Translations under genes and position numbers: made by a program
In this document: piece by piece, positions 1-64,000 of the stretch
Position numbering within the stretch: the stretch's first letter is position 1
How the letters are laid out: every line of letters begins with the position of its first letter
From: Prochlorococcus sp. AG-409-D14
GTDB lineage: Bacteria; Cyanobacteriota; Cyanobacteriia; PCC-6307; Cyanobiaceae
Reading direction: 5' to 3'
Length of the DNA: 64,000 bases
Assembly (NCBI GenBank): GCA_003215895.1
Contig: QCJR01000001.1
Span: forward strand, 62,001 to 126,000
Notes under the pieces: generated by a model
The model's input: the letters and a program-made list of their open reading frames with translations, nothing else
Databases searched by the model: none
Told to the model about the DNA's origin: nothing

Positions 1-1474
1 AAGCTATCACATCTCTAATGGAAGGGCTATCGGTCAATAGCATTACAAACCTGTCTATTCCTATTCCTAGGCCTCCTGTGGGTGGCATTCCAACTTCAAG
101 AGCATTAATAAAGTCTTCATCCAAACTTTGAGCCTCGAGGTCACCAGCTTCTTTTTTCGCCTGCTGTAAAAGTAAACGTTCTTTTTGATCAATTGGATCA
201 ATTAATTCACTAAAAGCATTAGCTGTCTCTCTACCAACAATAAAAAGTTCAAACCTTTCAACAAGACCTTTCTTAACCCTATGTTTTCTTGCCAATGGAG
301 AAATCTCTATTGGATAATCCATTACAAATGTAGGTTGAATAAGCTTAGGCTCAACAACTTGTTCAAAAGCTTCATTTAATAGCTTTCCAACGCTATCAGC
401 CTTATCGGGCACCTGAAGCCCCTTTCGAAGCATTTCAGCTCTAATATCATCAGCATGCTCCCCAAATGATTCAAAATCAATTCCAGTGAATTCCTGAACC
501 AATTGATGCATTGTGGCCCTTCTCCAGGGAGGTTTCAAATCTATTTCTTGATCTTGATAATTAATTTTGGTCGATCCACAAATCGTTTTGCAAACTGAAG
601 AAAGTAAATTTTCTGTCAATTCCATCATGTCGAAATAGTCAGCAAACGCCTCATAAATTTCAACAGAAGTAAATTCAGGATTATGCCTAGTACTAATTCC
701 TTCATTTCTAAAAATTCTTCCAAGTTCATAAACCCTTTGAAATCCACCCACCACTAGTCTTTTCAAATGTAATTCTGTTGCAATTCTCAAATACAAAGGC
801 AAATCCAATGTGTTGTGATGAGTTATAAAAGGCCTTGCATCCGCGCCACCGGCTTCTGATTGTAAAACCGGAGTCTCAATTTCAAGAAATTTTTTTTCAT
901 CTAACCATCGTCGAATTGAACTAACTAATAACGCCCTAGTTCTAAAAGTTTTTCTTGACTGAGGATTAACAATTAAATCTAAATATCTTTGTCTATAGCG
1001 TTTTTCTACATCTGCGAGTCCGTGCCATTTATCTGGTAAAGGCTGCAAAGATTTTGACAACATTGACCATTCGAAAACTTTGACAGAAAGTTCACCTCTA
1101 TCTGTTCTCCTTAATATTCCACTAACTCCTATCCAATCACCAGAATCAACAAGAGAGGTTATATTCTCAAAATTATTGTTGGAATTTTCGATATTTTCAT
1201 TCTGATTTAAAGTCGCCTTTTCCAAAAAGAGTTGAATTGTTCCTGTCTCATCGGTAAGAGTGAAAAAAGCAAGTTTTCCCATCACTCTTCTAGAAGTTAC
1301 ACGCCCTGCAATGGATACTTCGTCTTTTTGTTCTTCGCCTTTTGGCAAGTCTTTATATTTTTCCTGCAAAACATTAGCTGAATCAGTAGGGCGAAAATTC
1401 AAACCATACGGACCTTGCCCAAGGCTTTTTAGTACTTTTGCCTTCTCGAGGCGGGTATCTCTTAAGTCAGACAA
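1..1474 (-). CDS. lysS: Lysyl-tRNA synthetase, class II (C-terminal end outside window)
   Basis: Charges tRNA-Lys with lysine in the cytoplasm. Translating the minus strand gives 491 codons without a stop up to the window edge, so the last residues lie outside. The N-terminal OB-fold anticodon-binding region covers about the first 150 codons ([17 protein letters not shown]), followed by the class II catalytic core: motif 2 around [14 protein letters not shown] and motif 3 in [14 protein letters not shown], close to the edge. The start is a TTG at 1472-1474 ([13 protein letters not shown]): an in-frame stop lies two codons upstream and no ATG fits. The rpaB-like regulator lies upstream on the same strand with a gap of about 70 bases. 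Confidence 0.93.
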
Positions 1475-1543
1475 GGCAAATCATACATACGGCAGGGATA
1501 AACGATATCAAATGAAAACCTATCAATATTGAGCTATTAATCT

Positions 1544-2284
1544 TTAACTGGCAATAGCAGTAGGAAATTCTCCCATTCTTTGAGAAGCATAACCAATACC
1601 TCTGACAGTTAGAATCAATTCAGGATTCCTTGGATCTGGCTCAAGCTTGCCTCTTAAACGAGCTACATATACATCCACAACTCTTAAATCTGCGGCTCTT
1701 CTGGGAGGGTAGCCCCAAAGCTGTTCCAAAATTTCTGCACGAGGCACAACACGGCCAGGATCACGAAATAATAATTCCAGCAAGCTAAATTCTGTATATG
1801 TAAGGCCTATTCTTTCTCCTCCTCTACTAACTTGCCTTCTATTAGTGTCTACAACAAGATCGCCAAGTTTCATTACTCCTTGACCTGATGGAACCTCTCT
1901 AGGCTCATCAACAGTAGGAGCTGGTCCAACTCTTCTCAAGATCGTTGCGATTCTAGCTTCTAACTCTTTAGGGCTAAATGGTTTGGCCAGATAATCATCA
2001 GCGCCTAAATCCAAACCTGCAACTCTTTCCGAAATCGCTTCAAGAGCAGTCAAGAATATGATTGGAACGCAAGACTCCGCTCTTATTCTTCGACAAACCG
2101 CAAAGCCATCCATTTTAGGAAGCATGACATCCAGAACAACTAGATCTGGTGCTTCTTTGTGAAAAACCTCGAGTGCTTGTTCTCCATCCTGTGCAGATAA
2201 AACTTGATAACCAGCAAGATTAAGCCTTGTGACCAAGACTTTCAAAACTGCTGGTTCATCATCTACAACCAAAATGCAGGTCAT
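1544..2284 (-). CDS. rpaB: OmpR-family response regulator, RpaB type
   Basis: Two-component regulator of 246 residues. The receiver domain (about 1-120) has the acidic pair D8-D9, phosphoacceptor D52 (VVLDVMLPKMDG), T79 and K101. The OmpR winged-helix DNA-binding domain follows (about 140-235; LTYTEFSLLELL, DVYVARLRGKLE, ILTVRGIGY). The spacing and the ending NPELILTVRGIGYASQR match the cyanobacterial/plastid RpaB (Ycf27) group, which represses or activates high-light and photosynthesis genes. Cys64 (GFAVCRRIR) sits where a redox-sensitive cysteine has been described in Synechococcus RpaB. RpaB rather than RpaA is my call from remembered sequences; older annotations of this locus sometimes say RpaA. 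It sits upstream of lysS on the same strand. Confidence 0.8.
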   Translation of the reverse strand: MTCILVVDDEPAVLKVLVTRLNLAGYQVLSAQDGEQALEVFHKEAPDLVVLDVMLPKMDGFAVCRRIRAESCVPIIFLTALEAISERVAGLDLGADDYLAKPFSPKELEARIATILRRVGPAPTVDEPREVPSGQGVMKLGDLVVDTNRRQVSRGGERIGLTYTEFSLLELLFRDPGRVVPRAEILEQLWGYPPRRAADLRVVDVYVARLRGKLEPDPRNPELILTVRGIGYASQRMGEFPTAIAS

Positions 2285-2464
2285 GAGATTAGCTGTTGCC
2301 TTAGTGACAGGAGCATCGAAATTTTCTGTCGAAATGGCTTCTTGTTATATGAAGATATCATCTTCAAGCCAGGTATTCAAAGCCCTTTGACCAATCTAGA
2401 AGACAAAGTCCCCATTAATAAGTAAGTATATATTCTATTTTTAAAGATTTAAAAAAATTTTTCA

Positions 2465-2965
2465 TTAGTTTCTTTTATAAGCAAAAATAAGCCATGAGCA
2501 GACAAATGGAGCTACTAAGCCAGTAATTATGACTTCGGAAATTAATACATAAATTGACCAAGAATGAAACCAATTATTTCTTAAAACGCTATATATAATA
2601 ATTTTTTGAACCCAAATAGAAAAGCCCACAAAAGCAGTTCCAAAGATAGCCATCAAACCAATGTTCAGAAATAATTCAATTTTTTTATTGTGCAGTCCAT
2701 ATGTACTCCAAACTAGAGATAAAAGAAATAAAGATGGAATATATGAAACATCACTAATTGTAAAAGAATCTATAAAGATTCCTAATAAAATTGAAGCCAT
2801 CATAGCCTTCCAAGGACTATTCTTAAGTGAAAATGGCAACAATAAAATAACAGGCCAGCATGGAGTTATTCCATTTATTTTAAGCCAATCAGGAGATGTG
2901 ATTATGCAAGCTTGTAAACAAATTATAGTAAAAAAAATTAATAAATTATTATTATTTTTTGGCAT
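2465..2965 (-). CDS. mreD: Rod-shape determining protein MreD
   Basis: Small hydrophobic inner-membrane protein of 166 residues with about five predicted membrane segments and few polar loops. It is the membrane partner of MreC and MreB in the cell-elongation complex that guides lateral peptidoglycan synthesis. Sequence signal alone is weak, as usual for MreD; the call rests on topology, size and its position as third gene after mreB and mreC. The start overlaps the end of mreC by 14 bases, so translation is probably coupled. Confidence 0.82.
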   Translation of the reverse strand: MPKNNNNLLIFFTIICLQACIITSPDWLKINGITPCWPVILLLPFSLKNSPWKAMMASILLGIFIDSFTISDVSYIPSLFLLSLVWSTYGLHNKKIELFLNIGLMAIFGTAFVGFSIWVQKIIIYSVLRNNWFHSWSIYVLISEVIITGLVAPFVCSWLIFAYKRN

Positions 2966-3707
2966 TATCTTTCAAGATTTGAACCCAATCTATTGCCTCA
3001 GGTGATGCAGTTAATTGCACAATTGCATAAGGTGAAGGCAAAGCTTTTTCTTCAACAAACTGAACAATTCCAATTGTTAAATTCGGGGGTAGTAAAGTAC
3101 TCGCTGGAGATGTAGTAACAGCATCTCCAACTTTAGCTATAGTATTTTTATTTAAGAAAATTAGTTTTGGTCTATTAGTACCCATCCCAGTCAAAATTCC
3201 ATGGTGCTTAGTTCGATCAATCCAAGCACCTATCTGATGTCCAGGGTCTGTCAATAATCTAACTCTTGAAGTAAGTGGAGTTGTGCTATCAATCAGGCCA
3301 ATTAGGCCCCCAGGTCCAATTACTGTTTGTCCTTTCAAAACACCATCTTTATAGCCTTTATTAATTTCTAGCTGTTTCCACCAATTCCTTGAGGATCTAG
3401 ATATAACAGCAGCTGAAATTCTTTGATCAGAATTAAACTCTTTCAAAGAAAGTGCTTTTCTTAATCGGGTATTATCCTGTTCAAGCAATTTTAATCGAAT
3501 ATTTTTTTCAATATTTTCTCCTTCCTTAATCCATTCTTTTTGAGCAGTCCCAGGGAGTATTGGTTTTAACAAAATAGAGTAAAAATCTAAATATGCTGCT
3601 CCTTTTGTCCAACGAATCCCGAATAACAAAGCACACACTAAAAATAGTACCCAAAATCTACTTTTCCAAAGCAAATGAACCCCTATCTTCCTTCGGGTTT
3701 TAATCAT
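2952..3707 (-). CDS. mreC: Rod-shape determining protein MreC
   Basis: Bitopic elongation-complex protein of 251 residues. A basic cytoplasmic start (MIKTRRKIG) precedes one membrane segment (about 16-34), then a coiled-coil stretch (about 60-85) and the two-barrel periplasmic domain with the family motifs GLIGLIDSTTPLTSRVRLLTD and DAVTTSPASTLLPPNLTIG. MreC links the cytoplasmic MreB filament to periplasmic wall enzymes. It follows mreB after 3 bases and overlaps mreD, giving a standard mreBCD operon read on the minus strand. Confidence 0.93.
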   Translation of the reverse strand: MIKTRRKIGVHLLWKSRFWVLFLVCALLFGIRWTKGAAYLDFYSILLKPILPGTAQKEWIKEGENIEKNIRLKLLEQDNTRLRKALSLKEFNSDQRISAAVISRSSRNWWKQLEINKGYKDGVLKGQTVIGPGGLIGLIDSTTPLTSRVRLLTDPGHQIGAWIDRTKHHGILTGMGTNRPKLIFLNKNTIAKVGDAVTTSPASTLLPPNLTIGIVQFVEEKALPSPYAIVQLTASPEAIDWVQILKDNAKK

Positions 3708-3710
3708 TGT

Positions 3711-4772
3711 TCAATCTCTAATTACATTTCTGGCGAAATCAGGCGTATCTAAAACTCTTCGCATTTTTTTAAAATCATCTAAAACTAGACCACAGCCATT
3801 TACAACGCACAACAATGGATCCTCAGCTACGTGAGTGAAAATTCCTGTTTCATGACTTAACAGATCACTAATGCCTCTAACCAATGCTCCCCCTCCTGCC
3901 AGCATTATCCCCCTATCAACAATATCTGCAGCCAGTTCGGGTGGGGTTCTCTCTAGAGTCCTCTTTACAGCATCAACAATCTTATTCAAAGGCTCTGCCA
4001 TAGCTTCCCGTAAATCTCCTCCTTTCAAATTAATTGAACGGGGCAAACCAGATAGTAAATGCAATCCCCTGACATCTATTGATTGGAGGTCAAATTCATT
4101 GGATGGAAATGCTGATCCAATTTTAATTTTTATCTCTTCAGCTGTTCTTTCACCAACTACTAAGTTATGTACTTTTTTCAAATAAGTCGCGATGGAGTCA
4201 TTAATTTCATCACCCGCAACCCTTACAGATTCACTTAAAACAGTTCCGCCAAGACTTAAAACTGCTACTTCAGTAGTACCACCGCCAATATCAACGATCA
4301 TTGTTCCAATAGGCTCTGTGACTGGCAAAGATGCTCCAATTGCTGCAGCTACAGGTTCATCAATTAAATGCACCTCTCTAGCTCCCGCAAGACCAGCCTC
4401 ACGAACTGCCCGTCTCTCGACACCAGTCACGCCACTAGGAATACCCACAACTAGTCTTGGCGCAATGATTCCTCTACCCTCATTGCATTTTTGAATAAAT
4501 GTCTTAAGCATTTGTTCAGCAGCATCAAAGTCCGCTATTACACCATCCCTAAGCGGCCTAACAGCGCGAATATTTCCTGGCGTTCGCCCTAACATTAACT
4601 TCGCATCATCGCCTACAGCGAGAGGAACTCCTTCTTCTAAATCCATTGCTACAACTGATGGTTCTTGCAATACGATTCCCTTACCAGAAACATAAATCAA
4701 GGTATTTGCTGTACCTAAATCAATCCCTATATCGCGGGAGAATTTGAAACGGTTAAAAAACACGGATTTCAA
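3711..4772 (-). CDS. mreB: Actin-like cell-shape protein MreB
   Basis: ATP-dependent bacterial actin of 353 residues that forms membrane-associated filaments and positions wall synthesis. Actin-fold motifs are intact: phosphate-1 loop DIGIDLGTANTLIY (about 15-28), phosphate-2 IVDIGGGTTEVAVLS (about 159-173), and the adenosine motif IMLAGGGALVRGI (about 289-301). MreB residues VGIPSGVTGVERRAV are also present. It is the first gene of mreBCD; the 73-base gap to the divergent ssb gene should hold promoters for both. Length is normal for cyanobacteria. Confidence 0.97.
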   Translation of the reverse strand: MKSVFFNRFKFSRDIGIDLGTANTLIYVSGKGIVLQEPSVVAMDLEEGVPLAVGDDAKLMLGRTPGNIRAVRPLRDGVIADFDAAEQMLKTFIQKCNEGRGIIAPRLVVGIPSGVTGVERRAVREAGLAGAREVHLIDEPVAAAIGASLPVTEPIGTMIVDIGGGTTEVAVLSLGGTVLSESVRVAGDEINDSIATYLKKVHNLVVGERTAEEIKIKIGSAFPSNEFDLQSIDVRGLHLLSGLPRSINLKGGDLREAMAEPLNKIVDAVKRTLERTPPELAADIVDRGIMLAGGGALVRGISDLLSHETGIFTHVAEDPLLCVVNGCGLVLDDFKKMRRVLDTPDFARNVIRD

Positions 4773-4845
4773 TCATTTGAGTCATCATAAAGAGAGTTGA
4801 ACTAAGATAAATATATTATTTAGCAACCAGTAAACAGAGGAATTA

Positions 4846-5238
4846 ATGATGGCAATAAATTCAGTCACTCTTGTTGGAAGAGCAGGAAGAGATCCTGAAG
4901 TTAGATATTTTGAATCCGGTACTGTAGTAGCAAATCTAACAATGGCTGTAAATAGACGTAATCGAAACGATGAGCCAGATTGGTTCAATTTAGAAATCTG
5001 GGGTAAACAAGCCCAAGTTGCCGCTGATTATGTAAAAAAAGGGTCTCTGATCGGTATTACTGGTAGCTTCAAACTAGATAGTTGGAAAGATCGTAATACT
5101 GGAGAGGATAGAAATAAACCAGTTGTTAGAGTTGATCGTCTTGAATTATTAGGATCAAAAAGAGATTCAGAAAATAATAATTACCAAAACAACAATTCAT
5201 TCAATCAGCCGACGAGTAATGACGAAATTCCATTTTAA
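4846..5238 (+). CDS. ssb: Single-stranded DNA-binding protein
   Basis: Homotetrameric protein of 130 residues that coats single-stranded DNA in replication, recombination and repair. The OB-fold covers about 1-105 (NSVTLVGRAGRDPEVRY, WFNLEIWGKQA, LIGITGSFKLD). A short Asn-rich linker leads to the conserved acidic tip DEIPF, which recruits partner proteins. A GAGG sequence lies 6 bases before two adjacent ATG codons at 4846 and 4849; either could be used. Divergent from mreB. Confidence 0.95.
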   Translation: MMAINSVTLVGRAGRDPEVRYFESGTVVANLTMAVNRRNRNDEPDWFNLEIWGKQAQVAADYVKKGSLIGITGSFKLDSWKDRNTGEDRNKPVVRVDRLELLGSKRDSENNNYQNNNSFNQPTSNDEIPF

Positions 5239-5249
5239 GAATATCTTTT

Positions 5250-5906
5250 TTAATTGTTAATTAGTTTACGGAGAGTTTTATAAATTAAAGTTATTAAAGA
5301 TCCAGATATAATTATAATTATAATTGTCTTAAAGAAACTTGAAAAAGGACTAATCCACATCTCAATATTTGCATAATTATCGCCTAAATAAAAACCTGTA
5401 ATTGTTAGAAACAAGGTCCAAATGAGGCTTCCTGCAGTGGTCCAAATTAGAAATGGAATCATGGGCATCAACTCAACCCCTGCAGGCACTGAAATTAAAG
5501 TACGAATTCCAGGAACTAATCTTCCCCAAAAGACTAAAGATACCCCATACCTATTGAACCATTTACGACTTCGAGCAAGTTCCTGAGGATTAATTCCAAT
5601 CCAACGACCATTCTTCTCAAGCCATTGCTCAAGTCTTTCTTCATTGACTAATCTGCCAATTCCGTACCAAGGCAAAGCACCAAAAACAGTTCCTATTAAA
5701 CCTGCTAACACAACTGGTAAAAAATCTAATTGACCTTGAGAAACATAAAAGCCACCAAGAGGCATAATCAACTCGGAAGGAATTGGAGGAATTAAATTTT
5801 CCAAAAACATTGCAAGTAATATGGCCCCATAACCAATCCACTGGTTAGTCTCAACTGCATTTCCTATTAATACTGGTAAAGAAGATATAAATTCAGATAT
5901 TTCCAT
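5250..5906 (-). CDS. DedA-family membrane protein
   Basis: Inner-membrane protein of 218 residues with the DedA/SNARE-associated core: an N-terminal re-entrant region with ENLIPPIPSELIMPLGG, then FWGRLVPGIRTLISVPAG and several membrane helices. DedA proteins act as phospholipid (undecaprenyl-phosphate or phosphatidylethanolamine) flippases and affect envelope stability; the substrate here is unknown. The Glu near PPIPSE and the Arg residues in GRLVPGIRT are the residues found essential in other members. The 3-prime end faces ssb with an 11-base gap. Confidence 0.9.
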   Translation of the reverse strand: MEISEFISSLPVLIGNAVETNQWIGYGAILLAMFLENLIPPIPSELIMPLGGFYVSQGQLDFLPVVLAGLIGTVFGALPWYGIGRLVNEERLEQWLEKNGRWIGINPQELARSRKWFNRYGVSLVFWGRLVPGIRTLISVPAGVELMPMIPFLIWTTAGSLIWTLFLTITGFYLGDNYANIEMWISPFSSFFKTIIIIIISGSLITLIYKTLRKLINN

Positions 5907-5930
5907 ATGGTTTAAATTGTATAAAGAAAA

Positions 5931-7364
5931 TTAATAACGATATTGATCTGTCTTGTAGGGGCCTTCAATTGGAACATTAATATATTCAGCTTGTTCTGCT
6001 GTTAACTTTGTTAACTTTGCTCCAATCTTATCTAAATGAAGAATAGCCACCATTTCATCTAAATGTTTTGGCAAAACATAAACTTTATTTAAATATTTAA
6101 CTCCATATTTGAATAATTCAATTTGAGCTAATACTTGATTGGTAAAAGAATTGCTCATAACAAAACTTGGATGGCCGGTAGCGCATCCAAGATTGACTAA
6201 TCTTCCCTCCGCTAAAAGAATTATTTTGTTTCCACTTGGTAAAGTTATATGGTCAACTTGAGGTTTAATATTTTCCCATTCATAAGATTTTAATGAGGAA
6301 ACCTCTATTTCATTATCAAAATGGCCGATATTACAAACTATCGATTCATTCTTCATCCTGATCAAATGCTCATGACGAATAACTTGAAAATTTCCAGTGG
6401 CGGTAACAAAAATATCTACATTTTCAACCACTTCATCTAGTCTAACTACTCTAAAACCCTCCATTGCGGCTTGAAGGGCACATATTGGATCTATCTCAGA
6501 AATCATCACTGAAGCGCCTAAACCCCTTAAAGACTGAGCAGAACCTTTACCAACATCTCCATAGCCCATAACAAGCGCTACCTTGCCCGCAACCATTACA
6601 TCTGTAGCTCTTTTGATGCCATCTACCAAGGATTCTCTGCAACCATAAAGATTGTCAAACTTACTTTTAGTAACAGAATCATTTACGTTAATTGCTGGGA
6701 ATACAAGTTCTCCACTTTTTTCCATTTGGTAAAGACGAGCTACACCAGTTGTTGTCTCCTCAGTAACTCCTTTTAAAAAAGATTTAGCTGTTGAATAAAA
6801 ATTTGGATCTTGCGAAAGTTTCTTCTTGATGGACGCAAATAATGCAATTTCCTCTTCATTAGTGGGATTATCAAGAACTGAAATATCTTCTTCAGCTTTG
6901 CTCCCCAAAACAATCAATCCTGTCGCATCACCACCATCATCAAGAATCATATTTGCTGATTCACCGTCTCCCCATTCAAAAATTTTGTGCGTATACTCCC
7001 AATATTCATCTAATGTTTCACCCTTCTTAGCAAAAACAGGGACTCCTGAATTCGCAATAGCTGCAGCAGCATGATCTTGTGTAGAAAAAATATTACATGA
7101 AGCCCATCTAACTTTTGCACCAAGTGCAACAAGGGTCTCAATAAGAACTCCTGTTTGGATAGTCATATGGAGACTACCTGCTATGTAAGCCCCTTTCAAT
7201 GGTTGTTCGGGTCCATATTTTTTTCTAAGTGCCATTAAACCAGGCATTTCTGTTTCAGCGATCAAAAGTTCTTTTCGACCAAATTCTGCTTCGTTTATAT
7301 CTTTAACTACGTAATCAGGATTCTTCTCAATACTGTTGAGATTTGACTTGGTTGCTGCGAACAT
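5931..7364 (-). CDS. ahcY: S-adenosyl-L-homocysteine hydrolase
   Basis: Splits S-adenosylhomocysteine into adenosine and homocysteine, clearing the inhibitory product of SAM-dependent methylation. The 477-residue length is that of the long bacterial and plant form. Visible motifs: [15 protein letters not shown] near the substrate site, [15 protein letters not shown], the Rossmann NAD loop [16 protein letters not shown] (about 266-281), [11 protein letters not shown] and the C-terminal KTDQYRY with the Lys/Tyr that reach the neighbouring subunit's NAD. The start at 7364 fits the family N-terminus. It is divergent from tsaE with almost no space between the starts. Confidence 0.97.
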
Positions 7365-7367
7365 AAA

Positions 7368-7913
7368 TTGAACTCTCTATGGGAGATTGTGGAAAAAGAT
7401 ACTGAAAAACAATTCGAGGTTTTTAATTCATCTGCTCAGCAGACTCATAATTTCTGCTGGACTCTAGAAAAACCTGAATCTACGATGTCATTAGGTTCAA
7501 CATTAACAAAAAAATTTCCAGATCTAAGCATTCTCCTTTTATATGGGCCTCTTGGAGCAGGAAAGACCACATTAGTTAAAGGAATTGCAAAAAGTCTAAA
7601 AATTCAAGAGCCCATAACTTCGCCAACTTTTCCTTTATCCCAACATTATCCTTGTGGATACCGTCCATTGGTTCATCTTGATCTTTATAGAATTGATGAA
7701 CCAAATGCGGCAAACGAATTTTTTTTACAAGAAGAAGAAGAATCTATATGCATGGGTGCATTAATGGTTGTTGAATGGCCAGAGAGGTTATCTCTTAAAA
7801 TGACTGATGCCTGGAGAGGAAAATTGGAATATTCCATAGAAAATCAATCCCGTTTTTTTCAGCTGATTCCTCCTTTAGATAAAGCCAATAAATTATCAAT
7901 ATCCTCAAGATAA
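7368..7913 (+). CDS. tsaE: tRNA threonylcarbamoyladenosine ATPase TsaE
   Basis: ATPase partner of TsaB/TsaD in making the t6A modification of ANN-decoding tRNAs. It has a P-loop ([15 protein letters not shown], about 60-74), the [10 protein letters not shown] switch segment and the HLDLYRI motif of the family. The ATG at 7368 gives 181 residues but leaves only 3 bases to the divergent ahcY start; a GTG at 7389 in the same frame is a plausible true start, still keeping the [11 protein letters not shown] strand. The 3-prime end overlaps the convergent kinase gene by 55 bases, so its last about 18 residues (after FFQLIPP) may be poorly conserved. Confidence 0.88.
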
Positions 7914-8875
7914 GGTTGAGCCTCTATGGCGCCTACACCCTTGCAAACATGAGAACCGCATGCAATTCCAAATTGAATAATTTCTTCAGCCATTTGTTGG
8001 CTTATTTGATCAAGCTCAACAGATGTGAGTTTATAAATTAATCCTGCTGTGAATGCATCACCAGCTCCAGTCGTATCGACCACTGACGAGGGGGTAATCG
8101 CAAATGATTGGCCAGTATGATTATTGAGTCTCCATGAAATGGGATTTGATCCATCAGTAACAACAACAGATGGTCTATGAGCGATAGATGAAGAAATTTC
8201 TGTTGGATCAGAAGTGTTAAAAAAACATTGAGCCTCTTCTTTTGCGAGTTTTATTAATGAAACGTTTTTTATTATTGAAAATATTTGATTTTTTTCTTTC
8301 ATAGAGGGCTCTAATACTGTTGAAACATGGTTTCGCCAAAAAGTTGGGCGCCAATTAAGATCCAATGCAATCTTTATTCGTGCATGCAAAGCTTTTTCAA
8401 TACACCACAACAAGGCTCCTGATGATATTTCTGAAGCCAGAGGAATCGTTCCCGCAACCAACCATTGCGCCTTTTCTGCAACCAATGGCCAGTCTTTAAT
8501 AACTTGTTCTCGTGATATAGCTTGATCGGCAAATCCAAAGCCTTTATCTCCCTCAAATCCTTCAAAAAATCTTTCTCCATCAGCGTCTCTGCGAACCAAT
8601 ACAACTCTTGTAGGACGAAGGATATCCTGCTGTAATCCAGAGGTATTAATTCCTCTCTGAATAAATAGATTCTTCAAATTTTTCCCAAAAGCATCATTTC
8701 CTAAAGAGCCAATAAAAGAAACATTCGCTCCAAGACGACTTAATGCACAAGCGACATTAGCTGGAGCACCACCAAAACAATCTGATACTGGAATATCAGA
8801 AGAAGGATCTCCACCTTTAGGGCCAAGTCGATCTATCAAAGCCTCTCCAATCGCAATAACACTGCCATCAGTCAT
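7859..8875 (-). CDS. PfkB-family carbohydrate kinase (fructokinase-like)
   Basis: Ribokinase-fold sugar kinase of 338 residues. The first signature (GGAPANVACALSRLG, about 35-49) and the second, with the anion hole and catalytic Asp (DTTGAGDAFTAGLIY, about 268-282), are complete. The DCFGGAPANVA segment is typical of bacterial fructokinases, so ATP-dependent phosphorylation of fructose or a related sugar is likely; specificity cannot be read with certainty. It lies 37 bases downstream of mutY on the same strand and may be co-transcribed. It converges on and overlaps tsaE. Confidence 0.87.
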   Translation of the reverse strand: MTDGSVIAIGEALIDRLGPKGGDPSSDIPVSDCFGGAPANVACALSRLGANVSFIGSLGNDAFGKNLKNLFIQRGINTSGLQQDILRPTRVVLVRRDADGERFFEGFEGDKGFGFADQAISREQVIKDWPLVAEKAQWLVAGTIPLASEISSGALLWCIEKALHARIKIALDLNWRPTFWRNHVSTVLEPSMKEKNQIFSIIKNVSLIKLAKEEAQCFFNTSDPTEISSSIAHRPSVVVTDGSNPISWRLNNHTGQSFAITPSSVVDTTGAGDAFTAGLIYKLTSVELDQISQQMAEEIIQFGIACGSHVCKGVGAIEAQPYLEDIDNLLALSKGGIS

Positions 8876-8912
8876 GTCTTAGTGAATTATCAATAAAGCT
8901 ATTATTAGCGAT

Positions 8913-10070
8913 TTAAGGTTTATTATTTCCGATAAAACAATGTTTATGTAATTCAGAAATAATTTTAGTGTTAGCAGCTGGAAAAGGAAAATCTAAAAGT
9001 TTATCCGGATACACCCAAAGTAATTTTTGACTAGCCAAAGGTTTTGGCTCACCTGATATCCATTCACAAATATGAACAGTAAAATAAAGCTTCTTGTGGG
9101 TATATGAGTGTTCAAAAGATAAAAGCTTTTCTCCAACTTTTACAACAATTCCAAGTTCCTCTTTTAATTCTCGCTCGATAGTTTTTTCAATAGATTCATC
9201 GGAGGTTTTTTTCCCTCCTGGAAATTCCCACATTCCACCCATACTTGAGCTTTCCAATCGCTTGTCTATAAGCAATTCACCTTTGTCATTAAAAACAAGC
9301 CCAATGCCTATTTCTTGAATAGGTTTTATTTTATTCATTTTTTTTTCGGGAAAATCATCAGGATCGTACTTTCTATAAGCAACACAACAATTTTTTAGTG
9401 GACAACAAGAACAATTTGGTTTTTGGGGAGTACAAATAGTTGCACCTAAGTCCATCAAAGCTTGATTAAAATCTCTTGGCCGTACCGTTGAAATCAATAA
9501 AGAGCTAAATTCCCACAATTTTTTTTCATCTTTAGTGGAATGTCTTTTATTGGCAAGCAATCTAGAAAAAATTCTTTTTACATTTCCATCCAAGATTGGG
9601 GCAGGCAAATCAAAGGCAGATGAGATAATACTACCTGCAGTACTTCTACCTATACCAGGAAGAGACATCCACAGATCTATCTCTTTAGGCCAAGAAGATG
9701 GATCTTGATCACTATTCTTACCAAGAAATTCAAGTAATACTCGAGAGGACTGATGTATTCGATTCGCGCGTGAATAATAGCCAAGACCTTGCCATAGCAA
9801 AAGAACATTCTCTAGATCAGCCTCGGATAAAGAAGTCAAAGTAGGAAAGGCATTCATCCATTTTTTCCAGTAAGGGATAACGACCTTCAACTGAGTCTGC
9901 TGAAGCATTACCTCTGCAATCCAAATTTCATAAGGAGATATACTTTCACCTAATTGAGGTATGGAACCATCTTTCTTTAATTTCCAAGGTATCCAGTATC
10001 TACCATTTATTCTGAACCATTCCAGAAGTGGATTTTGAATATTTTGAGGAGAATCAATAATACCCATCAA
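8913..10070 (-). CDS. mutY: A/G-specific adenine DNA glycosylase MutY with NUDIX-like domain
   Basis: Removes adenine mispaired with 8-oxoguanine. The helix-hairpin-helix glycosylase domain (about 1-230) has EVMLQQTQ, LPGIGRSTAGSI followed by the catalytic Asp in PAPILDGNVKRI. The iron-sulfur cluster motif C-x6-C-x2-C-x5-C is intact (CTPQKPNC, then SC, then CVAYRK). The C-terminal domain (about 250-385) resembles MutT and even keeps a NUDIX box pattern (GGKKTSDESIEKTIERELK followed by EELG); in MutY this domain reads 8-oxoG. Whether it keeps hydrolase activity is unknown. Total 385 residues is typical. Confidence 0.93.
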   Translation of the reverse strand: MMGIIDSPQNIQNPLLEWFRINGRYWIPWKLKKDGSIPQLGESISPYEIWIAEVMLQQTQLKVVIPYWKKWMNAFPTLTSLSEADLENVLLLWQGLGYYSRANRIHQSSRVLLEFLGKNSDQDPSSWPKEIDLWMSLPGIGRSTAGSIISSAFDLPAPILDGNVKRIFSRLLANKRHSTKDEKKLWEFSSLLISTVRPRDFNQALMDLGATICTPQKPNCSCCPLKNCCVAYRKYDPDDFPEKKMNKIKPIQEIGIGLVFNDKGELLIDKRLESSSMGGMWEFPGGKKTSDESIEKTIERELKEELGIVVKVGEKLLSFEHSYTHKKLYFTVHICEWISGEPKPLASQKLLWVYPDKLLDFPFPAANTKIISELHKHCFIGNNKP

Positions 10071-10245
10071 AATAAATCAAAATTAAAAAAATTATTTTTT
10101 AATCATATCAATATTTTAATAATCTTACTGACACAAATTAATACTTTTTTAATAAATAATACATCGAATAATATGAATAAAAATTTATTTACTTTACTAA
10201 AGAGAACTCTTTAAGTAAAAATAATTTATATTCTTCTTATATATT

Positions 10246-11145
10246 ATGAAGCAATTCTGGAATTGGAGAAATTATGAAATTGCATGGCAATTAGAAGAAA
10301 CAGATAATAATTCCGAAATCGCAATAGTATTAATTCATGGTTTTGGAGCATCCAAAGATCATTGGAGATTCAATCAAAAAAATATCGGCTCAATTGCACC
10401 ATGCTATGCATTAGATTTAATAGGTTTTGGAGACAGTAGTCAGCCAAATTCAAGAATTTCATACGAAAAAAAAACCTCTAGAAATTTTAATTATTGTTTT
10501 GCTAATTGGAGTCAACAAGTTTATGATTTCTGTAAAGAAATAGTTAAAAAACCGGTCTTATTAATAGGAAATTCGATTGGGGGAGTTATTGCATTAAATA
10601 CATCAAAAGAATTATCTAACAAATGTGTTGGAGTAATATTAATTGATTGTGCTCAAAGAACAATGGATGATAAGCGCCTAGCAGAGCAATCATTACTTAT
10701 GAGATTTCTTAGACCAGTGATTAAAACTTTAGTAAGACAAAGAATTTTAAGTTCAAATATTTTTAAAAATGCAGCAAATCGAAATTTTATTGAAAAAGTT
10801 TTAAAAGTAGCTTATCCCAGTGGCAGCAATATTAATGAAGAATTAATTGATACACTCTTCAAACCAACTCAAGGGAAGGGAGCTCCTGAAGCTTTTAGAG
10901 GATTTATTAATTTATTTGATGATTATCTTGCTCCAGATTTACTGGAGCAATGTACAAATCCAGTGTATTTAATCTGGGGTGAAAAAGATCCTTGGGAACC
11001 TGTAAGAGAAGCTCAAAAGTGGTTTGAAAATTTTGAATGTATAAAAACTTTAGATATTATTCCTGAAGCTGGACATTGCCCACATGATGAGATGCCTGAA
11101 AAAGTTAATCCTATACTTAAAAAGATAATTCAAGAAGCCATATAA
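10246..11145 (+). CDS. Alpha/beta-fold hydrolase
   Basis: Soluble serine hydrolase of 299 residues. The oxyanion motif HGFGASKDHWR (about 30-40), nucleophile elbow GNSIGG (about 107-112, Ser109), acid in WGEKDPWEP and catalytic His in EAGHCPHDE are all present. The arrangement resembles cyanobacterial/plant hydrolases related to pheophytinase and chlorophyllase, but the substrate cannot be assigned. It is divergent from mutY across a 175-base AT-rich gap likely to hold both promoters, and overlaps the convergent sigma gene by 16 bases. Confidence 0.88.
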   Translation: MKQFWNWRNYEIAWQLEETDNNSEIAIVLIHGFGASKDHWRFNQKNIGSIAPCYALDLIGFGDSSQPNSRISYEKKTSRNFNYCFANWSQQVYDFCKEIVKKPVLLIGNSIGGVIALNTSKELSNKCVGVILIDCAQRTMDDKRLAEQSLLMRFLRPVIKTLVRQRILSSNIFKNAANRNFIEKVLKVAYPSGSNINEELIDTLFKPTQGKGAPEAFRGFINLFDDYLAPDLLEQCTNPVYLIWGEKDPWEPVREAQKWFENFECIKTLDIIPEAGHCPHDEMPEKVNPILKKIIQEAI

Positions 11146-12137
11146 GCTTCCACTGAATCTCCAGCTTTTCTTAAACCGCGCAAACCATCTCTTTCTAAAT
11201 TTCTTACTCTATCTCTACTAATACCTAAGACTCTTCCAATACCCGTAAGACTCATAGGATCGTCACCATCCATGCCATATCTCATTCTTAAAACACGATT
11301 TTGTAATTCGGGTAATTGTTCAAGTAGTGTTTCTAAATCACCCTTCATGCAAGCGCTTTCTATTTGCTCAGAGGGCATATCAATTTCATTAGATAATAAG
11401 TCCAATAGAATGGTATCTTCACCATCACCAATTTTGGTTTCCAAGCTAACTGGCTGACCAGCTCTACTCATTAGATCTTTGACGTCACTTTCAGGCAATT
11501 CAACATACTCGGATAATTCTTTCAAACTTGGAGTCCTTGAAAGTTCTTGACTTAATTCTCGTTGACCTTTTTTCAACTTATTTAGCATTTCAGTTATATG
11601 AATAGGAAGTCTTATAGATCTACTCTTTTCAGCAATTGCACGTGTTATGCCTTGGCGAATCCACCAATAAGCATAAGTTGAAAACTTGTATCCACGAGTG
11701 GGATCAAACTTTTCAACTCCTCTAACCAAGCCAATAGTTCCCTCTTGAATTAAATCAAGCAATTCCATATTCCTTTTTGTGTATTTCTTAGCAACACTTA
11801 CTACCAGACGAAGATTTGCAGCAACCATTCTCTCCTTTGCTCTTCTACCACTTTTCAACTTCTTTTTTAATTGGATATGGGAAATCCCAGCCTTATCAGC
11901 AAAGAAATGAATATCTGGCTTTTCACCTAGATCACTCTCAAGTTGAGCTTCAAGATTTTCAAGAATCATTAAATCTTGGACTTGTCTTCCTAATGTTATT
12001 TCCTGCTCATGTGACAACAATGGGACTCTTCCGATATCTCTTAAATAAGAACGAACTAAATCAATGTCTGTTACGGATTTTGAAACAACAGCGGGAGATG
12101 AATTTTTAGCCTGAGAAGCATCTACTGCCGTTGTCAT
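11130..12137 (-). CDS. Group 2 (non-essential RpoD-like) RNA polymerase sigma factor
   Basis: Sigma-70 factor of 335 residues. It has region 1.2 (DLVRSYLRDIGRVPLLSHEQE), a full region 2 with the core-binding and -10-melting segments (LRLVVSVAKKYTKRN, DLIQEGTIGLVRGVEKFDP, YKFSTYAYWWIRQGI), region 3 and region 4 with the -35 helix-turn-helix (LTGIGRVLGISRDRVRNLE). The short N-terminus without acidic region 1.1 marks it as a cyanobacterial group 2 sigma (SigB/C/D class), used for light, circadian or nutrient responses, rather than the housekeeping factor. Which paralog it is cannot be decided here. Confidence 0.93.
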   Translation of the reverse strand: MTTAVDASQAKNSSPAVVSKSVTDIDLVRSYLRDIGRVPLLSHEQEITLGRQVQDLMILENLEAQLESDLGEKPDIHFFADKAGISHIQLKKKLKSGRRAKERMVAANLRLVVSVAKKYTKRNMELLDLIQEGTIGLVRGVEKFDPTRGYKFSTYAYWWIRQGITRAIAEKSRSIRLPIHITEMLNKLKKGQRELSQELSRTPSLKELSEYVELPESDVKDLMSRAGQPVSLETKIGDGEDTILLDLLSNEIDMPSEQIESACMKGDLETLLEQLPELQNRVLRMRYGMDGDDPMSLTGIGRVLGISRDRVRNLERDGLRGLRKAGDSVEAYMAS

Positions 12138-12237
12138 GAGTTTGTTTAGTTTTGTAAAGCTTACTACTAAGAATTGTAAAGATCAATTAATGGCAGCTCG
12201 GCTTCCCGCACTTTGAGTAAAAACACTCATTCCGCTT

Positions 12238-13647
12238 TTACGCCAGTCTTCCCAAAAGCCAAGCAGCTGTTTTCAAGTAAATCAACACCCCTGCAACATC
12301 TGTAGCGGTAGTGATAAATGGAGCAGACATTAACGCGGGGTCTAAACCCATGCGATCAAAAAGTAAAGGTAATGAAGCCCCTGCAGTAGCGGCAAGAGTT
12401 GTAATGGCCATCAAGCTTATTCCTACAGCGGTTGCGACCAAAGGTCCCTCTCCTTGCCACCAAGCAAAAGGCACAACAAATACAGCCATCAAAATTCCCA
12501 GCAAAGCTCCTGCCAAGGCTTCTTTCCCAATCGCCTTAAGTAGACCAAGTCTTTGTATTCGTTGGGTACTCAAACCTCGAATAACAACCGTTGAGCTTTG
12601 AGCTCCAACATTACCCCCCGCGCCAATTAACAGAGGAATAAAAGCAGTCAATAAAACTACTTGCTTTAGAACTTCGTCATTCATTGCAATCACTTGAGTT
12701 GTTAATCCATTTGCAAAAACCAAGACAGCAAGCCAGACAATGCGGCGCCTTGCCACAACGAATAAGTTACTCTGAAAGTAATCATCTTCATCCCCAGCCT
12801 GAACGGCGCCAGCTGCATAAATATCCCTAGTCGCCTCTTGCTCAATAACATCTATAACATCATCTACAGTGACAATGCCAACTAGTCTTTTCTCAAGATC
12901 TACAACCGGTAAAGCTAAAAAGTCATATCTTTGAATTGCTCTTGCGACCTCCTCTTGATCAGTATCTGTCCTGACATTGACCACTTCCCTTGTCATCACC
13001 TCCCCAATAAGTGATTCAGGATCAGCCACTACTAAATCCCGTAAAGATAAAATCCCAGTTAAATGCCTCTCTTTATCAGTTACATAAAGACTGTAAATTG
13101 TTTCCGAAAAAGTAGCTCTTTGTCTTACTAGTTTTAATGCTTGTGAGACACTAAGAAATTCTTTAAGATCTATAAATTCAGTTGTCATTAATCTGCCAGC
13201 CGTTTCAGACACATACCCCAAAAGCTGAGCAGTTACTCGCCTTTCTTCAGGACTCAGTTCTGCAAGTAAACGCCTGACAACTTTTGCAGGCAACTCATCA
13301 AATAGTCGAACACGATCATCGGGTGACATTTCCTCCACTAAATCGAGTACTTCGTTTGACCTGAGCCGATCTAAAAGATTTTGTTGTACTGAGGGGTCTA
13401 AGTATTCGTAAACTTCAATTGCTTCGTTTTTGTTCAAAAGCCTGAAAGCCAAGGCTTGCAAAATCATCGGCAATGTTCCAATAGCCTGAGCTATATCGAC
13501 AGGCTGTACAGGACTAAGAAGTAATTTGACACCATCGTAATTACCAGCAGAGAGCATTGCCTCTAATTGCTGCGCAACTGCCTCAGCAACCAAACTGCCA
13601 TTTGCTAAAGATTGAGTCTCACGAGATGCCCCTGGTTGTTCGTTCAT
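12238..13647 (-). CDS. mgtE: Mg2+ transporter MgtE
   Basis: Homodimeric magnesium channel/transporter of 469 residues. Order of domains: N-terminal superhelical domain (about 25-140; MSPDDRVRLFDELPAK), two CBS domains that sense cytoplasmic Mg2+ (about 145-270; TGILSLRDLVVADPE, ALPVVDLEKRLVGIVTVDD), a plug helix, and five membrane helices (about 305-469) with the pore motif LLTAFIPLLIGAGGNVGAQ. The signature GAGGNVGAQS is intact. It lies upstream of the sigma gene on the same strand with a gap of about 100 bases. Confidence 0.95.
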   Translation of the reverse strand: MNEQPGASRETQSLANGSLVAEAVAQQLEAMLSAGNYDGVKLLLSPVQPVDIAQAIGTLPMILQALAFRLLNKNEAIEVYEYLDPSVQQNLLDRLRSNEVLDLVEEMSPDDRVRLFDELPAKVVRRLLAELSPEERRVTAQLLGYVSETAGRLMTTEFIDLKEFLSVSQALKLVRQRATFSETIYSLYVTDKERHLTGILSLRDLVVADPESLIGEVMTREVVNVRTDTDQEEVARAIQRYDFLALPVVDLEKRLVGIVTVDDVIDVIEQEATRDIYAAGAVQAGDEDDYFQSNLFVVARRRIVWLAVLVFANGLTTQVIAMNDEVLKQVVLLTAFIPLLIGAGGNVGAQSSTVVIRGLSTQRIQRLGLLKAIGKEALAGALLGILMAVFVVPFAWWQGEGPLVATAVGISLMAITTLAATAGASLPLLFDRMGLDPALMSAPFITTATDVAGVLIYLKTAAWLLGRLA

Positions 13648-13710
13648 ATTTGGAGCAGCAAGCCTTTATTATTTTATGGCCAACCCAAGTTTTTTATTAC
13701 TTCAATATCC

Positions 13711-14187
13711 ATGTCCGTAAATATCAGCAAAGTTGAAGTCTTCTCTTTTGACAATCAGAAAATAACTTTTGATCAATTCAAAGGAAATGTTTTATTGATT
13801 GTGAATGTCGCAAGCAAGTGCGGATTTACTAAGCAATATAAAGCTCTTCAAAATCTTCAAGATAAGTATGAGTCAAAAGGCTTCAAAGTTTTAGGCTTCC
13901 CTTGTAATGACTTTGGGAACCAAGAACCTGGAGAATTAGAGGAAATAAAAAAATTCTGTTCAACAACTTATGGAGTAAATTTCCAGCTTTTCCAAAAAGT
14001 TCATGCTAAAGGTCAGACGACAGAACCATTTACAACTTTGAATCAAGTAAGTCCAGCAGGGGACGTTGAATGGAACTTTGAAAAATTTTTAATTAATAGT
14101 AACGGAGATGCAATAGCAAGATTTAAAAGCTCAATAGAGCCCAACAGTTTTGAAATAACCAACTCAATAGAAAAATTACTTGATTAA
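13711..14187 (+). CDS. Glutathione peroxidase family protein (cysteine type)
   Basis: Thiol peroxidase of 158 residues that reduces lipid or hydrogen peroxides; cyanobacterial members often use thioredoxin or NADPH systems rather than glutathione. Family motifs: NVASKCGFTKQY with a peroxidatic Cys in place of selenocysteine, GFPCNDFGNQEPG with the likely resolving Cys, and WNFEKFLI with the active-site Trp/Asn. The ATG at 13711 (MSVNISKVEVFSF) gives the normal family length; an in-frame ATG at 13612 would overlap mgtE and add 33 unrelated residues. Its end overlaps the convergent crcB gene by 4 bases. Confidence 0.93.
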   Translation: MSVNISKVEVFSFDNQKITFDQFKGNVLLIVNVASKCGFTKQYKALQNLQDKYESKGFKVLGFPCNDFGNQEPGELEEIKKFCSTTYGVNFQLFQKVHAKGQTTEPFTTLNQVSPAGDVEWNFEKFLINSNGDAIARFKSSIEPNSFEITNSIEKLLD

Positions 14188-14528
14188 GCATCAAGTTTCT
14201 TACCAATCATATGTCCCAAAGCGATAGCCAAGACACCAATTAGAACAAATGATATTGAGTTAAATAAAAACAATTGATACAGACCTTTACTCAGCAACTC
14301 ATACAAGTGGGAAGACCATCCACTGAAGGTAGTCATAGAGCCACAAAGTCCAACCCCAAAAATTAGTTTATATCTCTTGGAAATAGGCAATGAATTAAAA
14401 AATCCTAATAAAAAACAACCAATTAAATTGACTATAAAAATTTCATCAATTTGCCATCGAAATAAAGCTCCTGGAATTGCACCTATAGATATCAAAAATA
14501 TTTTATTTTTTTTAATATCTATAATCAT
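14184..14528 (-). CDS. crcB: Fluoride channel protein CrcB/Fluc (second of pair)
   Basis: Four-helix membrane protein of 114 residues. CrcB/Fluc proteins are dual-topology or paired dimeric channels that expel fluoride. Seen here: N-terminal GAIPGALFRWQ, the pore Asn in IVNLIGCFLLGF and the GLCGSMTTFSGW segment that holds the central Na+ site and the Phe-box. Its ATG shares one base with the stop codon of the preceding crcB gene, so the two are translated together and may form a heterodimer, as in other species with tandem copies. Confidence 0.9.
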   Translation of the reverse strand: MIIDIKKNKIFLISIGAIPGALFRWQIDEIFIVNLIGCFLLGFFNSLPISKRYKLIFGVGLCGSMTTFSGWSSHLYELLSKGLYQLFLFNSISFVLIGVLAIALGHMIGKKLDA

Positions 14529-14902
14529 TATTTATTACTCAAGAAAAATCCAAATGCAAAAGCAATGATTCCTAGAGAAACAGAAACTATAAAAAGCCTT
14601 AAAGCTCTAAAAAATTTGAATTGCAAACACAATTCAAACAAATCATAAACAAACGAAGAAAACGTGCTGAAACTACCCAATAATCCAATTGAAAAGAATA
14701 ATACTAATTTGTAAGAATAAATAAAAGAACTAAACTGCTCTAAAAGGGAAAGGAATAAACCCAGAGAAAAAGAAGCAAAAGTATTAATTATTAGAATTAC
14801 AAAATCTTTTCTTAAGCTTAATTCTCCTAATTTATTTTGAATTTTAAATCTAATATTAGCTCCTACAATTGCACCAATAGAAACAAGTAAGATCTCAACC
14901 AT
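14528..14902 (-). CDS. crcB: Fluoride channel protein CrcB/Fluc (first of pair)
   Basis: Four-helix membrane protein of 124 residues with GAIVGANIRFKI at the start, pore Asn in LIINTFASFSLGLF and GLLGSFSTFSSFVYD. It is clearly related to, but quite divergent from, the copy immediately downstream, which is the pattern expected for antiparallel heterodimeric Fluc channels. It begins 3 bases after the end of the small SH3-protein gene, so gyrB, the SH3 gene and both crcB genes form one tightly packed minus-strand run. Confidence 0.9.
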   Translation of the reverse strand: MVEILLVSIGAIVGANIRFKIQNKLGELSLRKDFVILIINTFASFSLGLFLSLLEQFSSFIYSYKLVLFFSIGLLGSFSTFSSFVYDLFELCLQFKFFRALRLFIVSVSLGIIAFAFGFFLSNK

Positions 14903-14905
14903 ATA

Positions 14906-17253
<2,348 letters not shown>

Positions 17254-17383
17254 TTAGCTGAAACCTTTCCTGAAATTTCAATTTAACATCGCTATTAAGG
17301 AAAGTCTTTGGAAAAATTTCAAAACCAAATCAAAAAATTTAAATTCATGCAATTACTGCCAATAAACCCCCTTAAAGAGAATC

Positions 17384-18283
17384 ATGCAACCCAATAGGCC
17401 TCTTGTTATAGCCATTATGGGCCCAACTGCAAGTGGTAAAACAGACCTAGCAATTGATATTGCAAAAAAAATTAATTCGAATATTCACAATGTCGATTCT
17501 CGCCAAATTTATATTGATATGAATATTGGTACTGCAAAGCCAACAGAAGCTCAACAAAAACAAGTAAAACATTTTCTAATTGATGTTTGCTTGCCTTCTC
17601 AACCAATCAATCTTCACGATTTTCAATCCATAGCCAAATCATCTATGGAGAGAGACTTAAAAACAAAAGGTTTAACTTTACTTGTAGGAGGAAGTGGCTT
17701 ATACCTTCAAGCCTTAATTGGCGGAATTCATCCTCCAGCGGTACCTCCTCAAAAATTCTTAAGAGCTCAACTAGAAAAAATCGACAAAACAGAGCGACAC
17801 AAATTATTAACTTGTTGTGATCCTTGTGCGGCGAAGAGAATACATCCAGAAGACTCAATAAGAACAATTCGTGCTCTCGAAGTTTTTTATGCAACAGGAA
17901 AAATGTTTTCTAAGCAAAAAAATATGAGACCTCATCCTTGGAGAGTTTTAGAACTTGGATTAAATCCTCTAAATTTAATCACTAGAATCCAACACAGAAC
18001 AGAAGAAATGTATAAAAAAGGGTTAATAGAAGAAACTGAAAATTTGATCAATAAATACGGAAATGATTTACAGTTGCTTAAAACTATTGGATATGGTGAA
18101 GCAAGGTCTATTATTAATGGAAAGATTAATTACGAGGAGGCTTTAGAAATAACAATAAAACGAACTTGCCAATTAGCCAAAAGACAAAAAACTTGGTTTA
18201 GAAATAAGCATAATTCTAAATGGCTAAATGATGAGAATGCATTACCAGAAGCTTTATCTACTATTTATGAGGTTCTAAGTTGA
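17384..18283 (+). CDS. miaA: tRNA dimethylallyltransferase MiaA
   Basis: Adds the dimethylallyl group to A37 of tRNAs reading UNN codons. The 299-residue protein has the P-loop [15 protein letters not shown] (about 13-27), the [17 protein letters not shown] motif that contacts substrate, [14 protein letters not shown], and the [14 protein letters not shown] segment. C-terminal region [10 protein letters not shown] is the conserved RQRTWFR-like anticodon-loop contact. It is followed after 63 bases by infC on the same strand. Confidence 0.96.
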
Positions 18284-18346
18284 TTATTTAAAATATGCTT
18301 AGAATTAGCTCAACAGTACTTACTCTCCACATAAATTAATCACTGA

Positions 18347-18955
18347 ATGCCACCACGTCCCCGTTTTGATCGTCGCGCTCCGGAAAGAGAGCTCCCCAAC
18401 ATTAATGAAAGAATCAGCTATTCCGACTTGAGAGTTGTTGATTCTGATGGCACTCAGCTTGGTGTCATCAGTAGAGAGGAAGCCTTAGAAGTCGCTAAAG
18501 AAAGAGAACTAGATCTTGTTTTGGTAAGCGAAAAGGCTAAACCTCCAGTATGCCGAATCATGAATTATGGGAAATTTAAGTTTGAGCAAGAAAAAAAAGC
18601 AAAAGAAGCTAAGAAAAAATCACATCAAACAGAAGTTAAAGAAGTAAAAATGAGGTATAAAATTGATCAGCATGATTATCAAGTTCGTATTAGTCAGGCA
18701 ACTAGATTTTTAAAAGCTGGAGATAAAGTAAAATGCACGGTTATATTTAGAGGCCGCGAAATTCAACATACTGCTTTAGCAGAAACTCTCCTAGAAAGAA
18801 TGGCAAAGGATTTGGAGGAAAAAGCAGAAGTTCAACAATCGCCAAAAAGAGAAGGGAGAAATATGATTATGTTTTTAACTCCTCGTAAATCACCTCTTTT
18901 AAAGAAAGAAGCAGAAACAACCGAGTCCAAAAAAGCTTTGAGAACAATTCAATAA
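18347..18955 (+). CDS. infC: Translation initiation factor IF-3
   Basis: Binds the 30S subunit, prevents premature 50S joining and checks the start codon. The N-domain (about 15-90) carries [17 protein letters not shown] and [16 protein letters not shown], the linker is Lys-rich ([19 protein letters not shown]), and the C-domain has [13 protein letters not shown] and [20 protein letters not shown]-terminal tail of about 25 residues goes beyond the core ([15 protein letters not shown]). Length 202. The ATG at 18347 gives the usual [10 protein letters not shown] start. Confidence 0.97.
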
Positions 18956-19047
18956 ATTAAATAAACTTGTCAATGGACAAACAAATAATTGTCTCTGGTC
19001 ATTCTATTTATTAGTGTAGCCGCATTCAAACCTGGCATACATCACGC

Positions 19048-20037
19048 GTGAGATTCCACATACAACAGGAAAGTGAAATCCCTGCATCAAGTCAGTTATA
19101 TAACCAAATTTGTTTTGCTATCGCAGCAAGACATTACCCACCTGGGCATAGGTTGCCCAGCACTAGACAACTTGCTATGCAAACAGGTTTACACCGAAAC
19201 ACAATAAGCAAAGTTTATAGACAGCTTGAGAGTGATGGAGTTGTTGAAGCTATTGCAGGGTCAGGTATTTATGTTCGAGATCAGCAAAAACAAAAAGATC
19301 TACGAAGCACCTCTCATTCAATACGAAAAAAAGGTATTCAAGACGTGGACCATGAAGTGAGAAAAAGCATTGATGAACTTTTAAATGCAGGATGCACCTT
19401 GCAGCAGACGAGAGAATTGTTTACTCGTGAAATTGATTGGAGGCTCAGATGTGGAGCTCGCTTACTTGTAAGTACTCCGAGAGAAGATATAGGAGCATCA
19501 TTGCTAATTGCAGAAGAATTAGCACCTCATCTAGATGTCCCCGTAGAAGTTGTACCAATGGAAGAGCTAGAAAGTGTATTGGAAAGTTCAAGTAAAGGAA
19601 CCGTCGTAACTAGTAGATATTTTTTACAACCTTTAGAAGAATTAGCCAAACGCCATAAGGTTAGGGCCGTAGCTGTAGATTTAAGTGATTTTCAAAAAGA
19701 ACTCAACATTCTAAAAAAGCTTCGCACAGGTAGCTGTGTAGGGATAGTAAGTATTAGCCCAGGGATACTAAGGGCAGCAGAAGTGATTTTACATAGTATG
19801 CGCGGTAATGAACTACTCTTGATGACTGCAAATCCTGATGTGGGAAGTCGGCTAATTGCTTTATTAAGAGCAGCTAGTCACGTGATTTGTGATAGTCCTA
19901 GCTTGCCTGTTATCGAACATACTTTGAGACAAAACAGATCCCAATTAATGAGAATGCCACAAATTCATTGTGCGCAAAAGTATCTTAGTGACTCTACAAT
20001 TGAAGAGCTTAGTAAAGAGATTGGCCTTCTCGAGTAA
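19048..20037 (+). CDS. GntR-family transcriptional regulator
   Basis: Regulator of 329 residues. The N-terminal winged helix-turn-helix (about 1-77) is typical GntR (PPGHRLPSTRQLAMQTGLHRN, VYRQLESDGVVEAIAGSG). The remaining 250 residues do not look like an aminotransferase or a FadR/UTRA domain; it has alternating alpha/beta character and may be a sensor specific to cyanobacteria. Start is GTG at 19048. Only 3 bases separate its stop from the alternative TTG of cysE, and 18 from the preferred ATG, so the two are probably co-transcribed; control of cysteine supply is only an inference. Confidence 0.85.
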   Translation: MRFHIQQESEIPASSQLYNQICFAIAARHYPPGHRLPSTRQLAMQTGLHRNTISKVYRQLESDGVVEAIAGSGIYVRDQQKQKDLRSTSHSIRKKGIQDVDHEVRKSIDELLNAGCTLQQTRELFTREIDWRLRCGARLLVSTPREDIGASLLIAEELAPHLDVPVEVVPMEELESVLESSSKGTVVTSRYFLQPLEELAKRHKVRAVAVDLSDFQKELNILKKLRTGSCVGIVSISPGILRAAEVILHSMRGNELLLMTANPDVGSRLIALLRAASHVICDSPSLPVIEHTLRQNRSQLMRMPQIHCAQKYLSDSTIEELSKEIGLLE

Positions 20038-20055
20038 ACATTGCTTGTGGAATCA

Positions 20056-20799
20056 ATGTTTAGATCACTAAAATCAGACTTCTCCATAATCAAAGAAAGA
20101 GATCCAGCCGCAAGGGGTTTTTGGGAAATAATATTTTGCTATCCAGGCTTTCAGGCCCTTGTAATGCATAGAATAAGCCACAAGCTTTGGACATACAAAC
20201 TTCCTCTTTTCCCAAGGCTAATCAGTCACCTCACCAGATTTTTCACTGGTGTTGAGATACATCCTGGTGCGAGGATTGGTAGAGGCGTGTTTATAGATCA
20301 TGGAATGGGCGTTGTGATTGGAGAAACAAGTGAAATAGGAGATAGATGCTTGCTATATCAAGGAGTTACTTTGGGTGGTACTGGAAAAGAAAGTGGCAAA
20401 AGACACCCAACCCTTGAATCTAATGTAGTTGTAGGGGCTGGAGCTAAAGTACTTGGTGGAATTTGCGTAGGGACTAATACAAGAATTGGGGCAGGATCAG
20501 TTGTAGTTAAAAATGTTGACGCAAATAGTACTGTTGTAGGAATTCCTGGACGAGTAGTCCATCAAAGCGGAGTAAAAATCAATCCCCTAGCTCATTCTGC
20601 ACTGCCAGATACAGAGGCCAATGTCCTGAGAAATCTTATGGAAAGAATCGATCAACTAGAAAGTGATATTTTAGGCCTTCAAGATCTTGTAATTAAGATT
20701 CAAACAAATAGAAAAAAAGAAGAAATAATTATTGGTGAATCACAAAGCCTACGAGACAAAGAAATTATAGAATTTATTGGGGACGACTTAAACCAATGA
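20056..20799 (+). CDS. cysE: Serine O-acetyltransferase
   Basis: Makes O-acetylserine, the first step of cysteine synthesis. The N-terminal helical domain (about 1-65) has ERDPAARGFWEIIFCYPG and HRISHKLW. The left-handed beta-helix hexapeptide repeats follow (VEIHPGARIGRGVFIDHGMG, VVIGETSEIGDRCLLYQG, HPTLESNVVVGAGAKVLG) with the catalytic Asp-His pair in FIDHGMG. I chose the ATG at 20056 (MFRSLKSDF, 247 residues), which matches the family; a TTG at 20041 would add five residues. The tail after about 190 is a coiled-coil-like extension not needed for the core. Confidence 0.95.
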   Translation: MFRSLKSDFSIIKERDPAARGFWEIIFCYPGFQALVMHRISHKLWTYKLPLFPRLISHLTRFFTGVEIHPGARIGRGVFIDHGMGVVIGETSEIGDRCLLYQGVTLGGTGKESGKRHPTLESNVVVGAGAKVLGGICVGTNTRIGAGSVVVKNVDANSTVVGIPGRVVHQSGVKINPLAHSALPDTEANVLRNLMERIDQLESDILGLQDLVIKIQTNRKKEEIIIGESQSLRDKEIIEFIGDDLNQ

Positions 20800-20826
20800 A
20801 TTAATTAAATTTTAATGATGCAACAT

Positions 20827-21606
20827 TTAAAGAAGAAAAGGCAATCTTTTACTCTGATAATTAAGCACTCTAATAGTAAAGAAAAGTCCAATAAAATTTA
20901 TACATAAAAGTAGAATAGAAGTTAGATAATTCACAGATCCATCTATTATGCTTAGTCTAATAGGGTCTAAAATTTGATAAATAAAATTTAAATTTGTAAT
21001 CCACTCTAATGAGCCTAAGCTTTCTTTTTGATAGAGTATTGGGGAAGTCAAAAAAACCAATTGCAGCACTATGGGAACTAATTGAGCCATATCTGTAAAT
21101 CTCACACTTATTAGACATACGATTACAGGAAACCAATATATGAAAATAAATAAATTTAAAAATGGAATCCATGAATAGATTAATAAATTACTTAATAATG
21201 AAGACTTCAAAAAAAGAAGCACAAAGAACACTAATATAAATGACTGTATAAAAGTTTGTAATTGGAAAGACCATTCCTCTAAAGTATAAAAAATAGGCTT
21301 AACATTCATATTCTTTATATTCGAAGAATTATGAGCAAAAAGATTAGGAGAATTAGAGATTGAAGAGCTAATTGTATTCCAAAGAACCAATCCAATGCCT
21401 AAATATATAAAATAAGACCTAAAATCTTGAACAGAAAAGACCGTGCCATAGACAATTCCCAAAGCTCCAATCGATAATAAATTTGAAAATCCAAGCCAAA
21501 AACTTCCAAGAGTAGTTCTCGCAAACCTTGCCCTTGATCTTGAGGTGGCTGTATACCACCAAGCTTTCCTTGTTTTAAAAGCAAATTTAAAATTATCCAA
21601 TAACAT
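20827..21606 (-). CDS. Polysaccharide ABC exporter, permease subunit (Wzm-like)
   Basis: Inner-membrane permease of about 259 residues of the ABC-2 type that moves completed, undecaprenyl-linked polysaccharide (O-antigen, capsule) across the membrane. An amphipathic N-terminus with ARFARTTLGSFWLGFSN is the family hallmark (trp-x-x-x-lys-phe-ash-like entry segment before helix 1), followed by about six membrane helices. The ATPase partner lies just upstream and overlaps it. I prefer the ATG at 21606 (MLLDNFKFAF, 14-base overlap); an ATG at 21624 would add six residues. Specificity cannot be read from sequence. Confidence 0.87.
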   Translation of the reverse strand: MLLDNFKFAFKTRKAWWYTATSRSRARFARTTLGSFWLGFSNLLSIGALGIVYGTVFSVQDFRSYFIYLGIGLVLWNTISSSISNSPNLFAHNSSNIKNMNVKPIFYTLEEWSFQLQTFIQSFILVFFVLLFLKSSLLSNLLIYSWIPFLNLFIFIYWFPVIVCLISVRFTDMAQLVPIVLQLVFLTSPILYQKESLGSLEWITNLNFIYQILDPIRLSIIDGSVNYLTSILLLCINFIGLFFTIRVLNYQSKRLPFLL

Positions 21607-22969
21607 TTTTACGATAATAATCATGAGTATGATAGTAATTCAATGCAGCATCTAAAGGACCATCATATGCAATTGATCCATGACTAAAAACAACACCTCT
21701 ATTACAAAATTGTTTTAAAAGCTCCTCAGAATGACTTGCTAAAAATAAAGTTGCCGCAGATTCCATAAATTGCTTCATTCTCTCTTCAGCTCTATCACAA
21801 AAATCTGCATCACCAGTACCAAAACCTTCATCTATTGCTAAACAATCATGAGGACTTGAGGTAAGAATTGAAAAAATTAATCTTGCTGACATACCCTCAC
21901 TATAGGTTTTTATAGGTAAAGAAATGTATGAGCCTAAACCTGAAAACTCAATTATTTCCTCTAAAAAAGATTCAAAACCATCAAGACTATGGTTATTTAG
22001 TAAATAATGGGCCTTACAAGCATCGAGCCCAGATAGTTCTGAACTAGTCAGGAAAGTCTTTTGAAGCATTGGATAAACATCTACTAAGACATTAATATTT
22101 CCACTAGTAGGAATATATATGCCAGAAATTAACCGTAAAAAACTACTTTTACCAGAACCATTATGACCTATAAGGCCAACCCTCTCTCCCTTCATTATGG
22201 TTAAATTAATATTATTTAGAGCAATAATATTTGTTCTATTTTTTGATTGATCTAATGCCCCGCCCGTAATATTAGTTACTTTCTTGGCCAATCTCTTTGT
22301 TAGCGATCTATTTTCTGAATGATAAATAGGAATTGATAGAGATATATCAGTAATTTGAATTGCTGGCTTATTCAACATATTTATTGGAGAACCTGACAAT
22401 GAGCGAATCAGATCTGAAACCATATCTATAGATTGTTTTTCATTATCAACGTTACACAAAAACTGAGTCACTTTGATAAATGATTCGCCAGATATCCAAG
22501 GTGATATTGAATCAGGTTTATATAAATTAATTAAAGTAATACTCTGACTAATTTGTTTAGTAAAAAGTTCTGCAGCCAAAATTTTATTATTTAAGATATG
22601 AAGATCTTTTTTTTCTTGCGTAATATTAATTGAATAAGTTTTTTTCTTCGTAAAGACTAATTCACATATAATATCTGAAATTTGATAATCTTGATTATCT
22701 GCCATTTCAACCCAATAATTCAAAACATCAAAATCAGCTTTTCTATTAAATAAATTTAAATAAACCTTGTTAATCTTAAATTCAAGAGATTTATCTAAAG
22801 CACAAAACTTTGTATACTCATCTTGTCTGGATAATTCATTAGATATATCTTTAATAGTAAGTAATTCTTTAGAGCGTGAAAGCCAATAATTTATTCCTGA
22901 TGGATCACCAGGTCTTCCAAAATAAGCTATATATAATGTTTGTAACTTTTTAGCATCAACATTTATCAT
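21593..22969 (-). CDS. Polysaccharide ABC exporter ATPase (Wzt-like) with N-terminal DUF4214 module
   Basis: Protein of 458 residues with two parts. Residues 9-192 are a DUF4214 module: LYIAYFGRPGDPSGINYW (12-29), a second half LNLFNRKADFDVLNYW (71-86), then a helical segment ending SPWISGESF...RSLSG. Residues 203-445 are a Wzt/KpsT-type ATPase: Walker A GHNGSGKSS (268-276), signature YSEGMSARL (356-364), Walker B CLAIDEGFGTGD (376-387), switch His413. The chain ends soon after, so the C-terminal carbohydrate-binding domain of CBD-type Wzt proteins is absent. The DUF4214 module aligns end to end with the N-terminus of the giant secreted protein at 32765-38116. It sits 25 bases downstream of secA and overlaps the permease. 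Confidence 0.92.
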   Translation of the reverse strand: MINVDAKKLQTLYIAYFGRPGDPSGINYWLSRSKELLTIKDISNELSRQDEYTKFCALDKSLEFKINKVYLNLFNRKADFDVLNYWVEMADNQDYQISDIICELVFTKKKTYSINITQEKKDLHILNNKILAAELFTKQISQSITLINLYKPDSISPWISGESFIKVTQFLCNVDNEKQSIDMVSDLIRSLSGSPINMLNKPAIQITDISLSIPIYHSENRSLTKRLAKKVTNITGGALDQSKNRTNIIALNNINLTIMKGERVGLIGHNGSGKSSFLRLISGIYIPTSGNINVLVDVYPMLQKTFLTSSELSGLDACKAHYLLNNHSLDGFESFLEEIIEFSGLGSYISLPIKTYSEGMSARLIFSILTSSPHDCLAIDEGFGTGDADFCDRAEERMKQFMESAATLFLASHSEELLKQFCNRGVVFSHGSIAYDGPLDAALNYYHTHDYYRKNVIG

Positions 22970-22994
22970 ATGAATAATAAATTAATTATTGACT

Positions 22995-25829
22995 TTATGC
23001 CTCTACTTTCTTTTGAGCTGGTTTAAACATAAACATTGAGTAGATTACATTTCTTCTCATATTAATCATCATATCTAAGAACATATCATAGCCCTCATTT
23101 TTATATTCGATCAAAGGATCTTTCTGCCCATAACCTCTTAAACCAACTGATTCTCTTAGTGAATCCATAGATTGCAAGTGCTCTCTCCAAAGATTATCTA
23201 ATTGTTGAAGAATGAAGAATCTCTCGGCTTGCCTCATGATCCCAGGATGTGTTTGCTCTAGTTGAGCTTCTTTAACATCGTAAGCATTTCTCAATTGCTC
23301 TTTTAGAAACTCTTTTAATTCGTTTTTATTCAATCCAAGTACATCTCCAGACTTGAGATCATCCAATAAATAAATAAATTCTTTTACCTTCGACACTAAG
23401 TTGTCCAAATCCCATTCTTCTGGAGGTAAATCTTCGTTGACATATGCTTCAACTATCTCTTCCATAGTTCTTTGGCCATAACCAATAACTTGAAGTTTTA
23501 ACTCTTTACCTTCTAAGACCCTTCTTCTTTCTGAGTAAACTGCTTTTCTCTGGTTATTCATTACTTCATCATATTCAAATATTTGTTTTCTAATATCGTA
23601 ATAATAAGTTTCTACTTTTTTTTGAGCACCTTCTAAAGACCTTGTAAGCATTCCAGACTCAATGGGCATATCTTCCTCCACACGAAACGCATTCATAAGT
23701 CCAGCGACTCTATCTCCTCCAAAAATGCGAAGAAGATTATCTTCCAAGGACAAAAAGAAACGCGTGCTCCCTAAATCACCTTGGCGTCCAGCCCTACCTC
23801 TTAACTGGTTATCAACCCTCCTAGACTCATGACGTTCAGTGCCAATTACATGCAGACCTCCAGCCTCGCGGACTTGTTTCTCTTCAATAGTTAAGACGTC
23901 TTCATACTCATTTTTTATTAGCTGAATTGCATTCCTTAATTCCATAATATTCTTATCTTTAGTAGGTGTTTTTTCAGCGGCAGTCGCAATATAGTCATCA
24001 AGTTCAATTGAACTTAAGGCTCTATCTCCCCATTCTTTTACCAATTTAGAAGACAAAGAAACGAGTTTTTTTTCGGTATCCTCAGTTAATAAAACAGGGA
24101 ATATTTTTTTTAAAGATTCAGATTGACTTGTTTTTGAACTCTTAGGACTCTCATTTTTATCTTCTTTAAATCCCTCTGTCTGCTTATTTCGTTGTAGCGG
24201 GATAGGAGGCTTATGACCTTCTTCAGGTTTTACCAAACGAGAACTGAGAATTTCTTTGATTTTCAATCTAGCCATATAGTCACTGTTACCTCCAAGAATA
24301 ATATCCGTTCCTCTTCCAGCCATATTAGTGGCGATCGTTACAGCTCCAGATCTTCCTGCTTGAGCAACTATTTCAGCTTCTCTCTCAACATTTTCAGGTT
24401 TTGCATTTAATAAATTATGAGGCACTTGCTGTTCTGATAAGAGGGTACTTAGCAACTCACTCTTTTCCACACTGGTAGTTCCAACAAGAACTGGTCTTCC
24501 TTGTTGATGAATTGCAGCCGTCTCTTTTGCAACTGCTCTCCATTTAGCGTTTTCAGTTTTAAAAACTTGGTCAACCCAATCCTCTCTAGAAATCTTTCTA
24601 TTAGTCGGAACAACAGTCGTCTCTAATTTATAAGTTTTTTCAAACTCAACTTCTTCAGTTTTTGCAGTTCCAGTCATGCCAGACAATCTTGGATAAAGAA
24701 GAAAGAAATTCTGATAAGTAATTGAAGCCAAAGTTTGCGTCTCCGGCTGAATGGGTAAATTTTCTTTAGCTTCAATTGCTTGATGTTGTCCATCACTCCA
24801 ACGCCTCCCTGGCATAACTCTGCCTGTAAATTCATCAACAATTACTGCTTCCTTGTCACGAATAATGTAATTAACATCTTTAACAAAAAGTTCTTTAGCC
24901 TTTAAAGCATTTGTTATGTAGTGTGCCCAAGGATCTTTTGGATCAAATAGATCTTTAACGCTTAGAAGCTGTTCGGTTTTGGCAAAGCCTTCATCAGTAA
25001 GGATACAACTCCTTTGTTTCTCATCCACCTCATAGTCACCCTCAGGATCAATTCCATCCTTGCTCGTTTCAAGGGCTCTTTGTAACTTACCTACAACTGA
25101 CGCAGCTTGTTGGTATTTTTCTTGTGGACGTTCAACCTGCCCAGAGATAATTAAAGGGGTTCTAGCTTCATCAATCAAAATAGAATCGACTTCATCTATC
25201 ACACAAAATTGGAAGCCTCTTTGAACAATTTCAGCATTATCTGCCGCCATATTATCTCGCAAATAATCAAAACCTAATTCTGAATTAGTCGCGTAGGTAA
25301 CATCACATAAATAATTTTTCCTTCTCATCTGTGGTGTCATGTCTTGCTGTATCAAACCAACCGAAAGTCCTAGAAAACGATGAACTTGTCCCATCCACTC
25401 TGCATCTCTTCTGGCTAAATAATCATTTACAGTCACAACATGAACCCCTCTACCAAGCAAAGCATTTAAGTAACTTGGCAAGGTTGCTACCAGTGTCTTC
25501 CCTTCTCCTGTTTTCATTTCCGCAATTTGACCTTCATGCAAGACCATTCCACCAATCAGTTGAACATCAAAATGTCTCATTCCAAGAACCCTTTTTGCCG
25601 CTTCCCTAACAACAGCAAAAGCCTCTGGCAGGATTTCATCGAGAAGGATAAGTTTATCTTTCTCTTTGCTAGATTTTTCTAACTTTTCTCTGAATTCATT
25701 TGTTTTGTTTTTTAGATCCTGATCGGTTAGAGCTGCTATTTGTTCCTCTAAAAGATTGATATCAGTTACTATGGGTTGGAATCTTTTAAGTTTTCTATTA
25801 TTAGGATCACCAAGTAGGTTGCGAAGCAT
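22995..25829 (-). CDS. secA: Preprotein translocase ATPase SecA
   Basis: Motor that drives preproteins through SecYEG at the plasma and thylakoid membranes. 944 residues: NBD1 with [14 protein letters not shown] and the [12 protein letters not shown] Walker B, preprotein cross-linking domain, NBD2 ([29 protein letters not shown]), helical scaffold and wing domains. A charged insertion of about 60 residues ([20 protein letters not shown] and around) follows GGNSDYMAR, as in other cyanobacteria. The chain ends [11 protein letters not shown] without the zinc-binding Cys tail. On the same strand the Wzt/Wzm genes follow closely, probably in one transcript. Confidence 0.97.
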
Positions 25830-26134
25830 TTATAATTTTTATAGCCTCACTAAGTATAGCTCAATCACCTCGAATTAACTGATCAAGGCGTGTTATTCTG
25901 GAAATTAGATATTTACATTTTAAAAATCCTTTAGGAAAATATTTAATTTAAAAATTATCTTATTTCACTGATTAAGCAATGTATTCTCAACTAAATATTA
26001 TATATAAACTTTAAGGTTTATCATATAAGTAATTATTAAACAATACTCTCAACGAAAAAGCATTGGCTTAAAAAATAATCAATTTGATATTCGATTCAGC
26101 AGTGAAGTACAATATCAAGATAGTTGTAATTACT

Positions 26135-27175
26135 ATGAGTAAAAATAAAATTGCTCTCATTACTGGGATTACTGGTCAAGATGGAAGTTATCTAGCAGAG
26201 TTACTTCTTGAAAAAGATTATATAGTCCATGGCATAGTTCGCAGATCAAGCAATGAGAATACCAACAGAATTGAACATTTACTTAAGAAAAACGAAAATC
26301 AAAGTCTCTTTTTACATTATGGAGATCTAACTCATAGTACAAATATTCTAAGAATAATTAAAGAAACATTACCTGATGAAATTTATAATTTAGGAGCACA
26401 GAGTCATGTCAAGGTTAGTTTTGACTCTCCTGAATATACAGCACAAACAGATGCACTCGGACCCTTAAGAATACTGGAAGCGGTAAGGATTTTAAATCTC
26501 ACAAAGAAAACAAAAATATATCAAGCCAGTACTTCAGAACTTTATGGACTTATACAAGAGTCTCCTCAATCAGAGCTAACTCCTTTTTACCCAAGAAGTC
26601 CATATGGAGTAGCAAAATTATATGCCTATTGGATCACGGTAAATTATCGAGAATCCTATGGAATGTATGCATGTAATGGAATACTTTTTAATCATGAATC
26701 TCCAAGAAGAGGTGAAACTTTTGTCACAAGAAAAATAACCAGGGGATTAACAAGAATTGCTGCTGGTGTACAAGACTGTTTGTATATGGGAAATATAAAC
26801 TCACTCAGAGATTGGGGGCACGCAAAGGATTACGTTGAGATGCAATGGAGAATGCTTCAGCAAGAAAAGCCTGAAGATTATGTGATTGCATCTGGACAAA
26901 TGACATCTGTTCGAAAATTCATCGAAATGTCTGCTAAAGAACTAAATTGGGGAGGAATTGCTTGGGAGGGAGAAGGTATTAATGAGATTGGGAAAAGAAA
27001 AGACAATGGAAAAATTGTTATAAGAATTAATCCTGAATTTTTTAGACCAGCTGAGGTTGAGTCTCTGCTAGGCAATGCTGAGAAAGCAAGAAAACAGCTA
27101 GGGTGGCAACCAACCACTTCAATTGAACAACTAGTCAAAGAAATGATAGAAAAAGATATGGAATTAGCGAAATAA
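26135..27175 (+). CDS. gmd: GDP-mannose 4,6-dehydratase
   Basis: Converts GDP-D-mannose to GDP-4-keto-6-deoxymannose, precursor of GDP-fucose, GDP-rhamnose or GDP-perosamine. The short-chain dehydrogenase fold has the NADP loop [15 protein letters not shown], the catalytic Ser/Thr-Glu (ASTSELYGL) and Tyr-x3-Lys ([12 protein letters not shown]), and the GMD-specific [18 protein letters not shown] use the ATG at 26135 ([11 protein letters not shown], 346 residues); the in-frame ATG at 26084 adds 17 residues without similarity to the family. About 250 bases of AT-rich DNA separate it from the divergent secA. No epimerase/reductase (Fcl) or perosamine synthase is in the window. Confidence 0.94.
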
Positions 27176-27338
27176 ATATAAAATAAAAATAATAATTAAG
27201 ACATAATATATATAATTAATTCAGGTTAAATTAATTTTCCAGAATATTTTTGGGACTTAATAGATGCAAAATGGGGTTTCCCGCACTATGCACATGCGAA
27301 TGGATGAAATAAATTTATTAGGATAAAACTTTTTTAAA

Positions 27339-27524
27339 ATGGCAACTATTAAAATCGACGATGTCGAATACGATTCAGACAAACTATCTGAATCAGCTAA
27401 AGCTCAAGTTGTTAGTCTTCAGTTTGTACAGACTGAAATTAATAGACTCCAGTCACAGCTTGCAGTTTATCAAACAGCTGCTTCTGGATACCAAACTGCA
27501 CTTAAGAACGAGCTAGATAAATAA
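27339..27524 (+). CDS. Small conserved protein, DUF6447-like
   Basis: Protein of 61 residues, all soluble and acidic: a short beta-like start (MATIKIDDVEYD) followed by a long amphipathic helix (about 15-60) with Gln/Leu heptad character (VVSLQFVQTEINRLQSQLAV). It matches my memory of the cyanobacterial family DUF6447, whose function is unknown. It is a stand-alone gene with its own strong terminator 10 bases after the stop, upstream of the type I secretion operon. Confidence 0.72.
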   Translation: MATIKIDDVEYDSDKLSESAKAQVVSLQFVQTEINRLQSQLAVYQTAASGYQTALKNELDK

Positions 27525-27534
27525 AATGTTATAA

Positions 27535-27568
27535 ATGCAAGGTTTTTTAAAAAACCTTGCATTTTGAA
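27535..27568 (+). terminator. Rho-independent terminator after the DUF6447-like gene
   Basis: A perfect 28-base palindrome (arms 27535-27548 and 27549-27562, ATGCAAGGTTTTTT and its complement) folds into a strong stem and is followed by T residues. The stem's own A/T part makes a U-run at its tip too. It should end the small gene's transcript and insulate the secretion operon beginning at 27620. Confidence 0.85.
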
Positions 27569-27591
27569 GTTTAGAATATAGGATATTTTTC

Positions 27592-27615
27592 AATCGAAAT
27601 ATATCGATTTTTTTT
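27592..27615 (+). terminator. Second terminator-like hairpin immediately before the secretion operon
   Basis: Six-base arms AATCGA (27592-27597) and TCGATT (27604-27609) with a 6-base loop are followed by a run of T to 27615, four bases before the ATG at 27620. The stem is short and AT-rich, so efficiency as a terminator is uncertain; it could be an attenuator or control ribosome access, since no Shine-Dalgarno sequence is visible there. Confidence 0.45.
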
Positions 27616-27619
27616 GTTA

Positions 27620-28369
27620 ATGGATTCACTTAAATGCCTTTCAGCTGAATGTGTGAATTTATTACACAAAAATAACCTTCTTCATTCTTTAGTAAAAGCA
27701 GAATTAAAAAGTTCAATATTATCAGAAATACAAGTTGATAAAGAGACTGAATCCAAAGCAATCCAACGTTTAAAAAATAAATTTAAAATAACTAATGAAA
27801 GCGAATTGGATCAATTTCTTATTCAGAATGGACTAGATAAGAAAGAGTTTATTAATTTAGCGGTGTTTCCATTTCGTGCTAAAAAATATTCCTCAGAAAA
27901 ATTTAATAACAAATCAAAAGCTAGATTTCTTGAACGAAAAAACCAACTAGATATAGTGATTTATAGCCTTTTGAGAACTTCTGATACTAATTTATGTAGA
28001 GAGCTATACCTCAAGATAAACGAAAAAGAAGTTGATTTTGGAGAAATTGCTTCACAATATTCAGAAGGTATTGAGAAAAAAACAAGAGGAATTGTAGGGC
28101 CAATCCCTCTTGAAAAAACGCATCCATTTTTAGCAGAGCACTTACGAACGAGTAAGATAGGAGAAGTTACTCAACCTTTTAAACTTGATAATTATTATTT
28201 AATCACAAGATTAGAATCCTATGATCCTGTACAACTGGATAGTTATATGAAAGATAAAATGTGTGAAGAACTTTTCGAATTATGGCTGAATCAAAAATCA
28301 ATAAGTATTTTGAATGAGCTAATTACTCCACTTAAGTCAAAAATTAAGTCTTCAGGAGAAATATCATGA
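27620..28369 (+). CDS. Parvulin-type peptidyl-prolyl isomerase of the type I secretion operon
   Basis: Protein of 249 residues. The N-terminal half (about 1-105) is helical and charged, like the chaperone part of PrsA/SurA proteins. The C-terminal half (about 108-203) is a parvulin rotamase domain: FGEIASQYSEGIEKKTRGIVG, then FLAEHLRTSKIGEVTQPF and YYLITRLES. There is no signal peptide, so it should act in the cytoplasm, perhaps holding the exported substrate before secretion. The ATG at 27620 is preferred over a TTG two codons upstream that lies in a T-run. Its stop overlaps the ABC transporter start by 4 bases. Confidence 0.83.
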   Translation: MDSLKCLSAECVNLLHKNNLLHSLVKAELKSSILSEIQVDKETESKAIQRLKNKFKITNESELDQFLIQNGLDKKEFINLAVFPFRAKKYSSEKFNNKSKARFLERKNQLDIVIYSLLRTSDTNLCRELYLKINEKEVDFGEIASQYSEGIEKKTRGIVGPIPLEKTHPFLAEHLRTSKIGEVTQPFKLDNYYLITRLESYDPVQLDSYMKDKMCEELFELWLNQKSISILNELITPLKSKIKSSGEIS

Positions 28370-31308
28370 CTAGCTCAAATTACAAATTAAACATAAGATC
28401 AATTCAATGTTTCAATAAAATAAGCAACTCAATATTAAATTCGATTGAAAAAGAGTCAAAGATAATTAAATACAAAATAGGAGATTCAATCACTCAAAGA
28501 GATATTATACCTAATAAGATTTTTTTAATATTATCTGGAGAAGTAAGGTTAACGACTAACACATCAACAAATACGAAAACTATAACTAAGCTCACGTCAG
28601 GATCATTTATAGGGTTAGCATCATTATTAAGAGCGAATCCATGTGAATCAACATCTGCCACGAATGATGTTTTAGTATTATCTTTACCAGATGACTTGAT
28701 ACTAAATATATTTGAAACTGATTTACACTTTAGAAATTGGTGCAACACAACTATTCAACCAATTGAAACCTATGAATTATTTAAAATTTTATTTGATAAA
28801 AACGAGCAAAAAAACTTTAACAGTATAAAAAATCAATTAAATAATTCACTATCTGTTGAAGTTGTTAATAATGGAGAAATCATAAAAACCAATAAAGACA
28901 CTTTAACAATAATTGGTAGTAGTAATTTAATGAATACAAATATAGGAGATATATCCTCTGGAAATCAAAAGGCGAATATACAAGGTCTTTTACCGGCAAG
29001 GATTTTCTCTATAAATAAAGATGCTTACAATAATTTATCTAGTCAAGAGAAAGAAGAACCAGAAAATAATTCATCTAAAGTATCGAATATTGAGATAGCT
29101 GATCAAAACATTGTCTTGAGTAATAGTTCTCTACCAATAGGTCAATATGAGCCCAAAAAAGAATTAAAGTTTATTAAAGCAAATGGCATAGTTAGAGAAT
29201 CATTAGCATGTTTACAAATGTTAGCGAACGAACTGGACTTGCCTTATAGATCAGATGCTATTGAGAAAATAATAAGAGATTTAATTAAAGATAATAAAAA
29301 GCCTTCGATTATGACTATGGGAAATATAACAACAACAATGGGTTTACATACATCAATAGCAAAAATACAACCTTCACTTGGTGGTAGGTTGCCATATCCC
29401 TCGATTATTTCATGGGGTAATTCTTTTGCATTAGTTAAAAAAAGTAATGCTGACTGTCTTGAAATCGCCTCTCCAAGTGAAGGTATTATAAAGATCAAAT
29501 TAGAAGACCTAAACAATAAATTTGAGAAAGGATTTATAGAGTTTTTAAATATAGAAAAATCGGATGCAACTCCTGAAATTAAGTTTGGATTTCAATGGCT
29601 ACTGCCTGCTATTAATCGCCATCGTAACGTACTCATTCAAGTTTTAATTGCATCATTTGTTGTTCAACTTTTTGGGCTCGCTAATCCACTCATGCTGCAA
29701 GTAATCATTGATAAAGTGATTAGTCAAAGGAGCCTAGATACTCTGCAAATTCTTGGAATAGCGCTAATTGTTATTACTCTTCTTGGTGGACTAATTAGCA
29801 GTCTTAGAACTTTTTTATTCAACGAAACTACCAATAGAATAGATACTAGACTAGGTGCAGAAGTCATTGATCATTTACTTCGTTTACCATTAAAATATTT
29901 TGATAATAGGCCCGTTGGAGAGTTAGGAACCAGAATTGCAGAATTAGAAAAAATAAGAAATTTTTTAACAGGTCAAGCACTTACCACGATTCTAGATGCT
30001 GCATTTTCACTTATTTATATAGTAGTCATGGTCTTCTATAGTTGGCTATTAACACTAATTGCTTTAGGTGTTGTCCCAATACAAATATTGATAACCATAG
30101 TTGGAACACCTCTACTAAGGAGACAAATACGCGAGATAGCTCAAGAAAACGCCTCAACTCAAAGTCATCTTGTTGAAGTACTTACAGGAATACAAACTGT
30201 TAAAGCTCAAAATGTAGAGAGAGTAAGCCGCTGGAAGTGGCAAGAATTATATAGTAAATACATTTCAAAATCATTTCAAAAAACAATTACTGGAACTGCA
30301 TTAGGTGAAACGAGTCAAGTTCTTCAAAAACTCTCTCAGCTTCTTGTCTTGTGGGTAGGTGCTTCTTTAGTATTAAAGGGTCAGCTTAGCTTGGGACAGT
30401 TAATAGCATTCAGAATAATTTCTGGGTATGTAACACAACCCCTTTTGAGATTAAGTTCTATTTGGCAAAACATTCAAGAATTGAGAGTTTCATTTGAAAG
30501 GTTGGCTGATATCGTAGACACTCCAGAAGAAACATCCGAGAAAGATAGAGCCAAAATACCACTTCCCAGTATTAAAGGAGATATAATTTTTGAGGATGTT
30601 TGTTTTAATTTCCGACGTACAGATCCATTCGTTCTTAGAGGAATTAATTTATCTATAAATCAAGGACAATTTGTTGGAATAGTTGGTCAAAGTGGTAGTG
30701 GAAAAAGTACTTTAGTTAAACTTATACCAAGGTTATACAATCCAAATTCAGGTCGAATATTTATCGATGGATACGATGTTGATAAAGTAGAGCTTTCCTC
30801 TCTTAGAAGACAAGTTGGGATAGTGCCTCAAGAGCCACTTTTATTTAAAGGGAGCATAAGCGAAAATATAGCTCTTACAGACCCAGAAGCTCCAAGTGAT
30901 CAAATAGTGAGAGCCGCAAAAATAGCAAATGCGCACGAATTCATAATGGAACTGAGTGATGGATACAGCACAATTATCGGAGAAAGAGGTGCTGGTCTTT
31001 CGGGAGGTCAAAAACAAAGAATAGCTATAGCAAGAACACTGCTGAATAATCCAAAATTATTAATAATGGACGAAGCAACAAGCGCTCTAGATTACTTAAC
31101 TGAAAGAAATGTCTGTGATGGCATTAAAGAATCATGCCTCAACTCCACTGTACTTTTTATTACTCATCGCTTAAGTACAGTAAGAAACGCAGATATAATA
31201 TTAATGCTCCATCAGGGTAAAATTGAAGAGTTAGGCACACATGAAGAATTAATGGCTAAAAAAGGTAGATATTATGCTTTATTCCTTCAGCAAGAGTCAT
31301 CTTCATAA
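28366..31308 (+). CDS. Type I secretion ABC transporter with N-terminal cNMP-binding-like and inactive C39 domains
   Basis: Inner-membrane exporter ATPase of 980 residues. Order: cyclic-nucleotide-binding-like domain (about 10-130; NKIFLILSGEVRL, GSFIGLASLLRAN), an acidic linker, a C39-peptidase-like domain (about 270-390) without catalytic Cys and His, six-helix ABC membrane domain (about 415-710) and nucleotide-binding domain (737-975) with Walker A GQSGSGKST (774-782), LSGGQ (879-883) and LLIMDEATSALD. As in HlyB, the dead C39 domain probably binds unfolded RTX substrate. Its likely cargo is the giant protein encoded just beyond the adaptor gene. Whether the N-terminal domain binds cAMP is unknown. 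Confidence 0.92.
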   Translation: MTSSNYKLNIRSIQCFNKISNSILNSIEKESKIIKYKIGDSITQRDIIPNKIFLILSGEVRLTTNTSTNTKTITKLTSGSFIGLASLLRANPCESTSATNDVLVLSLPDDLILNIFETDLHFRNWCNTTIQPIETYELFKILFDKNEQKNFNSIKNQLNNSLSVEVVNNGEIIKTNKDTLTIIGSSNLMNTNIGDISSGNQKANIQGLLPARIFSINKDAYNNLSSQEKEEPENNSSKVSNIEIADQNIVLSNSSLPIGQYEPKKELKFIKANGIVRESLACLQMLANELDLPYRSDAIEKIIRDLIKDNKKPSIMTMGNITTTMGLHTSIAKIQPSLGGRLPYPSIISWGNSFALVKKSNADCLEIASPSEGIIKIKLEDLNNKFEKGFIEFLNIEKSDATPEIKFGFQWLLPAINRHRNVLIQVLIASFVVQLFGLANPLMLQVIIDKVISQRSLDTLQILGIALIVITLLGGLISSLRTFLFNETTNRIDTRLGAEVIDHLLRLPLKYFDNRPVGELGTRIAELEKIRNFLTGQALTTILDAAFSLIYIVVMVFYSWLLTLIALGVVPIQILITIVGTPLLRRQIREIAQENASTQSHLVEVLTGIQTVKAQNVERVSRWKWQELYSKYISKSFQKTITGTALGETSQVLQKLSQLLVLWVGASLVLKGQLSLGQLIAFRIISGYVTQPLLRLSSIWQNIQELRVSFERLADIVDTPEETSEKDRAKIPLPSIKGDIIFEDVCFNFRRTDPFVLRGINLSINQGQFVGIVGQSGSGKSTLVKLIPRLYNPNSGRIFIDGYDVDKVELSSLRRQVGIVPQEPLLFKGSISENIALTDPEAPSDQIVRAAKIANAHEFIMELSDGYSTIIGERGAGLSGGQKQRIAIARTLLNNPKLLIMDEATSALDYLTERNVCDGIKESCLNSTVLFITHRLSTVRNADIILMLHQGKIEELGTHEELMAKKGRYYALFLQQESSS

Positions 31309-31313
31309 GTATC

Positions 31314-32483
31314 ATGAAAAGAAATATACACTCAACTATTAAAAACTTAAGTAAGGGCTCGCTGAAGAAGTTTCAGAAGATTATCTTGAATAAAAAAGAG
31401 ATTATCACCCAAATTAATCAAAGAAAAAACCAACTTTTACAACTGAACAAGAAAATTGATCTCAATACAATCAGTAATAAATTTGAAGAAATTTTAAAAG
31501 AAAAACTATTTTTAAAAAGCCTACAACCTTCAATATGGGTGCAATTTGCCCAAGATAAAGTCAATAATATCTTCGAAGGTGAAAATAATCTAGTTTTTCT
31601 TCGTCAATCTCGGTTCTGGTTTAATGCAATTTCATGGACATTAATAGGTACTGCAGGATTCGGTATAGCATGGATTTCTATTGCAAAAACAGAGGAAATT
31701 GTAATAGCTACAGGAAAACTGGAACCAAAAGGTGGTGTAATTGAAGTTCAAATGCCTTTGGAGGGTGTGACTAGGAAGGTGCTTATAAAAGAAGGAGATA
31801 TCGTCGAGAAAGGAGAAATATTAATACAATTGGATACTGATATTACTGATGCAAAAAATATTGCACTTCAAAATAATTTAGAACTGAACGAGAACATCGC
31901 AAGCAAATTAAAAGTTTTAGCAAAAGAAGGTGCAGTATCAGAATTACAATACCTCCAGCAATTAGCAAAGATAGAAGATATCAAAAGTGAAATCAAAACT
32001 AATGACGTCAGATTAAAATATCAAGAGATAAAAGCACCCTCAAAAGGGAAAATATTTGACCTACAGCCCAAAGGCCCTGGATTTGTAGCAAGAAGTTCAG
32101 AACCAGTTCTAAAAATTGTACCTATGAGTAATTTAATAGCAAAGATCGAAATACAAAGCAGAAATATTGGCTTCGTAAGTGTCAATCAAAAAGCTGACAT
32201 TAGTATAGATTCATTCCCTGCGAGTGATTTTGGAGTAGTAAAAGGGAGTCTTATCAGTATTGCATCCGATGCCTTACCACCAGACCCATCAATGGGAAAG
32301 AATTACAGGTTTCCAGCTAAAATAAAATTAGATACTCAATACCTAAAACTAAAATCAGGGAAGAAACTACCCTTACAAGCAGGCATGAGTCTTAGCGCAA
32401 ATATAAAGCTTAGGAAGGTAACTTATTTACAATTGCTTCTGAATAAATTTACTGATAGAGCAGAATCATTAAAAGCAATTTGA
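31314..32483 (+). CDS. Type I secretion membrane-fusion protein (HlyD family)
   Basis: Periplasmic adaptor of 389 residues linking the ABC exporter to an outer-membrane TolC-like channel. It has an unusually long cytoplasmic N-terminus (about 1-100, basic and helical), one membrane segment (about 104-124), lipoyl half-motifs (about 140-175 and 236-268; IEVQMPLEGVTRKVLIKEGD, YQEIKAPSKGKIFDL) and a beta-barrel domain. The hairpin between the lipoyl halves is only about 55 residues, much shorter than in HlyD. It begins 5 bases after the ABC gene. No TolC homologue lies in the window. Confidence 0.9.
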   Translation: MKRNIHSTIKNLSKGSLKKFQKIILNKKEIITQINQRKNQLLQLNKKIDLNTISNKFEEILKEKLFLKSLQPSIWVQFAQDKVNNIFEGENNLVFLRQSRFWFNAISWTLIGTAGFGIAWISIAKTEEIVIATGKLEPKGGVIEVQMPLEGVTRKVLIKEGDIVEKGEILIQLDTDITDAKNIALQNNLELNENIASKLKVLAKEGAVSELQYLQQLAKIEDIKSEIKTNDVRLKYQEIKAPSKGKIFDLQPKGPGFVARSSEPVLKIVPMSNLIAKIEIQSRNIGFVSVNQKADISIDSFPASDFGVVKGSLISIASDALPPDPSMGKNYRFPAKIKLDTQYLKLKSGKKLPLQAGMSLSANIKLRKVTYLQLLLNKFTDRAESLKAI

Positions 32484-32706
32484 ATGAGTTAAAAATTAAT
32501 GGCTTTGAAGTCTGAGAAAAGATAAAACAGTCATAAAAAATGTCAAATATGTGAACTAGAGTTTTAGATCTTCAAAAAAGAAAATTATATATTTTTTATT
32601 AAAGCAAATACAGAAAATATTAGTGGTTAGTTTAGAGCTAATTAATCAATCATTTGAAAAGAAATATCCAATTAAGATAATTAGTTATCATGACTAAATA
32701 GAAAGG

Positions 32707-32739
32707 TAAAAAAAAACCCCTAAATATTAGGGGTTTTTT
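32707..32739. terminator. Bidirectional terminator between the secretion operon and the giant gene
   Basis: Inverted repeat AACCCCTAA / TTAGGGGTT with a 3-base loop is flanked by A-run on the left and T-run on the right, so it has a U-tract in both directions. It separates two convergent units: hlyD ending at 32483 and the giant gene ending at 32765. The rest of the 281-base interval is AT-rich with no further gene visible. Confidence 0.88.
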
Positions 32740-32764
32740 ATTAAGTTGAGCAGTTACTTAAAGC

Positions 32765-35700
32765 TTATGCGAAGTCTGAGAAGCTTGCACTAGTGAAGTC
32801 TTCGGACTCAGCAGCAGTAAAGTGAGCAATAAGTGTAACGTTAGCGGCATCAATAGTTGTGTCAGTACCACCAGTAACTTGAGCAAGTGTCGTGTTACCT
32901 GCAGCCCCTTCAACTAGTACGTATGCAACGTCTGCTGCTGATCCAACGGTAACTGTGTGGTTATCAGTACCATTACCAGAACCATCTAGGTCACCTAAGA
33001 AGGTAGCAATTTCTGCAGCAGTTAGATAACTTCCTGCGTCAATAGCCGTTGTTGATGATCCGGCGAATACTGTCAATCCATCGATTATGGCATGGTCGTC
33101 TGTGTTAGCGAATAACAAGAAGCCATCTACATCCAAGTCGGTGTTTGCAGCATCGTTTACGTCTCTTGTTCCAGTGAAGTCAATAATGTCAGTTCCAGCA
33201 GTGAAACTACCAATAGTGTCTATACCTTCTCCACCGTAAGCAAGGGCAAATGTATCTGTACCACCACCAAAGGTAAGAGTGTCATTACCTCCTCCAGCAG
33301 TAACAGTACCACCACCTGCTCCAGTAGTAATTGTATCTGCTTCACTACCTGTAGTAATAGTGTCAGCTCCAGATCCACCTGTAATTGTCCAGATGATATC
33401 ACCGTCGGCGATTGTACTTGCAGCTGTTGCAGCAGCATTAACGTCAATTTGCCAGTCAAGAGTGGTAACAAGATTATCAGCGTTGCCGTTAATAATCATT
33501 CGACTATTTGTAGTGTCGTAGATCACCTGACCAATAGATCCAGAAAGATTGGCCTGAACTTCTGAGGTGCCTGCACGAGCTGTTTGAACAGTACAGTCAT
33601 ATGTTGCAGCGCCAGTATCTGTGGAGTTATTAATCGTGACATTGAACTTATCAGTACCTGATGTGAAGTCAGTAATTGAGTCACGAGCAGATCCTGTTGA
33701 TTGACCAACAGCTGTGTAAGTGAAAGTATCAGCTCCCGCACCACCAGTAATAGTGTCTCCACCAAGACCACCATCTATGACGTCAGCTCCAGCTCCAGCT
33801 GAAATCGTATCACCTGTAGCTGTTGTAGCTGTACCAGTAACAGTATCAACTCCACCACCACCTGAGTAAGTAATGGTGCCATCATTTTCTGCACTTGCAT
33901 CAAGTGTGAAAGCATCACCAGTATTAGCTTCAGCATTAATTGTCAATACTCCACTAACAGTGTTGTTATCACTCAAAGTAAGACTACCAACATGGTTACC
34001 ACCGGTTTTAATGGTTTCTATTTTGGTTACTCCAGACATGTCTGAAGCTGAAACAGTATCTATAGAAGTTTCATCGTCAAAGGTAATTGTCAAGATATCT
34101 GAGCCAGTACCACCAGTTAAGGTATCTCCAGATGTGAGATTGTCTTCAGCGATAGTGAAGGTTATAGCAGCACCTGAAGCTTCGGCAGTAACTGTGTCAT
34201 TACCTGATGAAAGAGCAATGGTTGCTGCTGAAGTTACACCAGCTCCCAAAGTTATGCTGTCAGCTCCAGTACCATCGTTAATAGTAGCTATAGAAGATTC
34301 TTCAAATTCGCTACCGAGAACTAAAGTTGTTGCTGTATTTGAAAAAGTAAGTACATCAAAGTTAGTTACGCCTGTGAAATCCGCGTCAGATAGAGTACCG
34401 CCATCGCTCAAGGTGATTGTATCGGTTCCAGATACACCGTTGATTGTGTCTGCTGAAGTTAACTGAGCAACTGCAATCGTAACGCCGTCAGTACCGCTTC
34501 CTCCTGTAATGGTATCTCCCATTGAGGAAGCAGAAGCTGTGATCGTATTACCACCATGACCACCAAGGATGGTTACTGCGCCGTTGGTTTCGGCGGACAT
34601 TGTAATGGTAGAAACAGTAGTAGCATTTATTGTTGCATCGATAGTTAACGACTTAGTAGCTGCTACGACTGCATCAACAATAGTTACTGAGTTTGCAGCA
34701 TCTCCATCAACAAACTTGATTGTTTCAAAACCAGTTACATTATTTAGTGCTGTAGCAGCAGTAGCAGATGAATCGTAATCAATTTCTAATACGTCACTGG
34801 TTCCAGTACCTGCAGTAATTGTGTCACCACTGGTTAGGTCATTGGAGTCAACATTGACTGTTAATGCAGCAGTCATGGATGACGCATCAATGGTATCTGT
34901 ACCAGCAAGAAGATTCACCTTCTGTGCTGTGGTAACTGAATCAAGATTCAGATCATTAGTAACAGAAGCTGCAAGATTAATTGTTGAGAAACCAGCAGCG
35001 GTGTACTCAGCACCAAGATCGGTATCAGAAGAAGCTATAGAGGTGAAAGTTAGCGTCTCCATGTTGGAAACATTCGTGAAATCAGCATCTGCAAGTGTTG
35101 CAGCTGTGGTGATGATCGAAAGAATGTCTGTACCAGCTCCACCATCGATGGTGTCTAAAGTAGTTAATTGAGCTGCTACGACGCTGACTGTATCTGCACC
35201 TGCATAAGTATTAATAGTATCTCCAAGATCACTAAGACTAGCGGTGATAGCGTCTCCACCTGTAGCTCCATGAACTGTGATTATTCCATCTGCCTCAGTA
35301 CCTGCAGAGAAGGTTAAACCGTTTGCAGCACTTACTATTGCGCGACCATCAACTAATAGTGTTTTTCCATCTGCAACGGTTCCGTTGTCGATAGTTATGT
35401 TCGCAGCTGCGTCGTTAGTAATAGTGAACTTCTCTATCGCAGTAACACTTGCTAACTGAGCTGCAGTGTAGGTGTCACCAACAAGTTTAAGTTCGTCAGC
35501 TGTACCTGTACCACCGGTCAATGTTGAAGTAACGCCTGTATCAGCGTTAATCGCAGTATCAACACCAGCAACAAGGGTTAAAACACCGGTATAGGTAGAT
35601 GCATCGATCGTGTTTGTATCAGCAGCAACAGCAGCATCAAGGTTAACGGTTATTGCGTTTGTGACATCGTTTTGAATTGTGACTGTGTCAGCAACACCAC

Positions 35701-38116
35701 CATTAGCTGTACCAGCAAGAGTAACGGTTGTTATACCCATTGCTTGCGCATAGGTATCTAAGGTTGCAGATAAACCAGTTGCATCAGATGTAATTACTTC
35801 AATCGATGTGTTGTTCTCGAGTTGAGAGTCGGCTACAGCTGATAAATCATCAAGTTTAAGAGTATCAGTACCATCTCCACCATCTAAAACGTGGAATGAA
35901 GCAAGGTTTGTATCAGTTCCATAGAAAGTGTCATTTCCTGCTCCACCACTAATGGTGTCTTTAACAGTAGTTAATGCAGCAGCTGTAAGCGTGAAGGTAT
36001 CGTTACCAGCTCCACCATTAATAGTGTCTGACGCAGCACCACCAGTAATTGCATCGTCACCAGCTCCACCAGTAAGTGTTGAAGCGTGAGAGTCACCAAG
36101 AATTGTATCGTTACCAGAACCACCGGTAATGGTTGTTGCTCCAGCAGTAGCAGCATCCATGACTAGATTTCCAGTCAAACCAGAAGCATCAATTGTTCCT
36201 GTACCGGAGCCATCAGTACCAACTGTAATTACACCGCTTGCATGGAAATTACCTTTACCGGAAATATTTAGTGTTGCTGCAGTTCTGAGACCATCCGAGT
36301 CTGGATCTCCAGTTACGTTAAAAGTAGAGACATCCTGCTCAGTGGTTGTAGTACCTGTACCTGTACTGAAGTTAACTGTCTCGAAGCCATTAACAGCTAC
36401 AGAGTTGTTATTAAAAGAATCAACCGTAGAGGAGTTAATAGTAAGAGTGTCAGTAGTTGCTAAACCAGTATCAGTAACTGTTAGAGCACCAGCACTTGCT
36501 GTACCCATTTTCAGAGTATTACTACCAGCACCGAAAACAACTGTTCCAGCATTTGCTCCAGCCGTAAGTGTGACTGAACTAATTGTTGAATCAATATTTG
36601 CTGTAGTAAGCGATGTTGCTAATACAGTGGATGCTTCAATAACTTCAATGTTAGAGACGTTATTAGCTGTTGTAAGTCCTGCAAGTTCACCATCATCACC
36701 TACCAAAGTATCTGTTCCAGCTCCACCATTAACGATGTCTGCATCAGCTAAGTCAGCACCGAAGATAAGTCTGTCGTCACCTGAGCCACCAGAAAGTGTA
36801 TCGATTGAAGATGCAGCTCCTTCTGATGTAAGTGCGTCATTACCTGAACCACCAGTAATAGTTACAGCACCAGCAGTGCCAGCCAACGTATTATCTGAAG
36901 CTAGTGTTATTGCTCCAGTAGCAGAACCAGCGTTAATAGTAGTGGTCTGATTGAGAATTGTTGAAGCAACACCAAGAGTCAAATCTGCACTACCAGAAAT
37001 ATTCAATGTAGTTGCATCACTATCCAACCTTACAGAGTTAGCTGAAGTTGAAGAGGTTAAATTAACTGTTTCAACAGCACCAGTAATAGTTGTAATTACT
37101 GTATTACCACCAGTTGCATTGGCTAGCTCTAAATCAATACTGTCAGCAGTACCGGTAAGAGCAGCAGCTTTATATGTGAAAGTTGCGCCTTGATCATTAT
37201 CCGCAACCTTAAGGTCTGCAGTTGCATCACCGATATTTGAGATAGTTCCAAGAGCTATAGAACCGGAGTTAGTGTACTTAGTAACACCAGTAATATTTAC
37301 TGCACTAACTGTCTTAGCGGCTTCAAAAGTAAGGTTTATATTCTCAACATTCTTGATAGAAAGTGGAATTACAGTTGTTGCTATTGACGCATTAAGAGTG
37401 TCAGTTCCACCTTTACCATCAATTTCATCAAGAGAATTAAGTGTGTTTGCACCAGATGAAGTCAGGCCAGCACTTATCTTATTAGTACCTGCAGTTCCAG
37501 CAATATCATCTACGTTTGAAGTGAGTGAGTAGTTGGCTGATTCAGAAGGAACTCCATTACCAGTAATAGTAGTAACACTTGCAGCGATACCAGCGGCAGT
37601 ACTAGCTGTATCTTTATTAATACCGGACATATAAGAAACAGCTTCAGCAATATTTACACCAGACTTCCAAGGACTTGTTGACTCAGCTTGATAAGCAAGA
37701 ATTGCTGAAGCGTCTTCTTTTACTTTCGCTGTGTAAGCTATTGCAGCGTCTGTTTTATTACTAAGAGCAGTTTTGTCATCTTCGCTACCTGCATTGTTCT
37801 TAGCCGCCCAGATTAGATGAGTCGCGATTTCAGCGAGCTGAAGATTACCTAAATCAATTTCTTGGGTCCAATAAAGCAAACCAGTTGCATCAGCAGCTCT
37901 ATCGAAAAGATTTTCATAGATCTGATTGACTTGGGATTCAGTTGAAAGACTGCCGTAAACATCTTTAAATTCAGCCTGCGCATACATGTCTGCGGCGAAC
38001 TTAGATGTAGTTATCCCTTTCTTCGTCCAGTAATCAAGACCTGCGGGATCAGCGGCGCGCCCAAAATAAGCAACGTAGAGCTCTTGAAGTTGTGTGCTAG
38101 TCGCGTTATCAGCCAT
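32765..38116 (-). CDS. Giant RTX/S-layer-like secreted protein with N-terminal DUF4214
   Basis: Protein of 1783 residues without a signal peptide. Residues 10-186 hold DUF4214 (LYVAYFGRAADPAGLDYW at 13-30; second half ENLFDRAADATGLLYW at 68-83) and a helical segment. The rest is Ala/Thr/Gly/Ser/Asp-rich beta structure with many Ca2+-binding RTX-type turns (GGSGNDTILG 665, GGAGNDTFTL 701, GGAGADTF 1458), a 230-280-residue repeat and a C-terminus (SEDFTSASFSDFA) fitting an uncleaved type I secretion signal. Only one cysteine (1508). The layout and motifs recall Caulobacter RsaA, suggesting an S-layer or giant adhesin exported by the convergent T1SS. G+C is about 45%, far above its neighbours, driven by amino-acid content. 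Confidence 0.87.
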   Translation of the reverse strand: MADNATSTQLQELYVAYFGRAADPAGLDYWTKKGITTSKFAADMYAQAEFKDVYGSLSTESQVNQIYENLFDRAADATGLLYWTQEIDLGNLQLAEIATHLIWAAKNNAGSEDDKTALSNKTDAAIAYTAKVKEDASAILAYQAESTSPWKSGVNIAEAVSYMSGINKDTASTAAGIAASVTTITGNGVPSESANYSLTSNVDDIAGTAGTNKISAGLTSSGANTLNSLDEIDGKGGTDTLNASIATTVIPLSIKNVENINLTFEAAKTVSAVNITGVTKYTNSGSIALGTISNIGDATADLKVADNDQGATFTYKAAALTGTADSIDLELANATGGNTVITTITGAVETVNLTSSTSANSVRLDSDATTLNISGSADLTLGVASTILNQTTTINAGSATGAITLASDNTLAGTAGAVTITGGSGNDALTSEGAASSIDTLSGGSGDDRLIFGADLADADIVNGGAGTDTLVGDDGELAGLTTANNVSNIEVIEASTVLATSLTTANIDSTISSVTLTAGANAGTVVFGAGSNTLKMGTASAGALTVTDTGLATTDTLTINSSTVDSFNNNSVAVNGFETVNFSTGTGTTTTEQDVSTFNVTGDPDSDGLRTAATLNISGKGNFHASGVITVGTDGSGTGTIDASGLTGNLVMDAATAGATTITGGSGNDTILGDSHASTLTGGAGDDAITGGAASDTINGGAGNDTFTLTAAALTTVKDTISGGAGNDTFYGTDTNLASFHVLDGGDGTDTLKLDDLSAVADSQLENNTSIEVITSDATGLSATLDTYAQAMGITTVTLAGTANGGVADTVTIQNDVTNAITVNLDAAVAADTNTIDASTYTGVLTLVAGVDTAINADTGVTSTLTGGTGTADELKLVGDTYTAAQLASVTAIEKFTITNDAAANITIDNGTVADGKTLLVDGRAIVSAANGLTFSAGTEADGIITVHGATGGDAITASLSDLGDTINTYAGADTVSVVAAQLTTLDTIDGGAGTDILSIITTAATLADADFTNVSNMETLTFTSIASSDTDLGAEYTAAGFSTINLAASVTNDLNLDSVTTAQKVNLLAGTDTIDASSMTAALTVNVDSNDLTSGDTITAGTGTSDVLEIDYDSSATAATALNNVTGFETIKFVDGDAANSVTIVDAVVAATKSLTIDATINATTVSTITMSAETNGAVTILGGHGGNTITASASSMGDTITGGSGTDGVTIAVAQLTSADTINGVSGTDTITLSDGGTLSDADFTGVTNFDVLTFSNTATTLVLGSEFEESSIATINDGTGADSITLGAGVTSAATIALSSGNDTVTAEASGAAITFTIAEDNLTSGDTLTGGTGSDILTITFDDETSIDTVSASDMSGVTKIETIKTGGNHVGSLTLSDNNTVSGVLTINAEANTGDAFTLDASAENDGTITYSGGGGVDTVTGTATTATGDTISAGAGADVIDGGLGGDTITGGAGADTFTYTAVGQSTGSARDSITDFTSGTDKFNVTINNSTDTGAATYDCTVQTARAGTSEVQANLSGSIGQVIYDTTNSRMIINGNADNLVTTLDWQIDVNAAATAASTIADGDIIWTITGGSGADTITTGSEADTITTGAGGGTVTAGGGNDTLTFGGGTDTFALAYGGEGIDTIGSFTAGTDIIDFTGTRDVNDAANTDLDVDGFLLFANTDDHAIIDGLTVFAGSSTTAIDAGSYLTAAEIATFLGDLDGSGNGTDNHTVTVGSAADVAYVLVEGAAGNTTLAQVTGGTDTTIDAANVTLIAHFTAAESEDFTSASFSDFA
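33853..37429 (-). repeat. Five long degenerate protein repeats in the giant protein
   Basis: A recurring block starts with an RTX-like D-x-I-x-G-G-x-G-T-D-T-L turn, is followed about 15-30 residues later by an (N/G)-V/T-x-N-(I/M/F)-E-x-(I/L)-T-F strand, then beta segments. Turn positions: 230, 459, 742, 987 and 1222, i.e. spacings of about 229, 283, 245 and 235 residues. The last two units are closest to each other (TSGDTITAGTG at 1095 and TSGDTLTGGTG at 1328; GGDAITAS at 953 and GGNTITAS at 1188). DNA identity between units is low, so this is old duplication. Confidence 0.75.
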
Positions 38117-38679
38117 TGGGGAAAAAATTGGTTATTTGCTGGGGATATCCGCATTTAATTGCGGGTATCTGCTTTGGACAGGCACTTTAGCCTGATCGAA
38201 CAGAATTCCACGGAAATATAAATGTGAAGCACCAATATAGCAAGTGTTTCTGGGTTTAAAAACAAGGAAACGCAAACATTCTCTCAAAAAAAAGAGAGGC
38301 AATTGCCCCTAAAAAGCAATCAAAAATTCGCACCACTACAAGTAAAAAAGATTAAAACAAAAATTGAAAGAAATACTGCTAGAAAAGGGTTTTCAGGAGA
38401 CTATAAGGGTATTTAAGTTTTGAAATTTGAAGCTTAATAAATGATTTTTTTTTTCATATGAGGCAAGCCTCGGAAGTATCCAATAAAACCAGAATGCAAA
38501 GTGCACACTGAACCAGCAAAACATTCGGTGACACTGAAAATTCGTAAAATTAATCCTAATTATTGTTATTCTCCTGATGGGATTCCTTAGAAGTTATTCT
38601 TGGTTTGTGATCTAATGAATGAAACTCAGTTGAGTTTTTATCAATTTCGTAAAAAATAGGTAAAAAATTACCAAGACAA
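38117..38679. promoter_or_regulatory. Long non-coding interval with structured leader of the giant gene
   Basis: 563 bases without a convincing gene between the divergent giant gene (minus) and gmd-like gene (plus). In the minus-strand leader I see a 10-position stem at 38144-38169 (arms GATATCCGCA / TGCGGGTATC, one non-Watson-Crick position), a 5-base stem at 38179-38194 (CAGGC / GCCTG) and a GC-rich stem at 38296-38309 followed on the minus strand by an 8-base T run (38286-38293), which looks terminator- or attenuator-like. A short palindrome GAGGCAAGCCTC is at 38460-38471. Promoter positions cannot be fixed by eye. Confidence 0.4.
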
Positions 38680-39654
38680 TTGGCCAACAAAAGATCTCTA
38701 ATACTTGGCTGCAGTGGACAAGATGGTGCCCTCCTAAGCCTTTCGCTTCTAAAACAGAACTATGACGTTATTGGCACATCAAGGAAACTAAAAACAAATA
38801 AATTACAGAAAATAACTAATCATTCGATTCTGGGCATTGATAAAGACATTAGATTAGTAAATTGTGATATTACAAATTCCGATGAGATTTCTAATTTAAT
38901 TGAGAAATATAAACCAAATGAAATTTACAATTTAGCAGCACAGTCGTCAGTCGGTAAATCCTACGAATATCCTCAAGAAACCATAAAAAGTATTGTTGAC
39001 GTTACTATTAACCTGCTAGAAGTATGCAGAGAGATAAACTATAATGGAAACTTATTTTTTGCTGGAAGCAGCGAAGTTTTTGGAAACACCAAAAGAAAAG
39101 CAAATATAAACAAAAAACAAAGGCCGGTAAGCCCTTATGGAATTGCGAAACAAACCAGTTTTAACTTGGTTAAATTATACAGAAATTTGCACAATCTAAA
39201 ATGCGTTACAGGAGTATTGTTTAACCATGAATCACCACTAAGAAGCGAAAAATTTGTAACTCAAAAGATAATTACCGAAGCTTTGTTATGTAGAAAAAAT
39301 AAATCACATAAATTAAGAATAGGCAACATAAATATTGCGAGAGACTGGGGCTGGGCAGAAGAATTTGTAGAGGGGTTTCAAGTAATGAACAGAACTAAAA
39401 ATTTAAAAGATCAGATAATATGTACTGGAAAATCAACAAAATTAAAAACATTTATTAAAATAGTGTTTAAAAAACTGAATCTTAATTGGAGAAATCATAT
39501 TTTTGTAGATTCAGAATTTTTCCGAAAAGATGAAATAAAGCAAAGCTATGGAGATCCCAAACAAATGAAAAATGATTTAGATTGGAAGGCAAAAGTTGAA
39601 TTAGAAACGATAATTGAAAGACTCATTGAATTTAAATTAAATTCTCAAAAGTAG
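38680..39654 (+). CDS. GDP-mannose 4,6-dehydratase-like sugar-nucleotide enzyme (divergent paralog)
   Basis: NAD(P)-dependent short-chain dehydrogenase of 324 residues. It has the nucleotide loop GCSGQDGALLSLSLL, catalytic Ser-Ser-Glu (AGSSEVFGN), Tyr-x3-Lys (SPYGIAKQTSF) and the GMD signature in altered form (FNHESPLRSEKFVTQKI). It is shorter and clearly diverged from the gmd at 26135, so it may act on the same substrate or have become a reductase/epimerase for the product. Start is TTG at 38680 (an ATG is not available nearby). The end overlaps the convergent glycosyltransferase gene by 23 bases. Very AT-rich. Confidence 0.83.
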   Translation: MANKRSLILGCSGQDGALLSLSLLKQNYDVIGTSRKLKTNKLQKITNHSILGIDKDIRLVNCDITNSDEISNLIEKYKPNEIYNLAAQSSVGKSYEYPQETIKSIVDVTINLLEVCREINYNGNLFFAGSSEVFGNTKRKANINKKQRPVSPYGIAKQTSFNLVKLYRNLHNLKCVTGVLFNHESPLRSEKFVTQKIITEALLCRKNKSHKLRIGNINIARDWGWAEEFVEGFQVMNRTKNLKDQIICTGKSTKLKTFIKIVFKKLNLNWRNHIFVDSEFFRKDEIKQSYGDPKQMKNDLDWKAKVELETIIERLIEFKLNSQK

Positions 39655-42600
39655 AATTTAACTCTAAGCTTTTTAAAGTATTGATAAGGTATTGTCGTAA
39701 ATGAGTAAATCTTCTTTTGCTTAGAAGTTTCTTTCTATTCACATAATCACTTTTAAATAGTTTAGGTTTTTCTGATTTGAACCAATTATAAATTCCATCT
39801 GAAATATCCTGTGGAGTTGAACCAGGAAGGTATTCAACTAAATCAGAGACATCATTAAATATATTTAGAGGAGTTACTAATACAGGTCGCAATGCAGCGA
39901 GCCCTTGCCTGACAGAAGCACTTGAAGATTCATTTGATTGCTGATAGGGGAAAACAATACAATCAAATGTACTAAGTTTATTTATTGTATTTTCGTCAGA
40001 CATATAATCACCAACTACTGAAACTAAATTATTTAAGTTTAAATCTTTTATTAATTCCTGTAATTCCTCAAAGAAATATTCATATTGCTGATTATAGATT
40101 GCAGAGAAAATTGTTAAGCTAATTTTAAAATTATTTTCTCTAAGTAAACTTATCGCGTGTATTAATTCTTTATAGCCTTTATTTGGAAGGCAAAAACCAT
40201 AAGATGCTATTCTTCTGTGACCACCAAAATTAATTTTTTTAAGAATAGATTTTTTCAAATTATCCTTTGGCAATAAATCAGTTATACCGTGACAAAGTAA
40301 ATTTGAATTGTGTATTATACCTAAATCTTTTAATCGATTAAGATCATCTATGGAATGTACAAATATTCTATTACATTTCAACAAACTATTTCTAAGATTA
40401 TAAAGTCTTTTTGTGGTATCATTTTTTGGATCAATTGTTGAATGAAGCAGTATAACGACATTAATATTTTTTTCATGAAGATAATCAATCAACTCAGACA
40501 AACATTTAAAGCTAAATAAACCATAATTAAATTGAATAAACAATGTTGTTATCTCTTCAGTAATAATAAGTTTATAAAGATTTTCAAAATTTTGATTCTT
40601 ATTATCTAGATGCCAAGCTGATATTATTTTGTGTGAATTTGTATAGATATTTTCTTCTTCATACGGAGAAAAAATAACCAGATCATCGCTAATATCAGAA
40701 AACATATTTTTAGAATAAGATGCTATTCCACATTTTGAATTCCAAGTCGTGAGAATACCTAATTTAAAATATTTAGGTTTATATTTTATGCACTCTTTTT
40801 GAACAAAGTTAATATTATTCTCTGCTACAGAATCCCACTTAAATAAATCAGTATCTTTTTTGGCCCTATCTGTTCTTTGAGAAAGAATTTTTTTATCTGA
40901 AGAATAAATTTGATACAGTAATTGTGAAAGATGTTTCTGTGAAGGTTCTGCCCAGTAGGATTGATAGATTTCAAAGTGAGACTTAGAAAAAGCGAATTTA
41001 TAATCAATCAACCAAGAATTTTCTTTTGTACAAAAATCTAGTTGTCCTCCCCAACCTGTTGTAATAACCGGGACACCTAATCTCATTGCTTCGCCAATAG
41101 GAAAACCAAAACCTTCACCTCTGCTAGGAGCAACTAAAACATCAGATTGTATTATTAAACCTTTAATCTGCTCATCTGTCATATCTTTATTTAAAACAAT
41201 GATATCAGGTATATGAGAATTATTACTCCTCATTTGATCTATTTTTTTTTCAATATGATTATGTGGATTATTAAAAGTTTTAATAATAAGAGTTACTTCA
41301 TCTTGATCAGTAAAAGTCTCACAAAACGAATTTAATAAAATATCTACACCTTTTCTGGGAAAACAGGAGGAAATATGTATTACTTTAAATTTTTTTGATT
41401 TTAATTCAAAATTAAAATCCGATTTAATTCCGTCTATATGATCCAAACCAAGACTAGAAACTTTAATGGGAATATTGACGCCACTATCGATAAGAATTTT
41501 TTTTACTTGGGCTGACATTACAGTAATTCCTTGCAAATAAGTATTAAAATCATTAACCCATTCGCAAGGAAATTTGGACTCTTCCCACCCGTAAGAGTGA
41601 AGTATATTTATTCTTGAATCTAAATCTTTGACTCTTGGTGGATAAAGATTTCGACTTGAGATATCAATTTCTTTGGATTTATTTTTTGACTTTAAATATA
41701 TAGAATGAATTAAAGGAAAATTACGTAAATAATCTATATCTATTTGATAGTCACCATATCCCTCAGTGATTGATATGAAAAGATTTAATAACTTTGTATG
41801 TAAAGCTTCTACAAAGTGCCTGTTAAGCTTGGCAAGGCTATAACTTGAATCAAAAGGCCCTTCTACTATCCAAGATCCTGGGGTGTCGGTATTTAAGAGA
41901 CCCCTATTCAGAAAATCAATTTGTTTATTAATACGATCAATAGATGACGCAATCAATAGCCATATTTGATCATTCGAATTATTATTTGAAAAATTTATTT
42001 TTGAAATTTGTAAAAATAAATTTTCTAGATTATTCTTATTTTGTGAGATGATATCTTGATATGAAAAATCAGGAGCTTTTTGTTCATCAACTTCTACTAT
42101 TTTCTCGCAGGCAAGCTTTGCAGCTCTAGCAGTCCTACTCCATGAAAATTTTTCACTTTGCTGTTTAGAGTTAACTACTAATTCCTCTCTAAACTGCACA
42201 TTAGTTAAAACCTTCTGAATAAGTTGCTTAATATCTTCTGAATCATTTGGATCAAACATAGCCTCCAATTTACCTATTACTTCTGGAATACTTGTTGTGT
42301 GGGATCCGATTACAGGAGCCCCGCATGACATTGCCTCTAATACAGGAAGTCCGAAGCCCTCATGAAGAGAAGGAAATATAAACAGATAACAATTTCTATA
42401 TAAAACTACTAAATCATCATCTGGAATGTAGCCAGTTTGTATTACATTTTTAACATCAATTCCATATGATTTCATCCAATTATCAATTAACTCTTGTTCT
42501 GGTTTTATTAACTTGCCAGCAAGTACAAGTTTAAAATGATTTAATTCCTGAGGTAATAAGCTATATGCCTCAAGTAAACTTTGAAGATTCTTTCTAGAGT

Positions 42601-43294
42601 CTCCAGCGCCTGCATATAAGAGAAAAGGTTCTTCTAATATAGTTTTAATTGCATCTGAATTAATAATTTTTCTAGTAGTATTGAAAATATCTTTATCACA
42701 GGCTGAGGAAATATTAAATACAAAATTTCTGTTAAATTTTAAATATTCTTGGGCTTCATGTGCAGAAGATTCTGAAATTGCTAGCAGACCATCAACTTGT
42801 TCTAATTTTTTTAATTTAGATGCATAAAATCTCTGAAATTCTAAATTACCATGAAAATAAAGATTAGGATTTAAGAAAGGTATTAAATCATAGAAAACTG
42901 ATAAGATTTTAAAATTAACTTGATCAAAATCAAACTCAGTCAAACAATTATCTGAAAATCCCTCAACGAAACTAGTTATAATTACGATGTCAAGATATAA
43001 ACAAGAACAAGCATATGATTTAATATAACGTCCTAAATTGATTAAAGTATCATTACTAGAAATATAATCAAAAGGACATGGAGAGCTCCATTCAAAATAA
43101 CTAACATTATCTAATCTCAATTCAGATTTAAATTGCAATTCTAGATTCTTTAAACATCCATTAGCTATTAAAACAAATTCATGATTTGGAGAAATTTTAA
43201 TTAGATTACGAACTATCTCCAGAGAATATCGACCAATGCCTCGTGTTCTACTACCTTCACTTTGCAATCCTTGAAGATCAATTCCGATTCTCAT
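39632..43294 (-). CDS. Three-module GT4-type glycosyltransferase (WbdA-like)
   Basis: Cytoplasmic polysaccharide-building enzyme of 1220 residues made of three GT-B modules. Module 1 (about 1-400): GIGRYSLEI, LLYAGAGDSRKNLQ, and E-x7-E in HEGFGLPVLEAMSCG (E312, E320). Module 2 (about 475-835): HISSCFPRKGVDILL and E-x7-E in RGEGFGFPIGEAMRLG (E727, E735). Module 3 (about 842-1215): IASYGFCLPNKGYKELI, but the motif is NESSSASVRQGLA with the second Glu replaced by Gln1130. Multi-module GT4 enzymes such as WbdA polymerise O-antigens by alternating linkages. It starts 2 bases after the methyltransferase gene upstream, the same order as wbdD-wbdA. Confidence 0.9.
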   Translation of the reverse strand: MRIGIDLQGLQSEGSRTRGIGRYSLEIVRNLIKISPNHEFVLIANGCLKNLELQFKSELRLDNVSYFEWSSPCPFDYISSNDTLINLGRYIKSYACSCLYLDIVIITSFVEGFSDNCLTEFDFDQVNFKILSVFYDLIPFLNPNLYFHGNLEFQRFYASKLKKLEQVDGLLAISESSAHEAQEYLKFNRNFVFNISSACDKDIFNTTRKIINSDAIKTILEEPFLLYAGAGDSRKNLQSLLEAYSLLPQELNHFKLVLAGKLIKPEQELIDNWMKSYGIDVKNVIQTGYIPDDDLVVLYRNCYLFIFPSLHEGFGLPVLEAMSCGAPVIGSHTTSIPEVIGKLEAMFDPNDSEDIKQLIQKVLTNVQFREELVVNSKQQSEKFSWSRTARAAKLACEKIVEVDEQKAPDFSYQDIISQNKNNLENLFLQISKINFSNNNSNDQIWLLIASSIDRINKQIDFLNRGLLNTDTPGSWIVEGPFDSSYSLAKLNRHFVEALHTKLLNLFISITEGYGDYQIDIDYLRNFPLIHSIYLKSKNKSKEIDISSRNLYPPRVKDLDSRINILHSYGWEESKFPCEWVNDFNTYLQGITVMSAQVKKILIDSGVNIPIKVSSLGLDHIDGIKSDFNFELKSKKFKVIHISSCFPRKGVDILLNSFCETFTDQDEVTLIIKTFNNPHNHIEKKIDQMRSNNSHIPDIIVLNKDMTDEQIKGLIIQSDVLVAPSRGEGFGFPIGEAMRLGVPVITTGWGGQLDFCTKENSWLIDYKFAFSKSHFEIYQSYWAEPSQKHLSQLLYQIYSSDKKILSQRTDRAKKDTDLFKWDSVAENNINFVQKECIKYKPKYFKLGILTTWNSKCGIASYSKNMFSDISDDLVIFSPYEEENIYTNSHKIISAWHLDNKNQNFENLYKLIITEEITTLFIQFNYGLFSFKCLSELIDYLHEKNINVVILLHSTIDPKNDTTKRLYNLRNSLLKCNRIFVHSIDDLNRLKDLGIIHNSNLLCHGITDLLPKDNLKKSILKKINFGGHRRIASYGFCLPNKGYKELIHAISLLRENNFKISLTIFSAIYNQQYEYFFEELQELIKDLNLNNLVSVVGDYMSDENTINKLSTFDCIVFPYQQSNESSSASVRQGLAALRPVLVTPLNIFNDVSDLVEYLPGSTPQDISDGIYNWFKSEKPKLFKSDYVNRKKLLSKRRFTHLRQYLINTLKSLELNSTFENLI

Positions 43295-43296
43295 TA

Positions 43297-44511
43297 TTAT
43301 TTCCTGAAAATACGTTTTATAAGAGTATTTCGGATTTCCATAGCACTTCTAGAATTATTATAGTGTGTTATAAGTTTCTGATTAAAATGAACTGAGTTAA
43401 TATCTATTTGATTAACTTTATTTATTGCTTCATACACTTTTTCATAACTAACATCTAATAAATTAAAAGGAAATAGATTAAGAATAAATCTTATTAATAA
43501 TAAAGTATACTTGTAGTTTAAGATAGAGCGCATTATACGATAATTCAGCATAAAACTAACTATAGAAGTAGAAATAAAAATCATAATCTTTTTGAAATAA
43601 CTCAAAATCTTAGTTATGGGAGATAAAAGTTTATTTATTATTAATTGATTGGTTTCTAATATCCGTATTTTTTCCTTAGATAAAATTAATTCTTGATTTA
43701 TCAAATTTATAAGTTTACTTTGATCATCAATTAGTTTGCTTTGTTTTGTCAAGGAACTCTCCAATTCGAAATCAAAATTTGTGGCAGCATCAAGGGTAGT
43801 AGGTGCTTGCGATAAATCACTTTCCCAATCAAGATTTATATTAAATATACAATCTGCAATCTCTTGGCTTTTGCAAGCAATAATTGATAAGTCCTGAGCT
43901 ACACCATTCAATACTCTTGTCAATTTAAGTGAAGAAGCTTCTTGTAGCGGTCCACCATTTATAAAATAGTAATTAGCTTTAATAAATCCAGCACACTCAA
44001 TATCAAAAATTATTCTGTCAGGATTTATATGATTAATATGGGTTGAATCAATATAAAATAATTTAGAAGAAACTAATAAATTATCTATACTTGGGGTTTC
44101 CATTATGAATATACCGTCATCCTTTAAAACCCTATGGCATTGTTCTAACAATAAAGTCAGTTTTTTGCTTTCAATATGCTCTATCATATGAAATATTGTA
44201 ATTAAAGATATTGAACTACTTTCTAGTGAGTACAATATTTCTAATGCTTCACCTTTTAAAATATTTAATCCCAAGCTTTCACACAAATTGATCATATTTT
44301 TATCTTGCTCAATACCAATTGAATTAGGAATTCTTTTATTCCATCTTTGTAAAAACTCTCCTCTTCCACAACCTATATCTAAAAGACTTATTTTTTTATT
44401 ATTTCTGATATATAAATCTATCAATGAATCATAAATTGATAGTTTATTAATTATATTGTCACGATTTCCTCTAAATTTATTCTCAAACTCCAAATAAAAA
44501 TCTGACTTCAT
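43297..44511 (-). CDS. SAM methyltransferase with coiled-coil tail (WbdD-like)
   Basis: Protein of 404 residues. Residues 1-215 are a class I methyltransferase: leader ENKFRGNRDNIINKL, motif I LLDIGCGRGEFLQRW (43-57), acidic E68 after strand 2, motif near ITIFHMIEHIE (105-114) and ETPSIDNLL. Residues 250-300 form a heptad-like coiled coil (KQSKLIDDQSKLINLINQEL), followed by a hydrophobic stretch (about 300-350) that may sit on the membrane. This layout recalls WbdD, which caps O-antigen chains by methylation and sets length through its coiled coil; no kinase domain is visible. First gene of a two-gene minus-strand unit with the three-module transferase. Confidence 0.85.
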   Translation of the reverse strand: MKSDFYLEFENKFRGNRDNIINKLSIYDSLIDLYIRNNKKISLLDIGCGRGEFLQRWNKRIPNSIGIEQDKNMINLCESLGLNILKGEALEILYSLESSSISLITIFHMIEHIESKKLTLLLEQCHRVLKDDGIFIMETPSIDNLLVSSKLFYIDSTHINHINPDRIIFDIECAGFIKANYYFINGGPLQEASSLKLTRVLNGVAQDLSIIACKSQEIADCIFNINLDWESDLSQAPTTLDAATNFDFELESSLTKQSKLIDDQSKLINLINQELILSKEKIRILETNQLIINKLLSPITKILSYFKKIMIFISTSIVSFMLNYRIMRSILNYKYTLLLIRFILNLFPFNLLDVSYEKVYEAINKVNQIDINSVHFNQKLITHYNNSRSAMEIRNTLIKRIFRK

Positions 44512-44674
44512 CGTTCTATACTTAAAAGCTAAAACATTAATTATTTAAAATAATTATATACCTTTGATAAAAATACTTCAAATTTTTAATTAATCCAAAA
44601 TAAAAAAATATAATTAACTGACTACTATAGTTATTATAAGGATTAGGTCGGCTTGACTTCTGAAGTTCTACTTA

Positions 44675-45133
44675 ATGAAAAATCCAATTGTAATTAAACA
44701 TGCACAAGGTGCTCCAGGTTTAAGATTTTTGGGAATGGGAGCGTTCTTCAAGCCAAGCCAAGGAATTCAAAAACTCTTGACATTACTTAAGAATAATACT
44801 TCTTGGGCCTCAACTCGAAATGAAAAGGATATAAAAACTATGTTGAGAAAAAGCTCAGTTATTGTAAGTATTTGGAATCATAATCAAATGATTGGATTTG
44901 GTAGAGCAACAACTGATGAAATTTATAGAGCTGTATTATGGGACGTAGTGGTTGACAAAAGATACCAAAATAAAGGTTTAGGAAAAAAAATAGTTAAAAC
45001 AATTCTTCAAAGCCATGAAATTTCAAAAGTTGAAAAGGTTTATATAATGACTACCAACTGCAAGACTTTCTACTCTAATCTAGGCTTCAAAATAGTAAAA
45101 AATCAGAATTTAATGCTATTAGAAAACATATAA
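44675..45133 (+). CDS. GNAT-family N-acetyltransferase
   Basis: Acetyl-CoA-dependent transferase of 152 residues. The acetyl-CoA loop is VVDKRYQNKGLGKKIVKTIL (about 90-109; Q/R-x-x-G-x-G/A pattern as QNKGLGK), with a preceding beta-strand AVLWDVVV and a C-terminal FYSNLGFKIV. It resembles cyanobacterial and plastid GNATs related to the nuclear-shuttle-interacting/serotonin acetyltransferase group, but the substrate is unknown. It stands alone, 163 bases downstream of the divergent methyltransferase, in otherwise glycan-related surroundings. Confidence 0.87.
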   Translation: MKNPIVIKHAQGAPGLRFLGMGAFFKPSQGIQKLLTLLKNNTSWASTRNEKDIKTMLRKSSVIVSIWNHNQMIGFGRATTDEIYRAVLWDVVVDKRYQNKGLGKKIVKTILQSHEISKVEKVYIMTTNCKTFYSNLGFKIVKNQNLMLLENI

Positions 45134-45283
45134 TAAATTAATATATTTTAAATTTTATTATATATTAGTTGATAATAAAAAACCCACTATTTTAAATAAA
45201 AAATTAAAATTAAATAATCAATTTATCAATCACTATTAATATTATAAGAGATTGATTATAATATTAATAGCTTATTTTTTTGA

Positions 45284-46933
45284 ATGTCCTCAGCAATATA
45301 CTATTCAAAGGATGCTTTCAGAATTGATAAATCTAAGGCTTATGGAAGACAAGTAGCTGGGAATGATTTTTTACAAGCTTATTGCAAGTCAAATAAATGT
45401 TCTGAGTATTGGGTTTATGCAAAGACAATTGAAGAAGCTAATGATTTCAACCATTTTGTTAAAGGTAATGGCATAAATAAAGTTATAAAATTCATAAACT
45501 TTGAAAACACTTCAGCCCTGAAAGAACCAGGATTACTCTTTTTCCCTGGACCAGGCATAGCCGAATTATCAAGAAATCGCTCATTTTTTTCAACAAATTC
45601 ATGGAGTATTTGTGGAGTAACTCATACAACAAGTTCCTCAAGAGTGATGGCAAGCATTGAATCGATGGTTACATCTCCAGTGGCACCTTGGGATGCCCTG
45701 ATATGTACCAGTACATCCGTAAAATCAAATGTTCTTAAGATCATTGAAATTACAGAAAATAATCTTCGAAATAGACTTGGGGCTAAGTCTTTTGTTAGGC
45801 CTCAACTACCGGTAATCCCTCTTGGTATTGATACTTCAAAATTCAATTTTAGTGACCATGAAAAAACTACTGCTCGAATAAATCTTGGAATACAAAATGA
45901 TGAAATTGTAGTTCTTTATCTTGGAAGACTCTCATTCCACGCGAAAGCGAATCCCTTTCCGATGTACAAAGCATTGGAAAGTACTAATTATCAAACTAAG
46001 CAAAAAATTGTCTTAATAGAATGTGGGTGGTATGCAAATGAGCAACTTAAAAATGCATTTTCTAAAGCGGCAAATTATTTATGTCCAAGTATCAGATTAC
46101 TTAGAGTTGATGGAAATGATCATGAGATGAAAAATAATTCGTTGGCTGCCGCTGACATATTTTGTTCATTATCGGACAACGTTCAAGAAACTTTTGGGAT
46201 TACTCCAATTGAGGCCATGGCCGCAGGGCTTCCTTGTATTGTTTCAGATTGGAATGGTTATAAAGACACGGTAAGAGATGGGATAGATGGTTTTCGCATA
46301 CCATCTCTAATGCCAGCGGAAGGCTACGGTAATGATTTAGCTTTTAGATATGCACTCGAAATAGATAGCTATGATATGTACATAGGACATACTTCAAATT
46401 TAATAGCAATAGACATTAATAGAACCGCCTCAGCATTTACTAAATTAGTAAGTAATCATAAGCTAAGAAATGAAATGGGCGAGAATGCAAAACAAAGGTG
46501 TAAAAATAAATATGATTGGAATATTATTATAAATAAATACACAGATCTATGGAATAATCTTCATCAAATACGTAAGAATTCAATCGATAAATCATCTTAT
46601 TATAAAAGTGCAGATAGACTGGATCCATTTTTATCTTTTTCTAAATATTCTACAAATATATTAACTGACGAAAAAATAATTAGCCTAAAAAAAGACGAAG
46701 AAAATAATAACTTGGAACAAAAATTACAAGAGCTAAAAGAATTGTTGATGATTAATTATGCTTCGTATATAATACCAGATAAAAAATTTCTAATCGGATT
46801 TTTAGCCTATATTAATAGAGATAGAAAAAACATAAAAGAAATAAAAAATTCCTACAAAGATCTAAATTCTGCTTATCTAATTAGAGCAATAATGTGGCTT
46901 TATAAATTTGATTTAATTGAAATACATAATTAA
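45284..46933 (+). CDS. GT4-family glycosyltransferase
   Basis: Retaining GT-B glycosyltransferase of 549 residues. The C-terminal donor-binding domain is clear: VVLYLGRLSFHAKANP (about 205-220), then the E-x7-E motif in QETFGITPIEAMAAGLPCIV and SDWNGYKDTVRDGIDGFRI. The acceptor domain (about 1-190) is less conserved. About 120 residues after the GT fold (from 430) form an AT-rich, charged extension of unknown role. A candidate for the polysaccharide or protein glycosylation pathway encoded around it. Its stop codon lies within an inverted repeat shared with the convergent methyltransferase gene. Confidence 0.9.
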   Translation: MSSAIYYSKDAFRIDKSKAYGRQVAGNDFLQAYCKSNKCSEYWVYAKTIEEANDFNHFVKGNGINKVIKFINFENTSALKEPGLLFFPGPGIAELSRNRSFFSTNSWSICGVTHTTSSSRVMASIESMVTSPVAPWDALICTSTSVKSNVLKIIEITENNLRNRLGAKSFVRPQLPVIPLGIDTSKFNFSDHEKTTARINLGIQNDEIVVLYLGRLSFHAKANPFPMYKALESTNYQTKQKIVLIECGWYANEQLKNAFSKAANYLCPSIRLLRVDGNDHEMKNNSLAAADIFCSLSDNVQETFGITPIEAMAAGLPCIVSDWNGYKDTVRDGIDGFRIPSLMPAEGYGNDLAFRYALEIDSYDMYIGHTSNLIAIDINRTASAFTKLVSNHKLRNEMGENAKQRCKNKYDWNIIINKYTDLWNNLHQIRKNSIDKSSYYKSADRLDPFLSFSKYSTNILTDEKIISLKKDEENNNLEQKLQELKELLMINYASYIIPDKKFLIGFLAYINRDRKNIKEIKNSYKDLNSAYLIRAIMWLYKFDLIEIHN

Positions 46934-46958
46934 TCATTTTTTTAGATGATTAATTATG
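46925..46958. repeat. Perfect 13-base inverted repeat spanning two convergent stop codons
   Basis: Arms CATAATTAATCAT (46925-46937) and ATGATTAATTATG (46946-46958) with an 8-base loop TTTTTTAG. The left arm holds the TAA of the upstream glycosyltransferase and the right arm the stop of the methyltransferase on the other strand. No T-run follows the stem on either side, so it is not a classic terminator, but it should block transcript decay or readthrough from both sides. Confidence 0.7.
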
Positions 46959-47759
46959 CAGTGATTTCATAAAAATCCATGGTGTAGGTCCACTCCTCCA
47001 CTCCCAAACTGCTAACAATTGATCCAAATGCGAAAGTTGTAAAAACCATTCAGGTTGCAAATCTATTTGTCTCTGGCCATTATCATTGATAACGATTATT
47101 TGATGAGAAGGTGAAAACCTCTCAACCAATTCTTTAGTCATTCCTGGTTTAAAACAATCATGTGATTCAACCAAAATATCGAATTTAATTAAAGCGGGAT
47201 AATTAGCAACATCTAACAGTCGATTTTCTTCTCCCTCAACATCACAGAGAATTAGACACTTTTCATTTTCATGACTATTAAGTAATTGGGGATGAAATTC
47301 ACCAAAAACCTCTATAGATTTTGAAACATTATTCTTTTTAGCTAGTTCAATACATGCTTTTTGAGCAGCGACATTTATATCAAAAGAAAGGATTTTAGTC
47401 GTTTGCATGCGAACAGCTAATCCTACAGAATAGTAACCTTCAGCTGAACCAATATTAAAAATAGTTTCATACTTTGTGGAAATAATTTCTTCAATATATT
47501 TATGAAGAGGTTGCTCATAAGTACCAAAAAGTTTGGCCATATGACAACCTTCAGAAGACTGATTTAAGAACTGCATATCTTTAAAAGGTCCTTGAAAAAT
47601 ACCAACACCACAGTTCTGTATATATGTATTAGTAATTAATAAACTCCTCCATTTACATAATAATCGTAAAGAATCATTTAGTTGATTAATTTCGTTCTTA
47701 GAATCCTCTGATAGATAATTTACTAATGAATGTTTAATTGACTTTTGAAAACTCATCAA
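46950..47759 (-). CDS. FkbM-like SAM-dependent methyltransferase
   Basis: Protein of 269 residues. A class I methyltransferase fold runs from about 90: ETIFNIGSAEGYYSVGLAV is motif I, LSFDIN gives the acidic residue for the ribose, and LILCDVEGEENRLLDVA matches the D-x-E-G-x-E segment common in FkbM-type enzymes. The first 80 residues are an N-terminal helical extension. Members methylate sugar hydroxyls in polysaccharides or small molecules; substrate here unknown. It converges on the glycosyltransferase gene and is next to the tRNA-Gly that borders the core genome. Confidence 0.78.
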   Translation of the reverse strand: MMSFQKSIKHSLVNYLSEDSKNEINQLNDSLRLLCKWRSLLITNTYIQNCGVGIFQGPFKDMQFLNQSSEGCHMAKLFGTYEQPLHKYIEEIISTKYETIFNIGSAEGYYSVGLAVRMQTTKILSFDINVAAQKACIELAKKNNVSKSIEVFGEFHPQLLNSHENEKCLILCDVEGEENRLLDVANYPALIKFDILVESHDCFKPGMTKELVERFSPSHQIIVINDNGQRQIDLQPEWFLQLSHLDQLLAVWEWRSGPTPWIFMKSLHN

Positions 47760-47894
47760 ATTTCTTAAAATGCTAGTAACTTAGTTTTGATACATAAAAT
47801 CTTTTTCAATAAATTAAATTTAAATTCTGTATTTGTAAGTGTCAAATGCTTTTAATAATAATCTTTTGAGAGAACTAAATTAACTAATAACGAA

Positions 47895-47965
47895 GCGGAT
47901 GAAGAGATTCGAACTCTCGACATTCTCCTTGGCAAGGAGATGCTCTACCACTGAGCTACATCCGC
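47895..47965 (-). tRNA. tRNA-Gly (anticodon GCC)
   Basis: The reverse complement folds as a 71-base cloverleaf: acceptor GCGGATG paired with CATCCGC, D arm GCTC..GAGC, anticodon stem CTCCT/AGGAG around the loop TGCCA, T arm with GTTCGAATC. The anticodon is GCC (glycine GGC/GGT). CCA is not encoded. It lies between the variable glycan region and ribH. Confidence 0.97.
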
Positions 47966-48050
47966 ATAAACAAAATCATTGTTTAATATAATAAGCATGC
48001 CTCAAAAGAGGTGTAGTGGTCAAATAATTTTCTTAATTGACAAATAATGT

Positions 48051-48527
48051 TTAACTCACTGCCTTTATTAAGGAACCCATTTCAAGAGCTTGTAAAGCAT
48101 AGCTCCAACCAAGATTATTTTTAATACCCGCTCTTTCTAGGGCTTGCTGCATAGTATCTGTAGTTAAAACTCCAAAAATAATTGGTACTCCCGTTTCTCT
48201 TGATACAGTAGCGATTCCTTTGCTCGCTTCAGATACCACAACATCAAAGTGAGGAGTATCTCCTCTAATTACTGCACCAAGGGTAATTAAAACCTCATAT
48301 TTGCCTGTTCGAGCAAGTTTTTGAGAAATAAGTGGCAACTCAAAAGAACCAGGAACCCACGCTATATCTAATTGTTTACTTGACTCAGATACATCAATGC
48401 CGTGACGAGATAAACAATCTAAACATCCGCTTAATAACTTACTAGTGATGAGATCATTAAATCTAGCTATTACAATAGCTACCTTTAAAGACGATGATTT
48501 TTCAAAAGTACCCTCTATTGTCGCCAT
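48051..48527 (-). CDS. ribH: 6,7-dimethyl-8-ribityllumazine synthase
   Basis: Condenses 5-amino-6-ribitylaminouracil with dihydroxybutanone phosphate to give the riboflavin precursor; forms 60-mer or pentamer shells. The 158 residues show [34 protein letters not shown] (active-site loop), [16 protein letters not shown] with catalytic His, and [18 protein letters not shown] take the ATG at 48527 ([11 protein letters not shown]); an in-frame ATG at 48557 would add ten residues without family support. Confidence 0.95.
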
Positions 48528-48632
48528 TTTGTAAAGGCTATTAATACGTACCAACACTAACCTCTATCGAGTAAATTTAAAACATCAAAAGAAAAATTAG
48601 TCTATATAGTCAATTCTTATCAAATCTTTTGA

Positions 48633-48848
48633 TTAGACACTCATTTGGTGAGTTATGTATTCACCAACTAAAGCTTGAAGCAGTACCAAATGGAACCATA
48701 CTCCTGCAAGAATCTCAATCTTTTTAATGTTGGGATTTCTATTGTCTTCAGGATTTGTTTGGGTCATGTAGAAAACAGGGACACCAATTACCAAAAGCAA
48801 TGAGGAGAACAAAAGTGCGTTCGCGACGATTGAATTAATAGCCAGCAT
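48633..48848 (-). CDS. psbZ: Photosystem II protein PsbZ-like
   Basis: Small thylakoid membrane protein of 71 residues with two membrane segments (about 8-27, NALLFSSLLLVIGVPVFYM, and 47-62, LAGVWFHLVLLQALVG) joined by a hydrophilic loop NPEDNRNPNIKK. The VIGVPV motif at the end of helix 1 is the PsbZ (Ycf9) hallmark; PsbZ helps bind antenna to photosystem II. It is longer than the usual about 62 residues through the loop and C-terminal tail GEYITHQMSV. The identification uses motif, topology and the position beside ribH and mutS seen in marine picocyanobacteria; similarity is low. Confidence 0.68.
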   Translation of the reverse strand: MLAINSIVANALLFSSLLLVIGVPVFYMTQTNPEDNRNPNIKKIEILAGVWFHLVLLQALVGEYITHQMSV

Positions 48849-48998
48849 AATTGAAGCTGCAGAAAAAATTTCTCAATATTCGATAATTCTCCCATGTAAG
48901 TGATTTGTTTGAAGTGTTCTGTTCATATTTGTAGCGAGGCTTCACATGCAAAAAAAAATAATTCTTCTAATATGCATGACTAAGCTCTAAGAAATCCA

Positions 48999-51779
48999 AT
49001 GGCTGCCAGCCAAAACCCTATACAAGGCAGTCTGTTTGGGGAAAACAAGCAGAGATATATTAAAGAAGCTGGAAAAACTAATGGTTCACAATTATCTGAT
49101 GAGAACCTCTCAAATCAACAACTAAAAAATGATGCTTCACTTAGACCTCGTTTAAAAAAAAGGTCTAAAAATCCAAATTTAATAATGGATCGAGAGAAGT
49201 TTTCGAATTCTTCGGTTAACGAACCCAAGTGGCCGCATCACAACTTGCCAAATATTGATGATCTGACTCCTGCATTAAGACATTATGTCGAATTAAAGCA
49301 AGAAAATCCAGATCGCGTTTTGCTTTACAGGCTTGGTGATTTCTTCGAATGTTTCTTTGAAGATGCAATAACACTTTCACAGCTTCTAGAAATCACACTC
49401 ACCAGTAAAGAAGGTGGTAAAAAAATTGGGAAAGTTCCAATGGCGGGAATACCCCACCATGCATCTGATCGTTATTGTACAGAACTAATTAAAAAAGGTT
49501 TATCAATTGCTATTTGTGATCAACTTGAAGCTGCTCCAGCAAAAGGCAATAAATTAATAAAAAGAGGGATAACTAGATTAATAACCCCTGGAACAATTCT
49601 AGAGGAAGGAATGTTAACGGCTAAACTAAATAATTGGCTAGCTTCTGTTCTAATACAATCAAACTCTAAAACAGAAATTATTAACTGGTCTTTAGCAAAG
49701 ATAGATGTCAGCACTGGGGAATTTCTAGTTCAAGAAGGTGAGGATACTAATAATTTACGTCAAGAATTAATAAAACTCAAAGCTGCTGAAGTTATATCAG
49801 AAAAACAATCGATTTCAAATAAAAGCTGGCATCAGGGGTTAATAGATATAACAGAATTCAATCAAACATCATTTTCTAATTTAGAAGCAAATAAAACTAT
49901 TAAGAATCATTTTTCTTTAAATAATGTTGATGGGTTAGGGATTAAGTCAGATTGCCTATCAATCAGAACAATTGGCGGATTAATTGCATATCTCAATAAA
50001 ACTCATCCGAATATTACCGACAACTTACAAAATGAAAGCAAAACCACTATATGTATTGATTTTCCTAAGATAACAAATAATCAAACAGGATTAATTATAG
50101 ATAATCAAACAAGAAGAAATCTAGAAATTACTTCAACTCAAAAAAATGGACAATTTCATGGTTCACTACTTTGGGCAATTGATAAAACATTAACTGCCAT
50201 GGGGGGTAGATGTATTAGAAGATGGCTAGAAGAGCCTTTAACAGATATTTATTCAATTCAAAACAGGCAGAAAATAATTGGAATTCTAGTAAAATCAACA
50301 AAATTAAGAAGAGATATCCGAAAAATATTGAGAGCCATGGGTGATTTAGAACGTCTATCAGGAAGAGCAGCGGCCCAGCAAGCAGGAGCAAGAGATTTGG
50401 CTGCAATCGCTGAAGGTATTAACCGTTTACCTATAATCAAACAATTGCTTAAGCACCCAGTTTTTGAAGAAACTGGGTATTTCGACTCGCTTATAAATTT
50501 AGATAAAAATCTAATAGATATTGCTTCGAAAATAAATAATGAAATAATAGAAAATCCTCCTCTTAGTCTTACGGAAGGTGGTCTAATATATGACGGTATT
50601 TACCCTCTACTTGATGGACTTCGGAATCAACTTGACGATCATAATTTATGGCTAAAGTCTCAAGAAATAGAGGAAAGAAAAAACAGCAATATTAATAATT
50701 TAAAGCTTCAATATCATCGGTCATTTGGATACTTTCTAGCGGTAAGTAAAGCAAAGTCTCTTAATGTTCCAGATCACTGGATCAGAAGACAAACACTCAC
50801 TAATGAAGAACGCTTTGTGACACCAGAATTAAAAGAAAGAGAAGGTAAAATCTTTCAAGTAAAAGCAAGAATTTCGCAACTTGAATATGAACTTTTTTGT
50901 AAGCTTCGAAAGCTAGTTGGCGATAGATCGGACATTATTAGAAAAGCTGCAAAAGCAATTTCTTGCTTAGATGCTTTATCTGGCCTGGCAGATTTGGCAG
51001 CTGAAAATGACTACATTCAACCTAAAATAGTTGACAATGAAGATGAAAGTAAGTCTAGACAATTATCTATTATAAATGGACGTCATCCTGTTATTGAGCA
51101 AATTCTTGTTGATAAAGTCTTCGTGCCTAATGATATCAATCTTGGCTCTAAGACAGATCTCATCATTCTTTCAGGACCTAATGCAAGTGGAAAAAGTTGT
51201 TATTTAAGACAAGTGGGTCTCTTGCAAATCATGGCTCAAATCGGTAGTTGGCTTCCAGCTAAATCTTGTACTTTAGGAATCGCTGATCAAATTTTTACAC
51301 GTGTTGGGGCAGTAGATGATTTAGCTGCAGGTCAATCAACTTTTATGGTTGAAATGATTGAAACTGCTTTTATTTTAAATAAAGCTACTAAAAAATCATT
51401 AGTTCTATTAGATGAAATTGGTCGAGGAACCTCAACTTTTGATGGCTTATCTATTGCGTGGTCAGTTAGCGAATTTTTAGCTAAAAAAATAAAATGTCGT
51501 TCAATCTTCGCAACTCACTATCATGAATTAAATCAAATTTCTGAATATATTGATAATGTAGAAAATTATCAAGTCCTTGTGAAATACGAAAATAATTCAC
51601 TTTCATTCCTACACAAAGTTGAAAAAGGAGGGGCAAATAAGAGCTATGGAATTGAAGCTGCTCGACTTGCCGGTGTGCCGAAAGAAGTAGTAAATAATGC
51701 AAAAGAAATATTAAATAATCTTGAGAAAAATAACCCCAATACTTTTCAAGTCACCAAAACCATTCACAAAGGCAAATAA
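48999..51779 (+). CDS. mutS: DNA mismatch repair protein MutS
   Basis: Recognises mismatches and small loops. 926 residues, longer than E. coli MutS because of a leader of about 90 residues. The mismatch-reading motif is DFFECFFEDA, the phenylalanine and glutamate retained. Connector, lever and clamp domains follow, then the ABC-type ATPase with Walker A GPNASGKSCYLRQVG, STFMVEMIETAFIL, Walker B LVLLDEIGRGTSTFDG and the His loop FATHYHEL. The leader contains QGSLF (9-13), like a sliding-clamp-binding peptide. The C-terminus lacks the tetramerisation extension. Confidence 0.96.
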   Translation: MAASQNPIQGSLFGENKQRYIKEAGKTNGSQLSDENLSNQQLKNDASLRPRLKKRSKNPNLIMDREKFSNSSVNEPKWPHHNLPNIDDLTPALRHYVELKQENPDRVLLYRLGDFFECFFEDAITLSQLLEITLTSKEGGKKIGKVPMAGIPHHASDRYCTELIKKGLSIAICDQLEAAPAKGNKLIKRGITRLITPGTILEEGMLTAKLNNWLASVLIQSNSKTEIINWSLAKIDVSTGEFLVQEGEDTNNLRQELIKLKAAEVISEKQSISNKSWHQGLIDITEFNQTSFSNLEANKTIKNHFSLNNVDGLGIKSDCLSIRTIGGLIAYLNKTHPNITDNLQNESKTTICIDFPKITNNQTGLIIDNQTRRNLEITSTQKNGQFHGSLLWAIDKTLTAMGGRCIRRWLEEPLTDIYSIQNRQKIIGILVKSTKLRRDIRKILRAMGDLERLSGRAAAQQAGARDLAAIAEGINRLPIIKQLLKHPVFEETGYFDSLINLDKNLIDIASKINNEIIENPPLSLTEGGLIYDGIYPLLDGLRNQLDDHNLWLKSQEIEERKNSNINNLKLQYHRSFGYFLAVSKAKSLNVPDHWIRRQTLTNEERFVTPELKEREGKIFQVKARISQLEYELFCKLRKLVGDRSDIIRKAAKAISCLDALSGLADLAAENDYIQPKIVDNEDESKSRQLSIINGRHPVIEQILVDKVFVPNDINLGSKTDLIILSGPNASGKSCYLRQVGLLQIMAQIGSWLPAKSCTLGIADQIFTRVGAVDDLAAGQSTFMVEMIETAFILNKATKKSLVLLDEIGRGTSTFDGLSIAWSVSEFLAKKIKCRSIFATHYHELNQISEYIDNVENYQVLVKYENNSLSFLHKVEKGGANKSYGIEAARLAGVPKEVVNNAKEILNNLEKNNPNTFQVTKTIHKGK

Positions 51780-51799
51780 GTTAAAATTATTCTTCCAAT

Positions 51800-52432
51800 T
51801 TAATTCTCTGCAGCTCTTAATAATGCATTTGTAGCAGCTGCAGCTAAAGAAGCTCCTCCTTTAGAACCGTCTAAAACAATATATGGACAATCACTATTCA
51901 ATAATCGATTTTTACTCTCAGAAACACCTATAAATCCCACTGGCATTCCAATGATTAAACTTGGTCTAGTATGACCAGATTCGACAAGATCTAATAAAGA
52001 AATTAAAGCCGTTGGGGAACTCCCAATCACAACAAATGGAGCATTTCGTAAGTTCTCTTTATTCTCAAGATCTAACCAAATATTTCTCATGCCAATTGCA
52101 CTTCTAGTAGTCAAAGTTGAATCAACTAAGTTCGGAGCCATACTTAAAATGCATTGTATATCTGAATTTAATGTCCTTTTAGCCATGGGAGATATTGCCG
52201 CTTCTGCCATATAAGTATCTGTCAAAATCTTGGCACCATTTTTTAATGCATCAATCGCTTCCTCACAGGCACTCGTACTAAACTTGATGCATGACTGCAA
52301 ACTAAAGTCGCCACTTGAATGAATAATGCGCTCTAAAATCGATTGCTGAACTTGATCAAGTCCTGTTATACCTAGTTTAGATCTAATATAATTAATACTT
52401 TCTACAAAAATCGGATGTTCTGGGGTTTTCAC
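51800..52432 (-). CDS. cobH: Precorrin-8X methylmutase
   Basis: Moves a methyl group from C-11 to C-12 of the corrin ring in cobalamin synthesis (CobH/CbiC). The 210-residue protein has RIIHSSGDFS with the catalytic His, ILTDTYMAEAAIS, RSAIGMRNIW, FVVIGSSPTALISLLDL and GMPVGFIGVSESKN, all family motifs. Prochlorococcus makes pseudocobalamin, so it belongs to that pathway. It converges on mutS after 20 bases and is divergent from holA. Confidence 0.94.
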   Translation of the reverse strand: MKTPEHPIFVESINYIRSKLGITGLDQVQQSILERIIHSSGDFSLQSCIKFSTSACEEAIDALKNGAKILTDTYMAEAAISPMAKRTLNSDIQCILSMAPNLVDSTLTTRSAIGMRNIWLDLENKENLRNAPFVVIGSSPTALISLLDLVESGHTRPSLIIGMPVGFIGVSESKNRLLNSDCPYIVLDGSKGGASLAAAATNALLRAAEN

Positions 52433-52491
52433 TGTTAAATTACTCTGACTAATTTAAGATAAGAATCTTTTTAATAAGATATCTCTAAGTA

Positions 52492-53502
52492 ATGCCAATA
52501 CATTTAATATGGGGAGATGATTATGAAGCCTGTAATAGGGAAATAGACGAAATAATTCAAACAGTTATTGATCAAGCATGGAAAAGTTTTAATTATAGTC
52601 AAATAGATGGTAATGATCCAAAGCAAAATCTCAGAGCACTTGAAGAAGTTCAAAGTGCTCCTTTAGGAAGTGGTGGAAGAATTGTACTAGTTAGAAGAAG
52701 TCCATTTTGTAACGGATGCTCTATTGAGTTAGCTGATAAACTTGTACAAGTCATTAAATTAATTCCTGATAATACCCATTTAATTTTAAATAATTCAAAC
52801 AAACCAGATAAAAGACTTAAAACTACTAAATTAATACAGCAAGCTATACAATTAAATACACTATCAAAAGAAAAGAGTTTTATTCTACCACTTCCATGGG
52901 ATATAAATGGACAACGAAACTTAGTCAAGAATATTTCACAAAGATTAAATCTAAAAATAAATTATGAAACAGTTGATTTACTAGTAGAAAGTATAGGTAA
53001 TGATAGCTCTTTACTTAATACCGAGCTTCAGAAACTCTCATTATTAGCAGAAGCAAATAAGAAAAAATCAAATACAAATGAACCACAAGAAATTCCAAAT
53101 GAAATAGTTAAAGAGCTAATTAAAAATAATTCAACTAATGCACTTGAAATTTCAAATTTACTACTTAAAGGAGAGAGAGTTATAGCTCTAAATAAAATTG
53201 ATTCCTTACTTAAAGACGGAGAACCCGCATTAAGGTTAATTACAACTTTGACTGGTCAATCAAGAGGATGGCTTTGGGTTCATCTATTAGATTTACAGGG
53301 GAATCAAGACGTCAAAGAAATAGCCAGACTTGCTGGGATTGCCAATCCAAAACGTATTTTTGTGATCCGCAAACAAATTCAAGGTAAATCTTTAGCAACA
53401 TTGCTTGAATTCATGAAAAAACTTTTAAAAATCGAAGTCTCAATAAAATCTGGAATAAATCCAATCGATGCTTTTAAAGATAATCTGCTAACAGAAAGTT
53501 AA
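52492..53502 (+). CDS. holA: DNA polymerase III delta subunit
   Basis: Clamp-loader subunit that opens the beta clamp. 336 residues: a degenerate ATPase fold at the N-terminus (MPIHLIWGDDYEACNREI, then LRALEEVQSAPLGSGGRIVLV) with no Walker A, a lid region with AIQLNTLSKEKSFILPLPWD, and the C-terminal collar-binding helices (LITTLTGQSRGWLWVH, EIARLAGIANPKRIFVIRKQ). The short gap of 45 bases to lysC suggests co-transcription. Confidence 0.9.
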   Translation: MPIHLIWGDDYEACNREIDEIIQTVIDQAWKSFNYSQIDGNDPKQNLRALEEVQSAPLGSGGRIVLVRRSPFCNGCSIELADKLVQVIKLIPDNTHLILNNSNKPDKRLKTTKLIQQAIQLNTLSKEKSFILPLPWDINGQRNLVKNISQRLNLKINYETVDLLVESIGNDSSLLNTELQKLSLLAEANKKKSNTNEPQEIPNEIVKELIKNNSTNALEISNLLLKGERVIALNKIDSLLKDGEPALRLITTLTGQSRGWLWVHLLDLQGNQDVKEIARLAGIANPKRIFVIRKQIQGKSLATLLEFMKKLLKIEVSIKSGINPIDAFKDNLLTES

Positions 53503-53547
53503 TTTTTGACTAATAACTGAAATAATCAATAAGTTAACGAAAGTTCA

Positions 53548-55314
53548 ATGACATTGCTGGTTCAAAAATATGGTGGCACCTCTCTAGGAAGCATTGAGCG
53601 AATAAAAGCTGTCGCGCGAAGAATTAAATCAAGTAAAGATAAAGGAGATGATCTGGTAGTTGTTGTGTCAGCAATGGGACATCAAACTGATGAATTAACA
53701 CAGCTAGCTTCAGAAATAACTGTTGATCCTCCTCATCGAGAAATGGATATGCTCCTATCAACTGGAGAGCAGGTTTCAATATCATTATTGACCATGGCCC
53801 TAAATGAGTTGGGTACACCAGCAATCTCTTTAACTGGGACGCAAGCTGGAATTATCACAGAATCAGCTCATGGAAGAGCCAGAATACTCGAGATAAGAAT
53901 AGAACGAATCAAAAAGCTGTTGGATCAAGGCAACACTTTAGTAATTGCTGGATTCCAAGGAACCAGTCTTGGCGTAGGAGGAATTGCTGAAATAACAACT
54001 TTAGGAAGAGGGGGGTCAGATACTTCTGCAGTAGCTTTGGCAGCATCTCTTGAAGCTGCTAAATGCGAAATTTATACCGATGTTGCTGGAGTTTTAACAA
54101 CTGATCCAAGAATTGTTAAAAATGCAAAATTAATGAAAACTATTAGCTGTGATGAGATGTTAGAGCTGGCTAGCCTTGGAGCATCTGTTTTGCATCCTCG
54201 AGCAGTTGAAATAGCAAGAAATTTCGGCGTAACCCTTGTAGTGAAATCAAGTTGGGACAACCTTGACGGAACGACTCTAACTAGTAAAAACAACCATGTT
54301 TTTACCAAAGGTGGAATAGAACATCGCAGCCCGGTCGATGGATTAGAACTTGTTGAGAATCAAGCAGTCGTGGCTTTATCCAATATTCCAGATCGTCCAG
54401 GTATTGCCGCTGATCTGTTTGAATCTTTGTCAGAAGGCGGAGTAAATGTCGATCTCATTATTCAAGCAACACATCAAATCAACTCAAACGACATTACTTT
54501 TACAGTTGCAGAAAATGAACTACATAATGCACAAACTCAATGTGAAAAACTCATTAATACTATTGGAGGTCAAATATCTTCTCAAAAGGGTCTGACTAAA
54601 CTAAGTATTTACGGAGCAGGAATAATGGGTAGGCCCGGAATAGCATCATCGCTATTCCAAACTCTATCTGATTCTGGTATTAATATACGACTAATAGCAA
54701 CTAGTGAAGTCAAAGTAAGTTGTGTTATTGATGCTGAATTAGGGAAAAAAGCACTACGTAGTGTAGGAGAAGTTTTCAAGCTAAATGATAAACAAATCAC
54801 GCTGAATCCTATGATTGAAAATAATAATGAGCCAGAAGTAAGAGGAATAGCTTTAGATAAAGACCAGATCCAAATTAGCGTAAAGAATGTTCCTGATAAG
54901 CCAGGTACTGCTTCCACGATATGTTCTACATTAGCTGAGAAAAATATCAGCTTAGATACAATAGTGCAATCAGAAAGAAAGCATAAGGATAAAACTAAAG
55001 ATATTAGTTTTACATTAAAGAAAAATGATAGAAGCCATGCTAAATATGCGTTAGAAGAATTGATTTCAAATTGGAAGGGCTCAAAGCTCGAAGAAGGAGA
55101 ATCAATAGTTCGAATTAGCGCAGTAGGGTCGGGTATGCCTTTCACAAAAGGAACAGCCGGTAAAATGTTTAGAGCACTCGCAAATAAAAAAATAAATATC
55201 GAAATGATCGCCACTAGTGAAATAAGAACGACCTGTATTATCTCAGAAAAATATGGTGAATTAGCATTATGTGAAATTCATTCTTGCTTTAAATTAGAAG
55301 AGGATGCAAGCTGA
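53548..55314 (+). CDS. lysC: Aspartate kinase with four ACT domains
   Basis: Phosphorylates aspartate, the first step to lysine, threonine and methionine. Residues 1-240 hold the kinase (VQKYGGTSLGSIERIK, LLSTGEQVSISLL, LGRGGSDTSAVALAA, YTDVAGVLTTDPRIV). The remaining about 345 residues are two ACT pairs, four domains in all (VALSNIPDRPGIAADLFESL, LSIYGAGIMGRPGIASSLFQ, SVKNVPDKPGTASTICSTL, ISAVGSGMPFTKGTAGKMF), the cyanobacterial arrangement for feedback control by threonine/lysine. dapA and asd, encoding later steps, are in the same window about 6-8 kb away. Confidence 0.96.
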   Translation: MTLLVQKYGGTSLGSIERIKAVARRIKSSKDKGDDLVVVVSAMGHQTDELTQLASEITVDPPHREMDMLLSTGEQVSISLLTMALNELGTPAISLTGTQAGIITESAHGRARILEIRIERIKKLLDQGNTLVIAGFQGTSLGVGGIAEITTLGRGGSDTSAVALAASLEAAKCEIYTDVAGVLTTDPRIVKNAKLMKTISCDEMLELASLGASVLHPRAVEIARNFGVTLVVKSSWDNLDGTTLTSKNNHVFTKGGIEHRSPVDGLELVENQAVVALSNIPDRPGIAADLFESLSEGGVNVDLIIQATHQINSNDITFTVAENELHNAQTQCEKLINTIGGQISSQKGLTKLSIYGAGIMGRPGIASSLFQTLSDSGINIRLIATSEVKVSCVIDAELGKKALRSVGEVFKLNDKQITLNPMIENNNEPEVRGIALDKDQIQISVKNVPDKPGTASTICSTLAEKNISLDTIVQSERKHKDKTKDISFTLKKNDRSHAKYALEELISNWKGSKLEEGESIVRISAVGSGMPFTKGTAGKMFRALANKKINIEMIATSEIRTTCIISEKYGELALCEIHSCFKLEEDAS

Positions 55315-55321
55315 AAATTTA

Positions 55322-57358
55322 TCATTTACCAACTAATCTATGCCTTAATTTCTTAATACGATCTCTCAGAATTGCAGCCTTCTCAAAATCTAGCTCCTTA
55401 GCTGTTATTTTCATTTTAGATTCTAATTTGTCAATCAATTCAGGAAGAGATTCTAAAGATATGCCGCTATCAGAATCTTTAGAGCTATGGTCAATAAGTT
55501 TGTCAGCAATATCAACAAAATCATCGGGATTTGCATCTTGATTTAATCTTCTTGATAGCTCTAAAAAAGAAAGAATTGAATTATTTGCTTTCTTACCTGC
55601 TGCCTTAGGAGTTATCCCATTCTCAATATTATAAATATTTTGTATTTCGCGACGTCTCTCCGTCTCACTAATGGCCTTTGCCATTGAATCGGTCATTTTA
55701 TCTGCATATAGCAACGCTAAACCTTCAACATGCCTTGCTGCTCGACCGATTGTTTGTATCAAAGATCTTTGAGCTCTTAAGAAACCTTCTTTATCTGCAT
55801 CGAGAATTACTACAAGTGAGACTTCAGGTAAATCCAAACCTTCTCTTAGAAGATTAACTCCTACTAAAACATCATATTCTCCTAGGCGTAAATCTTGAAT
55901 AATCTCAATTCTCTCGATTGAATGAATCTCTGAATGTAAATAACGAACTCTTATTTTATTTTCAGATAAATAATCTGTAAGGTCCTCAGCCATTCTTTTA
56001 GTGAGAGTTGTGACAAGTATTCTTTGGTTTTTTGATGATCTTTTTCTTATTTCGGCAAGCAAATCATCAACTTGACCATGTGTTGGACGTACTTCAACTA
56101 AAGGATCTAAAACACCAGTAGGCCTTATAACTTGCTCAACTATATTTCCTGTACTTTGAGACAATTCCCAATCACCAGGAGTAGCACTTATAAAAACAGT
56201 TTGTTTTGCTTTATTCCAAAATTCTATATCCTTTAAAGGACGATTATCAGCTGCACTTGGTAATCTAAAACCATGATCTATTAATACTTTTTTTCTAGCT
56301 TGATCGCCATTATACATAGCCCTTAATTGAGGACAAGTAACATGACTTTCATCAATAAGTAATAACCAATCTTCAGGAAAATAATCAATTAGGCATTCTG
56401 GTGCAGAACCAGGTTCTCTTCCAGATAAATGACGAGCATAATTTTCAACACCATTACAATATCCAACCTCTTTTAACATTTCTAGATCATAAATTGTTCG
56501 TTGTTCTAACCTTTGAGCTTCCAGTAATTTACCTTCTTGATTAAGAAAATCTAATCTATCTTTTAACTCTGTTTTAATTGCTTTAATTGCAGATTCTAAA
56601 CGATCTTTTGGTGTGACAAAGTGTTTTGCTGGATATATACTGATTGAGTCAAGTTTATTTAATATTTCTCCAGTAGTTGGATCGACATAGCTAATACTTT
56701 CAACTTCATCGCCAAATAATTCTAGTCTTACAAGTCTGTCATCATATGCAGGACCTATTTCTAATACATCTCCTCTCACTCTAAATCTACCTCTACTAAT
56801 TTCAATATCATTACGTGTATACTGATTTGATACTAATGATCTAAGGCAAGACCTTAAATTGATATTTTGACCAAGTTGAAACTTTACAGAAGCTTTTAAA
56901 TATTCACTTGGAATTCCCAAACCATATATACAACTAATTGAAGCAACGACTATGACATCATCTCGTTCAAATAAAGATCTAGTCGCAGAGTGTCGTAACA
57001 TGTCAATTTCTTCATTAATTGACGATGTCTTTGCTATGTAAGTATCACTAACTGGAACATAAGCTTCTGGCTGATAATAATCATAGTAAGAGATAAAATA
57101 TTCAACAGCATTTTCAGGAAAAAATTCCCTTAATTCATTACATAATTGAGCTGCAAGTGTTTTATTATGAGCTAAAACTAATGCTGGTCGACCAGTTTGA
57201 GCAATCAAATTAGCTATGGTAAAGGTCTTTCCTGTTCCAGTTGCACCTAATAAAGTTTGAAACTTTTCGCCATTATTTACCCCTCCAACTAGTGCTTTAA
57301 TAGCTGCAGGTTGATCCCCTTTTGGAACATAAGGAGCTTGAAGTTTATATTCAGGCAT
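55322..57358 (-). CDS. uvrB: Excinuclease ABC subunit B
   Basis: Damage-verifying helicase of nucleotide excision repair. 678 residues: Walker [19 protein letters not shown] (about 37-54), the beta-hairpin that probes the strand ([16 protein letters not shown]), domain 2, helicase motif [16 protein letters not shown], motif [18 protein letters not shown] and the C-terminal UVR motif ([18 protein letters not shown]) that binds UvrC. Convergent with lysC, 7 bases apart. Confidence 0.97.
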
Positions 57359-57437
57359 ATTCTGAATTAAATACTAAAAAATATAAATTTACTAATTCCA
57401 TATTCTTCAAATTTTGATCAACAAAAGTTAATTTACC

Positions 57438-58226
57438 TTATAAAGCTGATTGATTAATCGTGGAAACTAAATCGAACGAATCTAAAGCCTGACGCAGACC
57501 TTTGACGGTAGCAAGCATAGCTAATTCACTATTTAACTTATTAACAGCAGAGCCAATCCCTACTCCAGTAGCCCCAACTGATAAAGCCATAGGGACAGTA
57601 ACCTCGGAGAGTCCAGAAGCACAAATCACAGGCAAATCGAGATTGCTTTCCTTTAAAGCAGAGGCGATCGTGAAAGTTCCAGCCAAAGTAGGGGAAGCTT
57701 TTTCGATTAGACCTAAAGTTCCAGGACTAATAGGATTAGAGCTTGTCCCACCTTCTGTCTGAATTAAATCGACCCCAATATCAACAAGCTTTAACGCTAA
57801 TTGAGCTTGACCATCTAAAGGCAAGACATGGGGCACTGTTACTGACAAAACAACTTCAGGTAAAAGACGTCGAGATTCAACGGCTAAAGAGAGCACCTCA
57901 TCAGCTGAGAAAAAACGACCATCTGGATAAAAAGAATCAAAATTCCCAATCTCAATAACTGATGCTCCTGCTTTAACAGCTTCAGGGAAAAGGCTTGGCT
58001 CCACCGAACTTACACATACGGGAATATTCGAAGTTTCGACTGCTAGCTCTACTAATTTTGGATCACACGCAATGTCCAACAAGTCGGCACCCCCTAAACC
58101 TGCAGCTTTCGAAATTCGCAATACTGATTCTGGATTAAAATTACTCAAACCAGAAATTACTTTCAATAAAGATCTTTTCTGAATACTTTTTTGCAGTGAA
58201 ACTGGCAATGTATGCAAACGTGTCAT
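57438..58226 (-). CDS. Ycf23/DUF561-family TIM-barrel protein
   Basis: Protein of 262 residues of the Ycf23 family found in cyanobacteria and red-algal plastids; function not established. The sequence reads as a TIM barrel: KVISGLSNFNPESVLRISKA, ADLLDIACDP, VCVSSVEPSLFPEAVKAGAS, IEIGNFDSFYPDG, LIQTEGGTSSNP and a phosphate-binding-like end VPMALSVGATGVGIGSAVNK. It is similar in fold to thiazole synthase-like and PdxS-like proteins but without their catalytic motifs. It lies upstream of uvrB on the same strand and is divergent from tilS. Confidence 0.87.
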   Translation of the reverse strand: MTRLHTLPVSLQKSIQKRSLLKVISGLSNFNPESVLRISKAAGLGGADLLDIACDPKLVELAVETSNIPVCVSSVEPSLFPEAVKAGASVIEIGNFDSFYPDGRFFSADEVLSLAVESRRLLPEVVLSVTVPHVLPLDGQAQLALKLVDIGVDLIQTEGGTSSNPISPGTLGLIEKASPTLAGTFTIASALKESNLDLPVICASGLSEVTVPMALSVGATGVGIGSAVNKLNSELAMLATVKGLRQALDSFDLVSTINQSAL

Positions 58227-58310
58227 AAAAACATCAACTATTCACTTGATTGTGACACTGACTAAGCAAAAGAACAAAAAAATGCGATTAGAGCTCTGAA
58301 ACCAAAGCAA

Positions 58311-59336
58311 ATGTCACAATCTTCTAAAAATGAGTGGTCTTGGAGTAAATGGCATATGCGTTTGCACAAAAGGCTAAAACAAAATAAATCTCTGCTTCCC
58401 AATAACTCCACCCTTCTCTTGGCAATATCTGGTGGGCAAGATTCGATGGCCCTTCTTAAATTAATTGTTGATTTAAAAAGACTATATAAATGGGAAGTCG
58501 AAATCTGGCATGGGGATCACCAATGGCATGATAAATCCGAGACAATAGAAGAGGAGCTCAAACTTTGGTGTCTCAAAAAGCAAATATCATTCCACTCAAA
58601 TAAAGCAAATAAAGAAGAAGTAGCTAATGAAGAAAAAGCAAGAGATTGGAGATATAAAAATCTAATAAAGAAAGCTAAGGTATTATCATCAAAAAATAGA
58701 TATTTTCCATGTAAAAGAGTATTAACTGGTCATACAGCTACTGATCGCGCAGAAACAATCATTATGAACTTAGCCAGAGGAACTGATCTGATTGGACTTA
58801 GTACTCTTAAAGAACAAAGAACATTAGAGAATGATATAGAATTGGCAAGACCGCTACTAATTTTTAATAGAAACGAAACTCTTTCAATTTGCAAAGAGTT
58901 TAGTTTGCCAGTTTGGATTGATCCTTCAAATGAAAATATTAATTTAACAAGGAATAAAATAAGGAAAGAAGTTTTACCTATTTTAAATTCAATCTATAAG
59001 GGAGCAGACTCAAGAATAGCCTCTTTAGCTAATAGACTTGAAAGTTATAGTAAAGACCAAAAAATATTCGCAAAGATAGCAATAGAATTTTGCCAAGGAG
59101 AAAACATAAATTCTCTATCACGAAAAAAACTATTGAGTTTAACAAACTCTATTAGAAAAATAATTCTTACTAATTGGTTAAAAATAATAGGTATCAAAAG
59201 AATAACGGCTTTGCAAGTCGAAGAAATAAATGGAAAAATATCTCATAAACAACCCCCTGGAAGTATCCATCTTCATGGAGACTTCCAGATCAAATGGAAC
59301 AAAGAATCTATTTATATCTCAAAAAAGACTGATTAA
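58311..59336 (+). CDS. tilS: tRNA(Ile)-lysidine synthetase
   Basis: Converts C34 of tRNA-Ile(CAU) to lysidine so that it reads AUA codons. The PP-loop is [17 protein letters not shown] (about 42-58), followed by [29 protein letters not shown] and [11 protein letters not shown], then the WIDPSNEN...[13 protein letters not shown] motif. The 341 residues give the core plus a short C-terminal part without the full E. coli tail domain, the normal cyanobacterial form. Start ATG at 58311. Convergent with rnj. Confidence 0.93.
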
Positions 59337-59369
59337 AAAAGTCTATTAAGAACTAGAAATTAGAACTGA

Positions 59370-61319
59370 TCAGCTAATTGCTGATCTACGACGTCTTGTT
59401 CTGCCAGTTGGCATTTCATCAACATTAGGTTCATTATTTGTTTTTTGTTCTACTGGTGAATTTGTTTGTTTAGTTTTTAATGATGTATTAGTTGCTCTAG
59501 GTGTTTTTTCGGTAGTTTTCTTTACTACTTGTCCTGAGTCTGGTTGTTGATCAAGTTGAGGTTTATATGCACGCGTTCCACCCGGAGCAGGTTGAACAAG
59601 GCAAAGAATTAATGGCTCCGCTTGAACCTCCCTCCTTAAACGACGAGATAATCCTGATTCAACCTCTCTTTGTAGTCCAATCCAATCAACCTCAACCGAC
59701 TTGCCTCCTGTTTTAAGAACAAGTTGTTTCCATCGATTTTCTAAGACCCAATTAATCTCTCTTTCAGTCCAATTCACCATGGTTTTGGCGTCAACATTAG
59801 TAATAACACCACGAAGATTCACCCTAGGTGGTGCAACCATTACGCCATCAGTGCTAATTGGAGTAAGCACGGTGATCACACCATCATCAGCAAGCTGCTG
59901 ACGTTCTTTTAAAACTCGAGTATCAACAACCCCTGTTCTTGAGGAATCAAGTAATTCCACTCCCGATTTTACTGGAGATCCTTGAAGGAGAGAATCAGGT
60001 CTTAATTCAGCAACGTCCCCATTTTCCATCACCAATACATTTTCTGGATGAACTCCCATTGAAACAGCAGTTTTCCCATGAAGTACTTGCATTCTGTACT
60101 CGCCGTGCACTGGTATGAAGTATTTAGGTCGCGTTAATCCAAGCATCCATTTTTGGTCTTCTTGGCATCCATGGCCTGAAACATGAATCCCCTTATCCTT
60201 GCCATAAATCACTTTTGCACCCAATTTGATTAATTTATCAATCGTATGCATTACGGAAATAGTATTTCCAGGGATAGGGCTAGCAGAAAAAATGACAGTA
60301 TCATTAGTCTTTAACTGAACATGTTGATGCTCTCCTCTAGAAATACGACTCAAAGCAGCCATTGATTCTCCTTGACTACCTGTCATTAATAAAAAAGTCT
60401 CTCTATCAGGCAAATCTCTGATCTGTTTAATTGGAAAAAATAAATCATCGGGGAAACGCATATATCCAAGTTCTCTTGCTTTCCCAACCACATTCAGCAT
60501 TGAACGACCTAACAAGCCAACTTTTCTACCGTTTTTCATTGCCAGCTCTAAAAGCATCGCTACACGATGAGTTGAACTAGCAAAAGTAGTAACCATAACT
60601 CTGCCCTCAGCAGTAGCAATGTATCTATCTAAATTTGGAAAAACAGAATATTCAGAGGGCGTGAATCCTGAAACTTCGGAGTTAGTTGAATCAGATAAGA
60701 GGCAAAGTACACCTTTATCTCCATAGTGAGCCATTCTCGCTAAATCTGCAGGCTGACCGTCAGGTGGGGTATGGTCAAACTTAAAATCACCAGTGAAAAA
60801 GACTACTCCAACTGGAGTAGTAACTGCGAAGGAATAACTGTCTGAAATTGAATGTGTATTTCTTACAAATTCAACTGAAAAATGTTGTCCAACTTTAATT
60901 ACTTCTCTTGGTCCACATACTTGTATGGTTGTCCGGTCAGCAACTCCAGCTTCCTCCATCTTCCCCCTTAGCATGGACATAGCAAGAGGAGGGCCGTACA
61001 CAATTGGAATATTAAAGCTCTTCAAATGATGGGAAATTCCTCCAATATGATCCTCATGACCATGAGTAACCACCAAACCTCTGATACGGCTTTGATTTTC
61101 ACGTAGATAAGTAGTATCTGGCATGACTACATTTACTCCATGCATCCCATCAGTTGGGAAAGCCAGACCAGCATCAAGAATCATGATGTCGTCTCCATAT
61201 TCAAAGACGCATGTATTTTTTCCGATTTCTCCAAGGCCGCCTAAGGGAATAATCCTCAAGCAAGGAGATTTTGATTGATTATTTTTTGAACCTTGAGAAT
61301 TCATTGAACTTGATGTCAT
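59370..61319 (-). CDS. rnj: Ribonuclease J
   Basis: Metallo-beta-lactamase/beta-CASP nuclease with 5-prime exo- and endoribonuclease activity, central to mRNA turnover. Zn ligands are in VVTHGHEDHIGGISHHL, RNTHSISDS and FTGDFKFDHTP; beta-CASP segments include TTFASSTHRVAMLLELA, LLMTGSQGESMAALSRI and PVHGEYRMQVLHGKTA. 649 residues. The last about 80 (from QLDQQPDSGQ, ending GRTRRRRSAIS) are a low-complexity, probably disordered and finally basic tail, as in other cyanobacteria. dapA and asd lie upstream on the same strand. Confidence 0.95.
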   Translation of the reverse strand: MTSSSMNSQGSKNNQSKSPCLRIIPLGGLGEIGKNTCVFEYGDDIMILDAGLAFPTDGMHGVNVVMPDTTYLRENQSRIRGLVVTHGHEDHIGGISHHLKSFNIPIVYGPPLAMSMLRGKMEEAGVADRTTIQVCGPREVIKVGQHFSVEFVRNTHSISDSYSFAVTTPVGVVFFTGDFKFDHTPPDGQPADLARMAHYGDKGVLCLLSDSTNSEVSGFTPSEYSVFPNLDRYIATAEGRVMVTTFASSTHRVAMLLELAMKNGRKVGLLGRSMLNVVGKARELGYMRFPDDLFFPIKQIRDLPDRETFLLMTGSQGESMAALSRISRGEHQHVQLKTNDTVIFSASPIPGNTISVMHTIDKLIKLGAKVIYGKDKGIHVSGHGCQEDQKWMLGLTRPKYFIPVHGEYRMQVLHGKTAVSMGVHPENVLVMENGDVAELRPDSLLQGSPVKSGVELLDSSRTGVVDTRVLKERQQLADDGVITVLTPISTDGVMVAPPRVNLRGVITNVDAKTMVNWTEREINWVLENRWKQLVLKTGGKSVEVDWIGLQREVESGLSRRLRREVQAEPLILCLVQPAPGGTRAYKPQLDQQPDSGQVVKKTTEKTPRATNTSLKTKQTNSPVEQKTNNEPNVDEMPTGRTRRRRSAIS

Positions 61320-61393
61320 GGAAAAATTTATGTAAAAAAACTTGGTTGTTACCTAATTAAAGCCAATCCCAATCTTAATAAAGAAGGAGTAGA

Positions 61394-62302
61394 TCAAATC
61401 AATCTCAAAGAAGAGAGTATCTTCAAGAGTTCTTCTTTCATTTCGCTGTTTAAAGAGACTAAAGGACTTCGAGGAGGTCCAACAGACCAACCAATCAGTT
61501 GGAGGGCTGCTTTCACAGGAATGGGATTTGTGGTTGCAAAAAGGGATTTGAAAAGAGGTTGTAGTTTCTCGTGCAAATAAAGTGAATCAGCATATCTACC
61601 TTCTAAAAAACTCTCTATAATATTCTTCAAATTAGGACCAACTAAATGACTTGCGACACTGACGACACCTACTGCCCCTACTGAAAGCATTGGCAAAACC
61701 AAAGCATCATCACCGCTATAAATAGCTAAACTTGATCCACAATAGTTTCTTAATTGAGTCACTTCCTCTGTTGTGCCACTTGCAGCTTTAAAACTGACTA
61801 CATTACTGCAATCCATAAGCTTACTTACAATACTAGGCGATATTGAACAACCTGTCCGCCCGGGAATGTTATAAAGCATTAAAGGTAACTGTGGAGCAGC
61901 CTTAGCGATAGCGCGAAAATGAACTTCTAATCCTTCTTGAGGTGGTTTGTTGTAATAAGGCACCACAACTAAAGCACCATCAGCTCCTGAATTTGCTGCT
62001 TCCTTTGTAGCTTCAATTGCCTCAGAGGTCGAATTGCTTCCTGTTCCGGCCAAAACTTTAGCTCTTGAACCTAAGGAATTCCTCACTGTTACCAACATTT
62101 TTTGCTGTTCTTGCCAAGTCAAAGTCGGCGACTCTCCTGTGGTTCCACACACAACGATTCCATCTGAACCTTGATCAACTAAATAATTTGCCAACTCAGC
62201 AGCCAACCCATAATCAACATTGCCATTTTCATCAAAAGGAGTCACCATTGCCGTTAGCATTCTTCCAAAAGGAGCTGGTGATAATAAAGCTGACTTACTC
62301 AT
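61394..62302 (-). CDS. dapA: 4-hydroxy-tetrahydrodipicolinate synthase
   Basis: Condenses aspartate semialdehyde with pyruvate, the first step toward lysine and diaminopimelate. 302 residues: [14 protein letters not shown] near the substrate site, the catalytic Tyr in [11 protein letters not shown], the Schiff-base Lys in [14 protein letters not shown] and [13 protein letters not shown]. The start overlaps the asd stop by 4 bases, so the two are translationally coupled. Its last residues ([11 protein letters not shown]) are normal. Confidence 0.97.
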
Positions 62303-63333
62303 GATTTTTTTGGCAGTAGAAGTTCAGCAATTTGTACTGCATTCAGTGCAGCTCCTTTGCGAATTTGATCTCCACATAACCATAGTTCCAAAGCATTAGG
62401 GTTACTTATGTCCTGTCTGATACGACCAACAGATATAGGGTCTCTACCATTTACATCCTGAGGCATTGGGAAACGATTGTTTTCCCAATCCTCAAGTATC
62501 TCAACTCCTGGTGCAGATTCCAAAATCTCATAAGCTTCTTTTACTGGGAAAGGCTTTATAAATTCAATATTTACTGCTTCAGAATGCGCTCTTAAAACTG
62601 GAACTCTGACACATGTTGCAGTCAAAGAAAGCTGAGAATCTCCAAGAATCTTGCGAGTTTCATTAACCATTTTCATTTCTTCCTCGCAATAATTATTGGA
62701 TTGCAATGGGGAATTATGCAAAAAAAGATTAAATGCCAAGGAATGAGGTAGAACTTTACTTTTCGGAGTCACACCATCTAAAACTTCTTGACTTAATTTT
62801 TGTAATTCTTCCATTGCCATTGCACCCGCACCACTAGCAGATTGATAGGTTGAAACGACAACTCTCTTAATAGGAATATGTCTAGTCAATGGGGATAGAA
62901 CTAACGCCAATAAAATAGTTGTGCAATTAGGGTTGGCAATTAAACCATTGTGCTTGCTTGCATCAACAGAATTGACTTCAGGAACAACTAAAGGAACGTT
63001 TTTGTCCATTCGAAATGCACTTGAATTATCGATCATCAAAGCTCCTGAAGTTTTAATGGCATCTTTCCACTTGCGAGATATGGAACCGCCAGCCGAAGCT
63101 AAAACTAAATCTACATTTTTAAAACTCTCTTGAGTAGTTTCTTGCACTCTCAATTTAGTTCCACGAAACTTCTGAATCTGCCCAGCTGAGCGGTTAGAAG
63201 CCAATAAGATTAATTTCTCTATAGGAAAAGATCTCTCTTCAAGCAAAGACAATAATTCCTTTCCCACAGCTCCACTTGATCCAAGGATCGCAACTGTAAG
63301 AGGTCTATTTGGAAGAAGAAACTGTGGGTTCAA
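62299..63333 (-). CDS. asd: Aspartate-semialdehyde dehydrogenase
   Basis: Reduces aspartyl phosphate to the semialdehyde, feeding DapA. 344 residues: Rossmann loop [20 protein letters not shown] (about 14-33), [10 protein letters not shown], the catalytic Cys in [26 protein letters not shown], and the catalytic His in [12 protein letters not shown]. Ends with [18 protein letters not shown]. The start ATG at 63333 faces tig across 153 bases. Confidence 0.97.
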
Positions 63334-63486
63334 ACTTGATAAAGAGAATAAAAAGGTTTAACAAAAAATTTTTTCTTATTGGAAAAATCAACAAATAACA
63401 AATTTTTCGATACTTTTTAGGCCACAATAGCTTTGGAAGTGAATTAACGCTTTCTTACGCTAACCAAATTTGAGAATTCCGTTTCA

Positions 63487-64000
63487 ATGAGTGCTGCCAA
63501 ATTAAAAGTAACAACCAGTTCAAAACCTAATAGCAGAATTGCTGTGGAGGTTGAGGTGCCCGCAGATCGATGCAAAAATAGTTATAACGAAGCTTTAAGC
63601 AAACTCAGCAGATCGATCTCAATTCCTGGTTTTCGTAAAGGCAAAGTTCCAAAAGCAGTAGTGCTTCAGCAACTTGGAGTCAAAAGAATACAAGCCTCTG
63701 CACTAGAGTCACTATTGCAAAAAGTATGGACAGAAACATTAGATCAGGAAGGAATTGAACCTTTATGTGAGCCTGAACTCGAAGATGGCTTCGAAACTAT
63801 TTTAGAAACATTTAATCCTGAAAAAATTCTTACATTAAAACTTGAAACTGATATTGCTCCGATTCCAACTTTAAAAAAATCGTCAGGTCTAACTGCTGAA
63901 GTAGAAAGTTTAATCTTTGATCCAAAAAGGGTAGATGAACTTATTGAACAATCCCGAGTCCAACTTGCAACTAAGGTCCCAGTTAGTGATCGAGCAGCAA
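63487..64000 (+). CDS. tig: Trigger factor, N-terminal part (runs off the window)
   Basis: Ribosome-bound chaperone for nascent chains. The ATG at 63487 opens a frame of 171 codons to the window edge: MSAAKLKVTTSSKPNSRIAV, the ribosome-binding loop SISIPGFRKGKVPKAVV (GFRKGK signature), and the start of the linker to the PPIase domain. The remainder, including the FKBP-like and chaperone arms, lies outside. Typical marine picocyanobacterial order would put clp genes next, which cannot be checked. Confidence 0.94.
   Translation, partial: MSAAKLKVTTSSKPNSRIAVEVEVPADRCKNSYNEALSKLSRSISIPGFRKGKVPKAVVLQQLGVKRIQASALESLLQKVWTETLDQEGIEPLCEPELEDGFETILETFNPEKILTLKLETDIAPIPTLKKSSGLTAEVESLIFDPKRVDELIEQSRVQLATKVPVSDRAA

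Follow-up and report, generated by a model that had tools for sequence, protein, structure and literature searches.

Two kinds of Wzt ATPase are the closest described counterparts of the exporter examined here. Galactan-type Wzt, exemplified by RfbE of Klebsiella O2a, has no carbohydrate-binding domain (CBD) and no other accessory module, and its export is not known to require the reading of a cap. CBD-type Wzt (E. coli O8/O9a, Aquifex aeolicus, and Raoultella O12) forms with Wzm an exporter of lipid-linked O-antigen and ends in a jelly-roll domain, Wzt_C; this sugar-binding domain is required to export capped chains and helps to pick up or load the chain (PMC9445017). On the cell surface, the RTX S-layer protein RsaA of Caulobacter, a type I secretion substrate, is anchored via an N-terminal domain that binds O-antigen (PMC6978808). 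A further domain, DUF4214, is treated in the openly available literature as a surface or S-layer domain: the accessible text on SFB calls it a likely surface-anchoring domain (PMC12780176), and the DUF4214 proteins of SFB, Dechloromonas, and Halomonas are described there as secreted or surface-located (PMC12780176, PMC11970703). The same openly accessible DUF4214 literature, as far as it was searched, mentions no glycan exporter carrying DUF4214.

Here, we describe such an exporter in a 64,000-nucleotide window (the whole stretch of DNA analyzed) from Prochlorococcus sp. AG-409-D14, where a Wzt without Wzt_C begins with the same kind of DUF4214 module as a giant RTX protein encoded in the same locus (Table 1). 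The open reading frame at 21593-22969 (minus strand) encodes Wzt as a single uninterrupted protein of 458 aa. The ATPase part is closest to the galactan type, matching PDB chains 9qfx/9qhw of RfbE at E 1e-44 and scoring 188 bits against NF050108, below the 400-bit equivalog cut-off. By this ATPase part, of the Wzt/RfbE/TagH group, and by the overlapping wzm permease gene, the protein is a Wzt. A domain search at E up to 1 detected no Wzt_C, and the ATPase part ends at residue 449 of 458, leaving just nine residues after it; the first-pass annotation was therefore right that no room is left for a C-terminal carbohydrate-binding domain. The protein thus lacks the defining feature of CBD-type Wzt, which it nonetheless resembles as part of a Wzm/Wzt exporter with an extra, possibly glycan-binding, domain and in having a methyltransferase gene within its locus. 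Unlike Wzt_C, the extra domain here is N-terminal and all-helical, and its glycan binding is putative; unlike RfbE, the Prochlorococcus Wzt has an accessory module at all.

Table 1. Features of the wzt-giant locus, in window coordinates.
Feature	Coordinates	Strand	Evidence
wzm, ABC-2 permease partner, overlaps wzt downstream	20827..21624	-	PF01061, NF050109
Wzt nucleotide-binding domain, residues 204-449, galactan/RfbE type, without Wzt_C	21623..22360	-	NF050108 E 1.3e-55, PDB RfbE, PF00005
Wzt N-terminal DUF4214-type module, residues 1-195	22385..22969	-	BLASTP E 8e-32, hhalign E 1.7e-52, Pfam DUF4214, AF2 pLDDT 91
secA, conserved bystander inside the locus	22995..25829	-	Position conserved in 12 genomes
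gmd, GDP-mannose 4,6-dehydratase	26084..27175	+	TIGR01472 552.8 bits, above cut-off
Peptidyl-prolyl isomerase of the PpiC type, adjoining the T1SS genes	27614..28369	+	PF00639; position conserved in 12 genomes
HlyB-type T1SS ABC exporter; cNMP-binding and C39-like domains at the N-terminus	28366..31308	+	TIGR01846 E 1e-211 (just under cut-off), PF00664, PF00005, PF00027, PF03412
T1SS HlyD adaptor	31314..32483	+	PF13437, TIGR01843
1783-aa giant RTX protein, predicted to leave the cell by type I secretion	32765..38116	-	HemolysinCabind (PF00353) x7, DUF4214, adjacent T1SS genes
Giant N-terminal DUF4214-type module, residues 1-192	37541..38116	-	BLASTP, hhalign, Pfam DUF4214, AF2
Second GMD-like SDR, possible GDP-6-deoxy sugar enzyme	38680..39654	+	PF16363; TIGR01472 below cut-off
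1220-aa multi-domain glycosyltransferase	39632..43294	-	PF00534, three stretches
Methyltransferase, candidate glycan-modifying enzyme	43297..44511	-	PF08241, PF13489; PDB 3dli; homolog near giant in 15 genomes

The two N-terminal modules are homologous, as the first-pass annotation had proposed. In a single BLASTP comparison they share 29% identity and 55% positives over 196 columns, and a profile of 25 Wzt modules aligns with one of 14 secreted modules over 186 columns at a probability of 100% (hhalign). Both pass the gathering score of Pfam DUF4214 (PF13946; cut-off 23.2 bits), with 25.1 bits for Wzt and 49.3 bits for the giant, and so belong to the same family as the surface proteins of SFB, Dechloromonas, and Halomonas. 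AlphaFold2 models of 22379-22969 (Wzt module; the input alignment included secreted rows) and 37541-38116 (giant module; pLDDT 94) each have 11 helices in identical order, the comparison being one of helix order. Since the wzt frame is continuous in 30 genomes, the fusion is real and not a sequencing or frame artefact.

Within the genus, the fusion is present in 30 of 41 Prochlorococcus genomes, including 16 of the 17 that are at least 90% complete, and each of those 16 also encodes a secreted long-module protein; a fusion in a genome devoid of secreted DUF4214 proteins, which had been named beforehand as counting against a shared use of the module, was not encountered among them. The other 11 genomes of the genus, most of them incomplete, were queried with the ATPase part alone and gave no match in 10 cases and one match cut by a contig end. 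The latter, from G021, was the sole in-genus candidate for a module-less Wzt and was rejected because of this truncation. Each of the 30 Wzt genes of the genus with a visible N-terminus retains the module.

Outside the genus, about 25 other genera of the family have an orthologous ATPase without the module, 44-57% identical and mostly in open frames of 255-305 aa; of the longer frames, two were read, one encoding 375 aa that begin with an unrelated stretch and the other 268 aa. As these module-less orthologs show, export as such does not depend on the module. No DUF4214-Wzt fusion was found among 400 family genomes and 386 phylum genomes outside the genus, and a scan of 84,980 species with one peptide pattern, which could miss diverged fusions, gave none outside Prochlorococcus contigs among the 80 matches listed. 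One Prochlorococcus fusion contig is filed under a Pelagibacter bin: NZIO01000065.1 (L094, L109), filed as Candidatus Pelagibacter MED605, holds a Prochlorococcus wzt fusion together with a giant and appears to be misbinned. A contig filed as Bifidobacterium breve (L161) likewise looks misfiled.

The fusion most likely happened once, because 25 of 26 Wzt modules group together in the module tree on a single branch (SH-aLRT 95); the 26th, from G003, sits on a very long branch. The Wzt module is derived from the secreted modules of the clade, and of the 47 columns conserved in secreted modules it retains 31 in at least 24 of 30 Wzt proteins, among them GR-DP-G--YW and N-LF-R--D. It evolves more rapidly than the ATPase part (mean distances of 0.50 and 0.25, respectively). 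Among close pairs, the module has a dN/dS of ~0.2-0.35, compared with 0.04-0.11 in the ATPase part, values that place the module under purifying selection and not in decay. This upkeep bears on the idea that the fusion is a chance domain shuffle, kept for some minor structural reason and with a role linked to neither the giant nor a glycan. Module mobility in the genus is high, as such a shuffle would have it, but the retention of the module in every visible in-genus Wzt N-terminus, the purifying selection, and the conserved motif residues leave this explanation very improbable.

The genes around the fusion are conserved as a block. Twelve genomes share the order cysE-wzm-wzt-secA-gmd-ppiC-hlyB-hlyD-giant, and in most of the 12 whose fetched DNA extends that far, the SDR and 1220-aa glycosyltransferase genes follow; a homolog of the methyltransferase adjoins the SDR and glycosyltransferase genes in 15 genomes. 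With PF00353 in seven stretches and HlyB and HlyD genes adjacent in 12 genomes, the giant falls into the RTX, type I secreted class. The T1SS exporter with its cyclic-nucleotide-binding and C39-like domains, preceded by the PpiC-type isomerase, is itself a conserved arrangement in the 12 genomes. The methyltransferase was considered as a chain terminator of the WbdD type, and we do not claim this reading, since the PDB search yielded only an unnamed methyltransferase.

The 17th genome that is at least 90% complete (G030, 95% complete) is informative in another way, as its glycan and exporter genes and its giant have gone together. There (L240:823-5912, G030:C12), wzt, wzm, gmd, and the methyltransferase gene persist as pseudogene remnants with stops or deletions beside an intact secA and cysE, and the giant was not found in this genome; the block for glycan export and the giant protein has been lost as a whole in the G030 lineage.

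Several other cyanobacteria encode a secreted protein with the long type of DUF4214 close to a Wzt, for example at a distance of 1 kb (G315), 6 kb (G502), 10 kb (G207), 13 kb (G077), 24 kb (G110), or 28 kb (G101). Under one search rule, and in only 11 genomes with few contigs, a DUF4214 protein was found within 30 kb of Wzt in 6, against 0.57 expected (P 3e-6, or 5e-5 with one of two congeners dropped), P values that serve as guides because the genomes are not independent samples. Several of these Wzt proteins carry canonical Wzt_C. G207 has the order cysE-wzm-wzt(CBD)-methyltransferase-glycosyltransferase-DUF4214 protein, at the same cysE site as in Prochlorococcus; in Tianweitania, a Wzt_C-type Wzt lies ~4 kb from a secreted DUF4214 protein; and a glycan locus of genus g87 combines a Wzt_C-type Wzt with a secreted DUF4214 protein and with a cytoplasmic-looking fusion of DUF4214 to an FkbM methyltransferase, the fusion lying 6.5 kb from the secreted protein. 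With this fusion, the module appears a second time on an intracellular glycan protein, now in a distant lineage. DUF4214 surface proteins are thus systematically associated with Wzm/Wzt glycan loci both inside the genus, as a conserved locus, and outside it. DUF4214-FkbM fusions were observed at L174:5691-6875 (G672) and L177:13169-14362 (G613), in a glycan cluster and close to a secreted DUF4214 protein.

The Wzt-linked contexts and the DUF4214-FkbM fusion support a link to glycans, and the factor common to them is, we think, the polysaccharide exported by Wzm/Wzt, to which the module would bind. The reading that we favor, and to which we give an even chance, is that the N-terminal module of Wzt is a glycan-binding module taken from secreted surface proteins and placed on a CBD-less Wzt, so that both copies hold the same polysaccharide. 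In the cytoplasm, the Wzt module would bind the lipid-linked polysaccharide that the enzymes encoded by the neighboring gmd, SDR, glycosyltransferase, and methyltransferase genes assemble, and would assist in loading the chain into Wzm/Wzt, standing in for the C-terminal CBD of other Wzt proteins. Outside the cell, the N-terminal module of the giant would bind the completed polysaccharide at the outer membrane and thereby keep the giant attached to the cell, much as the N-terminal domain of RsaA is fixed by O-antigen, a comparison made by analogy only. Three steps of this best guess are inferred: that either module binds glycan, that the Wzt module loads or gates export, and that the giant is anchored.

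What the shared ligand could be is constrained by a mirror-tree comparison of distance matrices across 24 strains, a test for a shared variable ligand. Distances between Wzt modules track those of the ATPase part (r 0.96) and wzm (r 0.93) and show no co-variation with the giant module (r 0.12, p 0.18). The giant module, in turn, does not correlate with the ATPase or wzm (r 0.07) and is better correlated with gmd (r 0.42). Giants whose modules are 40-90% identical to the window's pair with vertically inherited Wzt modules; giants have been swapped between strains while the Wzt module stayed unchanged. The first-pass annotation had envisaged a glycan-recognition module used twice, and this idea divides: the shared module, the missing CBD, and the linkage of DUF4214 to Wzm/Wzt loci speak for it, whereas its strong form, in which both modules read the same strain-specific glycan, is not supported, given the lack of co-variation. 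If the modules share a ligand, it is most likely a conserved portion of the glycan, such as its backbone or end, and not a strain-specific epitope.

A related explanation keeps the strain-specific glycan and makes binding by Wzt a checkpoint that releases only chains competent to hold the surface layer. It draws on the same points as our favored reading and on the need of CBD-type Wzt for its sugar-binding domain in capped-chain export (PMC9445017), but the two modules should then change together when giants are swapped, which is not what is observed, and Wzt orthologs with neither CBD nor module are common; we hold a checkpoint to be improbable. In another explanation, the module links Wzt to a glycan-building enzyme, either the 1220-aa glycosyltransferase or the methyltransferase; growing chains would be handed directly to the exporter, and the module itself would read no sugar. 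The genes concerned are adjacent and conserved, and glycosyltransferase distances correlate with those of the Wzt module (r 0.33), though with those of the ATPase too (r 0.26). Such a link leaves unexplained why numerous extracellular proteins, which never come into contact with these enzymes, bear the same module, and it seems to us quite unlikely.

The most substantial competitor to glycan binding is protein docking, in which the Wzt module would contact the giant's module, DUF4214 to DUF4214, or the T1SS, in the cytoplasm or at the inner membrane, and thereby couple the place or time of glycan export and giant secretion. The first-pass annotation had set docking aside on the grounds that one protein is cytoplasmic and the other extracellular; this dismissal is weak, because the giant is synthesized in the cytoplasm, where the two modules could meet. 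The adjacency of the wzt and giant genes and their joint loss in G030 fit docking, and so does the nearest solved fold in Foldseek, which for both modules is the phycobilisome linker domain (PF00427), a protein-binding domain, albeit at weak E values of 0.2-0.5 and TM of 0.33-0.48 (probability 0.99 and 0.91). Against docking, the two modules fail to co-vary, with diverse giants beside vertically inherited Wzt modules, and DUF4214 on an FkbM methyltransferase fits a glycan ligand better. We consider docking unlikely. A distant common origin of the DUF4214 module and the phycobilisome linker domain is possible, judging from the modeled folds.

The fold match and the lack of co-variation count against glycan binding as we favor it, as do the module-less Wzt orthologs and the comparison with RsaA. 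The giant resembles RsaA as an RTX surface protein with type I secretion and a candidate N-terminal anchor; unlike in Prochlorococcus, no anchor module is known on a Caulobacter exporter, and homology between the anchors was not detected. The N-terminal domain of RsaA (PF19198) was tried as a homolog and rejected, since its motif is similar (TYQFFTGVAPSAAGLDFLV) but its profile scores (hhalign E 0.098 and 0.24) lie within the range of shuffled or unrelated controls. PF19198 matched neither module at E 10, was absent from the Foldseek matches listed, and was not found in the 212 genomes searched, mostly proteobacterial. A PDB sequence search with both module profiles returned nothing real.

Bacterial surface proteins widely carry DUF4214, for which no ligand is known. 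The conserved exporter fusion, the FkbM fusion, and the Wzm/Wzt linkage together nominate a testable one, the exported polysaccharide; in our favored reading, this polysaccharide is the putative ligand and any glycan binding by DUF4214 is predicted. If true, the module would be a new kind of Wzt accessory domain and would explain how abundant marine Prochlorococcus cells retain a giant secreted protein. A broader version is tentative and, in our estimate, rather doubtful: the exporter would have swapped the usual C-terminal sugar-reading domain for the surface layer's own anchor, with the same type of module checking or loading the glycan and later tying the layer to it, and DUF4214 would be a general O-antigen-binding module of surface proteins.

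Nearly all other carriers of the module that we inspected look secreted (RTX, cadherin-like, and protease proteins), and no relative was found in viral contigs. Both the long module and C-terminal DUF4214 domains occur on many secreted proteins of the genus. On L047 (G000:C3), neighboring genes at 323-3118 and 3587-6214 encode secreted proteases, metalloprotease-like and trypsin-like, with an apparently identical C-terminal ~300 aa that contains the long module, which points to a recent exchange or duplication that put one anchor on two unlike enzymes. A second DUF4214 type, of ~100 aa, occupies the extreme C-terminus of many unrelated secreted proteins (proteases, RCC1-like, RTX, and cadherin-like) in genomes of the genus (L037, L038, L039, L043, L046, L053, L055, and L056), with 18 matches in one genome, and looks like a common sorting or anchoring tail.

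Follow-up and report, generated by a model that had tools for sequence, protein, structure and literature searches.

The best described relatives of the locus analysed here are the polymerase and terminator pairs WbdA and WbdD of Escherichia coli, which come in two forms. In E. coli O8 (strain IAI1, NC_011741), as in K. pneumoniae O5, a methyltransferase-only WbdD and a three-module WbdA (425 and 1213 aa in IAI1) are encoded in that order with a 2-base gap; directly upstream lies a Wzt that ends in a C-terminal CBM, and wbdB and wbdC come after wbdA. In E. coli O9/O9a (strain HS, NC_009800) the general polymerase-plus-terminator logic is the same, but WbdD is a protein of 708 aa with a kinase domain and WbdA has two modules in 840 aa. 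Where terminated O-chain systems have been described, the chain end is read by a CBM at the C-terminus of Wzt, and a transporter lacking this CBM fails at export (PMC11231755, PMC9445017). The WzmWzt transporter of Aquifex aeolicus, for example, exports a D-rhamnose chain capped with 3-O-methyl-D-rhamnose, and the cap is read by the C-terminal domain of its Wzt (PMC9445017). Against this background we analysed a 64,000-nucleotide stretch of Prochlorococcus sp. AG-409-D14 (the window). The genus of this abundant ocean phototroph appears to combine an O8-type polymerase and terminator with a Wzt that has no cap-reading CBM and that instead carries, at its opposite end, a domain common to giant surface proteins.

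The methyltransferase and glycosyltransferase pair

The features of the pair, which lies entirely on the minus strand, are as follows.

43297..44511, minus strand: putative O8-type WbdD-like chain-terminating methyltransferase, 404 aa (O8 WbdD match, no kinase domain, nearest solved fold 3dli)
43867..44511, minus strand: SAM-dependent methyltransferase domain, residues 1-215, motif LDIGCGRGE (Pfam, AlphaFold2, conserved columns)
43546..43797, minus strand: long single helix, residues 239-322, a short putative coiled coil that leads into a hydrophobic segment (AlphaFold2, heptad test, hydropathy)
43303..43539, minus strand: C-terminal helices, residues 325-403, presumed region of membrane and WbdA contact (AlphaFold2, tail conserved in the genus)
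39632..43294, minus strand: putative O8-type WbdA-like three-module GT4 polymerase, 1220 aa (match to E. coli O8 WbdA, alignment)
42095..43294, minus strand: GT module 1, residues 1-400, EX7E at E312/E320 (Pfam, alignment, motif comparison)
40805..41887, minus strand: GT module 2, residues 470-830, EX7E at E727/E735 (Pfam, alignment, motif comparison)
39656..40777, minus strand: GT module 3, residues 840-1213, single E at E1122, the O8 pattern (Pfam, alignment, motif comparison)

As the preliminary description had it, the two genes are adjacent, with the methyltransferase first and 2 bases between them, which is the order and the spacing found in E. coli O8. The same description had ascribed three GT-B/GT4 modules to the glycosyltransferase, as in O8 WbdA, and this is borne out by three Glycos_transf_1 stretches in Pfam, by a full-length colinear match to O8 WbdA (36% identity over 1201 aa, 734 bits; 39, 41 and 32% for modules 1, 2 and 3, respectively) and by the module motifs, since both proteins have EX7E in modules 1 and 2 and a lone E in module 3. 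By analogy with the O8 and O9a enzymes, the 1220-aa protein would act as a processive GDP-mannose-dependent polymerase.

In the 404-aa partner, Pfam assigns residues ~36-165 to a class I methyltransferase domain and finds no kinase domain; the protein is 33% identical to O8 WbdD over 256 aa. O9 WbdD matches this protein only around the SAM motif (24% over 88 aa), which, together with the missing kinase, rules out a bifunctional WbdD of the O9/O9a type. What is shared with O9/O9a is GT4 module 1 of WbdA and the overall logic of the pair, and the initial comparison with an "O8/O9a" wbdD-wbdA order holds for O8, in order, gap and sequence, but not for O9/O9a.

A coiled coil and a hydrophobic tail had also been ascribed to the methyltransferase, a claim that stands in part. 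AlphaFold2 models residues 239-322 as one continuous helix followed by a hydrophobic helical tail, and the hydropathy maxima fall at residues 302-355. The heptad test, however, is not significant for the window protein alone (p 0.17), whereas it gives a combined z of 7.3 for 12 homologues from the genus, relatives that are not independent of one another, and p 0.002 for E. coli O8 WbdD. The coil therefore appears to be weak in the window methyltransferase, and only the homologues show it clearly. Because the pair resembles its O8 counterpart in sequence, in the order and spacing of the genes, in the catalytic residues and in the architecture of the tail, we believe that the two genes are a WbdD-WbdA polymerase-terminator pair of the O8 rather than the O9/O9a type, and give this identification and role a probability of roughly 0.85. 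One difference from E. coli is that wbdB and wbdC are not adjacent to wbdA in the window.

The exporter and the composition of the locus

The remaining genes of the locus are encoded on both strands.

20827..21624, minus strand: Wzm, polysaccharide export ABC permease (Pfam ABC2_membrane; NCBIfam galactan permease below its cut-off)
21593..22969, minus strand: Wzt, export ATPase that lacks a C-terminal CBM (Pfam, NCBIfam, genus search)
26084..27175, plus strand: GDP-mannose 4,6-dehydratase Gmd (TIGR01472 above its cut-off)
28366..31308, plus strand: type I secretion ABC exporter, HlyB-like (domain matches)
31314..32483, plus strand: HlyD-family adaptor (domain matches)
32765..38116, minus strand: giant RTX-type surface protein, 1783 aa, with a DUF4214-type N-terminal domain at 37547-38116 (Pfam HemolysinCabind and DUF4214)
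38680..39654, plus strand: second GMD/RMD-family enzyme, converging on wbdA (Pfam GDP_Man_Dehyd; TIGR01472 below its cut-off)

Both exporter genes are present in the window about 17 kb from the pair, in agreement with the preliminary description, which had also remarked that Wzt lacks the domain that reads the cap. This second observation extends to the genus: the C-terminal CBM (PF14524, Wzt_C) was found neither in the window Wzt, whose sequence stops after the NBD, nor in any of the 41 genus genomes searched, while positive controls matched, and PF14524 revealed no second, CBM-bearing Wzt elsewhere in the genus. Relatives of Wzt were sought in viral contigs as well, and none was found there. 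The puzzle of a system of the capped type in which Wzt has no domain to read the cap is therefore real and genus-wide.

A genus without a CBM to read a cap would also suit a methyltransferase that modifies sugars within the chain rather than terminating it, with the 1220-aa protein still acting as polymerase; the short coil and the weak heptad signal of the window protein point the same way, and the site of methylation is not given by sequence alone. Yet the closest characterised relative is the O8 terminator, and the helical coil, the hydrophobic tail and the position in the operon are those of terminators, so that we regard methylation within the chain as distinctly improbable and retain the terminator role.

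WbdA occurs in 31 of the 41 Prochlorococcus-genus genomes searched and was not found in the sampled genomes of the family's other 39 genera. The locus is fixed in the genus and reads Wzm-Wzt-SecA / gmd-PPIase-T1SS-HlyD-RTX-GMDlike-WbdA-WbdD. WbdD lies directly upstream of wbdA in 16 of 18 mapped genomes; in one of the other two (G060) the contig ends, and in the second (G026), a complete genome, WbdA and a Wzt with its N-terminal domain are present but WbdD has no match, and termination is therefore not universal in the genus. Since gmd is part of the locus, the D-rhamnose chain of A. aeolicus is a likely model for the type of polymer made here.

In every genus genome mapped across the locus, the T1SS and giant RTX genes share it, and T1SS, RTX and GMD-like genes vary together between strains. 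This would be expected if the locus were an S-layer glycosylation island whose glycan is placed on the giant surface protein and not on an LPS O-chain, and S-layer glycans are also served by Wzm-type exporters (PMC4594306). The WbdD-WbdA pair, however, serves LPS in the E. coli O8/O9 clusters. Moreover, T1SS substrates pass both membranes in one step and therefore make no periplasmic stop for glycan transfer. We consider a protein-bound glycan unlikely and continue with the O-chain.

A domain common to Wzt and the giant RTX proteins

Every Wzt of the genus begins with a DUF4214-type domain of ~190 aa, and the giant RTX proteins encoded beside wbdA start with this domain too.

22400..22969, minus strand: N-terminal DUF4214-type domain of Wzt, residues 1-190 (RTX N-terminus match, alignment, AlphaFold2 pLDDT 88.7)

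The two N-termini are 30% identical over 178 aa (E 4e-24), and the isolated domains score 28.0 bits (Wzt) and 57.3 bits (RTX) against DUF4214 (PF13946), with a gathering score of 23.2. For the structure prediction of the Wzt domain, RTX N-domains were used as extra alignment rows.

For an RTX-type surface protein that would hold O-antigen through a helical domain at its N-terminus, there is a counterpart in Caulobacter crescentus, where the N-terminal domain of the S-layer protein RsaA binds the LPS O-antigen (PMC6978808). The likeness lies in the proposal, as homology of the Wzt/RTX domain to RsaA_NTD is unsupported: a PDB profile search gave no RsaA_NTD match, neither Foldseek nor VIA-align listed one, and hhalign against RsaA residues 1-249 (query identical to 6t72/5n8p) returned a probability of 0.2-0.3%. 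No RsaA_NTD relatives were found in plasmids, where they were sought for a deeper profile. The best fold rows were phycobilisome linker domains (Z 5.5), at the level of a common arrangement. RsaA_NTD and DUF4214 are separate Pfam entries, and a Halomonas DUF4214 protein is reported to align to the Caulobacter S-layer protein in SWISS-MODEL (PMC11970703).

Among 201 genomes of the family, the carriers of WbdA and the carriers of Wzt with the N-terminal domain are the same 15, and in 34 others the same Wzt lacks the domain and WbdA is absent. This co-occurrence is confined to one genus and may represent a single event. Beyond the genus, in unrelated bacteria, the domain likewise clusters with O8-type WbdA: of 14 copies in 50 genomes with WbdA, 5 fall within the WbdA locus, where 0.13 would be expected (p about 3e-7; one genome with 18 DUF4214 copies left out).

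From these comparisons, we give a chance approaching even to the notion that the DUF4214 domain binds the chain, both on the exporter and on the surface protein. The further step, that in this genus the module replaces the cap-reading CBM of Wzt and that a single chain is recognised by the exporter and by the surface layer, is tentative and somewhat below even odds. Once shared ancestry is accounted for, the Wzt and RTX domains show no co-variation from strain to strain (partial r -0.04), and a strain-specific shared ligand is therefore not supported. Such independence would also be in line with an O8-type pair whose chain is exported without being read, by a Wzm/Wzt that lacks a CBM as in K. 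pneumoniae O1/O2 (galactan), the N-terminal domain serving dimerisation, membrane placement or partner contact. In NCBIfam, Wzm and Wzt indeed score best against galactan exporter models, albeit below cut-off, the variation of both proteins goes with that of the core genome (SecA and cysE, r 0.84-0.93) and not with that of WbdA, and G026 has kept WbdA and the domain-bearing Wzt without WbdD. On the other hand, none of the 34 relatives that have a plain Wzt but no WbdA carries the domain, and surface proteins encoded in the same locus share it. Export without chain reading is thus a serious possibility, at odds somewhat short of even.

A possible route from polymer to cell surface

Following the O8/O9a model, WbdA would work at the inner face of the membrane and extend a lipid carrier with a homopolymer of mannose or of 6-deoxy-D-mannose (D-rhamnose), and the WbdD tail would bind both WbdA and the membrane. 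Methylation of the chain end by WbdD would then stop growth, with its short coil setting a minimum chain length, and Wzm/Wzt from the same island would export the product. If chain binding by the DUF4214-type domain is right, the N-terminus of Wzt would most likely engage the chain in place of the CBM, and the giant RTX protein beside wbdA would most likely grip the same polysaccharide outside the cell. Such binding would account for how giant surface proteins are held on and would give DUF4214 a function; one recognition module would then act on both sides of the envelope, on a cell surface under heavy phage pressure.

Where DUF4214 accompanies WbdA in other bacteria, the CBM is retained in the Wzt tested. 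In two loci (L125 and L139), a DUF4214 surface protein is clustered with T1SS, Wzm/Wzt and WbdA, and O8-type WbdA loci of other bacteria often contain gmd together with an RMD-like gene.

An O8-type WbdD-WbdA gene pair in Prochlorococcus

The preliminary description had noted genes for a methyltransferase and a three-module glycosyltransferase two bases apart and had read them as a WbdD-WbdA pair. Both open reading frames were confirmed at these positions:

39632-43294 (-), WbdA-like glycosyltransferase, 1220 aa
43297-44511 (-), WbdD-like methyltransferase, 404 aa

The glycosyltransferase contains three Glycos_transf_1 stretches and its neighbor one class I methyltransferase domain. With the clusters of E. 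coli IAI1 (O8) and E. coli HS (O9) as yardsticks, both window proteins gave O8-type matches, and the O8 cluster encodes a 425-aa methyltransferase and a 1213-aa glycosyltransferase in the same order and with the same 2-base gap, which bears out the pair reading. O8 WbdA aligns with the window glycosyltransferase from end to end at 36% identity over 1201 aa (39, 41 and 32% for modules 1, 2 and 3), whereas the two-module O9 WbdA matches at 29% over 806 aa. Modules 1 and 2 have the EX7E glutamates of O8, the R-K pairs are likewise those of O8, and module 3 has, as in O8, one unpaired glutamate. Similarly, the methyltransferase shares 33% identity over 256 aa with O8 WbdD but hardly matches O9 WbdD, and it lacks a kinase domain. 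Judged from these sequence comparisons, the window pair clearly belongs to the O8-type polymerase-terminator family as a new member, and Prochlorococcus is an unexpected host for it.

The nearest solved structure to the methyltransferase is 3dli, an archaeal methyltransferase of unstated function. An AlphaFold2 model built on 12 genus sequences places one helix (residues 239-322) between the catalytic domain and C-terminal helices, and hydropathy peaks at residues 302-355. A heptad test against shuffled sequences gave p 0.17 for the window protein, with most homologues and O8 clearly above shuffles. In our alignment of WbdD homologues (A4; L106:8660-9991 and the other WbdD rows), two fixed columns spanning the coil are separated by 53 to 93 residues, depending on the strain; if the coil acts as a ruler, strains should differ in chain length.

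Distribution and locus organization

WbdA is present in 31 of 41 Prochlorococcus genomes and, among 201 family genomes from 40 genera, the O8-type protein is confined to this genus. Outside the family it is scattered across Proteobacteria, Campylobacterota and others, where it typically lies just behind Wzm/Wzt with an O8-type C-terminal carbohydrate-binding domain (CBM), often accompanied by gmd and an RMD-like gene. The mapped genus loci share one order, with Wzm and Wzt beside SecA, followed by gmd, PPIase, the type I secretion (T1SS) ABC protein, HlyD, one or two giant RTX proteins, a second GMD-family gene, WbdA and WbdD. In the window, the GMD-like gene and wbdA are convergent and their 3' ends overlap by 23 bases (39632-39654).

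In one genus genome, G010 (G010:C7:67657-71284; L134), stop codons split WbdA into two open reading frames of ~760 and ~445 aa, and it looks as if the chain had been switched off. The complete genus genome G026 (G026:C1; L089-L091) encodes full-length WbdA and a DUF4214-Wzt, and no WbdD homologue was found anywhere in it at E<=1e-5; its chain may end differently or be uncapped.

Many genus genomes also encode a ~390-aa metalloprotease, missing from the window, that has the zinc motif HEIGH and two stretches of DUF4214. Its gene lies between gmd and those for secretion, and we would guess that it serves as a surface-layer protease. Examples, among others, are:

L092:8562-9740, metalloprotease with DUF4214
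L098:7996-9144, metalloprotease with DUF4214
L085:7888-9063, metalloprotease with DUF4214

An exporter with a DUF4214-type extension

In known terminated systems the CBM of Wzt reads the chain end (PMC11231755), and transporters without it fail at export (PMC9445017). As first described, the Wzm/Wzt exporter 17 kb away lacks this cap-reading domain, and the CBM was detected in 0 of 41 genus genomes and in the positive controls. In its stead, the window Wzt has a ~190-aa N-terminal extension, a DUF4214-type domain whose homologue forms the N-terminus of the giant RTX protein of the same locus (30% identity over 178 aa, and up to 41% in other strains). This is a new form of exporter. Extended Wzt and WbdA occur in the same 15 of the 201 family genomes, and 34 further family genomes have a Wzt that shares the same nucleotide-binding domain (44-57% identity) but lacks the extension, and these genomes lack WbdA as well; the co-occurrence may reflect a single evolutionary event.

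Possible ligand of the domain and its occurrence outside the genus

In published work, DUF4214 has been described as likely to serve in surface anchoring (PMC12780176). A Halomonas protein with DUF4214 has also been reported to align, by modelling, with RsaA, the S-layer protein of Caulobacter (PMC11970703), and the N-domain of the latter binds O-antigen (PMC6978808); our search for homology between the Wzt/RTX N-domain and RsaA did not confirm it. Wzt in the cytoplasm and the RTX protein outside would both meet the polysaccharide, and we infer that polysaccharide binding is the simplest common role of the domain. Wzm/Wzt variation tracks the core genome, and the T1SS, RTX and GMD-like genes vary in concert. 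Because the two N-domains do not co-vary from strain to strain beyond ancestry, a strain-specific shared ligand is unsupported; one ligand common to all strains is possible. The extended Wzt and WbdA of G026, present without WbdD, hint that the domain of Wzt does not read the methyl end.

A profile search of open reading frames around WbdA in 59 non-genus loci detected the domain in seven, mostly N-terminal on large surface-type proteins. Genome-wide, only 9 of 50 non-genus WbdA genomes carry it. With one 18-copy genome set aside, 14 copies remain, of which 5 fall within the WbdA locus where 0.13 would be expected; the p value of 3e-7 is a guide only, as the grouping was spotted before counting. 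Two of these loci each unite T1SS genes with Wzm/Wzt, WbdA and a DUF4214 surface protein in a single cluster:

L125:1-16666, T1SS-Wzm/Wzt-WbdA-DUF4214 cluster
L139:1809-17924, T1SS-Wzm/Wzt-WbdA-DUF4214 cluster

Both clusters also encode an extra protein of 510-557 aa where WbdD would sit, starting with a ...HxLFRSGSTYL motif and having no Pfam match in L125. In the four DUF4214-WbdA loci checked outside the genus, Wzt has kept its CBM.
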